Positions 1-44,343 of a stretch of 44,343 nt of DNA are shown piece by piece. Source of the DNA: Clostridiales bacterium (GTDB taxonomy: Bacteria; Bacillota; Clostridia; Christensenellales; Borkfalkiaceae); assembly GCA_015055735.1 (NCBI GenBank), contig SVHP01000001.1:74506-118848 (forward strand). Direction: 5' to 3'. How positions within the stretch are numbered: position 1 is the stretch's first letter; every line of letters begins with the position of its first letter. The position numbers were made by a program, and so were the translations under genes. The notes below the pieces were generated by a model that did no database searches, had not been told where the DNA came from, and worked only from the letters and a program-made list of their open reading frames with translations.

Positions 1-1128
1 GATATTTCTATTTCTCTTAACTTCTTCGTTAGGATTGATTTCAAATTCTGCGTTTTCAGTTTTTCCATCAGGGTAATTAGTAATAGTCACCTTTAACGGC
101 GTTAAAACAGCCATAGCACGTTCGGCGTGAATATTTAAATATTCTCTAATGCACGCTTCAAGATAACTTATTTGAACTTCAGAATTAGCCTTGCTAATAC
201 CGATTCTAGCGCAAAAATCCTTTAATGCTTCGGCAGGGATACCACGATTTCTTAAACCTGTTAAGGTAGGCATTCTAGGGTCGTCCCACCCTTCAACCGA
301 GCCGTCTTCAACCAACTTTTTAAGATATCTTTTACTCATAACGAGATTGGTCACGTTAAGACGAGCGAACTCAATTTGTCTTGGTTTATTCTTAAAGCCT
401 AGAGTAATACCAACCCAGTCGTAAAGTGGTCTATGGTCCTCAAACTCAAGCGTACAAAGCGAGTGGGTCACCCCTTGCATATAGTCGCAAATAGGATGCG
501 CAAAGTCGTACATAGGATAAATGCACCACTTATCGCCCGTGCGATAATGCGTTTCACGAAGTATTCTATAAATAACGGGATCACGCATATTGATATTAGG
601 CGAAGCCATATCTATTTTTGCCCTTAAACACTTTTCGCCGTCCTTAAACTTGCCTGCACGCATATCTGCAAATAAAGCAAGGTTTTCTTGAACGCTTCTA
701 TTTCTATAAGGGCTTTCCTTACCAGGTTCGGTTAAAGTTCCACGGTTAGCAGAAATTTCTTCAGGGGTCATATCGCAAACGTAAGCGTTGCCCATTTCAA
801 TTTCTTTAACTGCGAAATTATAAATATCTTCATAATAATCGGAAGCGTGAGTAATTTTATCATACTCAAAGCCAAGCCATTCAATGTCTTTTTTTATAGC
901 CTCTTCAAACTCTTCCTTTTCTTTACTTGGGTTAGTATCGTCTAAGAACAAATTACATTTGCCGTTATATTTTTCTTTAACGCCAAAGTTTAAGCACAAA
1001 GATTTTGCATGACCTATATGCAAATATCCGTTAGGTTCAGGTGGGAATCTAGTTTGTATGCTAGTCACCTTTCCACTTTCTAATTCTTCGTTTATAATTT
1101 GTTCAATAAAATTAGTTGCTTCAACCAT
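1..1128 (-). CDS. glnS: Glutaminyl-tRNA synthetase, 5' part (runs off window edge)
   Basis: Class I aminoacyl-tRNA synthetase that charges tRNA-Gln in the cytoplasm. The frame is open from an ATG at 1128 to base 1 (376 codons), so about the last third of a usual ~550-residue protein is missing. The N-terminal Rossmann fold carries the HIGH signature in the context [11 protein letters not shown] near residue 35 and a KMSKS-type loop reading VMSKR near residue 270. The block [17 protein letters not shown] separates GlnRS from bacterial GluRS. A GAAGG ribosome site lies just upstream of the ATG. A TATAAT-like -10 is visible at 1159-1164 but no convincing -35. Many Bacillota make Gln-tRNA by the GatCAB route instead, so a direct GlnRS is informative. 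The identification is firm; only the C-terminal anticodon-binding part is unseen. Confidence 0.95.
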
Positions 1129-1249
1129 AGTGACACCTTCTAAACAAAATATGGAATAATTATAACATAAAATTAAAAAATAAAAAAGCAAAATAAATAA
1201 GAAAACCCATATTGAAGTAATGTTTTTTATTTTCCCTACTAAATTACCA

Positions 1250-1331
1250 ATAACTACTCCATAAAAAATGTGCAAAATGCAACAAAGTAGTTATAAGTTG
1301 CAATAACTTTGTAAAAATTATGCAGTATAAT
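1250..1331 (+). promoter_or_regulatory. Inverted repeats and TATAAT upstream of the DMT permease gene
   Basis: ATAACTACT (1250-1258) is repeated inverted as AGTAGTTAT (1286-1294). The second arm also forms a shorter palindrome, GTTAT-N8-ATAAC, ending in CTTTG. A TATAAT hexamer lies at 1326-1331, about 60 bases before the ATG. There is no good -35 at 16-18 bases, so activator dependence or an operator is possible. This is pattern only; no regulator is identified. Confidence 0.3.
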
Positions 1332-1391
1332 TAAACTATAAAAATAAAAAAGAAAAACTAAAGGCAACTACACGGTTATAGGATTACTTAT

Positions 1392-2252
1392 ATGAAATGG
1401 TTTTATTTAACTATAATGCCACTGCTTTCGGCGTTTAAGGTCACTTCTCAAGGCTATTTTTCAAAAGGCAAGTTAAACAGCACTGCAGATATGCTAAAAT
1501 TCACGGGATATATGTCCTTATTTTCAGCAATATCACTAATAATTTTTACCGTGAGAGAAGTGCCGTCTTTTGAAACTGTAATATACGCTCTTTTTCTTGC
1601 TATTTCAAGCGTTTCATATCAATCTCTTTATACTAAAGCGTTTACTTTAGGGCCTATATCTCTTTCTTCTACGATAGTTAGTTTTTCAATCGTTATTTCT
1701 ATAATTTTTTCTATCGTCGCTTATAACGAGCCTGTCACGGTATTTAAAATAGTAGGTTTTGTATTGATGGTTTTTTCTCTTATATTAACGCCGGCAAAAC
1801 AATCTAGCAACACAAAAACTTCTTTTAAGTGGCTTTTATTTTGCTTTTTAACCATTATTGCAACGGGAATGTATAATATCGTTCAAATAGTCTTTTCACA
1901 CAGCGACTTTTCAAACGAAAAATCGGCTTTAATTGCGACTTCTTACATTTTTGCATCAGCCATTTCTTTTATAATCATACCGTTTATTAAAGGCAAACAA
2001 CCTTTATACAAAACCGATAAAAAATTAGCGATATTTTTACCGTTAATGGGATTATCGTTGGGGTTATATTACCTATTCAACCTTTCTGCATTAGAACTCT
2101 TCCCCGCATCTGAATTTCTACCTTCATTATCGGCACTATGTCTTTTATGCACAATATTGATATCTTGCATATTGTTAAAAGAAAGGCTTACAATAAAACA
2201 AATATTCGGCGTTATATCAACTATTTTATCAGTAGTTTTCTTAAACCTATAA
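1392..2252 (+). CDS. EamA/DMT-family membrane transporter
   Basis: A 286-residue, almost entirely hydrophobic protein with about ten predicted membrane segments in two repeated halves, the layout of EamA (drug/metabolite transporter) permeases. The repeat boundary falls near residue 140, after a KQSSNTKTS linker. Charged residues cluster at the short loops (KGKQPLYKTDKK near 200, KERLTIKQ near 265). Family members export or import small metabolites, but the substrate cannot be read from the sequence. The gene stands alone, facing away from glnS, with its own upstream region and a strong terminator. The ribosome site before the ATG is weak (AGGATT). The family call is good; the function is open. 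Confidence 0.8.
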   Translation: MKWFYLTIMPLLSAFKVTSQGYFSKGKLNSTADMLKFTGYMSLFSAISLIIFTVREVPSFETVIYALFLAISSVSYQSLYTKAFTLGPISLSSTIVSFSIVISIIFSIVAYNEPVTVFKIVGFVLMVFSLILTPAKQSSNTKTSFKWLLFCFLTIIATGMYNIVQIVFSHSDFSNEKSALIATSYIFASAISFIIIPFIKGKQPLYKTDKKLAIFLPLMGLSLGLYYLFNLSALELFPASEFLPSLSALCLLCTILISCILLKERLTIKQIFGVISTILSVVFLNL

Positions 2253-2283
2253 ATATTTACAACCTAACAAATATAATCAATAT

Positions 2284-2316
2284 CGTGGCTTGAAATAAAT
2301 TCGAGCCACGTTTTTT
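2284..2316 (+). terminator. Rho-independent terminator after the DMT permease
   Basis: CGTGGCT (2284-2290) pairs with AGCCACG (2304-2310), extended inward by a T-G wobble and GAA/TTC, followed by six T residues. The T tract almost abuts the -35 of the next promoter. Confidence 0.85.
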
Positions 2317-2318
2317 AC

Positions 2319-2347
2319 TTGACTAAATTTTTTATATAATGTACAAT
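2319..2347 (+). promoter_or_regulatory. Promoter of glyQS
   Basis: TTGACT (2319-2324), a 17-base spacer and TACAAT (2342-2347). Predicted transcription start is near 2354, leaving a leader of only about 34 bases before the ATG at 2388. That is far too short for a T-box. An apparent TATAAT at 2335-2340 lies only 10 bases from the -35 and is not the -10. Confidence 0.75.
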
Positions 2348-2387
2348 AACTAATGAAATTTTTAAAAATACTATAAGGAACTGTATT

Positions 2388-3797
2388 ATGGAAGAAAAAA
2401 ACATGAGTGCAACCATGGAAAAAATCGTTAACCTTTGTAAAAATAGGGGTTTCATTTTCCCTGGCAGTGAAATTTACGGTGGACTTGCAAACACTTGGGA
2501 CTACGGTCCTTTAGGCGTTGAACTTAAAAACAATATCAAGCGTGCTTGGTGGCAAAAGTTTGTTACTGAAAACAAACTTAACGTAGGTTTAGACGCCGCT
2601 ATTTTAATGAACCCACAAACTTGGGTAGCATCAGGACACTTGGCAGGCTTTTCTGATCCACTTATGGACTGTAAAGAATGTCACGAAAGATTTAGGGCTG
2701 ATAAACTTATTGAAGACTGGGTTCAAGAAAATAATTTCACCCTTCCAAAGCCAATAGACGCTTTCTCTCACCAAGAGATGAAAGACTTCGTTGAAGAACA
2801 CAATATCCCATGCCCTACTTGTAAAAAACACAACTTTACCGATATTCGTCAATTCAACTTAATGTTCAAAACTTTCCAAGGCGTAACTGAAGATGCAAAA
2901 AATACCGTGTACCTTCGTCCAGAAACTGCACAAGGTATTTTCACCAACTTCGTTAACGTTCAAAGAACGACTAGAAAGAAAATCCCTTTCGGTATTGCTC
3001 AAATAGGAAAATCGTTTAGAAACGAAATTACCCCTGGTAACTTTATTTTCCGTGTTCGTGAATTTGAACAAATGGAACTTGAATTCTTCTGTCAACCTGG
3101 TACTGATTTAGAATGGTTTAGTTATTGGCGTTCTTTCTGCCACAACTGGCTATTGTCTTTAGGTATTAAGGACGAAAGATTAAGACTTCGTGATCACGAT
3201 CCAGAAGAACTTTGCTTCTACTCTAAAGCGACCACCGACTTTGAATACTTATTCCCATTCGGTTGGGGCGAACTTTGGGGGGTTGCCGATAGAACTGACT
3301 ACGACCTTACCCAACACAAGAATACTTCTAATAAAGACTTATCTTACTTCGACCAAGAAACGGGCGAAAGATATATACCTTACGTAGTAGAACCAAGCTT
3401 AGGTGTTGAAAGAACTGTTCTTGCAATACTTTGCAACGCTTACGACGAAGAAGTAGTTGATAGCGAAAAGAACGACGTTAGAACGGTTTTAAGACTTCAC
3501 CCTACCCTTGCTCCTTTCAAAGCTGCAGTATTGCCACTTTCTAAAAAGTTATCGGAAAAGGCTGATGAAGTTTATAGCGATTTAATCAAGTCCTTTCCTG
3601 TTGATTACGACGAATCGGGCTCAATCGGTAAACGTTATCGCCGTCAAGACGAAATCGGTACTCCTTTCTGTATCACTATCGATTTTGATACTTTGGAAAA
3701 TGATACCGTTACTATTCGTGATAGAGATACTATGGAACAAGTTAGACTCCCTATTGCTGAATTGAAGAACTACGTTTTAGATAAAATCGTATTTTAA
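2388..3797 (+). CDS. glyQS: Glycyl-tRNA synthetase (single-chain, dimeric type)
   Basis: Class II synthetase of the eukaryote/archaea-like homodimeric type, 469 residues, which attaches glycine to tRNA-Gly. The N-terminal block [20 protein letters not shown] is diagnostic, and class II motif 2 appears as [22 protein letters not shown] zinc-binding-like insertion holds CKEC (near residue 90) and CPTC (near residue 140). The C-terminal HGTP anticodon domain starts near [18 protein letters not shown] sits 8 bases before the ATG; a second in-frame ATG five codons later (MSATMEKIV) has no better ribosome site. The gene is monocistronic between a promoter and a strong terminator. It is distinct from the alpha2beta2 GlyQ/GlyS enzyme of Bacillus. 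Confidence 0.96.
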
Positions 3798-3818
3798 TTA
3801 AAATCAAACCTATTAAAA

Positions 3819-3847
3819 GCACTTGCAGTCATTGCAAGTGCTTTTTT
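3819..3847 (+). terminator. Terminator of glyQS
   Basis: GCACTTGC (3819-3826) pairs with GCAAGTGC (3834-3841) around a 7-base loop, followed by a run of six T residues. It lies about 20 bases after the glyQS stop. Confidence 0.9.
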
Positions 3848-3917
3848 AAGTTAAAGATTTGAACGCATATTTTTAATGCGATAAAAAAAATGAAAAATAT
3901 TTAATTACTCTAATATC

Positions 3918-3963
3918 AAATATTATTTATTCTATTGACAAAATATGGAATATTTAATATAAT
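3918..3963 (+). promoter_or_regulatory. Rubrerythrin promoter with two AT palindromes
   Basis: Full-consensus promoter: TTGACA (3935-3940), 17-base spacer, TATAAT (3958-3963). The spacer is occupied by AAATAT-GGA-ATATTT (3941-3955), and a second short palindrome AAATA-T-TATTT lies just upstream of the -35 (3918-3928). The placement suggests repression by an oxidative-stress regulator such as PerR, but the match to the published PerR box is only partial. The promoter is confident, the operator tentative. Confidence 0.7.
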
Positions 3964-4001
3964 TAGTGTACAAAATATAATAAAAAGATAAGGAGTTCAA
4001 T

Positions 4002-4538
4002 ATGAATTTAAAAGGCACTAAAACTGAAAAGAATTTATTAGAAGCATTTGCAGGCGAATCACAAGCACGCAACAAATACACTTATTATGCTTCAAAAGCA
4101 AAAAAAGAAGGATATGAACAAATTGCAGCATTGTTTTTAGAAACTGCTGACAACGAAAAAGAACACGCTAAAATTTGGTTCAAACTTTTACACAACGGTA
4201 TGCCATCTACGATAGAAAATCTTAAAGATGCAGCTGCTGGTGAAAACGGCGAATGGACTGAAATGTATGCAAGAATGGCAAAAGAAGCAAAAGAAGAAGG
4301 TTTTGATGATATTGCTAGACTTTTTGCAGGTGTTGCAGCAATTGAAAAAGAACACGAAGAAAGATATCTTGCCCTTCTAAAGAATCTCGAAGATGGAAAA
4401 GTGTTTAAGAAAGACCAAAAATGCGTTTGGATTTGCAGAAACTGTGGCCATATCATTGATAATGACTCAGCTCCTGAAAAATGCCCTATTTGCGACCATC
4501 CAAAAGCATATTTCCAACTAAGAGTTATCAATTACTAA
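4002..4538 (+). CDS. rbr: Rubrerythrin
   Basis: Cytoplasmic non-heme iron peroxidase that reduces hydrogen peroxide in anaerobes using electrons from NADH via rubredoxin-type partners. It has 178 residues, the usual length. Residues 1-135 form the ferritin-like four-helix domain with the di-iron ligands in E19 (GESQARNKY), NEKEH (51-55) and a second EKEH (115-118). Residues 141-178 form the rubredoxin-like domain with CRNC (C145, C148) and CPIC (C161, C164). AAGGAG precedes the ATG by 7 bases. The gene is monocistronic, with a strong promoter and a strong terminator, as expected for an abundant oxygen-defence protein. Confidence 0.96.
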
Positions 4539-4560
4539 TATCAATGAAATTTAAAATTAA

Positions 4561-4592
4561 AATTGCCTAACCGATTGGTTAGGCAATTTTTT
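4561..4592 (+). terminator. Terminator of rubrerythrin
   Basis: AATTGCCTAACC (4561-4572) pairs perfectly with GGTTAGGCAATT (4577-4588) around a GATT loop, followed by T residues. The A-rich flank on the other side could also let it serve the convergent gene ending at 4623. Confidence 0.9.
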
Positions 4593-4622
4593 ATTATAGT
4601 TTTTTGTATTGTTATGCGAATT

Positions 4623-5015
4623 TTAAGCCACTAGTTTAGCATAATACGCTGCCACTATTCCCGATACTTCATAGAATAAAAATACGGTAGCAACGATAGT
4701 CAATATAAGAGCGATTAAACCACCTCTACTAGCGCTTGCGGCTTTTAGTGGATATTCATCCTTCCAAACCATATATAAAATTAATGCGGCGAAAGGAACT
4801 AGGAAACACACTAAAGAGATACCAAAACTAGAGTAATCGTTTCTATAATCGTCGTATCTTTGAACTTGTTGAACAGGTTTAGCTTGTTTAACTTCCTTTT
4901 CTTCTTTCTTTTTAGTCTCAACTTGCTTTTCTTCTACGTATAAATCCTTACTTCCACAAAACGGACATTCTTCTCTATTTTTTGGAACAAATTCGCCACA
5001 GTTTTTACAATACAT
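4623..5015 (-). CDS. Zinc-ribbon protein with two membrane segments
   Basis: A 130-residue protein of unknown function. It starts with a double-CxxC zinc ribbon (CKNC at residues 3-6, CPFC near 17-20), followed by a charged Lys/Glu-rich linker (about 28-50). Two hydrophobic helices follow (about 65-85 and 98-120) with a short WKDEYPLKA-type loop between them. This zinc ribbon-linker-2TM layout is widespread in Bacillota, usually annotated only as zinc ribbon domain-containing protein. GGAG lies close before the ATG, and the gene has its own promoter at 5040-5068. No neighbour suggests a role. Confidence 0.8.
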   Translation of the reverse strand: MYCKNCGEFVPKNREECPFCGSKDLYVEEKQVETKKKEEKEVKQAKPVQQVQRYDDYRNDYSSFGISLVCFLVPFAALILYMVWKDEYPLKAASASRGGLIALILTIVATVFLFYEVSGIVAAYYAKLVA

Positions 5016-5039
5016 ACTTCTTCTCCATTGTTTTTTAAT

Positions 5040-5068
5040 ATTATACCAATCAATGATTTTAGTGTCAA
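5040..5068 (-). promoter_or_regulatory. Promoter of the zinc-ribbon gene
   Basis: On the minus strand, TTGACA (5068-5063), a 17-base spacer and TATAAT (5045-5040), about 25 bases before the ATG at 5015. Both hexamers match consensus exactly. Confidence 0.8.
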
Positions 5069-5184
5069 GTGTTTTTTAGATCAAATTAAATATAGCAGTC
5101 ATAAAAAATCAAAACTGCCCAATTTTTAACAAATTTTATCTTAAAAACAAACTCTACTTAACTTTAGAAAACACTTAACTCAAA

Positions 5185-5526
5185 TTAAGCAGGTGTCCAA
5201 CCCATTTTTTGACCAGACAAAATGTGTATATGCAAGTGGAACACAGTTTGTCCTGCGTCGTCGCCTTGGTTAATAACGAGCCTATAACCGTTTTCTAGTT
5301 GCAATTCTTTTTGAAGTTTAGGAATAGTTAAAAAGCATTGTCTTAACATTTCGCTTTGTTCTTCGGTCATATCGGCAAGCAACTTAAAGTGGCTTTTTGG
5401 TATAGCCAAAAAATGATTTTTTGCTTTTGGATCGATATCCTTAATGACAATCATATTTTTGTCTTCATACATTTTAGTACAAGGGATTTCACCCTTAATA
5501 ATCTTACAAAACAAACAGTTTTCCAT
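5185..5526 (-). CDS. hinT: HIT-family nucleotide hydrolase (HinT-like)
   Basis: Histidine-triad protein of 113 residues, the usual length for HinT. Family members hydrolyse purine nucleoside phosphoramidates and aminoacyl-adenylates. The triad reads HLHIHI (H97, H99, H101) and is preceded by the typical NQGDDAGQTVFH. The N-terminus CLFCKIIKGEIP is also characteristic. AAGGAG lies 8 bases before the ATG. It is the last gene of the heat-shock operon, 23 bases after mtaB. No strong terminator is visible downstream; the interval to 5068 contains only a weak GCAGT/ACTGC hairpin. The identification is firm; the physiological substrate is unknown. Confidence 0.93.
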   Translation of the reverse strand: MENCLFCKIIKGEIPCTKMYEDKNMIVIKDIDPKAKNHFLAIPKSHFKLLADMTEEQSEMLRQCFLTIPKLQKELQLENGYRLVINQGDDAGQTVFHLHIHILSGQKMGWTPA

Positions 5527-5549
5527 AATATTTTCTCCTTTTCATATTT

Positions 5550-6788
5550 CTAACGGACGACAACTGCTTTGGCTCCGTCTAAATACGGTTCAATAATTTT
5601 TACTTTATTAAATTCTTTATCGCAACAAAAGTCCTTAACGTAAACTCTTAAATAGTTTTCAGTATACCCCGTTGCGTATCCGTCCTTCTGGTCTTCAAAC
5701 AAAAAGTATGCTTCTTTACCCACCATAGAAAGAGCAAAATCATTTTTGCACTTTGCCTTTAATTCCAACAGTTTATCAAGCCTTTGCTTTTTAACTTCAG
5801 ACGATAAATCTTGCATTTTACTAGCCACAGTCCCACTTCTAGGGCTGAACGGGAAGGGGTGAATATCGCTAAATCTAACTTGTTCGACAAGTGCGCAAGT
5901 ATCTTTAAAATCCCCTTCGGTTTCGGTTGGAAAACCGACTATGATATCGGTAGTAATACAAGGATTTTCAAAATATTTTCTAATTAAATTTACCTTATCG
6001 ATATATTCTTCTCTAGTATAGTGTCTATTCATCTTTTTAAGCACGCTATTTGAGCCCGACTGCAAAGAAAGATGAAAATGTGGCGCAAAGTTTTTTAAGT
6101 TCTTAACTGCCGACAAAAACTCGTCGTCAATGACGTTTACCTCTAGTGAGCCTAGCCTTATTCTAGTATCAACGTCTTTTAATTCCCTCATCAAGTGCTT
6201 GAGTTTCAAACCGTTAAAGTCGTAAGCCGATAAATTTATGCCGTTTATAACGGCTTCTTTAGGCTTAATCATTTCAATTTCGGCTATAACACTCTTAGGA
6301 TCTCTCGCCCTACATCTTCCACGAAGGTAAGGAATTATACAATAACTGCAAAAATTATTGCAACCGTCTTGAACTTTAATATAAGCCCGAGTTCTTAAGG
6401 ATTTAGTAGATAAAAGCTCTTCAAACTTATCTGTTTGCTCGGCAATTTTTTCGCCCTTTTCATTTAGCATCGATAATATTTGGTTTTTATTAAACACGCC
6501 CGTCACTAAAAAATCGTCCGCCTTAGACGAAAATTGTTTAGGATTTTTTTGAACTGCGCAACCCGTAAAGATAATCTTTGCATCTTTTGAAAGTTTTCTA
6601 ATTCTGCTTGCCATTTGCCTAGATTTCTTTTCAGCCTCTGCCGTCACTGCGCAAGTATTGACTATGTAAAGGTCGGCGGGAACGAGTTTATCACTAACTT
6701 CATATCCCAAATCGCAAAGACCACTTATTAAAGAATCGCTCTCGCACTCGTTAACCTTGCAACCGAGAGTAAAAACTACGGCTTTCAT
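5550..6788 (-). CDS. mtaB: tRNA t6A37 methylthiotransferase MtaB
   Basis: Radical-SAM methylthiotransferase that turns t6A37 into ms2t6A37 in tRNAs reading ANN codons. From the chosen start it has 412 residues. The N-terminal UPF0004 domain carries the auxiliary-cluster cysteines C10 (TLGCKVNECESD), C46 (VNTCAV) and C77 (TGCAVQ). The radical-SAM cluster is C143/C147/C150 (DGCNNFCSYCIIPYLRG), and a TRAM-like tail follows. The KVNECES motif points to MtaB rather than MiaB. The frame is open 12 codons further upstream, but the ATG at 6788 is preferred. It begins the conserved MKAVVFTLGC block, has AGGAAA upstream, and overlaps the prmA stop as ATGA, a translational-coupling arrangement. Part of the dnaJ operon. 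Confidence 0.94.
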   Translation of the reverse strand: MKAVVFTLGCKVNECESDSLISGLCDLGYEVSDKLVPADLYIVNTCAVTAEAEKKSRQMASRIRKLSKDAKIIFTGCAVQKNPKQFSSKADDFLVTGVFNKNQILSMLNEKGEKIAEQTDKFEELLSTKSLRTRAYIKVQDGCNNFCSYCIIPYLRGRCRARDPKSVIAEIEMIKPKEAVINGINLSAYDFNGLKLKHLMRELKDVDTRIRLGSLEVNVIDDEFLSAVKNLKNFAPHFHLSLQSGSNSVLKKMNRHYTREEYIDKVNLIRKYFENPCITTDIIVGFPTETEGDFKDTCALVEQVRFSDIHPFPFSPRSGTVASKMQDLSSEVKKQRLDKLLELKAKCKNDFALSMVGKEAYFLFEDQKDGYATGYTENYLRVYVKDFCCDKEFNKVKIIEPYLDGAKAVVVR

Positions 6789-7726
6789 AACGAATTTCCT
6801 TTTTTTAAGACGAGAACACTCCACTCGCCCTTAATCTTTTGTTCAACAAACTCAAATCCAGCATCACGGTATGCCTTTTTAACGGCATCTAACCTTTCGA
6901 CCAAAATACCACTTAAAATAATCACGCCGTTATCCAAAAGGTTTTTACCTATATGTGGAGCAAAGAAAATCAAAACTTCAGCCATGATATTACAAACGAT
7001 AACTTCGCCCTTAACGGTATTATCATCTAATAGATTTTTTAATAATACCACGCCGTTGTTAACGCCGTTAAGTTTCATATTATGCTCGGTTGCAGTAATT
7101 GCGCATTCGTCAATATCGGTCATAACGACCTTTTTAGCGCCGAGTTTACTAGCCGAAATACCGAGTATTCCACTACCACACCCAACGTCTAACACCGTAT
7201 CGTCTTTATCAACGTATTTAGCAAGCATTTCCACGCACATAGAAGTGGTTTCGTGCTCGCCCGTGCCGAACGCCATGTTGGAGTCTAATAAAATCTTTAT
7301 CTCGTCTTGAGTTTGTTTATAATCTATCCATTCTGGAACTATTACGACCTTGCCGATATGTATAGGCTTAAAATGTTCCTTCCATTGTTCACGCCAAAGG
7401 TCGCCGTCAATCTCCCTTTTAATAGTTTCTAACGAGCCAAGGTCAAGGGGGCTATTTTGTTTTAATGCAATTAAAGCTTTTTCAACGTCCGATATCTTTT
7501 GATTTGCAACGTCAACAGGAAAATACGCTTTAACAAGTACGGTCTTATCAGCCTTAAATATATTTTCATCAGCGTAATCCCACGCCCTACCGTCTTTTGC
7601 AAGGGCAATAACGTCCTCAACGTCGTTTATAACGACGCCTAAGTCCGTATATTCCCATAATAAATCGCTGATTAGGTCGCCACCTATATGAGTTGTTGAT
7701 ATCGTTAACTCTATAAATTTATTCAA
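6785..7726 (-). CDS. prmA: Ribosomal protein L11 methyltransferase (TTG start)
   Basis: SAM-dependent methyltransferase that trimethylates ribosomal protein L11. It has 313 residues from the start chosen here. The SAM-binding motif I is VLDVGCGSGILGIS, followed by the motif II-like VVMTDIDECAI and the PrmA-typical NIMAEVL. Homologues begin M-x-W/F-IELTI-x-TT. Here that block (NKFIELTISTT) follows a TTG at 7726, with GGAAGG eight bases upstream. An alternative ATG at 7783 would lie inside the dnaJ coding region and lacks a good ribosome site, so TTG is preferred. Lies directly after dnaJ, a common Clostridia and Bacilli order, and overlaps mtaB by ATGA. Confidence 0.93.
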   Translation of the reverse strand: MNKFIELTISTTHIGGDLISDLLWEYTDLGVVINDVEDVIALAKDGRAWDYADENIFKADKTVLVKAYFPVDVANQKISDVEKALIALKQNSPLDLGSLETIKREIDGDLWREQWKEHFKPIHIGKVVIVPEWIDYKQTQDEIKILLDSNMAFGTGEHETTSMCVEMLAKYVDKDDTVLDVGCGSGILGISASKLGAKKVVMTDIDECAITATEHNMKLNGVNNGVVLLKNLLDDNTVKGEVIVCNIMAEVLIFFAPHIGKNLLDNGVIILSGILVERLDAVKKAYRDAGFEFVEQKIKGEWSVLVLKKGNSL

Positions 7727-7757
7727 TATTTTTTCCTTCCGTTTTTTATAGTTAAAC

Positions 7758-8894
7758 TTATTTACCGTATGGATTTTGACCATACATAGTTTCCAAATTA
7801 TCTTTGTACTGTTTCATTCTAGAACATTGTTTAATATCAGTACTCTTTTCCAATTCTTCTAAAATTTTCTTTTGTTCTTTAGTAATTCTGGTTGGTACTT
7901 CAACAACCACTTCTATATATAAGTCACCTATACCACGGTTTGTTTTAATACCCTTGCCACGAACGAAAAATACTTTACCACTTTGCGTACCTTCAGGTAT
8001 GGTATAGTCCAAAGTTTCATCTATTAGTGGAACTTTAACTTTTCCACCCAAAGTTGCCGTTCTAAAACTTATAGGCACTTGAACGTAAAGGTCGAAATTC
8101 TTACGCTTAAAGATTTTGCTTGGCTCAACCTTAATGACTATAATAAGGTCACCTGCAGGTCCACCGTTAGTGCTTGCTTGTCCAAACCCAACCTTTCTTA
8201 TATAACTGCCCGTATCTGCGCCAGCAGGAATATCTAAAGTCACTTTAGTGCTTGCCCTAGAATATCCTTTGCCGTTACACTCTTTACAGTTTTCTAAAAT
8301 CTTTTTACCCGTACCCTTACACTCGTCACAAGGCTTAACGCTTACCGAACGGAAAAATCCGTTACTTGAAGTGTATTGAACTTGTCCCGTTCCACCACAC
8401 TTTTCACAAGTTTTATAAGCCGTACCACCCTTAGCGCCCGTGCCTTTACATGCGGCGCACGGCTCGTTACGAGTATATACGACTTCCCTACGACAGCCTT
8501 TAGCAGCATCGAGAAAGCTCATAGAAATCTCAACGGTTACGTCATCGCCTTTAGTTTTGGTTTGAGCCCTTGATCTGCCCCCACCAAATCCACCGAATAT
8601 ATCGCCAAAAATATCGCCAAAGTCACTAAAGCCACCAAATCCACCGTTACCGCCGAACCCACCAAAACCTGCATTACCATCAGCCGAGCCAAAAGTATCG
8701 TAATTTTTTCTTTTCTTTTCATCCGATAATACTTCGTTAGCTTCGTTTATTTCCTTAAACTTCTCAGCGCATTGTGGGTCGTTTGGATGAAGGTCTGGGT
8801 GATACTTTTTAACTAACGTCCTATATGCCTTTTTAATATCGTCTTGTGTAGCGTCTTTACTAACCCCAAGAATTTCATAATAATCTTTTGCCAT
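7758..8894 (-). CDS. dnaJ: Chaperone DnaJ
   Basis: Hsp40 co-chaperone that stimulates DnaK ATPase and delivers substrates; 378 residues. The J domain has the HPD triad at residues 32-34. It is followed by a Gly/Phe-rich linker (about 70-105), four CxxCxGxG zinc repeats ([32 protein letters not shown]; about 145-215) and the C-terminal substrate-binding domains. This is a full-length type I DnaJ with nothing missing. It is separated from dnaK by two YgjV-like membrane genes, which is unusual; dnaK and dnaJ are normally adjacent. Expected to be controlled by the CIRCE/HrcA promoter at 13.7 kb. Confidence 0.97.
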
Positions 8895-8909
8895 AAAATT
8901 TTCCTTTAA

Positions 8910-9413
8910 TTAAACTACTAAGTCCTTTTCTATATCTTCTATCTTTTTATCTTCATCGACGTTATTAGGTTGTTGTCCATTATCATTTTTTTGTCTTTTA
9001 TAAAATCTAGCAAGCCCTATCAAGCCTGAAACCGTACCTGTTGAGTCGCAAATTAAAGCGAGTAGGGTTGCCGGCATTTTTGAAATGCTGTTTGCAAGCC
9101 AAAACGCCATATTTAATATTGCAAAATATCTATACGATTTTTCATCTATAACAAAATATGCAAGAGCGCCGAAAATACTACCGAATAATGGGAACACGTC
9201 GTGCCAATTTTTAAGTCCGTATGCACACACTGCAAATTGTAGTCCTAAAAATAGCACTAGCCACCATTTACTTCTCGCCCATTTATGATTGTCCTTTTGC
9301 ATAAACACTAAGGCCTGAATCATACCCACGACGTTTGCAAACGAACTGACTATTTGACCTTGCAAAATAAAATACAACGCCCAACAAGTGCTTGCAATAG
9401 AACAAATAATCAT
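8910..9413 (-). CDS. YgjV-like membrane protein, C-terminal part of a frameshifted gene
   Basis: A 167-residue, strongly hydrophobic protein that aligns with residues about 50-190 of the neighbouring 195-residue YgjV-like protein. Shared blocks include FMQ-x2-xHKWA, KxWWL-x-LF-x-GL, NW-x-DVF and Y-x-YF. Its first ~48 residues are encoded in another frame at 9410-9571. Inserting one A into the A6 run at 9425-9430 (minus-strand sense) restores a continuous match reading QFKKRATRMIICS against QLKKRNTRIILAM in the paralogue. The ATG used here overlaps the upstream TGA as ATGA, so reinitiation could still make this part. The family function (PF10688, inner-membrane YgjV) is unknown. The C-terminal ~30 residues are charged. 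Confidence 0.7.
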   Translation of the reverse strand: MIICSIASTCWALYFILQGQIVSSFANVVGMIQALVFMQKDNHKWARSKWWLVLFLGLQFAVCAYGLKNWHDVFPLFGSIFGALAYFVIDEKSYRYFAILNMAFWLANSISKMPATLLALICDSTGTVSGLIGLARFYKRQKNDNGQQPNNVDEDKKIEDIEKDLVV

Positions 9414-9571
9414 TCTAGTCGCTCTTTTTTGAATTGATACTCGCTAACTTTTGTTAGAATTGCCAAAACGCCAAAAGTATTAAACAAAATAACGTACCAA
9501 ATTCCCATATTGGTACTTAGAAACTGCACCATATTATCAAATACAGTAATTGAAGACAGCAAATTTATCAT
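9410..9571 (-). pseudogene. N-terminal fragment of the frameshifted YgjV-like gene
   Basis: A 53-codon frame starting at an ATG with AAAGGA upstream and ending in a TGA at 9412-9410. It encodes the first membrane segment (GIWYVILFNTFGVLAILTK) and the loop SEYQFKK, which match NFFGLIAVVLKIVEFQLKK of the downstream-coordinate paralogue. It then diverges after the A6 run (ERLE-stop). With one more A the frame joins the 167-residue frame without a break. So 8910-9571 is best read as one gene of about 220 codons carrying a -1 nt change. A sequencing or assembly error at the homopolymer, a true lesion, slippage, or a programmed -1 shift are all possible. Confidence 0.7.
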
Positions 9572-9590
9572 AATTTTTTCCTTTTAATAA

Positions 9591-10178
9591 TCACTCGCCG
9601 TTGGCGTTTTTCGGCTTATTAAAGACGTTAAACCTTAAAATCGAAACTAAAACCGATATGGTAGCGAACGCATCGTTTGCAAGGGCTATTCCATACTGAT
9701 GGAATATACTGTTTAACAACCAACACACCAAAGAAACAAACGAAAAATAGCGATAGATTTTATCGTTAAGCGAATAGTAAGCGATAACACCGAACAGTCC
9801 TGCCGAAATTGCGAACACGTCTATCCAATTTTCATAACCGTATATACAGTTAACAACGGTTAAGCCTATAAATAAATATAACCACCAAGGCTTGTTTGCC
9901 CATTTATGTTTTCCACGTTGCATAAACACGAAATTGCTACTCATTGCAATAACCGAAGAAATGGTACTTGCATAACTACCCTTTAAGAAAAAATAAAATA
10001 GCCAACAAATATTGCCACCCATTGCTAAAATTATTCTCGTATTTCTTTTCTTTAACTGAAATTCTACTATTTTTAACACGACGGCAATCAAGCCGAAAAA
10101 GTTAGCAAATGAAATATCAGTAACGTCATTTATAATGTTTGCAAAAAAAGATTGCAACATCAATGTATATAAATTCAT
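9591..10178 (-). CDS. YgjV-like inner-membrane protein (intact paralogue)
   Basis: A 195-residue membrane protein with about six hydrophobic segments, resembling the YgjV family. It has a short N-terminal amphipathic stretch, a first segment near 25-40, a cationic loop FQLKKRNTR near 48-56, then WLFYFFLKGS and FVFMQRGKHKWANKPWW, and later segments to about 185. It ends in a short polar tail. AGGATA precedes the ATG. It lies between dnaK and the frameshifted paralogue in the heat-shock operon, and the two probably arose by tandem duplication. I know of no established function for the family; the location suggests, but does not show, a membrane-stress role. Confidence 0.75.
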   Translation of the reverse strand: MNLYTLMLQSFFANIINDVTDISFANFFGLIAVVLKIVEFQLKKRNTRIILAMGGNICWLFYFFLKGSYASTISSVIAMSSNFVFMQRGKHKWANKPWWLYLFIGLTVVNCIYGYENWIDVFAISAGLFGVIAYYSLNDKIYRYFSFVSLVCWLLNSIFHQYGIALANDAFATISVLVSILRFNVFNKPKNANGE

Positions 10179-10216
10179 TTTTTTATCCTAAATTAGTTTT
10201 TCTTTTTTCAAGCACA

Positions 10217-10246
10217 AACTGAAAGACAGTATTTTGCCTTTCAGTT
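10217..10246. other. Intercistronic hairpin after dnaK
   Basis: AACTGAAAG (10217-10225) pairs perfectly with CTTTCAGTT (10238-10246) across a 12-base loop, in the 100-base gap between dnaK and the first YgjV-like gene. Neither strand has an adjacent T run, so it is not a classic terminator. It could stabilise the dnaK message or mark a processing site, lowering expression of the downstream genes. Confidence 0.5.
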
Positions 10247-10278
10247 ATGCTAAAAAAATATTTAATTTACGGTTTTAA

Positions 10279-12075
10279 TTATTGATGGAATTCGGTATCC
10301 CCTGCGCCTGCGCCACCGTCAGCGTTTGGATCGCCGTTAGGGTTTACGTTTTGATAAACTTTACCGAAGATTTCTTGAGAAACGTTAGAAAGTTTTTCAG
10401 TTGCGCTAACTATTCTATCGTTATCGTTGCTTTCAAGTTCGGTCTTAGCAAGTTTAACTTCTTCTTCGAGTTTTGCCTTATCTTCTTCCGAGATCTTGTC
10501 GCCCAAATCTTTGATAGATTTTTCAATCGTGAAAATCAATCCGTCTAACTTATTGTGATTTTCAACAACTTCTTTTCTCTTCTTATCTTCTTCTTCGTAT
10601 TGTTTTGCTTCGTTTACAGCCTTGTCGATATCAGCGTCCGAAAGATTTGACGAAGAAGTAATAGTAATGTTTTGAGATTTACCCGTACCCATATCTTTTG
10701 CCGAAACGTTAACGATACCGTTAGCATCGATATCGAAAGTAACTTCGATTTGTGGCACTCCACGTGGAGCAGGAGCAATTCCTGAAAGTTGGAAGTTTCC
10801 TAAAGTCTTGTTGTCTTTAGCAAATTCTCTTTCGCCTTGTAAAATATGAATATCAACGGCAGTTTGGTTATCAGCAGCAGTTGAGAACACTTGAGATTTC
10901 TTTACAGGGATAGTGGTATTTCTTTCGATAAGTTTTGTGCAAACACCACCTAAAGTTTCAATACCGAGTGACAATGGCGTTACGTCTAAAAGAAGAACGT
11001 CCTTAACTTCGCCAGATAGTACGCCACCTTGAATAGCAGCGCCGATAGCAACGCATTCGTCAGGGTTAATACCCTTAAATGGTTCTTTACCGGTAACCTT
11101 TCTAACTTCGTCGATAACTGCTGGAATTCTAGTTGAACCACCAACCAAAATAACCTTATCAATTTCAGAGAACGATAAACCTGCGTCCTTCATAGCGTTT
11201 TGCATTGGAATAACGGTTGCTTGAACTAAATCTTCGGTTAAAGCGTCAAATTTTTGTTTTGTAATGTCAACGTCCAAGTGTTTTGGGCCTGTTGCATCGG
11301 CAGTGATGAACGGCAAGTTTACGTTAGTTTTGCTCATGCCTGAAAGTTCAATCTTTGCCTTTTCTGCAGCTTCTTTAAGTCTTTGCATAGCGAGTTTATC
11401 GTTAGATAAATCGATACCTTCTTTAGTCTTAAATTCGCTAATTAAATAGTCCATAACTCTCTTATCGAAGTCGTCGCCACCTAGCATATTGTTTCCGTGT
11501 GTTGCTAAAACTTCAAATACGCCGTCACCGATTTCCATAATAGAAACGTCGAACGTACCACCGCCAAGGTCGTAGATTATAACCTTTTGAGTTTTGCCTT
11601 CTTTATCAAGCCCGTAAGAAAGAGCAGCAGCAGTTGGTTCGTTGATAATTCTTAAAACGTTTAAGCCTGCGATTTTACCTGCGTCTTTGGTTGCTTGACG
11701 TTGGCTATCTGAAAAGTATGCAGGAACGGTAATAACAGCATCGGTAACAGTACCACCAAGATATGCTTCAGCGTCCTTTTTAAGTTTTGTTAAAACCATA
11801 GCAGAAATTTCTTGTGGTGTATAATTTTTGTCGTCGATTTTTACTTTATAATCAGAACCCATATGTCTTTTGATGGATGAAACCGTTCTATCAGGGTTAG
11901 AAACTGCTTGACGCTTTGCAACTTGACCTACGAGTCTTTCTCCGTCCTTTTGGAAGCCTACTACTGATGGTGTCGTTCTAGAACCTTCAGCGTTAGGGAT
12001 AACTACAGGTTCGCCGTTTTCCATAACAGCAACGCATGAGTTTGTTGTACCTAAGTCAATACCTATTGTTTTCAT
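10279..12075 (-). CDS. dnaK: Chaperone DnaK (Hsp70)
   Basis: ATP-dependent Hsp70 chaperone, 598 residues. The N-terminal ATPase begins [20 protein letters not shown], and the [17 protein letters not shown] phosphate-binding and [13 protein letters not shown] adenosine motifs are present. The interdomain linker is [21 protein letters not shown], and the substrate-binding domain and helical lid follow. The protein is slightly short because the acidic Gly-rich C-terminal tail is brief and ends GDTEFHQ instead of the common EEVD-like acidic end. GGAG lies 11 bases before the ATG. It follows grpE by 37 bases in the HrcA-controlled operon. Confidence 0.98.
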
Positions 12076-12112
12076 TTTATTTATTTCTCCTTAATTTTTG
12101 AATATTTATAAT

Positions 12113-12637
12113 TTATTTAACAACGCTAACAGTAGCGTATCTAATTATCTTGTCTTTTTTTCTATATCCCTTTTGGAATACTTGTTTAACGGTGTCAGGA
12201 ACATCTCCTTCTTCTGCAGGAACTTGCATAACTGCTTCAGCCACTTGTGGATCAAATTCTTGACCGATAGGGTTTATTTCTTCAATTTCTAAACTTGCAA
12301 GTGTTTCGTTGAATTTCTTTCTAATATTTTTAATGCCTTCAGCCGTTTTTTCGTCAAGCCCTAAGGTAAGCGCCCAATCGAGATTATCTCCAACAACCAA
12401 AATCTTTTTTATTACGCTTGCTACCCCTTCGTTAAAGGCTTCGCTCCATTGATTAGCGTTTCTCTTTTTATAGTTGTCGAACTCAGCAACGTTACGCATC
12501 CACTTGTCTTTATATTCTTCGGCTTGACTCTTTGCTTGTTCAAGTTCTTTTAACAGTTGTTCTTTTTCATTGTCAACCACTTGTTGGTTATCTTCAACCT
12601 TTTCTTGTTGACCTTTCTTAGTCTTTTTTTCGTCCAT
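12113..12637 (-). CDS. grpE: Nucleotide exchange factor GrpE
   Basis: Homodimeric exchange factor that releases ADP from DnaK; 174 residues. An acidic/Gln-rich N-terminus leads into a long coiled coil (about 25-75, containing KDKWMRNVAEFDNYKKRN, the GrpE signature region). A C-terminal beta domain ends QVFQKGYRKKDKIIRYATVSVVK. AAGGTAA precedes the ATG. It lies 10 bases after hrcA and before dnaK, the standard Bacillota order. Confidence 0.97.
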   Translation of the reverse strand: MDEKKTKKGQQEKVEDNQQVVDNEKEQLLKELEQAKSQAEEYKDKWMRNVAEFDNYKKRNANQWSEAFNEGVASVIKKILVVGDNLDWALTLGLDEKTAEGIKNIRKKFNETLASLEIEEINPIGQEFDPQVAEAVMQVPAEEGDVPDTVKQVFQKGYRKKDKIIRYATVSVVK

Positions 12638-12647
12638 GATTTACCTT

Positions 12648-13673
12648 CTATTCTTTTTTCTTTAATATATCTTCTAAAATTTGACCTACGCCTTCTAAAA
12701 CCGATACTACCTTTTGATAGTCCATACGAAGAGGTCCTATTACCCCGTAAGTACCTATCTTTACGCCACTAGCAGAATAAGTAGCCGTAACCAATGAGCA
12801 ATCGGACGGCATATCGGTCGAGCCTTCCCCACCGATTTTAATACTTACTTCTATGTTGTCGTTCTCGCCTGCTAAAAGCCCTGCGAGTTTATTCTTACTC
12901 GTCACTACCGAAAGGAAATTCTTTACCTTTTCAGAGTCGGTGTATTCAGGGTGGTTTAATATTTTATTTTCGCCTTCTAAAACGATATCCGAATTGTTAT
13001 TTATAACGTAATCTTCAATCGCAAGCATAACGTTTTCAAAAATTTCACGATAACTTGAAAGTTCTTCCTTAAATGCTTGACCGAACGACACGATATCCCC
13101 TAGTTTTTTACCGACGAACAATTTTGAAATAATCTCGCTCGCCTCTTCAATTTGAAGATCGGACATTTCTGTAGGAATATTTATAAACCTATCTCTAATC
13201 AAGGTGTTTTCGGTAACTATAAGTAGCAAGGCTTGACTAGACTTATATCTAAATATATTAAGTTTTACTATTTTATCTTCGCTATTATGCGAAGCGTAGC
13301 CTATCGAAGTGTAATCGGTTAAATCACTTATAACCTTAACGGTGTTTTGAACTACTTCTTCTAGGTTGTTAGACCTTGTAATAAAAGCGTCCTTGATAGC
13401 CCCAACTTCTTGCAAAGAGAGATCGCTTTTATCCATGAGTTCAGCCACGTATAACTTGTAGGCTTCAATCGAAGGCACACGCCCACTACTCGTATGAAGT
13501 TGTGTTAAAAACCCAAGTTCTTCTAGCCCTGCAAGTTCGCTCCTAACCGTTGCAGAAGAAAGGTCTTTCATATACTTTTCGGTTATACTCTTACTAGAAA
13601 CAGGTTGAGCCGTCGCTATATAATCGTCAACAACTATTTGAAGTATTTTCTTCTTTCTATCCGAAAGTTTCAT
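12648..13673 (-). CDS. hrcA: Heat-inducible transcription repressor HrcA
   Basis: Repressor of class I heat-shock genes that binds CIRCE and depends on GroEL for activity; 341 residues, normal for the family. The N-terminal winged helix begins KLSDRKKKILQIVVDDYIAT and continues with PVSSKSI-x-EKY and the recognition-helix stretch SSATVRSELAGLEELGFL. The C-terminal GAF-like domain ends in the conserved GVIGPLRMDYQKVVSVLE. AAAGGGAG lies before the ATG. First gene of the operon and therefore autoregulated by the CIRCE at 13710-13736. It should also control htpG and hsp20 in this window. Confidence 0.97.
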   Translation of the reverse strand: MKLSDRKKKILQIVVDDYIATAQPVSSKSITEKYMKDLSSATVRSELAGLEELGFLTQLHTSSGRVPSIEAYKLYVAELMDKSDLSLQEVGAIKDAFITRSNNLEEVVQNTVKVISDLTDYTSIGYASHNSEDKIVKLNIFRYKSSQALLLIVTENTLIRDRFINIPTEMSDLQIEEASEIISKLFVGKKLGDIVSFGQAFKEELSSYREIFENVMLAIEDYVINNNSDIVLEGENKILNHPEYTDSEKVKNFLSVVTSKNKLAGLLAGENDNIEVSIKIGGEGSTDMPSDCSLVTATYSASGVKIGTYGVIGPLRMDYQKVVSVLEGVGQILEDILKKKE

Positions 13674-13709
13674 TTTTACACTCCCTTTAGCACTTTCCTT
13701 TGTTTTTTG

Positions 13710-13736
13710 TTAGCACTCTTTGGGTTAAAGTGCTAA
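13710..13736. promoter_or_regulatory. CIRCE operator of the hrcA operon
   Basis: TTAGCACTC (13710-13718), nine bases, AAGTGCTAA (13728-13736): one mismatch to the TTAGCACTC-N9-GAGTGCTAA consensus. It lies just downstream of the promoter's expected start site. An additional lone half-site, TTAGCACT, sits at 13687-13694, close to the hrcA ribosome site. Confidence 0.95.
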
Positions 13737-13747
13737 TTTCAAGAATA

Positions 13748-13776
13748 ATTGTACAACTATTATAAGTCTTTGTCAA
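13748..13776 (-). promoter_or_regulatory. Promoter of the hrcA-grpE-dnaK-dnaJ operon
   Basis: Minus strand TTGACA (13776-13771), 17-base spacer, TACAAT (13753-13748). The predicted start near 13741 lies immediately upstream of CIRCE, so HrcA bound there would block initiation. Confidence 0.9.
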
Positions 13777-13796
13777 GGGTTTATGCCATTATTTTA

Positions 13797-13833
13797 AAAA
13801 AATTTTCCCCTAAAAACATAGTTTTTAAGGGAA
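13797..13833 (-). terminator. Terminator of the MacB-like transporter gene
   Basis: TTCCC-TTAAAAAC (minus strand, 13833-13821) pairs with GTTTTTA-GGGGAA (13817-13805) around a 3-base loop with one mismatch, followed by a T-rich stretch (13804-13797). It lies about 20 bases after the stop at 13852 and insulates the hrcA promoter. Confidence 0.75.
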
Positions 13834-13851
13834 GTAATTTTTTTAGTCAAA

Positions 13852-16800
13852 CTATTCGGTTCTAAGTGCAATGACAGGGTCTTTTTTAGCAGCGCTTCTC
13901 GATGGAATTATACCAGCGAAAAGAGTTAAAAGCATGCTGATTACTACTAAAATTACTGCTGCCCCGACAGGTAAAACTGCTCTTAAAGTTGCAATACCTG
14001 TTAATAACTGTAAAATCAAGTTTATAGGAATACATAATAGATAGGTAACTAGCACCCCTAATAAGCCCGAAGTTAAACCTATTATAATAGTTTCAGCGTT
14101 AAACATACTTGAAACGTCCTTTTTCGATGCGCCAATCGAACGCAAAATACCGATTTCTTTTGTTCTTTCTTGTACTGAAATAAGTGTAATAACGCCTATC
14201 ATTATTGAAGAAACAACTAAAGATATTGCAACGAAGGCAATCAATACGTAAGTTATAGCGTCGATAATAGTACTTATTGACGACATCATAATACCCATAT
14301 AATCGGTATATTTGATTTTTGCAATTTCTTCAACCGTATTATTATAACTATCTATCGCTTCTACAATAACGTCCTTATTTTCAAAAGACGAAGCGTAAAT
14401 ATTGATGGTATAAGGACTAGTAAGATCTAAGCACCCCAAAAGTTTCAAATTGTTTTCGTAAGTTGACTCTGAAAATTCCAACAATTTATCGTAATATGTT
14501 GCAAACTGATCTAGAGTATAAGTACTCATTGCTAAATCGAGCATTCCCGCAAGTTGTTCATTATTAAATTGACTTGTTAGAGCGTTCTTTACTTGCATTT
14601 TATAAGTCATTTCTACGATCGTCTTGCATATAGTCATTGCTGCTTCTGTAATTTGCTCGTCAGAAGTTCCTTCTAATCCTTTTAGGATATCTTCTTTACT
14701 CATTCCAAGTTGCGTGGATAAACTGTTTGCAATAAGTTCTTTTTGATCATCTATGGTAGGATATCTAGTTTGTAAAGTTTCTATTGCGCTAGCATTAAGC
14801 TCTTCTTCTGGCATTATGCCGTTTATATCAATATATATTTCAGCTTTTTTATCTACCGACAATCCATTTACGTACGCAGTAAAATCGGTTTTCTTTTGCT
14901 CGTTAGTTAAGTTACCCGTACTAGACTTAAATGGCAATCCCGTCAAAACGTCAGTATTAACGCTTGCTAATTGAGCCTTTACAACCTCACTATTCTTTGC
15001 ATTTTCTATAATATGCTCGGTAAGTTTATAAGTATAGCAAATGTTTCCTGTTAGCATATGGTTTTCGGCGTCTTTATTTTGCCTAATTATACCTTTTACC
15101 TTTAACGGCAAACCGAGATCATGTAAACCTTGAACACCTAAAATCTCGCTTCTATCGTTATAAGTATCGGTTAGTTCAGAATAACTGTATTTATCGTAAG
15201 GCAAAAGCACCCTATATTCTTGTTTACAAACGTCTTCATAACTCCATTTTTTCTCGGTCACGGTCAATTCTTCGCCTTTTATAGCTGCATCTAAGATTTT
15301 ATCGATCTCTTCTCTTTCAATTAAACCAAGCGCATAAAGGGTTAGATCGTCTATTTCGCTGTTTTTATTAAGTACTATTACCACTTCGTCGTAAGAAGTA
15401 GGCCAATCGCCGTGAACTAGGTCGTATTGTTCTTTAATAATATCGTTTACCATACCACCGTCCTTAGTTGGCAACAATTCTTGCCACATACCAGAACTTG
15501 TCATCATGGTAGTAAACATAGTTCCACCCGAGCCCATAATTTGAGAGCCACTGCCCGTAGTGGTAGAAGAACCTGCCATGAATTTCATAAACATTTCTTC
15601 CAACAGTTCTTTTGTGTCCGATTTTACGATTTCGTTTTTAGCGTTTTTAGTATAAACTTCAAAATCCAAGTCGTATCCGTATTGAACGCCGGTAATAGCC
15701 TCGCCAAGCATAGATTCTTGTTTAACTATTTCACTATCTAAATAATCCTTAAATGCCTTTAAGTCGTTTTTACTAGTTTCAACCTTGCTCAAAGCGTTTA
15801 CCATTTCATAAATGATAGGCGCTTTATAAACTGCATCGTTAGGGTGTTCGGTTTTGTTTTTGCCCATACCCATGAAACTTTTCATCATTTCAGTAAGATC
15901 GATAGATTGCTCTTCTAAAACAATCGGATAAGACGATAGCGTCGTTTGTTGAACGTGGTTTATGTATCCCGTCGTTCCTTGAGAAACTGCTAAAATCAAT
16001 GCTATTCCTATTATGCCGATAGAGCCTGCAAACGAAGTTAAAACCGTTCTTCCACGCTTTGTGAATAAGTTTTGAAGTGACAACTTAAACGCCGTCCACC
16101 TGCTCATCTTCGCCATTTTTTGCTTTTTCTTCTTTGGCGATTTTAATGCGTCTTTCTCTTGCCTTTCTCGTTCTTTTTGTAATTCTAATTGGGTATCGTT
16201 TATTTCGTCTTGGCTAGAATACGGGTTAGTATCTTCGACTATTTCGCCGTCTACAAGTCTAACTATTCTAGTCGAATACTGTTCGGCAATCTCGCCGTTA
16301 TGAGTAACCATAATAACCAACTTATCTTTAGAAATTTCCTTGATAAGTTCCATAATTTGAACGCTAGTCTTACTGTCTAATGCACCAGTAGGCTCGTCGG
16401 CAAGTAAAATATCAGGCTCGTTAACCAAAGCACGTGCAATAGCCACCCTTTGACATTGTCCACCCGAAAGTTGATTAGGACGCTTATTTTCTTCGCCCTT
16501 TAGTCCTACCCTTTCTAAAGCGTTTAGACATCTTTTAACTCGCTCTTCTTTTGAAACACCAGAAATGGTTAAAGCAAGTTCAACGTTACCTAAAACCGTT
16601 TGGTGTGGAATAAGATTATACGTTTGAAAAACAAAACCTATTCTATGATTACGATAGTTATCCCAATCTCTATCGTTAAAATTTTTGGTACTTTTTCCAT
16701 TTATAATCAAATCGCCCGAAGTGTATTTATCAAGCCCACCTATAATATTTAAGGTAGTAGTCTTACCACAACCTGACGGGCCCAAAATGGACACGAACTC

Positions 16801-16893
16801 GTTTTTGCGAAAGGATAGATTAAGCCCTTTTAAGACTTCTATTTCGCCACCTGCTACGGGATAGTTTTTAGTTATGTTTTGTAATTGTAACAT
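13852..16893 (-). CDS. MacB-like ABC transporter, fused ATPase and FtsX permease
   Basis: A 1013-residue ABC protein with both domains in one chain. The ATPase (1 to ~225) has Walker A GPSGCGKT (38-45), signature LSGGQ (142-146), Walker B ILLADEP (162-168) and the H-loop VMVTH-type near 197. A Lys-rich linker (about 230-262) leads to TM1 (~287-306), a very long extracytoplasmic domain of roughly 550 residues, and three C-terminal helices with the FtsX block. This last ends SRSAAKKDPVIALRTE. MacB/LolCDE-type systems are mechanotransducers for peptides, lipids or antibiotics rather than classic pumps. The extracytoplasmic part holds a Gly/Ser/Thr/Met-rich patch (near residue 465). AGGAG precedes the ATG. 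No cognate sensor kinase is adjacent and the substrate is unknown. Confidence 0.88.
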   Translation of the reverse strand: MLQLQNITKNYPVAGGEIEVLKGLNLSFRKNEFVSILGPSGCGKTTTLNIIGGLDKYTSGDLIINGKSTKNFNDRDWDNYRNHRIGFVFQTYNLIPHQTVLGNVELALTISGVSKEERVKRCLNALERVGLKGEENKRPNQLSGGQCQRVAIARALVNEPDILLADEPTGALDSKTSVQIMELIKEISKDKLVIMVTHNGEIAEQYSTRIVRLVDGEIVEDTNPYSSQDEINDTQLELQKERERQEKDALKSPKKKKQKMAKMSRWTAFKLSLQNLFTKRGRTVLTSFAGSIGIIGIALILAVSQGTTGYINHVQQTTLSSYPIVLEEQSIDLTEMMKSFMGMGKNKTEHPNDAVYKAPIIYEMVNALSKVETSKNDLKAFKDYLDSEIVKQESMLGEAITGVQYGYDLDFEVYTKNAKNEIVKSDTKELLEEMFMKFMAGSSTTTGSGSQIMGSGGTMFTTMMTSSGMWQELLPTKDGGMVNDIIKEQYDLVHGDWPTSYDEVVIVLNKNSEIDDLTLYALGLIEREEIDKILDAAIKGEELTVTEKKWSYEDVCKQEYRVLLPYDKYSYSELTDTYNDRSEILGVQGLHDLGLPLKVKGIIRQNKDAENHMLTGNICYTYKLTEHIIENAKNSEVVKAQLASVNTDVLTGLPFKSSTGNLTNEQKKTDFTAYVNGLSVDKKAEIYIDINGIMPEEELNASAIETLQTRYPTIDDQKELIANSLSTQLGMSKEDILKGLEGTSDEQITEAAMTICKTIVEMTYKMQVKNALTSQFNNEQLAGMLDLAMSTYTLDQFATYYDKLLEFSESTYENNLKLLGCLDLTSPYTINIYASSFENKDVIVEAIDSYNNTVEEIAKIKYTDYMGIMMSSISTIIDAITYVLIAFVAISLVVSSIMIGVITLISVQERTKEIGILRSIGASKKDVSSMFNAETIIIGLTSGLLGVLVTYLLCIPINLILQLLTGIATLRAVLPVGAAVILVVISMLLTLFAGIIPSRSAAKKDPVIALRTE

Positions 16894-16952
16894 ATAATTC
16901 TCCTAGATTATGAGTATATTTTTAGTTTATAACATTTTTATTAAAAAAATAT

Positions 16953-16988
16953 TGAAAAAACCCACTTTTTTGGCGCTTCAAGTGGGTT
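16953..16988 (-). terminator. Terminator of htpG
   Basis: Minus strand AACCCACTT (16988-16980) pairs with AAGTGGGTT (16967-16959), followed by six T residues. It lies about 12 bases after the htpG stop. Confidence 0.88.
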
Positions 16989-17000
16989 ATCTTTAGTAGT

Positions 17001-18875
17001 TTATATAATTTCAGAAAAAGCCTTTACAAATTCGGTTGGGTTTTCTATAGAAAGCCCTGCCAATAGCCTTGCTTGTTCATATAAAACGACTGCGTATTTG
17101 TTAAGCTTTTCTTTATCTTCGCTAAACACTCTATTAAGAGTTTGTAAAATGCCGTGTTCACTGCTTATTTCCAAAATCTTTTGGGCTTGCATCTTGCCGT
17201 CGGCGTTCGGCATTGAGTTAAACACCTTTTCCATTTCGATAGAAACGTCTCCGTCCGAAGTAAGCGCAACGGGATAGTTTTTAAAGTTAGAAGTTAGTCT
17301 AACTTCCTTAACCTTACCGTCTAGGCAGTCTTTAATAGCCGATAGAAGTTCTTTGTTTTCTTCCTTTTTCTTGTCGAGTTCTTGCTTTTCAACTTCGTTA
17401 TCGACAGAGAAATCGCCTTCCGAAACCGACTTAAATTTCTTGCCTTCAAAATCCATTAAGATTTTAGCAACGAATTCATCTACACCGTCCTTAAAGTATA
17501 GCACTTCGTAGCCTTTTTCTTTAACCTTTTCAATGTTTGGTAATTGAGCGATCTTTTCATAACTTTCGCCACTTGCATAATATATGAATTCTTGACCGTC
17601 CATCATATCTTTAACGTATTCTGCTAGAGTGACTAATTTTTCTTTCTTTGAAGAGTAGAACATCAATAAATCTTTAAGTTTATCCTTGTTCATACCAAAT
17701 CCAGCGTAAACACCGAACTTAATAGATAGTCCGAATTCAGCAAAGAGCTTTTCGTAGTTTTCCCTATCGTTTTCTAGCATCTTTTTAAGTTCTGAAGAAA
17801 TTTTCTTTTCTAAACTTTGTGCGATTGCCTTAACTTGTCTATCTTGTTGCAAAATTTCACGAGAAATGTTTAGATTCAAGTCAGCGCTATCCACAATACC
17901 ACGAACGAACCCAAAATAATCAGGAATAAGCTGTTCGCATTTTTCCATAATCATAACGCCGTTGCAATATAGTTTTACACCCTTTTTGTAATCTTTTGAA
18001 TAATAATCGTAAGGCGCTCTCGATGGCACGAAAAGTAAAGTGTCGTAAGTGACAGCCCCTTCTATCTTAGCGTAAACACTCTTTAGTGGGTCAGCGTAAT
18101 CGTGGAATTCGTTTTTATAAAATTCTTTTAAGTTTTCGTCGTTAACTTCAGCCTTTGGCTTTTTCCAAAGTGGAATCATGCTGTTTAAGGTTTCCATTTC
18201 TTGAACTTGTTCGTATTCAGGCTTATCGTCAGGCGACCCTTCCTTTCTCTTTGAACGCGTCATTAACATTTGGATAGGATAACGAATATAATCAGAATAT
18301 TGCTTAATTAAACTGCTAATTTTATATTCTTGTAAAAATTCCGAATAGTTAACGTCGTCGTTATCTTGTTTTAAGAACAATTCGATTGAAGTACCGTATC
18401 CGTCCTTTTCAATTTCGTCAATGGTGTAACCTTCTGCTCCTTGACTTTCCCACTTATATGCTTGTTCAGTTCCATAAGCCTTGGTTAAAACGACAATTTT
18501 GTCGGCAACCATAAACGCCGAGTAAAAACCTACGCCAAATTGACCGATAAGTTGTTCGTCCGTCTTGTCCCCGTTTTCCTTCTTGAAAGCGAGCGTTCCA
18601 CTTTCAGCAATAGTTCCTAGATTCTTTTCCAAATCTTCCTTTGTCATACCGATACCATTATCGGCTATAATCATCTTTCTATTGTCTTTATCAAGTGTAA
18701 TGGTAATATTAAAATCGCTAACTGCCTTATTGTCGGTCAACGATATAAATTTTAACTTATCAATAGCGTCGCTCGCATTAGATATTAACTCTCTTAAAAA
18801 TATTTCTTTGTTAGTGTAAATAGAGTTAATCATTAAATCTAGTATTCTTTTTGATTCGGTCTTAAACTGTTTCAT
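17001..18875 (-). CDS. htpG: Chaperone HtpG (Hsp90)
   Basis: Bacterial Hsp90; 624 residues from the start chosen. The GHKL ATPase domain shows ELISNASDAIDKL (E/N nucleotide ligands), ADNGIGMT and IGQFGVGFYSAFMVAD. The middle-domain catalytic arginine region LNISREILQQDR and a C-terminal dimerisation domain are present. An ATG at 18890 is also in frame. However, the GGAG encoded just after it is ideally placed, nine bases before the ATG at 18875, and Hsp90 proteins start MKQFKTESK-like there, so 18875 is preferred. Controlled by its own promoter and CIRCE; monocistronic with a strong terminator. CIRCE control of htpG is not universal, so it marks a broad HrcA regulon here. Confidence 0.97.
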   Translation of the reverse strand: MKQFKTESKRILDLMINSIYTNKEIFLRELISNASDAIDKLKFISLTDNKAVSDFNITITLDKDNRKMIIADNGIGMTKEDLEKNLGTIAESGTLAFKKENGDKTDEQLIGQFGVGFYSAFMVADKIVVLTKAYGTEQAYKWESQGAEGYTIDEIEKDGYGTSIELFLKQDNDDVNYSEFLQEYKISSLIKQYSDYIRYPIQMLMTRSKRKEGSPDDKPEYEQVQEMETLNSMIPLWKKPKAEVNDENLKEFYKNEFHDYADPLKSVYAKIEGAVTYDTLLFVPSRAPYDYYSKDYKKGVKLYCNGVMIMEKCEQLIPDYFGFVRGIVDSADLNLNISREILQQDRQVKAIAQSLEKKISSELKKMLENDRENYEKLFAEFGLSIKFGVYAGFGMNKDKLKDLLMFYSSKKEKLVTLAEYVKDMMDGQEFIYYASGESYEKIAQLPNIEKVKEKGYEVLYFKDGVDEFVAKILMDFEGKKFKSVSEGDFSVDNEVEKQELDKKKEENKELLSAIKDCLDGKVKEVRLTSNFKNYPVALTSDGDVSIEMEKVFNSMPNADGKMQAQKILEISSEHGILQTLNRVFSEDKEKLNKYAVVLYEQARLLAGLSIENPTEFVKAFSEII

Positions 18876-18907
18876 TATTAAATTCTCCATCCGTTATTTT
18901 AAGCAAA

Positions 18908-18934
18908 TTAGCACTCTCTTAATTAAAGTGCTAA
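18908..18934. promoter_or_regulatory. CIRCE operator of htpG
   Basis: TTAGCACTC (18908-18916), nine bases, AAGTGCTAA (18926-18934): the same single deviation from consensus as the hrcA operator. It lies between the htpG promoter and the ribosome site. Confidence 0.95.
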
Positions 18935-18939
18935 TTTAT

Positions 18940-18967
18940 ATTATATTCCACAAATAATATTTGTCAA
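18940..18967 (-). promoter_or_regulatory. Promoter of htpG
   Basis: Minus strand TTGACA (18967-18962), 16-base spacer, TATAAT (18945-18940). Transcription should start at the edge of CIRCE. Confidence 0.88.
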
Positions 18968-19008
18968 CTTTTTTTATATATTTTTTTATTTTATTTAAGT
19001 AAATAACA

Positions 19009-19130
19009 AAAAGGTCTTAATTTATAGACTTTTTTAAATAAACAGCCCTTTGCCTTATAAAAAGAAAGAAGTGACATAAGGTAGAGATTTAAAATATAAA
19101 ACTTAACTTTCCAAAGTTGAGTTTTCTTTT
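19009..19130. other. Intergenic hairpins between htpG and the 6S-like RNA
   Basis: This stretch holds no credible gene. It contains a weak hairpin near 19011-19032 (AAGGTCT/AGACTTT with a following T run on the plus strand). It also contains CCTTAT/ATAAGG (about 19053-19081). A stronger one pairs 19098-19110 with 19113-19125 (AAAACTTAACTTT against AAAGTTGAGTTTT, one T-G wobble), flanked by T-rich sequence on both strands. These may be terminators for unidentified short or antisense transcripts. Confidence 0.35.
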
Positions 19131-19146
19131 GTCCACGCAAAACTAC

Positions 19147-19175
19147 TTGATAAAACTTTTTATATGTGCTATAAT
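19147..19175 (+). promoter_or_regulatory. Promoter of the 6S-like RNA
   Basis: TTGATA (19147-19152), 17-base spacer, TATAAT (19170-19175). The expected start, G19182, is exactly the first base of the RNA's closing stem, which supports both calls. Confidence 0.85.
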
Positions 19176-19181
19176 AATTAT

Positions 19182-19385
19182 GCTAAACAAAACTAAATGT
19201 ATGGAGCGAAGTGTCTTTATTTTTAGGGCGCTTTATATTCCTTTGCTTAATTACTTTTGAATTTGACAAAATGCAGATTCTACCAAGTAATTGTGCAAAG
19301 TAATACTTCGCTCATTTATGTTTTGTTTAGCGACTATCGGAGTCTGCGTTTTTAGTGCGGCTTACTTCGATAGCCGCACTTTTTT
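19182..19385 (+). ncRNA. ssrS: Structured small RNA, 6S RNA-like
   Basis: About 200 nt with its own promoter and terminator and no convincing frame. GCTAAACAAAAC (19182-19193) pairs fully with GTTTTGTTTAGC (19320-19331). TAAAT (19194-19198) pairs with ATTTA (19314-19318). After a 5-nt bulge, GAGCGAAGT (19204-19212) pairs with ACTTCGCTC (19305-19313). A large asymmetric bubble follows: 28 nt on the 5' side (19213-19240), 4 nt on the 3' side. The apical arm is CTTTGC/GCAAAG (19241-19246 with 19295-19300) and AATTACTT/AAGTAATT (19249-19256 with 19285-19292). The long rod, asymmetric central bubble and paired ends are the architecture of 6S RNA, which binds the sigma-A holoenzyme. Sequence alone does not prove this; another structured RNA or a cis-acting leader of the next gene is possible. 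Confidence 0.6.
19354..19385 (+). terminator. Terminator of the 6S-like RNA
   Basis: AGTGCGGCT (19354-19362) pairs perfectly with AGCCGCACT (19372-19380), followed by T residues to 19385. CTATCG (19334-19339) can alternatively pair with CGATAG (19368-19373), which would compete with the terminator's 3' arm. Confidence 0.88.
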
Positions 19386-19416
19386 ATATCGAAAAAATTT
19401 ATTAGGAGAAATATTT

Positions 19417-20403
19417 ATGATTGAATGTAAAGATTTAGTCTGCAAAAAACCTTTAACCGAATTAGACGTAGAATTTTATAAAAAACTGCGAAAAACAAAC
19501 TCTTTAGATGTAGCAAAATGTAGAAAATGTATGCTAAACGCATCAATGGAAGAAGCCATACGTAGAAAAGAACACGTAAAAAAATATTCTCGTTACTATC
19601 TTTTTCCCTTATTACTTTTTGCACTTATTATAGTTGAAATTCTTCTTATTAATGCTGAAAACATCTCGTTAGAAAGCACAAGTATAACGTTAGAAGAAAT
19701 TACACTGTTAATTCTCATCGTCATTGTGTCTATTGCATTATTTATAGCAGTCATACGTTTAATAATTATAAGTTTTGCATCAATTCCCCTATTAAGAAAG
19801 TATGTGTTTATGGGTAAAAGTGAACAAATAGGTTCACACTATGAAGCAAATATACATTATGATGGACTCAATTATATCGCTAAAACAAAAGAAGTAAAAG
19901 ATTACTCTCCAAGTGGACTGGGGATATCTATATTAGCAGGCATTACGTTTGGATACTGGTCAGTATTGTATTGGTTATTTTGCTTTGCTAGATATTACGT
20001 TTTATGCCCTAAAGATGTAAGAGATGCTTATACTCAAGCTAAAAAGTCTGTTGATGATGCTACTATTCATTTAAAATATATCCTTAAATTTGATAAGAAT
20101 GAAAATTTATTTAACATTCATAAAAAAACAACTTCTTACAAATACTCTTATCTTGAAAAGCAAGAATTTAATGACAAACTTGATGCAATTACAAAAAGAC
20201 GAACTTTTATTAAAGTGGCTGGTAAAAAGGCGCTTTTAATGTCAACTAATAACAATGTTTCAACTGTAATACTAAAAGAAAACGGCGAGATTATTATGAG
20301 AAGAATAATAGATAATTCTTTCATATATCAAGAAAACATAACTTTACATAGTTTAGGAATTCCAGCAAACATCATTGAAGAATTAAAAAAACAATTAAAG
20401 TAA
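19417..20403 (+). CDS. Uncharacterised membrane protein with N-terminal cysteine pairs
   Basis: A 329-residue protein of a family I do not recognise. The frame is open from 19291, but the ATG at 19417 has AGGAG eight bases upstream and lies after the RNA terminator, so it is used here. The N-terminus holds C4, C9 and a CRKC pair (C35, C38), possibly a metal site. Two hydrophobic stretches follow (about 60-80 and 93-125). A soluble beta-rich-looking segment, then a third hydrophobic region (about 170-195, GITFGYWSVLYWLFCFARYY), lead to a charged C-terminal domain of about 130 residues. The likely layout is a membrane anchor with cytoplasmic ends. It could be read through from the 6S-like RNA promoter. 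Confidence 0.7.
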   Translation: MIECKDLVCKKPLTELDVEFYKKLRKTNSLDVAKCRKCMLNASMEEAIRRKEHVKKYSRYYLFPLLLFALIIVEILLINAENISLESTSITLEEITLLILIVIVSIALFIAVIRLIIISFASIPLLRKYVFMGKSEQIGSHYEANIHYDGLNYIAKTKEVKDYSPSGLGISILAGITFGYWSVLYWLFCFARYYVLCPKDVRDAYTQAKKSVDDATIHLKYILKFDKNENLFNIHKKTTSYKYSYLEKQEFNDKLDAITKRRTFIKVAGKKALLMSTNNNVSTVILKENGEIIMRRIIDNSFIYQENITLHSLGIPANIIEELKKQLK

Positions 20404-20492
20404 AAGCGATACACAATAACGATACTATTTCTAAAATTTCTACAAGAAATGTTTAATCCATAATAAAAATCGTGTATTATTTCAAACAAAAA

Positions 20493-20526
20493 GTAAAAGA
20501 GTAGCAAAATTTTGCTACTCTTTTAC
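20493..20526. terminator. Bidirectional terminator, perfect 34-base palindrome
   Basis: The 17-base arm from 20493 to 20509 (GTAAAAGAGTAGCAAAA) is followed directly by its exact reverse complement (20510-20526). It ends in CTTTTAC on both strands. It lies between the convergent membrane-protein and hsp20 genes and can stop transcription from both sides. Confidence 0.85.
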
Positions 20527-20546
20527 AATGTTCTAAAAAACTTTTA

Positions 20547-20966
20547 TTAGTCTATTTGAATATTTTTCTTTGGCAATTCTTTTTTATCAAGTTTTGGAAT
20601 AGTAAGAACTAAAGTACCGTTGTTATATTTGGCTTTAATGTCTTCTTCCCCAACTACTTCGCCTACGTAAAAACTTCTTGAGCAAGACATACTTCTTTCT
20701 CGTCTGATAAATTTTTCGTTATCCATTTCTTTTTCTTGCTTTTTGGCGTTTACGGTTAAATACCCGTTTGACAAAGATAATTCGATATCCTTTTTGTCAA
20801 ATCCAGGTAAATCAACCGAAAATTCGTATTCCTTTTCGTTTTCTTTTATATCAGCCCTTATATGCGAATTTCTTCCCGTATAAAGTACAGGCTGAAAGAA
20901 CGTGTCGAATACGTCGTCAAATAAGTCAAACGTGTTGTCTCTTCTGTTTGTTAAATAGTTTCTCAT
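20547..20966 (-). CDS. hsp20: Small heat-shock protein, Hsp20 family
   Basis: ATP-independent holdase of the alpha-crystallin family; 139 residues. The N-terminal region (1-35) carries the aromatic TFDLFDDVFDTFF stretch. The alpha-crystallin domain (~38-130) contains VDLPGFDKKDIELSLSNGYLTV and the family motif YNNGTLVLTIPK. A short C-terminal tail has a partial I-x-I-type end (KNIQID). AAGGAG precedes the ATG. Its promoter is followed by two overlapping CIRCE operators, so expression should be tightly HrcA-repressed. Monocistronic. Confidence 0.95.
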   Translation of the reverse strand: MRNYLTNRRDNTFDLFDDVFDTFFQPVLYTGRNSHIRADIKENEKEYEFSVDLPGFDKKDIELSLSNGYLTVNAKKQEKEMDNEKFIRRERSMSCSRSFYVGEVVGEEDIKAKYNNGTLVLTIPKLDKKELPKKNIQID

Positions 20967-21001
20967 AATATATATCTCCTTTTAATTTATTTTTCTCTTT
21001 T

Positions 21002-21051
21002 TTAGCACTCTCTTATTTTGAGTGTTAGCACTCTCATCTCTCGACTGCTAA
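21002..21051. promoter_or_regulatory. Two overlapping CIRCE operators upstream of hsp20
   Basis: Operator A: TTAGCACTC (21002-21010), N9, GAGTGTTAG (21020-21028), two mismatches in the right arm. Operator B: TTAGCACTC (21025-21033), N9, GACTGCTAA (21043-21051), one mismatch. They share four bases (21025-21028) and their centres are 23 bp apart, about two helical turns. That would place two HrcA dimers on the same face. Confidence 0.9.
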
Positions 21052-21056
21052 TTCTA

Positions 21057-21084
21057 ATTATATACACAATTTTTTAATTGTCAA
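21057..21084 (-). promoter_or_regulatory. Promoter of hsp20
   Basis: Minus strand TTGACA (21084-21079), 16-base spacer, TATAAT (21062-21057). It is immediately upstream of the CIRCE pair. Confidence 0.88.
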
Positions 21085-21172
21085 GTATTTTTTAAAAAAT
21101 TTTTTATTTTTTTTATTTTTGACCTTTTGCGATTTTTTCATACTCACCTAAAAGATTTTTTTCTAATTGATA

Positions 21173-21201
21173 TTGATTTTTTGTATTTTATATAGTATAA
21201 T
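21173..21201 (+). promoter_or_regulatory. Promoter of the cytidylate-kinase-like gene
   Basis: TTGATT (21173-21178), 17-base spacer, TATAAT (21196-21201). It leaves a leader of about 60 bases before the ATG at 21268, which has a strong AAGGGGG ribosome site. Confidence 0.7.
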
Positions 21202-21267
21202 AAAAATATAAAAAGTAGATAAAACCTATTATTTTATCTTGACTATTGACATTAAGGGGGTTAAATT

Positions 21268-21903
21268 ATGAATATTATTACGATTAGTCGAGAATTTGGT
21301 AGTGGTGGTAGAGAATTAGGAAAACGCCTTGCTGAGATATTAGAATACGATTATTACGACAAGGAAATTATTTCAGAAATAGCAAAAAGGCACAACGTGG
21401 ACGAAAACTACGTTGACTATGCGCTAGAAAATCACGCTTGGCAAACCTATTCGCTATCATTTCATCATTCATTTATGTCGCCGGTGTATATCAATTCGCC
21501 CGACACTAAACTATTGAGAGAACAAAGAAAGGTCATTGAAGAAATTGCCGATCACGGCAAAAACTGCATTATAATCGGTAGAAATGCCGACGTTTTATTG
21601 CAAAATAAAAATCCGTTAAATCTATTTATTTGCGCCGACATGGAAGCGAAGATTAAAAGGTGTCAACAAAATGCTGACCCTAACGAAAACCTATCGTATA
21701 AACAAATTAAAGCAAAGATTAAAAGAATTGACAAAAATCGTGCAAGAACTAGATTTTTGATTGCCGATGGTGTTTGGGGGGATAGAAAATCTTACGACTT
21801 AATAGTCAACACTACCAACTGGGATATCGACCAACTTGCCCATGCCCTTGCTGAATACGTAAAGAGATGGGCAGCAAATAAAGAAAAACAAGAACAACAA
21901 TAA
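21268..21903 (+). CDS. Cytidylate-kinase-like protein
   Basis: A 211-residue P-loop protein of the cytidylate_kin2 type. It begins ITISREFGSGGRELGKRLAE, where GSGGRELGK is the nucleotide-binding loop, followed by YYDKEII as in the family. IIGRNADVLL and the Arg-rich lid region (NRARTRFL) follow, ending in a basic/Gln tail. True Cmk phosphorylates CMP and dCMP. This subfamily coexists with Cmk in many Clostridia and its substrate is not established. Followed by its own terminator; trmO starts 56 bases later. Confidence 0.85.
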   Translation: MNIITISREFGSGGRELGKRLAEILEYDYYDKEIISEIAKRHNVDENYVDYALENHAWQTYSLSFHHSFMSPVYINSPDTKLLREQRKVIEEIADHGKNCIIIGRNADVLLQNKNPLNLFICADMEAKIKRCQQNADPNENLSYKQIKAKIKRIDKNRARTRFLIADGVWGDRKSYDLIVNTTNWDIDQLAHALAEYVKRWAANKEKQEQQ

Positions 21904-21910
21904 AAGAAAA

Positions 21911-21942
21911 AATTACCTAAGATTTTTCTTGGGTAATTTTTT
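21911..21942 (+). terminator. Terminator after the cytidylate-kinase-like gene
   Basis: AATTACC-TAAG (21911-21921) pairs with CTTG-GGTAATT (21928-21938), one T-G wobble and a 6-base loop, then T residues to 21942. It falls just before trmO, so trmO may depend on read-through. Confidence 0.8.
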
Positions 21943-21958
21943 AACGGTAAATAAAAAT

Positions 21959-22657
21959 ATGGAAACAAGACAAATTCAAGCAATAGCGTACATAGAAAAC
22001 GATTTTAAGCAAAAATTTGGAATACCACGCCAAAGTGGGCGTGCTAATTCGGTTATGTCGAAAATCGTGTTTTATACACAGTATAAAGATTTAGATGCCT
22101 TTCGTGGCTTAGAACAATTTTCTCATCTATGGTTAATATTCGATTTTTCGCTTTCGCACACAAACACCTTTACCCCACTCGTTCGCCCACCTAGGCTTGG
22201 TGGAAACAAAAAGGTTGGCGTATTTGCAAGCCGTTCCCCTTTTCGCCCAAACAGTTTAGGCTTATCTTCGGTAAAAATTGAACAAATAGTGTTAGACCAA
22301 AAAGATAGTCCATATATCATAGTTTCGGGCGCTGATTTAATGGATAAAACACCTATTTTCGATATTAAACCGTACATTCCACAAGCCGATTGCCACCCCG
22401 ATGCAAAAGGCAGTTATTCGGATAGCGAGTGGTCGCACAAGTTAAATATTGAATTTAGCGACGACCTAAAACGCAATATCCCAACCGATAAATTGCAAGG
22501 GCTAATCGAGTGTTTACAAGACGACCCTAGACCGTCTTATCAAAACGACGATAGAGTTTACGGCATGTCGTACGGCGATTATAACGTAAATTTTATTGTT
22601 AAGGACGATATCGTTTTGGTTGAAGATATTCAAAAAGTTAATAATCCAAACAAATAA
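21959..22657 (+). CDS. trmO: tRNA t6A37 N6-methyltransferase TrmO
   Basis: SAM-dependent methyltransferase of the TsaA/YaeB family that makes m6t6A37 in tRNA-Thr; 232 residues. Family blocks are FGIPRQSGR (near 21), FSHLWLIFDFS (near 58), GVFASRSPFRPNSLGLS (near 88) and GADLMDKTPIFDIKPY (near 125). A TTG further upstream (21929) is in frame but lies inside the preceding terminator stem, so the ATG at 21959 is used; its ribosome site is poor. With mtaB at 5.5-6.8 kb, the window holds two enzymes that decorate the same t6A37 nucleoside. Confidence 0.93.
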   Translation: METRQIQAIAYIENDFKQKFGIPRQSGRANSVMSKIVFYTQYKDLDAFRGLEQFSHLWLIFDFSLSHTNTFTPLVRPPRLGGNKKVGVFASRSPFRPNSLGLSSVKIEQIVLDQKDSPYIIVSGADLMDKTPIFDIKPYIPQADCHPDAKGSYSDSEWSHKLNIEFSDDLKRNIPTDKLQGLIECLQDDPRPSYQNDDRVYGMSYGDYNVNFIVKDDIVLVEDIQKVNNPNK

Positions 22658-22680
22658 TACACAATAATTCTTATAATTAC

Positions 22681-22712
22681 AAAAACGGCCTAGCGATTGC
22701 TAGACCGTTTTT
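22681..22712. terminator. Bidirectional terminator between trmO and hydA
   Basis: AAAAACGG (22681-22688) pairs with CCGTTTTT (22705-22712) and CTAGC (22690-22694) with GCTAG (22699-22703), one C-A mismatch between them and a GATT loop. A and T runs flank both sides, so it can serve both convergent genes. Confidence 0.85.
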
Positions 22713-22738
22713 ATTATACTTTATTCTTTGAATACAAA

Positions 22739-24508
22739 TTAAATTTCTTTGAACTTTTCTTTTGCCTTATAGGTCGTGTGTAAAAGTTCGTGAGCCAAAT
22801 GAGAATTTGGTTGACCAAGATAATCTGCATAAAGTTTTTTAATTTGTTCGTTATTATGAGATTCTCTTATAGCCTTGCTTTCATCTTCTGTATAAAGAGC
22901 AGCCGCTCTCTTTGCCTTATAAGTATCGAGAATATCAGCATCTTCGTTAGGCAAGAAACAAGGTTTAACAAATGGTTGACCACCACCTGCAACACAACCG
23001 CCTGGGCAACCCATAATTTCTATAAAGTGATAAGGGCTCTTACCTTCTCTAATTTGGTCTAAAAGAACTTTTGCGTTTTTCATACCGTGAGCAACGGCAA
23101 CCTTAACTTCCATACCACCAAGGTTGTAAGAGGCTTCTTTAACGCCTTCAAAACCTCTAACTTCTTTAAGTTCAACAGGCTTAGCTTCTTTACCCGTCAA
23201 GGTATAGATTGCAGTACGAAGAGCCGCTTCCATAACGCCACCCGTTACACCGAAGATAACGCCTGCGCCCGTGTATTCACCAACGATATCGTTATCAAAT
23301 TGTTCGTCTAGAAGTTTATCGAATCTAATACCTGCACGTTTGATAAGTTTACCGAGTTCTCTAGTAGTTAGAACTGCGTCAACGTCTTGTAATCCATCTT
23401 TAGAAAGTTCAGGTCTAGTCTTTTCAAATTTCTTTGCAGTACATGGCATAATTGAAACCACGAACATATCTTTTGGATCTATACCGTTCTTTTCAGCATA
23501 GTAAGTCTTTAAGATTGCGCCGAACATTTCGTGTGGTGATTTACAAGAAGAAAGATGATCTAATAAATCACCGTAATAGTATTCTGCATAGTTAACCCAA
23601 CCTGGAGAGCAAGAAGTAATCATTGGTAAAGTACCACCGTTTTTAACTCTTGATAAAAGTTCGGTTGCTTCTTCCATAATGGTTAAGTCAGCGGCAAAGT
23701 TGGTGTCGAACACCTTCTTAAATCCAAGTCTTTTTAGAGCGGCAACCATCTTGCCCGTTACCAAAGAGCCGATAGGCATACCGAATTCTTCGCCAAGCGC
23801 AGCGCGAACTGCAGGTGCAGTTTGAACTACGACGTATTTGCCTTGTTTCATTGCAAGGTCAACCTTTTCTATTTCAGAAATTTCAGACAATGCACCCGTT
23901 GGGCAAACGCTTACGCATTGACCACACATAATACAAGGTGAGTTTGCAAAACTTCTATTTTCAGCTGGAGCAACGATAGTGTTAAAACCACGATTTTCAA
24001 AGCCTAAAACACCTAAACCGTGTGCGCTTTTACATCTTTCAACACATCTACCACAAAGCACGCACTTTGAAGTATCTCTCTTGATTGCAGGGGTTAATTG
24101 GTCAACCGTAACTGCAGTCTTTTCGCCAACGTACATATCTTCTCTTGCGCCGGTAATACGCGCAACGTGTAAAAGTTCACATTTTTCGTTTTTGTCACAT
24201 TCTTGACAGTTTCTATTGTGATTAGAAAGCAATAATTCTACTGATAATCTTCTAGCCTCTACTGCTTTTGGTGAAGAAATGGTAATTTCCATACCTTCAG
24301 CAACAGGATAAACACAAGAAGCAACCAACCCTCTTGCGCCCGTAGCTTCAACTAGACATACACGGCAAGAAGCCTTTGAACATTCACCGTGATTATAAGC
24401 GCAAAGTGATGGAATTTCAAACCCACATTGTTTTGCAGCTTCTAATATAGTCATACCTTCTTCTACTTGGAAAGGTATCCCTTCGATTTTAATATTAATT
24501 TTAGCCAT
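22739..24508 (-). CDS. hydA: [FeFe]-hydrogenase catalytic subunit HydA (bifurcating type)
   Basis: H-cluster subunit of a trimeric electron-bifurcating hydrogenase (2 H+ reduced by NADH plus reduced ferredoxin, reversible); 589 residues. An N-terminal [2Fe-2S] domain has C36, C48, C51 and C65. The His/Cys [4Fe-4S] site is HNRNCQEC (97-104) with C110. Two ferredoxin clusters follow: CVLCGRCVERC (149-159) and CIMCGQCVSVC (192-202). H-cluster motifs are L1 TSCSPGW (298-304), L2 MPCTAKK (354-360) and L3 MGCPGGC (499-505). All are intact. Last gene of hydCBA, 11 bases after hydB. No maturases (HydE, HydF, HydG) are encoded in this window. Confidence 0.96.
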   Translation of the reverse strand: MAKINIKIEGIPFQVEEGMTILEAAKQCGFEIPSLCAYNHGECSKASCRVCLVEATGARGLVASCVYPVAEGMEITISSPKAVEARRLSVELLLSNHNRNCQECDKNEKCELLHVARITGAREDMYVGEKTAVTVDQLTPAIKRDTSKCVLCGRCVERCKSAHGLGVLGFENRGFNTIVAPAENRSFANSPCIMCGQCVSVCPTGALSEISEIEKVDLAMKQGKYVVVQTAPAVRAALGEEFGMPIGSLVTGKMVAALKRLGFKKVFDTNFAADLTIMEEATELLSRVKNGGTLPMITSCSPGWVNYAEYYYGDLLDHLSSCKSPHEMFGAILKTYYAEKNGIDPKDMFVVSIMPCTAKKFEKTRPELSKDGLQDVDAVLTTRELGKLIKRAGIRFDKLLDEQFDNDIVGEYTGAGVIFGVTGGVMEAALRTAIYTLTGKEAKPVELKEVRGFEGVKEASYNLGGMEVKVAVAHGMKNAKVLLDQIREGKSPYHFIEIMGCPGGCVAGGGQPFVKPCFLPNEDADILDTYKAKRAAALYTEDESKAIRESHNNEQIKKLYADYLGQPNSHLAHELLHTTYKAKEKFKEI

Positions 24509-24519
24509 ATCCGTTCTCC

Positions 24520-26406
24520 TTATTGCTTTGAAATTGCTTTGAATTTACAAGATGCTATACACATACCGCACTTAATACATTTTTGCGTATCGATTGTACG
24601 TGATGGAAGTTTATGACCTGCTGGCGTATAATCGGTCTTTAGAATTGCGTTAACAGGGCAATGTTTTTCGCATAGTCCACAACCGATACATTTTTCTTTA
24701 TCGATAACGTATTCCATAAGGTTTTTACAAACGTGAGCAGGACATTTTTTGTCAACGATATGCGCAACGTATTCGTCTCTAAAATGTTTAAGAGTCGATA
24801 ATACAGGATTTGGCGCAGTTTGACCTAAGCCACAAAGCGAATTGCTTCTAATATTATTTGCAAGTTCTTCTAATTTATCAAGGTCTTCTAAAGTGCCCTT
24901 TCCTTCTGTAATTCTCGTTAAAATTTCAAGCATTCTCTTTGTACCAATTCTACAAGGAGTACACTTACCACAAGATTCGTCACAAATAAATTCCATATAG
25001 AATTTTGCAACGTCAACCATACAGTTATCTTCGTCCATAACGATAGCGCCGCCAGAACCCATCATTGAACCACGAGCAACCAAGTTGTCGTAATCGATAG
25101 GACAATCTAAGTCTTCTTTAGTTAAGCAACCACCTGATGGACCACCCGTTTGAATAGCCTTAAATTCTTTACCGTCAGGAATACCACCACCGATATCGTA
25201 AATAAGTTCACGAAGCGTTGTACCCATAGGAATTTCAACAAGACCTACATTATTGATTTTTCCACCTAATGCAAAAACTTTAGTACCCTTGCTCTTTTCA
25301 GTACCGTTAGTAGCAAATTTTGAAGCGCCTTCTCTTAAAATATAAGGGATACAAGCAAGCGTTTCAACGTTGTTAATAATAGTAGGTTTTTGCCACAAGC
25401 CCTTAACTGCTGGGAATGGTGGACGTGGACGAGGCATACCACGTTGACCTTCTATTGAGTTTAGAAGTGCAGTTTCTTCACCGCAAACGAAAGCGCCTGC
25501 GCCTAAACGAACATGTACTCTAAACGAGAAATTAGTGCCTAAAATATTATCGCCAAGCAAGCCGATTTCTTCTGCCTTTTTGATAGCGAGTTTAAGCCTG
25601 TTAACTGCGATAGGATATTCAGCACGAACGTAGAAATAACCGTTTTGCGCGCCGATTGCATAACCTGCAATCATCATACCTTCGATAACGCCGAGTGGGT
25701 TACCTTCTAGGATAGATCTATCCATGAATGCACCTGGGTCCCCTTCGTCACCATTACATACTACGTATTTTTCACCATCTGGTTGAGCGTAAGCAAATTG
25801 CCATTTTCTACCCGTTGGGAAGCCTGCGCCACCACGGCCACGAATACCAGAATCTAAAACTTCTTTAATAACGTCTGCTCTATCCATAGAAAGTGCTTTT
25901 GCCAAACCTTGGAAAGCGCCTGCGCCTATACTTTCATCAATATTTTCAGGGTCTAAACTTCCACAGCCGTGAAGAGCGATTCTAACCTGCTTTTTATAGA
26001 AAGTAATATCGTCTTGTTTAGTAACCTTACTTAAAGTGTTAGGGTCTACGTATAAAAGTCTTTCAACCGTTTCCCCACCGATAAGGTCCTTTTCAACTAT
26101 TTCCTTAACGTCTGAAATTTGAACCATACGATAAAGAGTATCTTCTGGATAAATCTTTACGAAAGGACCTTGAGAACAGAAACCAAAACAACCTACTTGA
26201 TTGATAGTTGCCTTATCTTCTAGGTTGTATTCTTTAATCAACTTATTGAATTCTTCTAAAATTTCAGCTGAATTTGAAGATAAACAACCCGTACCACCAC
26301 ATAAAACTAAATGTCTTTTTCCATCTGCGCCAGTAAACTTAACGTCTAAACATTTTGCGCAATCATGAGAATACTTTTTTAATTGTTCAACGTTTTTAAT
26401 AACCAT
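24520..26406 (-). CDS. hydB: Bifurcating hydrogenase flavoprotein subunit HydB (NuoF-like)
   Basis: NADH- and FMN-binding subunit of the HydABC complex; 628 residues. A thioredoxin-like [2Fe-2S] domain with C36, C41, C73 and C77 comes first. A NuoF-like core follows with the FMN/NADH loop GIRGRGGAGFPTGRKW and the GAGAFVCGEETALLNSIEG block. The [4Fe-4S] site is ESCGKCTPCRIG, and two C-terminal ferredoxin clusters are CIGCGLCEKHC and CIKCGMCIASC. This extended form (NuoF plus extra clusters) is the hallmark of bifurcating hydrogenases and related formate dehydrogenases, not of complex I. It lies 5 bases after hydC. Confidence 0.96.
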   Translation of the reverse strand: MVIKNVEQLKKYSHDCAKCLDVKFTGADGKRHLVLCGGTGCLSSNSAEILEEFNKLIKEYNLEDKATINQVGCFGFCSQGPFVKIYPEDTLYRMVQISDVKEIVEKDLIGGETVERLLYVDPNTLSKVTKQDDITFYKKQVRIALHGCGSLDPENIDESIGAGAFQGLAKALSMDRADVIKEVLDSGIRGRGGAGFPTGRKWQFAYAQPDGEKYVVCNGDEGDPGAFMDRSILEGNPLGVIEGMMIAGYAIGAQNGYFYVRAEYPIAVNRLKLAIKKAEEIGLLGDNILGTNFSFRVHVRLGAGAFVCGEETALLNSIEGQRGMPRPRPPFPAVKGLWQKPTIINNVETLACIPYILREGASKFATNGTEKSKGTKVFALGGKINNVGLVEIPMGTTLRELIYDIGGGIPDGKEFKAIQTGGPSGGCLTKEDLDCPIDYDNLVARGSMMGSGGAIVMDEDNCMVDVAKFYMEFICDESCGKCTPCRIGTKRMLEILTRITEGKGTLEDLDKLEELANNIRSNSLCGLGQTAPNPVLSTLKHFRDEYVAHIVDKKCPAHVCKNLMEYVIDKEKCIGCGLCEKHCPVNAILKTDYTPAGHKLPSRTIDTQKCIKCGMCIASCKFKAISKQ

Positions 26407-26411
26407 AAGTC

Positions 26412-26894
26412 TTAAACCCCCATAGCCCTGTATTCTTCTACGATTTTACCAATTGCATCAACTGAAACTTTTGGATAAACCTTACCGTTAATAGTAACGG
26501 CTGGAGCAATACCACAAGCACCGATACAACGCAACGCGTCTAGCGTAAACATACCGTCTTCTGTCGTTTCGCCAGGTTTAATACCTAAAATTTCAGAAAA
26601 CTTATCGATTACTTGTTGTGCGCCTTTTACATAACAAGCAGTTCCTAAACAACAACCGATTACGTATTTTCCCTTTGGTTTCAAAGAGAAGAATGAATAA
26701 AAGGTTACTACGCCGTAAATATCGGCAACCGAAACACCCGTTCTATCAGAAACTATTTCTTGTACATCTAGTGGAATATAACCATATTCTTTTTGAATGT
26801 CAGAAAGAATCATCATAAGTGGGGTAGGTTGGTCGATATACCTGTCGCAAATTTCGTTGATCTTTGCAACTGCTAAATCACTTAAATGAGCCAT
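26412..26894 (-). CDS. hydC: Bifurcating hydrogenase subunit HydC (NuoE-like)
   Basis: Thioredoxin-fold [2Fe-2S] subunit, 160 residues, homologous to NuoE. A helical N-terminus (LMMILSDIQKEYGYIP) precedes the family block GVVTFYSFF. The cluster cysteines lie in CCLGTACYVKGA and ALRCIGACGIAP. GGGAGG precedes the ATG. It is the first gene of hydCBA and sits under a full-consensus promoter with an internal palindrome. Confidence 0.95.
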   Translation of the reverse strand: MAHLSDLAVAKINEICDRYIDQPTPLMMILSDIQKEYGYIPLDVQEIVSDRTGVSVADIYGVVTFYSFFSLKPKGKYVIGCCLGTACYVKGAQQVIDKFSEILGIKPGETTEDGMFTLDALRCIGACGIAPAVTINGKVYPKVSVDAIGKIVEEYRAMGV

Positions 26895-26954
26895 TTTTTT
26901 GCCTCCCTAATACTGTAATTTATAATAAAAATTTTTTATTTTTACCAAATATAT

Positions 26955-26983
26955 ATTATATATCAATCAGTCTTGATTGTCAA
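26955..26983 (-). promoter_or_regulatory. Promoter of hydCBA with palindrome in the spacer
   Basis: Minus strand TTGACA (26983-26978), 17-base spacer, TATAAT (26960-26955), all consensus. The spacer contains a perfect inverted repeat, CAATCA-GTCT-TGATTG (26964-26979), also overlapping the -35. It is well placed for a repressor. It does not match the Rex operator (TTGTTAANNNNTTAACAA-like) closely. Confidence 0.75.
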
Positions 26984-27044
26984 TACAAAAAGTCGTTTTT
27001 TTGTTTTTATGCTTAGATATTTTATGTAACTATAAAATTTAGCA

Positions 27045-28430
27045 TTATTTTCCGTTAATCATATCGTCGATTGCTTTGGCGGCAGTTTTACCTGCGCCCA
27101 TTGCTAAAATAACGGTTGCAGCGCCGGTAACTGCGTCGCCACCTGCATAAACTGCTTGAACTGAAGTTGCACCGTTTTCATCGGTAATAATACCACCGTG
27201 CTTATTAACTTCAAGACCTTCAGTAGTAGATTTGATAAGTGGGTTTGGAGAAGTACCAAGCGCCATAATAACTACGTCTGCTTCGATATCGAAATCGCTA
27301 CCTTCAACGGCAACAGGACGACGACGACCTGATGCATCAGGCTCGCCAAGTTCCATCTTAATACAAGTACAAGAACTTACCCAACCATTTTCATCACCGT
27401 TAATTTTAACAGGATTTGTCAATAGGTCAAAGATAATTCCTTCTTCCATAGCGTGTTCAACTTCTTCTTTTCTTGCAGGAAGTTCGTCTAAAGTTCTTCT
27501 ATAAACGATATGAACGTCGCCACCCAAACGCTTAGCGCATCTAGCAGCGTCCATAGCAACGTTTCCGCCGCCAACTACAACTACTTTTGTTCCACGCTTA
27601 ATTGGGGTTGAAGCATTTTCCTTATACGCTTTCATTAAGTTAATTCTAGTTAAGAATTCGTTTGCTGAATATACGCCGTTCAAGTTTTCACCAGGGATAT
27701 TCATAAACTTAGGAAGACCTGCGCCCGAGCCAACGAACACTGCCTTAAAGCCGTATTCAGCGATAAGTTCGTCAATAGAAACGACTTTACCGATAACCAT
27801 ATTGGTTTCAATCTTAACGCCCAAGTCTTTTAAGGTATCAATTTCCTTTTGAACGATACTCTTTGGAAGTCTAAATTCAGGGATACCGTAAACCAAAACG
27901 CCACCTGCTAAGTGGAAAGCTTCAAACACGGTCACTTCATAGCCTTTCTTTGCTAAATCCCCTGCGCAAGTTAAACCCGATGGACCAGAACCAACTACGG
28001 CAACTTTAATGCCGTTAGATTGTGGTTTAACAGGCTTTTCTTTGCAGTTAGCATTGTGATAATCGGCAACAAATCTTTCTAATCTACCGATAGCAACAGG
28101 TTCGCCCTTAATACCACGGATACAATACTTTTCGCATTGAGATTCTTGTGGACAAACACGACCACAAACTGCAGGAAGAGATGAAGATTCAGAAATGATT
28201 TGGTAGGCTTCTTCAAAAGCGCCTTCTTTAACCTTTGCGATAAACTCAGGGATATGTACCATAACAGGACAACCACCTACGCAAGGTTTATTCTTACAGT
28301 TTAAGCATCTTTCAGCTTCGTCCATTGCTTGTTCAGGCGTATACCCTAAAGCAACTTCATCAAAGTTTTTATTTCTAACGTCTGCCTCTTGATGTGGCAT
28401 AGGATTTTTCTTTAACGACATATTAGGCAT
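27045..28430 (-). CDS. nfnB: NfnB, NADPH-binding subunit of bifurcating transhydrogenase
   Basis: Large subunit of NADH-dependent reduced ferredoxin:NADP+ oxidoreductase; 461 residues, like the glutamate synthase small subunit family. The N-terminal double [4Fe-4S] domain reads CLNCKNKPCVGGC and VCGRVCPQESQCEKYC. The first dinucleotide fold is VAVVGSGPSGLTCAGDLAK (b-FAD), the second VVVGGGNVAMDAARCAKR (NADPH). The neighbouring nfnA, 2 bases upstream, makes Nfn far more likely than glutamate synthase; no GltB-like large subunit is present. The ribosome site lies inside the end of nfnA. Nfn balances NADH, NADPH and ferredoxin pools, complementing HydABC. Confidence 0.92.
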   Translation of the reverse strand: MPNMSLKKNPMPHQEADVRNKNFDEVALGYTPEQAMDEAERCLNCKNKPCVGGCPVMVHIPEFIAKVKEGAFEEAYQIISESSSLPAVCGRVCPQESQCEKYCIRGIKGEPVAIGRLERFVADYHNANCKEKPVKPQSNGIKVAVVGSGPSGLTCAGDLAKKGYEVTVFEAFHLAGGVLVYGIPEFRLPKSIVQKEIDTLKDLGVKIETNMVIGKVVSIDELIAEYGFKAVFVGSGAGLPKFMNIPGENLNGVYSANEFLTRINLMKAYKENASTPIKRGTKVVVVGGGNVAMDAARCAKRLGGDVHIVYRRTLDELPARKEEVEHAMEEGIIFDLLTNPVKINGDENGWVSSCTCIKMELGEPDASGRRRPVAVEGSDFDIEADVVIMALGTSPNPLIKSTTEGLEVNKHGGIITDENGATSVQAVYAGGDAVTGAATVILAMGAGKTAAKAIDDMINGK

Positions 28431-28432
28431 AA

Positions 28433-29275
28433 TTATTTAACCTCCTTTTTGAAAAGGTTGCAAGTTTCTTCGTACTTGTGTCTTTCCCATTCTTTATAAC
28501 TAGCACCACGTTTCATAGCCTCGTCAAAATCAACCAAGTGACCGTCGAATTCAGGGCCGTCAACGCACGCGAATTTAGTTTCGCCACCGACGCTTAAACG
28601 ACAACCACCACACATACCCGTTCCGTCTATCATGATAGGGTTCATACTAACGATGGTCTTTACATTGTATTCCTTTGTAAGTCTACAAACGAATTTCATC
28701 ATAATAACAGGTCCGATTGCAATAACTTCGTCGTAGTTTTCGCCACTTTCAATAAGGTTTTTAAGAGCGTCGGTAACAAGCCCTTTAGTTCCAGCCGTTC
28801 CATCGTCGCTCATCAAAACGTATTTATCACTAACAGATCTGAATTCGTCTTCTAGAATAACCAAGTCTTTACATCTAAAACCTACGATAGAATGAACTTC
28901 ACAGCCTTGTTCGTGAAGTTTTTTAGCAACAGGGTAAGCAATAGCGCAACCAACGCCACCGCCAACTACTGCGACCTTTTTAAGACCTTCGGTATGCGTT
29001 GCATTACCTAATGGACCAACGAAGTCAGCAACGCTATCCCCAACTTCTAATTGGTTAAGCGTATAAGTAGTAGCGCCAACGATTTGGAAAATAACGGCAA
29101 CAGTGCCCTTTTCTCTATCGTAATCAGCGACGGTTAGTGGAATTCTTTCGCCATCTTCAGTTGCTCTAATGATAACGAATTGACCAGCTTCAGCCTTTTT
29201 TGCAACGTAAGGCGCATAGACGTCAATTCTAGTTACCGTTGGGTTTAGAACTTTTTTGTCAACAATTTTGAACAT
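28433..29275 (-). CDS. nfnA: NfnA, NADH-binding subunit of bifurcating transhydrogenase
   Basis: Small subunit of NfnAB, 280 residues, related to the dihydroorotate dehydrogenase electron-transfer subunit. A beta-barrel FAD domain with RIPLTVADYD comes first. A Rossmann NAD(H) domain with VAVVGGGVGCAIAYPVAK follows, then a C-terminal [2Fe-2S] site in GMCGGCRLSVGGETKFACVDGPEF. The frame extends 19 codons upstream, but the ATG at 29275 has AAGGAG seven bases before it and begins the conserved MFKIVDKKVLNP, so it is used. A leader hairpin and a promoter lie upstream. Confidence 0.93.
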   Translation of the reverse strand: MFKIVDKKVLNPTVTRIDVYAPYVAKKAEAGQFVIIRATEDGERIPLTVADYDREKGTVAVIFQIVGATTYTLNQLEVGDSVADFVGPLGNATHTEGLKKVAVVGGGVGCAIAYPVAKKLHEQGCEVHSIVGFRCKDLVILEDEFRSVSDKYVLMSDDGTAGTKGLVTDALKNLIESGENYDEVIAIGPVIMMKFVCRLTKEYNVKTIVSMNPIMIDGTGMCGGCRLSVGGETKFACVDGPEFDGHLVDFDEAMKRGASYKEWERHKYEETCNLFKKEVK

Positions 29276-29297
29276 ATTATCTCCTTTTATGATAATA

Positions 29298-29325
29298 GGC
29301 TGTTTGGGTTTATTTCGAAACAGCC
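29298..29325 (-). promoter_or_regulatory. Hairpin in the nfnAB leader
   Basis: GGCTGTTT and AAACAGCC (29298-29305 with 29318-29325) form an 8-bp stem in the transcribed leader, about 20 bases before the nfnA ribosome site. No T run follows on the minus strand, so it is not an obvious terminator. It may affect message stability or act in read-through control. Confidence 0.4.
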
Positions 29326-29352
29326 GATGCAATATATTTAAATACTAAATAT

Positions 29353-29381
29353 ATCCTATCATATTTATAATTTTCTTTCAA
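29353..29381 (-). promoter_or_regulatory. Promoter of nfnAB
   Basis: Minus strand TTGAAA (29381-29376), 17-base spacer, TAGGAT (29358-29353). The spacing is good and both hexamers are near consensus. It lies between the glnN stop and nfnA. Confidence 0.6.
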
Positions 29382-29401
29382 CCTTTTTTTGCACTTTTTC
29401 T

Positions 29402-31501
29402 CTAATATTTTACACTGTATAAAATATCTTCGTAAGTTGGGAATTTGATATACTCTTTACCCATCAATAATTCCATTTTATCGGCGTAATTTCTTAACTC
29501 TTGCATTTCTTTAAGCAAGACGTTTTTGCTATATTTTGCCTTTTTTAAATTATCCCAAATCTTTTGGTATTTTTTGATATTTTCGGTAAGCTTTTCAAGC
29601 TTTTCAAAAAAACCGTCCGACAAGGTAGCTAAGCGATTTAGCACGTCTTGTTCAAGCCTTGACGAAATATCTTTTGAATATTGCCTTTTAAGATTGATTT
29701 CGTTAAGCAAAAAGGCTTGGTAAGATATAATTGCAGGAACTATATGCTTTCTAGCAATATCGATGCAAGTCAAGGCTTCGATATTGATAATATTCGCATA
29801 ATTTTCAAGCAAAATTTCCATTCTTGAATGAATTTCGTTTTTAGACAATACTCTATGTCTTTCAAACAACTCCACGTTCTTTTGTTGGGTATAAAGAGGA
29901 AGGGCGTCGACCGTAGATTTTAAGTTTAATAATCCACGCCTTTTGGCTTCAGCTTGCCATTCTTTAGAATAGTTGTTACCACTGAACAATATGCGTTTAT
30001 GCTCTTTTATGCTTGATGCAATAAGCTTATTAAGTTCAACGTTAAAATTGTCGGCATTTTCAAGTCTATCGGCAAATTCTTTCAATTCGTCGGCAACTAT
30101 GGTGTTTATAATAAAGTTTGGACAAGCGATATTTGTTGACGAGCCAACCATTCTGAACTCAAATTTATTACCCGTAAAAGCAAACGGCGAAGTTCTATTT
30201 CTATCGGTCGAATCCTTTGGAATAGGTGGAAGAACCGAAACGCCTATTTTTAGTTCGGATTTTTTCTTTGCATTATATAACGAACCACTCTCTATGGCTG
30301 ATAAAACGCCTTCTAACTCTTCGCCAAGATATATTGAAATAATTGCAGGTGGCGCTTCGTCTGCCCCTAGTCTATGGTCGTTCCCAGCCGATGCAACGCT
30401 AATTCTCAACAAATCTTGATGTTTATCAACTGCTGATATTACAGCCACTAAGAACAATAAAAATTGTGCGTTTTCACTAGGCGTTGCGCCTGGGTCTAAA
30501 AGGTTTTCGTTAGTATCAGTACTAATCGACCAGTTATCGTGCTTACCACTACCGTTAACCGATGCGAAAGGTTTTTCGTGCAATAAACACACTAAACCGT
30601 GTCTATTCGCAACGCTCTTCATCAATTCCATAGTGAGTTGGTTTTGATCCGATGCGATATTTATAGAAGTAAATACGGGCGCTAATTCGTGTTGAGCAGG
30701 CGCAACTTCGTTATGTTTGGTTTTCGCATACACGCCCAACTTCCACAATTCTTGGTCTAGCTCTTTCATAAACGCCGAAACTCTAGACTTGATTGCGCCG
30801 TAATAATGGTCTTCAAGTTCTTGTCCCTTAGCAGGCCTAGCGCCGAAAAGCGTTCTTCCACAATGAATTAAATCAAGTCGCTTTTCGTATACGCTTTTAT
30901 CAATCAAAAAGTATTCTTGTTCAGAGCCACAAGTTGGCGTAACTTTTTTAACGTTAGTTTTTCCAAACAACTTTAATATTCTTAAAGCTTGAGTATTAAA
31001 GGCTTCAAGCGAACGAAGTAAAGGCGTCTTTTTATCTAGCGCTTCTCCACCGTACGAACAAAAGGCAGTAGGGATATATAGACTGCCGTCCTTAACGAAA
31101 GCGTAAGAAGTTGGGTCCCAAGCAGTATATCCCCTTGCTTCAAAAGTAGCCCTTAACCCACCAGACGGGAAACTTGACGCATCAGATTCACCTTTAACGA
31201 GCGACTTTTCCGAGAATTTCATAATAACTTCACTTTCGCCAAACGGCTCGATAAAACTATCGTGTTTTTCAGCGGTAATACCCGTCATCGGCTGAAACCA
31301 ATGGGTAAAGTGAGTAGCGCCCTTTTCAATAGCCCACTCTTTCATGACCGAAGCAACGCATTTTGCACTGTCGTGTGATAAAGGCGTGCCGTCTTCAATA
31401 GCACGGCGAACTGCCTTATACGCTTCTTTTGGAAGGCGTTCTTTCATCACCTTATCGTTAAACACCATCGACCCGAAAATTTCAGGAATATTTTGTATCA
31501 T
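29402..31501 (-). CDS. glnN: Glutamine synthetase type III
   Basis: ATP-dependent ligase of ammonia to glutamate, GSIII family; 699 residues, typical and much longer than GSI. It begins IPEIFGSMVFND as in the family. GSIII blocks include THFTHWFQPMTGITAEKHDSF, the metal-ligand stretch KTKHNEVAPAQHELAP, VNGSGKHDNWS and AGNDHRLGADEAPPAI. A C-terminal helical extension of about 150 residues is present. AAGGAG precedes the ATG. It lies 44 bases after the glycerate kinase gene and could be the last gene of that transcript. GSIII is common in Bacteroidota and Clostridia. Confidence 0.95.
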   Translation of the reverse strand: MIQNIPEIFGSMVFNDKVMKERLPKEAYKAVRRAIEDGTPLSHDSAKCVASVMKEWAIEKGATHFTHWFQPMTGITAEKHDSFIEPFGESEVIMKFSEKSLVKGESDASSFPSGGLRATFEARGYTAWDPTSYAFVKDGSLYIPTAFCSYGGEALDKKTPLLRSLEAFNTQALRILKLFGKTNVKKVTPTCGSEQEYFLIDKSVYEKRLDLIHCGRTLFGARPAKGQELEDHYYGAIKSRVSAFMKELDQELWKLGVYAKTKHNEVAPAQHELAPVFTSINIASDQNQLTMELMKSVANRHGLVCLLHEKPFASVNGSGKHDNWSISTDTNENLLDPGATPSENAQFLLFLVAVISAVDKHQDLLRISVASAGNDHRLGADEAPPAIISIYLGEELEGVLSAIESGSLYNAKKKSELKIGVSVLPPIPKDSTDRNRTSPFAFTGNKFEFRMVGSSTNIACPNFIINTIVADELKEFADRLENADNFNVELNKLIASSIKEHKRILFSGNNYSKEWQAEAKRRGLLNLKSTVDALPLYTQQKNVELFERHRVLSKNEIHSRMEILLENYANIINIEALTCIDIARKHIVPAIISYQAFLLNEINLKRQYSKDISSRLEQDVLNRLATLSDGFFEKLEKLTENIKKYQKIWDNLKKAKYSKNVLLKEMQELRNYADKMELLMGKEYIKFPTYEDILYSVKY

Positions 31502-31545
31502 ATTTTCTCCTTAAAACCTTTTGTATCCTACACTTGTTTATCGTT

Positions 31546-32673
31546 TTATATTTTCAAAGTTCTTAAAATATTATCCATAGTAAAGGTTAAATTTTCTTTA
31601 CTAAAATTTCTACTAATAGAAAAATCTTGTGGCATCTTATTTATGGCAAAAATTGCGCTGACACCTTGCTCGTAAGCAAGCGAAAGTTCTCCGTCAGCTC
31701 CACCGACTACTGCTATAACAGGAACACCTTGTTGCTTTGCCTTTCTAGCAACGCCAATAACGACTTTACCACTTAAACTTTGGCTATCGATTTTACCTTC
31801 GCCAGTAAAAATCAAGTCGGCATCGCTAATCACCTTATCGAAAGACACGGTATTTAGCACTATATCTATTCCCATATCAAGTTTAGCGCCGAAAAATGCG
31901 ACCATACCAGCCCCCATGGCGCCAGCAGCGCCACCGCCACTTAAGTTAGATAAATCGACACCCAACTTATCGTTAACCAAATCGCAAATGTGTTTTACTC
32001 CGTCGTCCAAAAACTCAACCATTTCGGGATCTGCACCCTTTTGTGGAGCAAACACTTTTGATGCGCCCCTTTCACCACAAGGTGGATTATTTATATCGCA
32101 CATAACTTGTATTTCAACACCCTTTAATTTAGGGTCAATCGAACTAATATCAAAGTCATAAACGCCCTTTAACGAGCCACCAGTCGGTACGAAAGCTTTT
32201 CCGTCTTTATCGATAAACTTAACGCCACAAGCCGATGCAACGCCACAGCCTAAGTCGTTAGTACAAGACCCACCAAGCCCTACTATTATCTTTTTCACAC
32301 CTTTATTTACAGCGTCAAGCATAAGTTCACCCACGCCGTAAGTAGTCGTTTTTAACGGATTTTTTCTATCTTCAACCATAGGAAGACCTGCGCATACAGC
32401 CATTTCAATAACTGCAGTTTGACCGTTATTGATTAAACCGTAATAGCCTTGCATATCTTCAAAATATGGATTTTTACAATTTACATAAACCTTTTCGCCA
32501 CCTAACGCAGTCAAAAAGCAATCCACACTGCCTTCTCCACCGTCTGCAACGGGTATGCTTTTAACTAAAGCATCGGGAAAAAACTTTGCAATTCTATCTT
32601 GCATAATTTGACAAATTTGGCTTGAAGATAGCGTCCCCTTAAAAGAATCGGGAATAAGAACAAATTTTTTCAT
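31546..32673 (-). CDS. glxK: Glycerate 2-kinase
   Basis: ATP-dependent kinase of the GarK/GlxK family that phosphorylates D-glycerate, usually to 2-phosphoglycerate; 375 residues. Family blocks are VLIPDSFKGTLSS at the start, IPVADGGEGSVDCFL (near 43), GLGGSCTNDLGCGVA (near 133) and the C-terminal SGGGAAGAMGAG and FTGEGKIDSQS. Twelve bases after mgsA and in line with an MFS transporter, so a small operon for uptake or salvage of a three-carbon acid is likely. Confidence 0.93.
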   Translation of the reverse strand: MKKFVLIPDSFKGTLSSSQICQIMQDRIAKFFPDALVKSIPVADGGEGSVDCFLTALGGEKVYVNCKNPYFEDMQGYYGLINNGQTAVIEMAVCAGLPMVEDRKNPLKTTTYGVGELMLDAVNKGVKKIIVGLGGSCTNDLGCGVASACGVKFIDKDGKAFVPTGGSLKGVYDFDISSIDPKLKGVEIQVMCDINNPPCGERGASKVFAPQKGADPEMVEFLDDGVKHICDLVNDKLGVDLSNLSGGGAAGAMGAGMVAFFGAKLDMGIDIVLNTVSFDKVISDADLIFTGEGKIDSQSLSGKVVIGVARKAKQQGVPVIAVVGGADGELSLAYEQGVSAIFAINKMPQDFSISRNFSKENLTFTMDNILRTLKI

Positions 32674-32685
32674 TTTTACTCCTAA

Positions 32686-33072
32686 TTATTTTAACATAAG
32701 TGGCGAGTGAATAACTAGGTCGGCAGTTGCAACGTTAGTTGCAATAGCGACATCGTAAACGTTAGCAATTCTCAATAGCGCCTTAACGTCAGGGTCGTGT
32801 GGTTGGGCTTGAAGTGGATCGCAAAAGAAAACCACTAAATCTATTTCGCCTTGAGCAACCAATGCGCCTATTTGTTGGTCACCACCTAACGGACCCGATA
32901 AATACCCAAATACTTGTAGTCCGGTTGCTTCAGAAATTCTTTTAGAAGTAGTACCCGTACCACAAAGCGAATAATTTTTCAAAATTTCTTTATTCTTTTT
33001 TGCCCACTCGATTATTTCAGGTTTTTTATTATCGTGAGCGATAAGAGCAATCTTTTTAACTTTTCTTTCCAT
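32686..33072 (-). CDS. mgsA: Methylglyoxal synthase
   Basis: Converts dihydroxyacetone phosphate to methylglyoxal and phosphate, bypassing lower glycolysis when phosphate is limiting or sugar phosphates accumulate; 128 residues. The fold starts KIALIAHDNKKPEIIEWA. The phosphate-binding and catalytic region is LSGPLGGDQQIGALVAQ, with the further active-site stretch FFCDPLQAQPHDPD. It sits between the transporter (3 bases apart) and glycerate kinase (12 bases apart), tightly co-transcribed. Confidence 0.95.
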   Translation of the reverse strand: MERKVKKIALIAHDNKKPEIIEWAKKNKEILKNYSLCGTGTTSKRISEATGLQVFGYLSGPLGGDQQIGALVAQGEIDLVVFFCDPLQAQPHDPDVKALLRIANVYDVAIATNVATADLVIHSPLMLK

Positions 33073-33075
33073 AAT

Positions 33076-34335
33076 CTATCCTTCGACCTTTTGATTTAAA
33101 GTCTTTTTATATTTCAATTTATTAACAATAGCAGAAACAAAACAAATTACCACGATTAAAGCGCTTAATACTAATAAAATAATAAATACAGGCGTCCAAT
33201 CGGAAAAATAGTCGTTTAATGCGCCCATACCTACCGTACTTAAAGCGCTACCCAAATAGCAAAATCCATCTAATATTCCACCCAAAAATCCCGAATTTGC
33301 TTTATCACGGAGAGAAAGTGGAATTATATTTGTGACAAGATTGTTAGCCGCACTCATCATCATTGAAGTACAACCCAATGCAATAAGTACCACAAGCCAA
33401 AGTTTAGTATTAAACAATAATGAAACGATACCTAAAAATATACTTGCAATCAAAAAAGTGATACCAGCAAGTGCAGAATAGTCCTTGATCTTTTTGTTTA
33501 ATGCTACTATAAAGGTTGTGCCAAAGACAGCGCAAATTGGTAAAACTATGGTCAAAACTTTAGAAACACTCGCAGGCAAATCAAAACTTTTTATTAAAAC
33601 GCTTGGTACCCACGCCATTAGCCCGTCCTTTACAAAGTTAACCATTATTGCAATTACGGCAAAAAGTATCAATAGTTTAACGACACTATTATCCATCTTT
33701 TTACCCTTTGATTTTTTTGACAACTCCTCTTCATCTTCTATTGCATCTGCGTTTGCAACCCTATTAGTACACTTATCAAATAATGCAAACCAAAGAACAC
33801 CAACAACAAACATAAAAATAGATGCAAACAAAAACGAATACTTAAAGTTTTCACCTATAATCGCTGAAAAACCGTAAGCAAAAAGCGTTCCTATACTTAC
33901 GGTTGTTGCCATTGCTACTATCGAAATTTTTATATACTTTGCATCAAGGTTTTTAGATAAAGTTAAAAGTAAAGAAGTCCATAAAAAGCTTTGAGAAATA
34001 CCGTTAACTAGCCATAAATATTGAATATATTCAAATGGAACTATGCATAAAAATAAAACGAAATTTACTATGGCTGAAACGATGACGGCAATAGAAAGCA
34101 CGTATTTTACATTATAATACTTACACAAAAAACCGTTTACAACCTGACCTATACCGTAAGAAAAGAAGAAAAAAGAGCCTATCGCCCCCACTTGAGCATC
34201 AGAAGTAATTTGGTAAAAATTTTTTATAACTTCTATATTTGCAGTATAACTATACCTACCAACGTAAGCGCTAGTATATAATGCCCAAGCCAAAATGATT
34301 AATAACATTTGTTTACTTTTGCTTAATTTATCCAT
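33076..34335 (-). CDS. MFS transporter, organophosphate:phosphate antiporter-like
   Basis: A 419-residue protein with about twelve membrane segments in two six-helix halves, separated by a charged cytoplasmic loop (near 195-220, DEEELSKKSKGKK). The beginning, WALYTSAYVGRYSYTANIEVI, and the overall layout resemble the GlpT/UhpT/PgtP (OPA) branch of the major facilitator superfamily. Its operon partners are methylglyoxal synthase and glycerate kinase. A phosphorylated or free three-carbon substrate such as phosphoglycerate, glycerol 3-phosphate or glycerate is the natural guess, but the substrate residues cannot be confirmed here. It has its own promoter, divergent from the LysR gene. Confidence 0.82.
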   Translation of the reverse strand: MDKLSKSKQMLLIILAWALYTSAYVGRYSYTANIEVIKNFYQITSDAQVGAIGSFFFFSYGIGQVVNGFLCKYYNVKYVLSIAVIVSAIVNFVLFLCIVPFEYIQYLWLVNGISQSFLWTSLLLTLSKNLDAKYIKISIVAMATTVSIGTLFAYGFSAIIGENFKYSFLFASIFMFVVGVLWFALFDKCTNRVANADAIEDEEELSKKSKGKKMDNSVVKLLILFAVIAIMVNFVKDGLMAWVPSVLIKSFDLPASVSKVLTIVLPICAVFGTTFIVALNKKIKDYSALAGITFLIASIFLGIVSLLFNTKLWLVVLIALGCTSMMMSAANNLVTNIIPLSLRDKANSGFLGGILDGFCYLGSALSTVGMGALNDYFSDWTPVFIILLVLSALIVVICFVSAIVNKLKYKKTLNQKVEG

Positions 34336-34382
34336 AATTCACCTAAACTAAAATTTTACAATACCTTTTCACATTTCATTAT

Positions 34383-34411
34383 ATTATAACATACATATTA
34401 TAATTTTTCAA
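34383..34411 (-). promoter_or_regulatory. Promoter of the MFS-mgsA-glxK operon
   Basis: Minus strand TTGAAA (34411-34406), 17-base spacer, TATAAT (34388-34383), about 48 bases upstream of the ATG at 34335. Confidence 0.75.
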
Positions 34412-34455
34412 GGTAAGTAATAGATATTTTGACCAGTATTTCTAAATTTTTATCT

Positions 34456-34475
34456 TTTTAATTTTGAAATTAAAA
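34456..34475. promoter_or_regulatory. Palindrome in the divergent region before the LysR gene
   Basis: TTTTAATTT-TG-AAATTAAAA is a perfect 9-2-9 inverted repeat between the divergent promoters. LysR proteins often bind such dyads near their own gene. The high AT content makes chance occurrence plausible. Confidence 0.35.
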
Positions 34476-34528
34476 CAATTAGAAATATATATTTTTTAGT
34501 TTTTTGATTTTTCACACTCATTTAACAC

Positions 34529-34556
34529 TTGACAAATATATAAAATGTGTTATACT
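34529..34556 (+). promoter_or_regulatory. Promoter of the LysR-hydrogenase pair
   Basis: TTGACA (34529-34534), 16-base spacer, TATACT (34551-34556). The start site would be near 34563, about 36 bases before the LysR ATG. Confidence 0.82.
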
Positions 34557-34598
34557 GTAAACCGAAATTATCTCTATATAACAAGGAAGGCTATTTTT

Positions 34599-35534
34599 AT
34601 GAATATTTTGCACATGAAATATGCAGTAGAAGTTGCAAATACCCGTTCGATCAGTAAGGCGGCGGAAAATCTTTACACTTCACAGCCGAATTTAAGTCGT
34701 GCAATCAAAGCCTTAGAAAACGACTTAAAGATTAAAATATTTAAGCGTTCGTCAAAGGGATTAGAAATCACTATTGCAGGCGAAGAATTTTTGCTTTATG
34801 CAAAGAACGCATTAGCCCAAATTAAAAAAATCGAGTCCCTTTACGAAAACCGTAACGAGAAAAAATTGCGCCTTTCCATATGCGTACCTAGAGCAAGTTA
34901 TTTTTCTTATGCTTTTTCAGATTTTGCAAAAGGATTAGACAGCGAATCGAGTGCCGAAATCGTTTATAAAGAAACTAATTCCATGCGTTCGATCTTAAAC
35001 GTCGTTAAAGAAGAATACGACCTTGGCGTAGTTAGATATCAAAGCACTTTTGAAAAATATTTCAACACTCTTTTTGAAGAAAAAAAGTTAAATCATGAAG
35101 TGTTAAACGAATTCACCTACGTAATGCTTATAAATAAAAATAATCCATTAGCGCAAAAAGAACGGATTTTAGCAGAAGATTTGCAGGACTCTATTGAAAT
35201 TACTCACGGCGACCCGTACGTACCATCTCTCCCTCTTATCGACGTTAAAAGAGCCGAACTTTCGGAATTTAGCAAAAAGCGAATTATGGTTTTTGAAAGG
35301 GGTGTTCAGTTCACTTTATTAGAACAAGTGCCAAATACATTTATGTGGATTTCTTCAGCGCCAAAAGAATTGCTAGACAAATTTAATTTAGTAGAAAGAA
35401 AGTGCGAATTTAATACTAAAACGTATAAAGACGTTTTAATATATAGAAAAAAATACCATTTAACAAAATTAGACAATGAACTGATCGGAAAAATTATGGA
35501 TGCTAAACATAAATATTTCTTTGATCATAATTAG
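34599..35534 (+). CDS. LysR-family transcriptional regulator
   Basis: A 311-residue LTTR. The N-terminal winged helix reads MKYAVEVANTRSISKAAENLYTSQPNLSRAIKALEND, the standard HTH with SQPNLSRAIK as recognition helix. The linker helix and a two-lobed effector domain follow. The frame is open from 34545, but the earlier ATG overlaps the promoter -10. The ATG at 34599 has AAGGAAGG upstream and matches the family start. It ends 10 bases before a group-B-like [FeFe]-hydrogenase gene on the same strand, so it probably regulates that hydrogenase and/or the divergent MFS operon. The effector is unknown. Confidence 0.92.
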   Translation: MNILHMKYAVEVANTRSISKAAENLYTSQPNLSRAIKALENDLKIKIFKRSSKGLEITIAGEEFLLYAKNALAQIKKIESLYENRNEKKLRLSICVPRASYFSYAFSDFAKGLDSESSAEIVYKETNSMRSILNVVKEEYDLGVVRYQSTFEKYFNTLFEEKKLNHEVLNEFTYVMLINKNNPLAQKERILAEDLQDSIEITHGDPYVPSLPLIDVKRAELSEFSKKRIMVFERGVQFTLLEQVPNTFMWISSAPKELLDKFNLVERKCEFNTKTYKDVLIYRKKYHLTKLDNELIGKIMDAKHKYFFDHN

Positions 35535-35544
35535 AAGGTAGTTT

Positions 35545-36975
35545 ATGAGAAAATTTGACACCAAAGTTCAACATTTAAAATATAAAGTTTTAAGAGAAGT
35601 TGCTAGATTTGCTTGGCAAGGTACATTACAAGAAAACCTTTTAAGTATCCCAAAAATAACCGTTCCTGGCAAAGAGCCAACCATGCGTTGCTGTATTTAT
35701 AAAGAACAAGCAATCGTCACCGAACGTGTTAAATTAGCAATGGGTGGAGATAAAGATAATAAAAACGTCATTGAAGTTATCAACATCGCATGCGACGAGT
35801 GTCCTATGGGTGGTTATGAAGTAACCGATGCTTGCCGTGGCTGTTTAGCCCACCGTTGCGAAGACGCTTGCAAAAAAGGTGCGATTACCATTGACCATAA
35901 TCAAAAGGCTCACATTGATAAAAACAAATGCGTTGAATGTGGACTTTGCGCAAAAGTTTGTCCATACAGTGCGATTATCAACCACAAACGCCCTTGCGAA
36001 AAGGCGTGCAAAATCAACGCTATCACTATGGACGATGATAAATCGGCAAAAATTAACGACGAAAAATGCGTTTCTTGTGGCGCATGCGTTTATCAATGTC
36101 CTTGGGGCGCAATAAACGATAAGTCTTTTATTCTCGACGTTATCGACTTGATAAAAAACAGTAAGAACAATACCGAATATAAAGTTTACGCCGTAATTGC
36201 ACCTAGTATTGCTAGCCAATTCGTATATGCAAAACTCGGTCAAGTTTTAACGGGCATAAAAGAGTTAGGCTTTTTCGCCATTGAAGAAGCGGCGCTCGGC
36301 GCTGACATCGTTGCGCTTGCCGAAGCTAAAGAGTTGGTCGAAAAAGGGTTTTTAACAAGTTCGTGTTGTCCTGCTTTTGTTTCTTACGTTAAAAAGCAGT
36401 TCCCTGACCTTTCGGAATACGTTTCACACAACCTATCGCCTATGGCAACTATCGCTAAAAGTATAAAAGAAAAAGAGCCTAATGCAAAGGTCGTTTTCAT
36501 AGGACCTTGCACGGCAAAGAAAATGGAATTTCAACAAGAAAGCGTTTCCCCTTACGTTGATACCGTTATTACATTTGAAGAATTGCAAGCGCTTTTCGAT
36601 AGTAAAGATATAGAAATTGAAAAATTAGAAGAGCAATCTATTGACAGTGCGTCGTACTATGGTAGAATTTTCGGGCGTAGTTGTGGATTATCCGAAGCCG
36701 TTGCGGAAGGCATTAAAGAGCGTGGTCTTGAAGGTTTTGACCTAAAAGCAGTACCTTGCGACGGACTTGATGCGTGTAAAGTTGCGCTACTTAAAGCCAC
36801 AAAACGTATACTTGACGGAAACTTCATCGAAGGTATGGCTTGTGTTGGTGGTTGTATAGGTGGCGCAGGGTGTTTAACACACGGCGATATCAATAAATTA
36901 AAACTTGATAAACACGGTAAACTTTCAGTACACGAACAAATTACAAACGCTGTACAAAATTATCAAGATAAATAA
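35545..36975 (+). CDS. Monomeric [FeFe]-hydrogenase, group-B-like
   Basis: A 476-residue iron-only hydrogenase distinct from HydA. Ferredoxin-like Cys motifs occupy the N-terminal half: CDECP (83-87), CRGCLAHRCEDAC (97-109), CVECGLCAKVC (129-139), CEKAC (151-155) and CVSCGACVYQC (175-185). H-cluster motifs are L1 TSSCCPAF (271-278), L2 GPCTAKKME (320-328) and L3 MACVGGC (431-437). The CCP form of L1 and lack of an N-terminal [2Fe-2S] domain are typical of group B enzymes, which are less studied and thought to use ferredoxin. It could work in hydrogen evolution, uptake or sensing. It sits directly behind a LysR gene, probably co-transcribed, and ends at a strong terminator. Confidence 0.9.
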   Translation: MRKFDTKVQHLKYKVLREVARFAWQGTLQENLLSIPKITVPGKEPTMRCCIYKEQAIVTERVKLAMGGDKDNKNVIEVINIACDECPMGGYEVTDACRGCLAHRCEDACKKGAITIDHNQKAHIDKNKCVECGLCAKVCPYSAIINHKRPCEKACKINAITMDDDKSAKINDEKCVSCGACVYQCPWGAINDKSFILDVIDLIKNSKNNTEYKVYAVIAPSIASQFVYAKLGQVLTGIKELGFFAIEEAALGADIVALAEAKELVEKGFLTSSCCPAFVSYVKKQFPDLSEYVSHNLSPMATIAKSIKEKEPNAKVVFIGPCTAKKMEFQQESVSPYVDTVITFEELQALFDSKDIEIEKLEEQSIDSASYYGRIFGRSCGLSEAVAEGIKERGLEGFDLKAVPCDGLDACKVALLKATKRILDGNFIEGMACVGGCIGGAGCLTHGDINKLKLDKHGKLSVHEQITNAVQNYQDK

Positions 36976-36992
36976 ATACCTATATAAAAAAT

Positions 36993-37027
36993 AAGGCGTA
37001 GCGATAACAAGTATCGCTACGCCTTTT
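36993..37027. terminator. Terminator between the hydrogenase and the AAE transporter
   Basis: AAGGCGTAGCGATA (36993-37006) pairs perfectly with TATCGCTACGCCTT (37012-37025), followed by TTTT on the plus strand. The plus-strand run is strongest, but an A/T-rich flank also allows use by the convergent gene ending at 37041. Confidence 0.88.
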
Positions 37028-37040
37028 ATTTGCCGTTTAA

Positions 37041-38402
37041 TCACATCAATAAATTTATAAGTAAATTACAAGAAATAACAATTAAAACTAGCGCGATAGG
37101 ATAAGTTGAAGCGTAAGCGCCTGCAACGTCATCCGTTTTAGCGGTTGAAATCAAAGTTCCAAGTGCAGGGGTACTCGTCATACCACCAGTGATTGAACCA
37201 AGGTTGCTAAGAAGTGGTAATTTAAGTAAATATTTACCAAGGAAGAAACCTATTATCATAGGTATTATAGTCATAAGTGCGCCACCGACAAATCCCCAAG
37301 CAACGATACCAACGTCGCCACCGATTGCTGAAACTAGGCTTACACCACCATCAACACCTGCGCCGATTAAGAATAACATAAGTCCTAATTCTTTTAAGGT
37401 CTTAATAGTTGATTCAGGAATTTGTAAAGATAATTTACCGATTTTACCAAAGTGACCGAAGATCAAGCACATAATCAAAACGCCACCGGTAGTACCAAGC
37501 GAGAAGTTGATACCATTGAATAGTGGAATTTTAATTCCACCTAAAATCAAACCGCATACGATTGCAAGAGCAAGTGGTGTAAAACCAAAATCATCACAAA
37601 CGAACAAAGGCTTTTCTTGTTTTTGTGTGCGTTCTTCTAAAATTTCAGGTTTAAGCAAGCCTCTTTCGTAAGCCATATCTGCCTTAACGAATTTAGGAAG
37701 AAGTTGAACGAATAAAACTACGCCAACAACACCGAAAGGATAAGCAATTGCGTGACCGATAGTTACGTAGGTATCAGAATTTGGTCCAAACTTTTCAAAC
37801 ATAGCTTCTTGCGCTGCTGAATAACCAGGAGTGGTTGTGAGCGCGCCAGACAAGATACCTGACCAAAAATCCGAACCATATGGTGAAATGAAAGTAAATA
37901 GAACAGCAAGAGCAGTACCTATTAAAATTATAACGATACCCATCAAAATATAGGTTTTGAAATTTTTCTTTAAATCTCTAAAGAATTTAGGGCCTGCGAT
38001 AAAGCCAACTGAACCAACGAATAAAACTAAACCAACATTTTGAATAACGCTTTTATAGAAAGTAGTATTACCCTTTCCTGCTTCTAGACGAAGAGCGCTT
38101 ATAACAGGCAAATCGCTAGGTATTAAAGTGCAAAGATAACCAAATAAAATTGCAACAAGGAATACGCCAGCAGTACCCAAATTAACACCCTTAATAGTAA
38201 TTCTACCAAGCAAATAACCTAAAGCAGTGACAACGAATAGACCTGTTAAAAGAGCAGGCAAACTAAAAACGCTAACGTTTGTTACACCATTCTTTTCGGT
38301 AATTTTTGCATTAACCCCACACCATACGCCTACAGCAGCAACAGCAATGAGAGCAATAATGACCCAAAGCCATTTAAGGCTTTTCTTTTTTTGATTTTCC
38401 AT
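37041..38402 (-). CDS. Aspartate:alanine exchanger (AAE) family transporter
   Basis: A 453-residue membrane protein with about eleven hydrophobic segments and the two repeated family motifs GALTTTPGYSAAQE (near 180) and GGMTSTPALGTLIS (near 415). These are characteristic of the AspT/YidE/YbjL permease domain. Members include the aspartate:alanine antiporter AspT and the succinate exporter SucE1 of Corynebacterium. The central loop (about 235-265) is short and charged and lacks the TrkA-C domains of AspT, explaining the smaller size. The gene follows the frdA-like gene by 91 bases with only a weak hairpin between, so it may belong to that operon. A C4-dicarboxylate or amino-acid substrate is inferred from context. 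Confidence 0.85.
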   Translation of the reverse strand: MENQKKKSLKWLWVIIALIAVAAVGVWCGVNAKITEKNGVTNVSVFSLPALLTGLFVVTALGYLLGRITIKGVNLGTAGVFLVAILFGYLCTLIPSDLPVISALRLEAGKGNTTFYKSVIQNVGLVLFVGSVGFIAGPKFFRDLKKNFKTYILMGIVIILIGTALAVLFTFISPYGSDFWSGILSGALTTTPGYSAAQEAMFEKFGPNSDTYVTIGHAIAYPFGVVGVVLFVQLLPKFVKADMAYERGLLKPEILEERTQKQEKPLFVCDDFGFTPLALAIVCGLILGGIKIPLFNGINFSLGTTGGVLIMCLIFGHFGKIGKLSLQIPESTIKTLKELGLMLFLIGAGVDGGVSLVSAIGGDVGIVAWGFVGGALMTIIPMIIGFFLGKYLLKLPLLSNLGSITGGMTSTPALGTLISTAKTDDVAGAYASTYPIALVLIVISCNLLINLLM

Positions 38403-38466
38403 TTCTATTTTTTCTCCTTAAAGTCTTTTCTCACTTTCCCCTTTTCCATTTTGATAAAAGCCTAAT

Positions 38467-38486
38467 GCCCGACCAAAAGGTCGGGC
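38467..38486 (-). other. Hairpin between the frdA-like gene and the transporter
   Basis: GCCCGACC (38467-38474) pairs perfectly with GGTCGGGC (38479-38486) around a 4-base loop, 8 bases after the frdA-like stop. On the minus strand the T run starts only after ATTAGGC, so it is at best a leaky terminator or a 3'-end stabiliser that still allows expression of the transporter. Confidence 0.55.
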
Positions 38487-38493
38487 TATTACT

Positions 38494-40104
38494 TTAAATT
38501 GATGGTTGTTTGGTGTAGTTAGGAAGAAGTTGTGGAGAAAGTTTAGTTGGGTTTAATCCAGCGTCTTTCAATTCCTTATCAAAGTTCTTAACGTGATCTA
38601 AGGTTAGATCTTTAACTACAACGTCTTTATAAATCTTACCAACACTCTTACCAGCGTTTCTACCGAATACGATGATATCAAGTAAGCTGTTACCCATAAG
38701 TCTATTTCTACCGTGAATACCCCCAACGGCTTCGCCGGCAACGAATAGGTTTGGAACGGTCGTACTCATACCGTCAGCACTAATATCTAAACCACCGTTT
38801 TGATAGTGTAAGGTTGGATAGATAAGAATAGGATCTTTTCTAATATCGATACCGTATTTACCGAACATACGAAGCATAGCAGGAATTCTCTTTTCGATAG
38901 TGCCTTCGCCGTGAATGATATCGATCATAGGAGTATCTAGCCATACGCCTTCGCCATCGGTAGTTTTGATACCGTTATTTCTTTGTTTACATTCTCTAAT
39001 GATAGAAGAAGCAGTTACGTCACGAGTTTCAAGTGAGTAAACGAATGCTTCACCGTCTTTATTAACTAATTGAGCGCCTAAAGATCTAACCTTTTCGGTA
39101 ACTAGAGCACCGAAAATTTGGGTAGGTTCAGCAACGCCGGTTGGGTGATATTGAAGGGTATCAGCATAAAGAAGTTTTGCACCTGCTCTATAACCTAAAA
39201 CCAAACCGTCAGCCGTTGCGCCGTAGTGGTTAGAAGTTGGGAATCCTTGATAGTGAAGTCTTCCTGCGCCACCCGTTGCGATAATAACGGTCTTAGCCTT
39301 TGCAACGTAGATATCTTTAGTTTCCATATTCATTAAGATAGCGCCGGCAGCCTTGCCTTCGGTATCTTTAATAATTTCAATAGCAGAAGTGAAATCTACT
39401 ACAGGAATACCACGGTTTAACACTTCGTCACGAAGAGTTCTCATGATTTCAGCGCCTGAATAGTCTTTACAAGCGTGCATTCTCTTTCTAGAAGTACCAC
39501 CACCGTGAGTAGTAATCATAGTACCGTCAGCTTCTTTATCGAACATAACGCCTAAATCGTTAAGCCATCTAATAGCGTCTGGTGCTTCGGTAACGAGTTT
39601 ATATAAAAGTTCGTGTTTAGCAGCAAAGTGACCACCACCAAAAGCGTCTAGATAGTGAGTTGCAGGTGAATCGTTTGGTTTATCAGCTGCTTGGATTCCA
39701 CCTTCAGCCATCATGGTATTAGCATCGCCTATACGAAGTTTAGTAACCATCATAACTTTTGCGCCTGCATTATCAGCTTCGATAGCAGCAGAAGAACCTG
39801 CGCCACCACCACCGATAACTAAAACGTCAACGTCATAGTCAGGCTTAGATAGGTCGATATCCATATCTAAAACTCTAGATTTACCTTGTAAAAGGTCAGC
39901 GAGTTCGTGAAGAACTTTTCCACCCTTATTTGGGCCAACTTTTAATAATTCGTAAGCAGACTCGATATAGTCAGGGTGATTTTCTTGTAAAACCTTTTGC
40001 TTTTCGTCAGCACTCATTCTTGCGAATAAATTTTGAAGTCTTTTTTCTCTGCTTGCTTCAACCTTTTTCATTGAAGTAAGTTGTTCGTTAGTATAGTTAT
40101 ACAT
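38494..40104 (-). CDS. Soluble fumarate reductase-like flavoprotein subunit
   Basis: A 536-residue flavoprotein of the FrdA/SdhA/NadB family. The FAD dinucleotide motif VIGGGGAGSSAA starts near residue 96, after an unusual ~90-residue helical N-terminal extension. Residues matching the fumarate/succinate active site are all present: H320 (HPTG), R340 (EKVRSLG, the proton-shuttle arginine), H433 (HYQNGG) and R468 (HGRNRLMGNS). The covalent-FAD histidine position (SHT in FrdA) is N129 (ANTMMAEGG), so FAD should be non-covalent, as in NadB and soluble fumarate reductases. No signal peptide or membrane anchor. It ends an HdrA-MvhD-Flx-FrdB operon, 12 bases after its Fe-S partner. A fumarate or related 2-enoate acceptor is likely; aspartate oxidase activity is less likely given the partners. 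Confidence 0.85.
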   Translation of the reverse strand: MYNYTNEQLTSMKKVEASREKRLQNLFARMSADEKQKVLQENHPDYIESAYELLKVGPNKGGKVLHELADLLQGKSRVLDMDIDLSKPDYDVDVLVIGGGGAGSSAAIEADNAGAKVMMVTKLRIGDANTMMAEGGIQAADKPNDSPATHYLDAFGGGHFAAKHELLYKLVTEAPDAIRWLNDLGVMFDKEADGTMITTHGGGTSRKRMHACKDYSGAEIMRTLRDEVLNRGIPVVDFTSAIEIIKDTEGKAAGAILMNMETKDIYVAKAKTVIIATGGAGRLHYQGFPTSNHYGATADGLVLGYRAGAKLLYADTLQYHPTGVAEPTQIFGALVTEKVRSLGAQLVNKDGEAFVYSLETRDVTASSIIRECKQRNNGIKTTDGEGVWLDTPMIDIIHGEGTIEKRIPAMLRMFGKYGIDIRKDPILIYPTLHYQNGGLDISADGMSTTVPNLFVAGEAVGGIHGRNRLMGNSLLDIIVFGRNAGKSVGKIYKDVVVKDLTLDHVKNFDKELKDAGLNPTKLSPQLLPNYTKQPSI

Positions 40105-40116
40105 TTTTAATCCCCC

Positions 40117-40791
40117 TTACTTTTCAATATCTCTATTGTTATAGAGTTCTTTAAGTTCTTCAATAGGCTTATTCATAAGGGTTTCAATAATTTCCTTATA
40201 AACGCCCTCGTCAATTTCCTTAACCCTATCTAAAACGTGTTTAGATTCAGGTGCTAAGTATTTACCGTAAATTCTTCTTGCTAGTTCAGCAACTTGTGGG
40301 TGAGAAATACCTGCTGGGCAACGAGAAGAACAAACGCCACACATTACGCAGTCAAAAGATTCTTCAGCGCACTTAGCGAAATCGCCCCTTTGTGCGTATG
40401 CGATGTATTGCATAACGTTAAGACTTTGCGTACAAGCCTTAGTACAAGCGTTACAGCCGATACAAGCGTAAATTTCTGGATAAAGTTGCATCATAACCAT
40501 TTCCGAAGTTTTAACAGTTTCGATATCGTAAACTTGTTTAACTAGTGGGAAGAAAGGAAGGGTTGCAACGTACATATCGTTTTCAACTTTAGTTTGGCAA
40601 GCCAAACAAGCGTGAAGTTCTCTATCGCCCTTGATACGATAAATAGTTGAACAAGCACCACAGAATCCGTTTCTACAACCACAGCCACGAACTAATTGAT
40701 AGCCGGCGTATTCCATTGCCTTCATAATGGTTAAACTTTCAGGTACTTGGTATTTTTTACCGAAAAAATAAACATTAACTAAATTTTCCAT
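40117..40791 (-). CDS. Fumarate reductase-like/HdrC-like iron-sulfur subunit
   Basis: A 224-residue electron-transfer protein. The N-terminal [2Fe-2S] plant-type domain has C39, C44, C47 and C62 (GCRNGFCGAC, then HACLAC). The C-terminal alpha-helical domain has two complete four-cysteine sites: CIGCNACTKAC (110-120) and CVMCGVCSSRC (148-158). Classic FrdB/SdhB carries a [3Fe-4S] as third cluster. Two full [4Fe-4S] sites are closer to HdrC and the N-terminal half of TfrB. The HdrB-like CCG domain of TfrB is absent. Probably wires the Flx/HdrA module to the flavoprotein encoded 12 bases downstream. AAGGAG precedes the ATG. Confidence 0.85.
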   Translation of the reverse strand: MENLVNVYFFGKKYQVPESLTIMKAMEYAGYQLVRGCGCRNGFCGACSTIYRIKGDRELHACLACQTKVENDMYVATLPFFPLVKQVYDIETVKTSEMVMMQLYPEIYACIGCNACTKACTQSLNVMQYIAYAQRGDFAKCAEESFDCVMCGVCSSRCPAGISHPQVAELARRIYGKYLAPESKHVLDRVKEIDEGVYKEIIETLMNKPIEELKELYNNRDIEK

Positions 40792-40806
40792 TTGTTTTTC
40801 TCCTTA

Positions 40807-41640
40807 TTAATACTCATCAGGTAAAGCGTCTAATTGGTCCATTCTGAACACAGGTCCGTCTTTACAAACGTATTTTGAACCTACGTTACAACGACCGCAC
40901 TTGCCTATACCACATTTCATTCTTAATTCTAACGTCGTAAATACTTGCTTTTTATCAAAACCTAGTTCACTTAAACCTTGAAGGGTAAACTTAATCATGA
41001 TAGGTGGACCACATAAAACAGCAGTCTTATTTGGTTCAAAACCAAGTTCTTTTACGTAGTTAGGAACAAATCCAACGTGACCGTCCCAACCTTCTTGTTC
41101 TCTATCGATTGTCAAGTGAACGTTTACGGTTGGATCGTTTTTCCATTCGTCTATGATTTCTTGGTAGAAAACTAAATCGTCTTTACTTCTAGAACCGTAA
41201 ACGATGTCAACCTTGCCGTAATTTGCTCTGTTATCTCTAACGTAATTGATAACCGAACGAACAGGCGCTAAACCGATACCACCTGCGATAAAGAGCATAT
41301 CTTGTCCCTTAAATTCGGTTTCAACAGGGAATCCGTTTCCGTAAGGTCCACGAACGGTTATTTGTTGACCTACTTCGGCAGCGTGAATCCAACTGGTCAC
41401 ACAACCGCATTTTTTAATAGAAAATTCAACGTATTTGGTATTTGTTGGTGAAGAAGTGATTGAGAATAAGGCTTCGCCAACACCTGGCATAGAAAGCATT
41501 GCGCATTGACCAGGTTTGTGTATAAATGGTTTTTTACCGTCTAACGTTAAAACTCTAAAAGTTTTTACGTCAGGAGTATCTTGTCTAATATCGGTTATTT
41601 GACACACGGTAGGTATCAAAGGCTCTTTTATATTATCCAT
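40807..41640 (-). CDS. flxA: FlxA-like NAD(P)H-binding flavoprotein subunit
   Basis: A 277-residue FAD/NAD(P)H oxidoreductase of the FNR/AsrB/hydrogenase-gamma type. The FAD barrel contains FSITSSPT, and the pyridine-nucleotide fold reads FIAGGIGLAPVRSVI. A C-terminal [2Fe-2S] site has C243, C248, C251 and C259 (CGIGKCGRC). In Desulfovibrio such FlxA subunits feed NADH electrons through FlxBCD to HdrABC. Its ATG overlaps the preceding stop by 8 bases (ATGGATAA), implying translational coupling. The NADH versus NADPH preference cannot be told by eye. Confidence 0.88.
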   Translation of the reverse strand: MDNIKEPLIPTVCQITDIRQDTPDVKTFRVLTLDGKKPFIHKPGQCAMLSMPGVGEALFSITSSPTNTKYVEFSIKKCGCVTSWIHAAEVGQQITVRGPYGNGFPVETEFKGQDMLFIAGGIGLAPVRSVINYVRDNRANYGKVDIVYGSRSKDDLVFYQEIIDEWKNDPTVNVHLTIDREQEGWDGHVGFVPNYVKELGFEPNKTAVLCGPPIMIKFTLQGLSELGFDKKQVFTTLELRMKCGIGKCGRCNVGSKYVCKDGPVFRMDQLDALPDEY

Positions 41641-42661
41641 TGTTCTTTCCTCCTAACGTTTTCATTACTTTTACTATATTCATTGAGATTGGGCATTTAG
41701 AAACGCATCTTCCACAACCTACGCAACTGAACATACCGTCGTTGTTAGTTGGGAAATATACGAGTTTATGCATAAATCTTTGACGGAATCTTTCCATTTG
41801 GGTTACTCTTGGTTGACCTGCGCTCATCTTAGTAAAGTCTGAGTACATGCAAGAGTCCCAACAACGGAATCTTTCTACGCCGTTATTCGTCTTAAAATCT
41901 TTAATGTCGTAACATTGACAGGTTGGGCAAACGAAAGTACAAGTTCCACAACCTAGACACGATTCAGAAAGATTTTTCCACTCAGGGCTATTGAAATATT
42001 CATCCGTCTTATCCTTACCAAAAGCGTCTGCTTTTAGGTCTTTTAGTGGAAGTTTATTTAATATTTCTTTAATTTTAGCCTTTTCAGCATTCACAACGCT
42101 ATCGTCGCAATCTTGCACGAGGTCACCCATTTGGTCGATAACTTTCTCACCCTTTTCGGTTTTAGCGTCAAAGTAGAAAGCGTCGTCAGTCTTATAGCAA
42201 ACGATATCGCCTTCAGGTTGACTTGCGTCTATGCCGAAAGTTTGGCAGAAACAAGTTTCAACAGGACGAGAACAAGCCATCGATACGATAACGCCGTGTT
42301 CACGTCTATTTTTGTAATAAGTATCAACCGGTTCAGCTAAGAAAACTTTATCTAAAACTTCTAAGCTCTTAACGTCGCAAGCACGAACGCCGAAAACTAC
42401 GAAATCTTCATTTTCCGAACGAGTATCGATAACTTCAATGCTCTTACCTTGAGTCTTGAACGCCATCAAAGTTTCGGTTTGTGGGAAGAAAAAGTCTTTT
42501 GCGCTTCTATCAGTCTTTAACGCATCGCTCATTTTCAAGCCGTCTTGGAACTTTTTGTAAGCAACTCTGCCTTGTTCAAGATCAACAGGAATATATAAGG
42601 TATTGTTTTCAGCAATTTTATTAAAGAGAGCGTTTGAATTTGTTAATAAACATTTCTTCAT
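41633..42661 (-). CDS. FlxB-like (AsrA/hydrogenase-beta type) 4Fe-4S subunit
   Basis: A 342-residue Fe-S protein. The N-terminal ~220 residues form the domain shared by anaerobic sulfite reductase subunit A and sulfhydrogenase beta subunits, with VVFGVRACDVKSLEVLD and MACSRPVETCFCQTFG. The C-terminal part has two [4Fe-4S] sites, CLGCGTCTFVC (followed by PTCQC) and CVGCGRCVSKC. AsrA/HydB-type proteins pair with AsrB/FlxA-type flavoproteins, and here the flxA-like gene overlaps its end. It starts one base after the preceding gene. I assign FlxB- or FlxC-like by composition of the operon, without deciding which. Confidence 0.8.
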   Translation of the reverse strand: MKKCLLTNSNALFNKIAENNTLYIPVDLEQGRVAYKKFQDGLKMSDALKTDRSAKDFFFPQTETLMAFKTQGKSIEVIDTRSENEDFVVFGVRACDVKSLEVLDKVFLAEPVDTYYKNRREHGVIVSMACSRPVETCFCQTFGIDASQPEGDIVCYKTDDAFYFDAKTEKGEKVIDQMGDLVQDCDDSVVNAEKAKIKEILNKLPLKDLKADAFGKDKTDEYFNSPEWKNLSESCLGCGTCTFVCPTCQCYDIKDFKTNNGVERFRCWDSCMYSDFTKMSAGQPRVTQMERFRQRFMHKLVYFPTNNDGMFSCVGCGRCVSKCPISMNIVKVMKTLGGKNNG

Positions 42662-42662
42662 A

Positions 42663-43652
42663 TTATTTGTCCCCCTTATTTACTGCATCGCCTGGTTCTA
42701 TATCTTCTTTAGTGTAGTTTACTAAAGGAGCACGGCTTCCAACTTCTTCACCCGCTTGGTAATCGCCATAGAAAGAGTTAATGTCTTTAATAAACTTTCT
42801 ATTCAATAAATGAAGTGGGATATTTTGTGGGCAAACTCTTGAACATTCGCCACAGTCGGTACAACGACCTGCAACGTGGAAAGCACGAATAATATGGAAC
42901 ATTTTTTCTTCAAAACTGTTTGCAGGAGATTTGTTTTCTACGCCCGAATTTGGGTTGTCGAACACGCACTTTTCACAAGTACATGCAGGACAAGCGTCAC
43001 GACAAGCGTTGCAACGAATACAACGTGAAAGTTCGTTTTGCCAGAAAGCAAATCTTTCATCAGCGCTCATTTTTTCAAGTTCAGCAACTTGGTCAAAACG
43101 ATTGCTATCAACAACGTCGCCTTCTTCGCCTAATAATTGGTCAAATGCAACGTGCTTTTTGCTCTTACAGTTTTTACATCTTTCTAATAGAACGTCAGCC
43201 TTAGCAATTTCTTTAACTCCGTCGTATAGAGTTTCAACCTTTAAGGTATTGCTATCAGTGTTGATAGACACTACGCCGTCGCCTAAAGCCATTTTAATTT
43301 TATTGATATCAACCATACCTTCGCAAGGAATACCTACTACGTAAACCTTTTCCCTATCGAAACGATGTTCGGTTAAAAGTTGGTTAAAACTGTAAGTATC
43401 GCAAGGTTTTAAGAAAGCTAAAACCTTACCGTCTTCTTTTCTAGTTTCTTTAACTAGATATTTAGAAAAGTTTGCGCCCGAAAAATCGTCGAACACGAAA
43501 CTATCTTTCATTTCTTGTACTGAAGTGAATATTGCAGGCGTTTGGTCGTATGAAAATTCACCTTTCTTCCAACCTAGAACACGAGTCACAGTTCCGTCAG
43601 CCAAGAGTTTTTCTGCTATTTCAATAAGATTATCACGAGTTATCTTTTGCAT
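42663..43652 (-). CDS. FlxC/FdhB-like 4Fe-4S subunit
   Basis: A 329-residue protein with an N-terminal region like the F420-hydrogenase/formate dehydrogenase beta family (VLAFLKPCDTYSFNQLL, VVGIPCEGMVD). A CKNCKSKKH motif lies near residue 160. Two further sites follow: CIRCNACRDACPACTCEKC and CTDCGECSRVC. This Cys-rich architecture fits one of the Fe-S subunits (FlxB or FlxC) that pass electrons from FlxA to the MvhD-like subunit. Its ATG lies inside the end of the mvhD gene (13-base overlap). The C-terminal ~45 residues are polar and acidic. Confidence 0.78.
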   Translation of the reverse strand: MQKITRDNLIEIAEKLLADGTVTRVLGWKKGEFSYDQTPAIFTSVQEMKDSFVFDDFSGANFSKYLVKETRKEDGKVLAFLKPCDTYSFNQLLTEHRFDREKVYVVGIPCEGMVDINKIKMALGDGVVSINTDSNTLKVETLYDGVKEIAKADVLLERCKNCKSKKHVAFDQLLGEEGDVVDSNRFDQVAELEKMSADERFAFWQNELSRCIRCNACRDACPACTCEKCVFDNPNSGVENKSPANSFEEKMFHIIRAFHVAGRCTDCGECSRVCPQNIPLHLLNRKFIKDINSFYGDYQAGEEVGSRAPLVNYTKEDIEPGDAVNKGDK

Positions 43653-44074
43653 CTTAAGTCCTCCAATCTCTTGTTTTCGCCAAGAGCAGTAACCGTTTGA
43701 ACGAAATCGTTCATGGTTGCAGCAAATTTAGCACCTTCAGCAGCCGAAACCCATTCAACACGAGTACGTTCTTTTTCTATTCCAAGATAATCTAACATAG
43801 AGAATAGTAAAGCCATTCTTCTTCTAGTGAAGTAGTTTCCTGAAGTGTAGTGGCAGTCGCCTGGGTGGCAACCACAAATGATAACCCCGTCAGCGCCACG
43901 TTGGAAAGCACGAAGAACGAACATAGGGTTAACACGACAAGAACAAGGCACTCTTATAACCTTAACTTCAGCAGGATAACTTAATCTGCTACCACCGGCA
44001 AGGTCTGCACCAGCGTAAGAACACCAGTTACAACAAAAAGCAACTATTTTTGGTTTAAATTCATTTACTTGCAT
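43640..44074 (-). CDS. mvhD: MvhD/FlxD-like hydrogenase iron-sulfur subunit
   Basis: A 144-residue [2Fe-2S] protein that docks on HdrA and delivers electrons to its bifurcating flavin. The conserved cysteines are C14, C15, C18 (FCCNWCSYAGAD), C44, C46 (VPCSCRVNP) and C67, C69, C74 (CGCHPGDCHY), followed by RRRMALL. This is the typical length and motif set for MvhD. The start overlaps the hdrA stop by 10 bases. Without HdrA this protein has no known role, so the pairing strongly supports an HdrA-based complex. Confidence 0.93.
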   Translation of the reverse strand: MQVNEFKPKIVAFCCNWCSYAGADLAGGSRLSYPAEVKVIRVPCSCRVNPMFVLRAFQRGADGVIICGCHPGDCHYTSGNYFTRRRMALLFSMLDYLGIEKERTRVEWVSAAEGAKFAATMNDFVQTVTALGENKRLEDLRCKR

Positions 44075-44343
44075 ATTGCGTCAACCTCCGCCATAATTTG
44101 TTTACTTGCAAAACCCTTAAGATCCATAGCGCCTGATGGACAAGCAACCGTACATGCGCCACAGCCTTGACATACCGCTTCGTTAACGGTTGCAACCCTA
44201 CGGATAAGCGTCGTTCTATTTGGACCTCTAAATTCTTTATCAGAATAAGAAATTGCACCGTAAGGACAAACTCTTTCACAACTTGAACAGCCGTTACACA
44301 TCAATTCGTCTGAATGAGCAACGCAAGGGTTACCTGTAAGTTT
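44065..44343 (-). CDS. hdrA: HdrA, C-terminal part (runs off window edge)
   Basis: The last 92 residues of a protein that continues beyond base 44343; the frame is open to the edge, so no start is visible here. Two [4Fe-4S] sites, CNGCSSCERVCPYGAI and CQGCGACTVACPSGAM, precede a final helix (FASKQIMAEVDAICK). This is the canonical C-terminal ferredoxin domain of HdrA, the flavin-containing electron-bifurcating subunit. The overlapping mvhD gene downstream confirms the assignment. Whether hdrBC lie upstream cannot be seen. Confidence 0.88.
   Translation of the reverse strand, partial: KLTGNPCVAHSDELMCNGCSSCERVCPYGAISYSDKEFRGPNRTTLIRRVATVNEAVCQGCGACTVACPSGAMDLKGFASKQIMAEVDAICK

Follow-up and report, generated by a model that had tools for sequence, protein, structure and literature searches.

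The window analysed here is a stretch of 44,343 nt from a Clostridiales bacterium, and its last part (38494..44343) carries seven ORFs, all on the minus strand, which are followed by a transporter gene, a hairpin and a facing hydrogenase gene:

44065..44343, minus strand: last 92 codons of hdrA (4Fe-4S C-terminal part), by family search; remainder on contig C46
43640..44074, minus strand: flxD (mvhD/FlpD), 144 aa; PF02662, 183.4 bits
42663..43652, minus strand: flxC, 4Fe-4S protein, 329 aa; 4Fe-4S domains and constant operon position
41633..42661, minus strand: flxB, sulfhydrogenase-beta/AsrA-like 4Fe-4S protein, 342 aa; Fer4_22
40807..41640, minus strand: flxA, FAD/NAD(P)H-binding subunit, 277 aa; NAD_binding_1, FAD_binding_6, DHODB_Fe-S_bind
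40117..40791, minus strand: frdB, 224 aa, [2Fe-2S] and two CX2CX2CX3C 4Fe-4S motifs; 2Fe-2S and 4Fe-4S domains
38494..40104, minus strand: frdA, FAD flavoprotein, 536 aa; FAD_binding_2
37041..38402, minus strand: AspT/YidE/YbjL-family transporter; PF06826
36993..37025, no strand: 14-pair hairpin with T-rich flanks on both sides; terminator scan
35545..36975, plus strand: monomeric [FeFe] hydrogenase, group B1; TIGR04105, 562.7 bits, cut-off 450

The tight packing of the seven genes, first noticed in a sequence-only reading of this DNA, was borne out by the ORF positions, the recomputed intergenic distances (-10, -13, 1, -8, 15 and 12) and family searches. FlxB matched PDB 9nez_B (4.2e-44) and, below their cut-offs, the sulfhydrogenase-beta/AsrA models (NF040829, 185.7 bits versus 690). 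The window ends inside hdrA at the very end of contig C61 (118,848 bases), so that the upstream genes missing from it reflect an assembly edge and not an absence. Contig C46 of the same genome begins with the remainder of hdrA, followed by hdrC, hdrB and fumC. The two contigs are joined by an overlap of 75 bases, 73 of which are identical, and these two mismatches must be counted against the explanation preferred below. Extending past position 44343 in this way overturns the earlier claim that the Frd-like pair stands in for HdrBC, as hdrB and hdrC lie directly upstream both on C46 and in all 61 named loci with enough flank (see below). That reading had also named what would speak against it, namely hdrB and hdrC directly upstream while frdBA belongs to an unrelated transcript; of these two conditions just the first was found, since frdBA lies in the same gene run as hdrBC. 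Its core claim stands: an Frd-like pair without membrane anchor shares an operon with the FlxABCD-HdrA module, and the first gene of that operon is a fumarase (TIGR00979, 720 bits, cut-off 665). From C46 and the upstream flanks of the named loci, the full operon is fumC-hdrBCA-flxDCBA-frdBA-transporter.

Relatives were collected with two peptide patterns of one gene, giving at least 573 matched stretches, which is not a species count; the best 80 of these, referred to as named loci, are close relatives because they were chosen as best matches. Among these best 80 of at least 573, 61 reach far enough upstream, and all 61 show the order hdrB-hdrC-hdrA-flxD-flxC-flxB-flxA-frdB with frdA next, fumC being present in 58. 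The co-occurrence of hdrA-flx genes with frdBA, which the earlier reading had proposed as a check, thus holds in every one of them. As the gene run also recurs in 19 sister loci, and in the named loci wherever the contig allows, it is not a product of chance. In a set of 61 relatives, each of the 27 genomes with FlpD also carries this FrdA; in three further genomes (G008, G012 and G055) FrdA lies on cut contigs, and FlpD gave no match. A ruminant gut site is given in about half of the titles of the best 80 named records (of at least 573 stretches).

FrdA, which has an N-terminal extension of about 88 aa and no C-terminal domain detectable by family search, was compared across 137 sequences (153 loci examined) that aligned over >480 residues without internal stop; five loci present twice leave 132 distinct sequences, and FrdA of L070 was excluded from one alignment for an internal TAG. 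H320, E337, R361, H433 and R468 are kept in all 132 and T336 in 131. This is what we take to be the dicarboxylate and proton-shuttle set (His, Thr, Glu, Arg, His, Arg) of fumarate reductase/succinate dehydrogenase flavoproteins, and by alignment and count FrdA carries the residues of that superfamily. The structure model (pLDDT 75.4, pTM 0.80) gave a fold match to complex II flavoproteins, which adds little beyond the sequence evidence. FrdA might nevertheless act on another 2-enoate (urocanate, crotonate or aconitate) or be an L-aspartate oxidase, given the breadth of the flavoprotein superfamily and the occurrence of divergent copies next to aconitase (L257) or transport genes (L259, by eye). 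We find this barely credible, as every C4-dicarboxylate residue is retained and a fumarase comes first in the operon. L-aspartate oxidase in particular was rejected: FrdA reached 262.4 bits against the NadB cut-off of 452.75, 133 of the 137 sequences have His at the position of the NadB-type Glu, which both NadB sequences compared possess, and the host genome has a separate nadA-nadB-nadC cluster (named by eye).

At the position of the covalent-FAD His, all 132 distinct FrdA sequences have Asn. In E. coli FrdA, loss of the FAD-linking His favours fumarate reduction over succinate oxidation. This residue bears on the direction of the reaction, since bifurcating enzymes are reversible and the operon could in principle encode a succinate dehydrogenase in which electrons from succinate and reduced ferredoxin jointly reduce NAD+. 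Distant frdBA copies beside succinyl-CoA ligase (L244) or 2-oxoacid oxidoreductase genes (L251, by eye) would suit such reverse use. It is very improbable, however, given the Asn, an operon that includes a fumarase and a carrier and lacks sucCD, and the succinate-producing host of the published operon (PMC7282089).

In FrdB, both cluster motifs are of the full 4Fe-4S type and not of the 3Fe-4S type of complex II. The motif set is kept in 143 of 146 distinct homologs; the remaining three are without the first Cys of CXCX4CX2C and retain a plant-type ligand set. The structure model of FrdB was poor (mean pLDDT 43.3). FrdB matched the N-terminal part (19-99) of the TfrB model at 37.4 bits against a cut-off of 385, and the best NCBIfam match of FrdA was TfrA (330.9 bits, cut-off 718). 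TfrAB proper was rejected, as the 224-aa FrdB has no fused HdrB-like half and the TfrA and TfrB cut-offs were missed. A membrane quinol:fumarate reductase was likewise rejected: there is no anchor gene in the gene run, no UbiA was found in the host genome (see below), an Asn replaces the His, and FrdB has two full 4Fe-4S motifs.

All seven FlxABCD-HdrABC subunits are present. Each of the 109 distinct HdrB sequences keeps both CCG motifs, and each of the 107 distinct HdrC sequences its two 4Fe-4S motifs; HdrB rows with an apparent stop stayed in the count, since their alignments possibly run past the start codon and the genes are not shown to be broken. HdrA of the relative L062 matched PDB 5odc_A (5.7e-204). 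The best NCBIfam match of the host's HdrB was SdhE of menaquinol:fumarate reductase, below cut-off, and HdrB of a relative matched the C-terminal half of the TfrB model (262-487 of 488), also below cut-off. The intact CCG motifs would equally suit a genuine disulfide substrate, which counts against the explanation preferred below. That is, FlxABCD-HdrABC could bifurcate with a free disulfide as acceptor, and the thiols so formed could then reduce fumarate through FrdAB in the manner of thiol:fumarate reductase. TfrB, which oxidises thiols, joins FrdB-like and HdrB-like parts, judging by the model matches, and Flx-Hdr is described in PMC7282089 as an electron donor to both ferredoxin and thiols. 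On the other hand, neither family search nor motif inspection found a CCG domain in FrdB, so that FrdAB by itself would not be expected to oxidise thiols in the way of TfrAB, and no thiol/disulfide carrier gene was seen within the operon. DsrC, one proposed disulfide partner of FlxABCD-HdrABC, is absent from all 27 FlpD-bearing relatives. We regard the thiol-linked route as rather unlikely, although its chances and those of the preferred explanation are not mutually exclusive, most of the content being common to both.

More distant relatives place frdBA in other arrangements (20 of 53 same-class matches besides our own and 33 of 38 other-class matches were examined). The order frdBA-hdrBCA-flxDCBA occurs in L220, of the same class, and in L242, L243, L248 and L281, of other classes. 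Units of hdrC-hdrB-frdB-frdA without hdrA occur in L245, L250, L252 and L279, with a cut one in L273 (two families). Among the 33 other-class loci, 17 show no clear Hdr gene next to frdBA, though in part the neighbourhood is unseen, as contigs begin 1.4-2.5 kb before frdB in L271, L272 and L274 and stop about 2.9 kb after it in L240. Together with the lack of HdrA at E 1e-60 in 2 of 16 genomes checked, this indicates that FrdBA can serve other partners, a point against the explanation preferred below. Distant copies adjoin fumarase, malic enzyme, succinyl-CoA ligase or pyruvate carboxylase. On a tree built from 61 FrdA sequences (L235 and L273 omitted), partner type changed six times, which is only suggestive given the small sample and partner types read from limited flanks. 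Six other-class genomes (L299-L304) have a flxABCD-hdrABC run elsewhere (one cut before flxA) and no clear Hdr gene beside frdBA, so the linkage is not obligatory. This could suggest two independent enzymes, an ordinary FlxABCD-HdrABC and an FrdAB fed by ferredoxin or flavodoxin, whose genes are kept together solely for the sake of regulation. Such a split is distinctly unlikely: no disulfide partner is evident, and the hdrC-hdrB-frdB-frdA units tie HdrBC, and not HdrA or Flx, to FrdBA.

The host's gut-dwelling group seems to be without quinones. The quinone prenyltransferase UbiA was found in none of the 27 FlpD-bearing relatives (an 18-bit match in G006 is below cut-off) and in 14 of 14 controls. 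It was also missing from the host genome, as was PEPCK_ATP, sought as an oxaloacetate source; absences there are weak evidence because this genome is 76% complete. PEPCK_ATP occurs in 1 of 37 same-genus genomes, the host included. The host has RnfD by family search and rnfGEAB by eye. The transporter is possibly a C4-dicarboxylate exporter or exchanger, and a homolog is found in 47 of the 57 named loci with downstream room (among the best 80 of at least 573). The [FeFe] hydrogenase, a neighbour outside the operon, might consume the reduced ferredoxin; homologs (29-83% identity) occur in 16 of the best 80 named loci (of at least 573 stretches). The hairpin between the two may be a two-way terminator, for which the evidence is weak since the region has 7 terminator-like sites against 5.4 in shuffles; a promoter scan of the region gave nothing above shuffles.

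Given the observed gene content, order, cofactor motifs, catalytic residues and contexts, we consider it likely that the operon encodes a soluble electron-bifurcating NADH:fumarate/ferredoxin oxidoreductase, which probably uses NADH to reduce fumarate to succinate and conserves some of the energy in the form of reduced ferredoxin. Fumarate-reducing bifurcation is favoured by the C4-dicarboxylate residues in FrdA, the fumarase, malic enzyme and succinyl-CoA ligase neighbours, the hdrC-hdrB-frdB-frdA units and the known HdrB-like partners of Frd enzymes. FlxABC would accept electrons from NADH, and FlxD would hand them on to the flavin of HdrA. Of every two electrons, one would pass to ferredoxin through the C-terminal clusters of HdrA, and the other through HdrC, the two CCG clusters of HdrB and the FrdB clusters to the FAD of FrdA, where fumarate would be reduced. 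The fumarase would supply the fumarate, the AspT-like carrier may transport succinate or another C4 acid, and Rnf or the [FeFe] hydrogenase would consume the reduced ferredoxin. We infer the direct transfer from HdrB to FrdB, and likewise a single complex, bifurcation, this direction and a preference for NADH over NADPH; the literature searched held no biochemistry of such a complex. More broadly, and at somewhat less than an even chance, HdrBC would be a disulfide-free electron wire, and HdrBC with FrdBA a movable cassette by which HdrA-type bifurcating machines are connected to fumarate in place of a disulfide; this would be a quinone-independent way of respiring fumarate that is common among gut Clostridia.

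The E0' of ferredoxin is -420 mV. Those of the NADH and fumarate couples are -320 mV and +33 mV (PMC5861303). From these values, the reaction of two NADH with one fumarate and two ferredoxins would release about 49 kJ per mole. If the mechanism is true, a quinone-free cell would gain energy from fumarate, the drop from NADH to fumarate paying for reduced ferredoxin, which Rnf could turn into an ion gradient. In view of the ruminant-gut titles, the operon bears on the source of ruminant-gut succinate and hydrogen.

With the FlxABCD-HdrABC NADH dehydrogenase/heterodisulfide reductase, reportedly described by Ramos in 2015, the operon has all seven subunits in common; here an Frd pair and a fumarase are added and no DsrC was found. 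TfrAB and the SdhE-type succinate:quinone oxidoreductases, the latter said to have been treated by Hamann in 2009, likewise combine an Frd/Sdh pair with an HdrB-like CCG protein or domain, whereas HdrB here is a separate gene within a bifurcating module, and the TfrA, TfrB and SdhE cut-offs were missed. The earlier impression that no counterpart had been described does not hold. In Thioflavicoccus and tubeworm symbionts, tfrAB is interspersed with flxABCD-hdrABC and korABCD, and one complex was suggested (PMC6315080). Fumarate reductase genes are thus mixed with flxABCD-hdrABC in those sulfur bacteria as well, but there TfrAB is described as lying inside a reverse TCA cluster (PMC6315080), whereas here FrdB is without the HdrB half and korABCD is not in the operon. 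The closest match is the "succinate operon" of the succinate producer Pseudoclostridium thermosuccinogenes, with fumarate hydratase, Flx-Hdr (RS03360-30), fumarate reductase (RS03325-20) and a possible succinate transporter. There, fumarate reduction is assumed to be coupled to ferredoxin reduction, the operon is up about 4-fold when CO2 is limiting (for some subunits the rise is not significant), and a 2019 preprint by Koendjbiharie and van Kranenburg is cited (PMC7282089). The layout, compared by published locus-tag order only, is the same as here (PMC7282089): fumarase, seven flx-hdr genes, two frd genes and transporter follow in this order in our genome. The transporter is of the AspT family here and is called hypothetical there (PMC7282089), and the host here is a Clostridia-type genome other than P. 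thermosuccinogenes. This kind of operon is therefore already known in print, and it is widespread; what is new here is that several arrangements exist in nature (full, hdrBC only, extra HdrA, none), through which HdrB-to-FrdB transfer can be put to the test.

The seven tightly packed minus-strand reading frames at 38494..44343 were recovered, when their coordinates were recomputed, with the positions and overlaps that the sequence-only reading had described, and family searches support their assignment as the hdrA end, flxD/mvhD, flxC, flxB, flxA, a [2Fe-2S]/2x[4Fe-4S] protein (FrdB) and an FrdA-like flavoprotein, bearing out the claimed gene set. The same reading had held that the fumarate-reductase-like pair replaces HdrBC, and had proposed looking for hdrBC past 44343. 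The window covers bases 74,506-118,848 of contig C61 and stops where that contig stops, and a search of the organism's own genome, which is 76% complete, located an HdrB-type protein on another contig, C46. The first 597 codons of hdrA open C46, and hdrC, hdrB, a fumarase of class II (TIGR00979, above its cut-off) and a divergent gene come after them; when the final 75 bases of the window were compared with the initial 75 of C46, 73 positions were identical. Among relatives, hdrB, hdrC, hdrA, flxD, flxC, flxB, flxA and frdB were present in all 61 named loci whose sequence extends 7.9 kb or more upstream of frdB. Since both C46 and the relatives' loci carry them, hdrB and hdrC are members of the operon and HdrBC has been retained, which refutes the replacement.

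The run from flxD to frdA was found in all 19 sister loci fetched, with hdrB upstream in 18 of them; the remaining one, L080, starts inside hdrA and is, with L062 and L074, one of the three from which fumC was missing. No violation of gene order was detected among the 80 named loci kept, fumC being present in 58 of the 61 with at least 9.9 kb upstream and an AspT-like transporter in 47 of the 57 with downstream room. A perfect 8-pair GC-rich hairpin (window 38467-38486) lies directly 3′ of frdA and 5′ of the transporter gene, where it may reduce expression of the transporter or shield the end of the message. The frdA of L070 (genome G047) has an in-frame TAG, reflecting either error or decay. 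At E 1e-15, and counting the own genome, this FrdB occurred in 54 of 391 class-sample genomes (36 of 222 genera) and in 39 of 398 phylum-sample genomes; a ruminant gut site is given in the titles of roughly half of the 80 named records.

With positions taken from SdhA alignments, the dicarboxylate set of FrdA is conserved: H320, E337, R361, H433 and R468 were kept in 132 of 132 distinct sequences and T336 in 131. All 132 have Asn129 in place of the covalent-FAD His of complex II; because this His is also missing in both NadB sequences compared, Asn129 by itself has no power to separate the families. FrdA has an N-terminal extension, and the family search found no C-terminal domain. The position of fumC inside the operon and the frdBA context in other loci are concordant with the dicarboxylate residues: fumarase alpha/beta and malic enzyme genes precede frdBA in L240, L241, L246 and L247, fumarase beta precedes hdrC-hdrB-frdB-frdA in L250, succinyl-CoA ligase follows frdBA in L244, and pyruvate carboxylase is nearby in L249. 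Ten context proteins (from L240, L244, L249, L250, L256 and L257) were checked against Pfam, and other neighbours were named by eye. An ATP-type PEP carboxykinase, a candidate source of the oxaloacetate for succinate, was absent from the own genome and, within the genus, present in a single genome. L257, L259 and L271 hold divergent copies of frdBA (46-52% identity), with aconitase (Pfam) and isocitrate dehydrogenase (by eye) in L257 and tricarboxylate-transport genes, again by eye, in L257 and L259; their substrate may be other than fumarate.

No UbiA-type prenyltransferase exceeded the cut-off in the 27 FlpD-bearing relatives (one 18-bit match fell below it), the control search being positive in 14 of 14 genomes. 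The own genome encodes RnfD (family search) and rnfG, E, A and B (by eye). RnfD occurred in 23 of the 27 FlpD-bearing relatives and also in most operon-less ones (51 of 61 relatives overall), and DsrC in one of the 61, which lacks the operon. A group B1 hydrogenase gene adjoins the operon and has a homolog in 16 of the 80 named loci. Further ferredoxin/NAD(P)H enzymes are encoded about 16 kb or less from the operon:

Window 22739-29332, minus strand: an NfnAB-like pair next to a cluster in which NuoF- and NuoE-like genes accompany an [FeFe] hydrogenase of the NADH-dependent group A6 (844.5 bits, cut-off 765).

A 370-aa frame with a TTG start (19291-20403), between the Hsp90 and Hsp20 genes, had no Pfam match at 0.001.

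A soluble reductase splitting NADH electrons between ferredoxin and fumarate is the likely mechanism, as the sequence-only reading held, but it has been proposed previously; the main claim to novelty in that reading, the replacement of HdrBC, is wrong. For P. thermosuccinogenes a succinate operon is described in which fumarate hydratase and fumarate reductase accompany a Flx-Hdr complex and a possible transporter, with fumarate reduction assumed to be coupled to ferredoxin reduction and a 2019 preprint cited (PMC7282089); a complex of tfrAB with flxABCD-hdrABC has also been suggested (PMC6315080). Among the papers listed by the literature searches, which covered few subscription journals, none reported a purified complex in its title or abstract opening. 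The present analysis contributes the full operon of this genome, a view of how widely it occurs, counts of conserved residues and motifs, and the set of alternative arrangements.

Those arrangements bear on the electron partner of FrdBA. In the same class (20 loci of 53 matches besides the own one), the full set was present in 18, one missing the frdA end at a contig edge, and the other two are cut earlier. In other classes (33 loci fetched of 38 matches in the phylum), five had full hdrABC-flxABCD with frdBA, and 17 lacked a clear Hdr neighbour, with weak HdrC-like matches in four of the 17. The remainder were of two kinds:

L251, L255, L270, L275-L277 (six loci): frdBA and hdrCBA accompanied by MvhD and by extra, long HdrA-like proteins (L251 and L255 have frames of 1058 and 1489 aa), forming a different and larger Hdr arrangement; the L276 contig is cut before hdrCB.

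L245, L250, L252, L279 and L273 (five loci, two families): hdrC-hdrB-frdB-frdA units with no nearby hdrA; L273 is cut after frdB.

HdrA was found somewhere in 14 of 16 other-class genomes checked, and flxABCD-hdrABC in all ten fetched of those 14, two runs being contig-cut (before flxA or inside flxB). These ten include the four genomes checked of the five with the short units, where the run lies elsewhere (L305-L308; L308 is cut inside flxB). Less probably, FlxABCD-HdrABC could reduce a free disulfide, the thiols then reducing fumarate through FrdAB; as this route has most of the electron-splitting reading in common, the odds of the two are not mutually exclusive. The hdrBC-frdBA units point to HdrBC as the immediate partner of FrdBA. 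Multihaem cytochrome-like genes, named by eye near frdBA in L256 and L258, suggest a further electron partner there.

FrdB aligned with the N-terminal end of the TfrB model and a relative's HdrB with its C-terminal half, both below cut-off, and the best family match of the own HdrB, also below cut-off, was SdhE of menaquinol:fumarate reductase. In both the TfrB and SdhE systems an HdrB-like part is known to be joined to a Frd pair. Here, electrons would pass from HdrB to FrdB.
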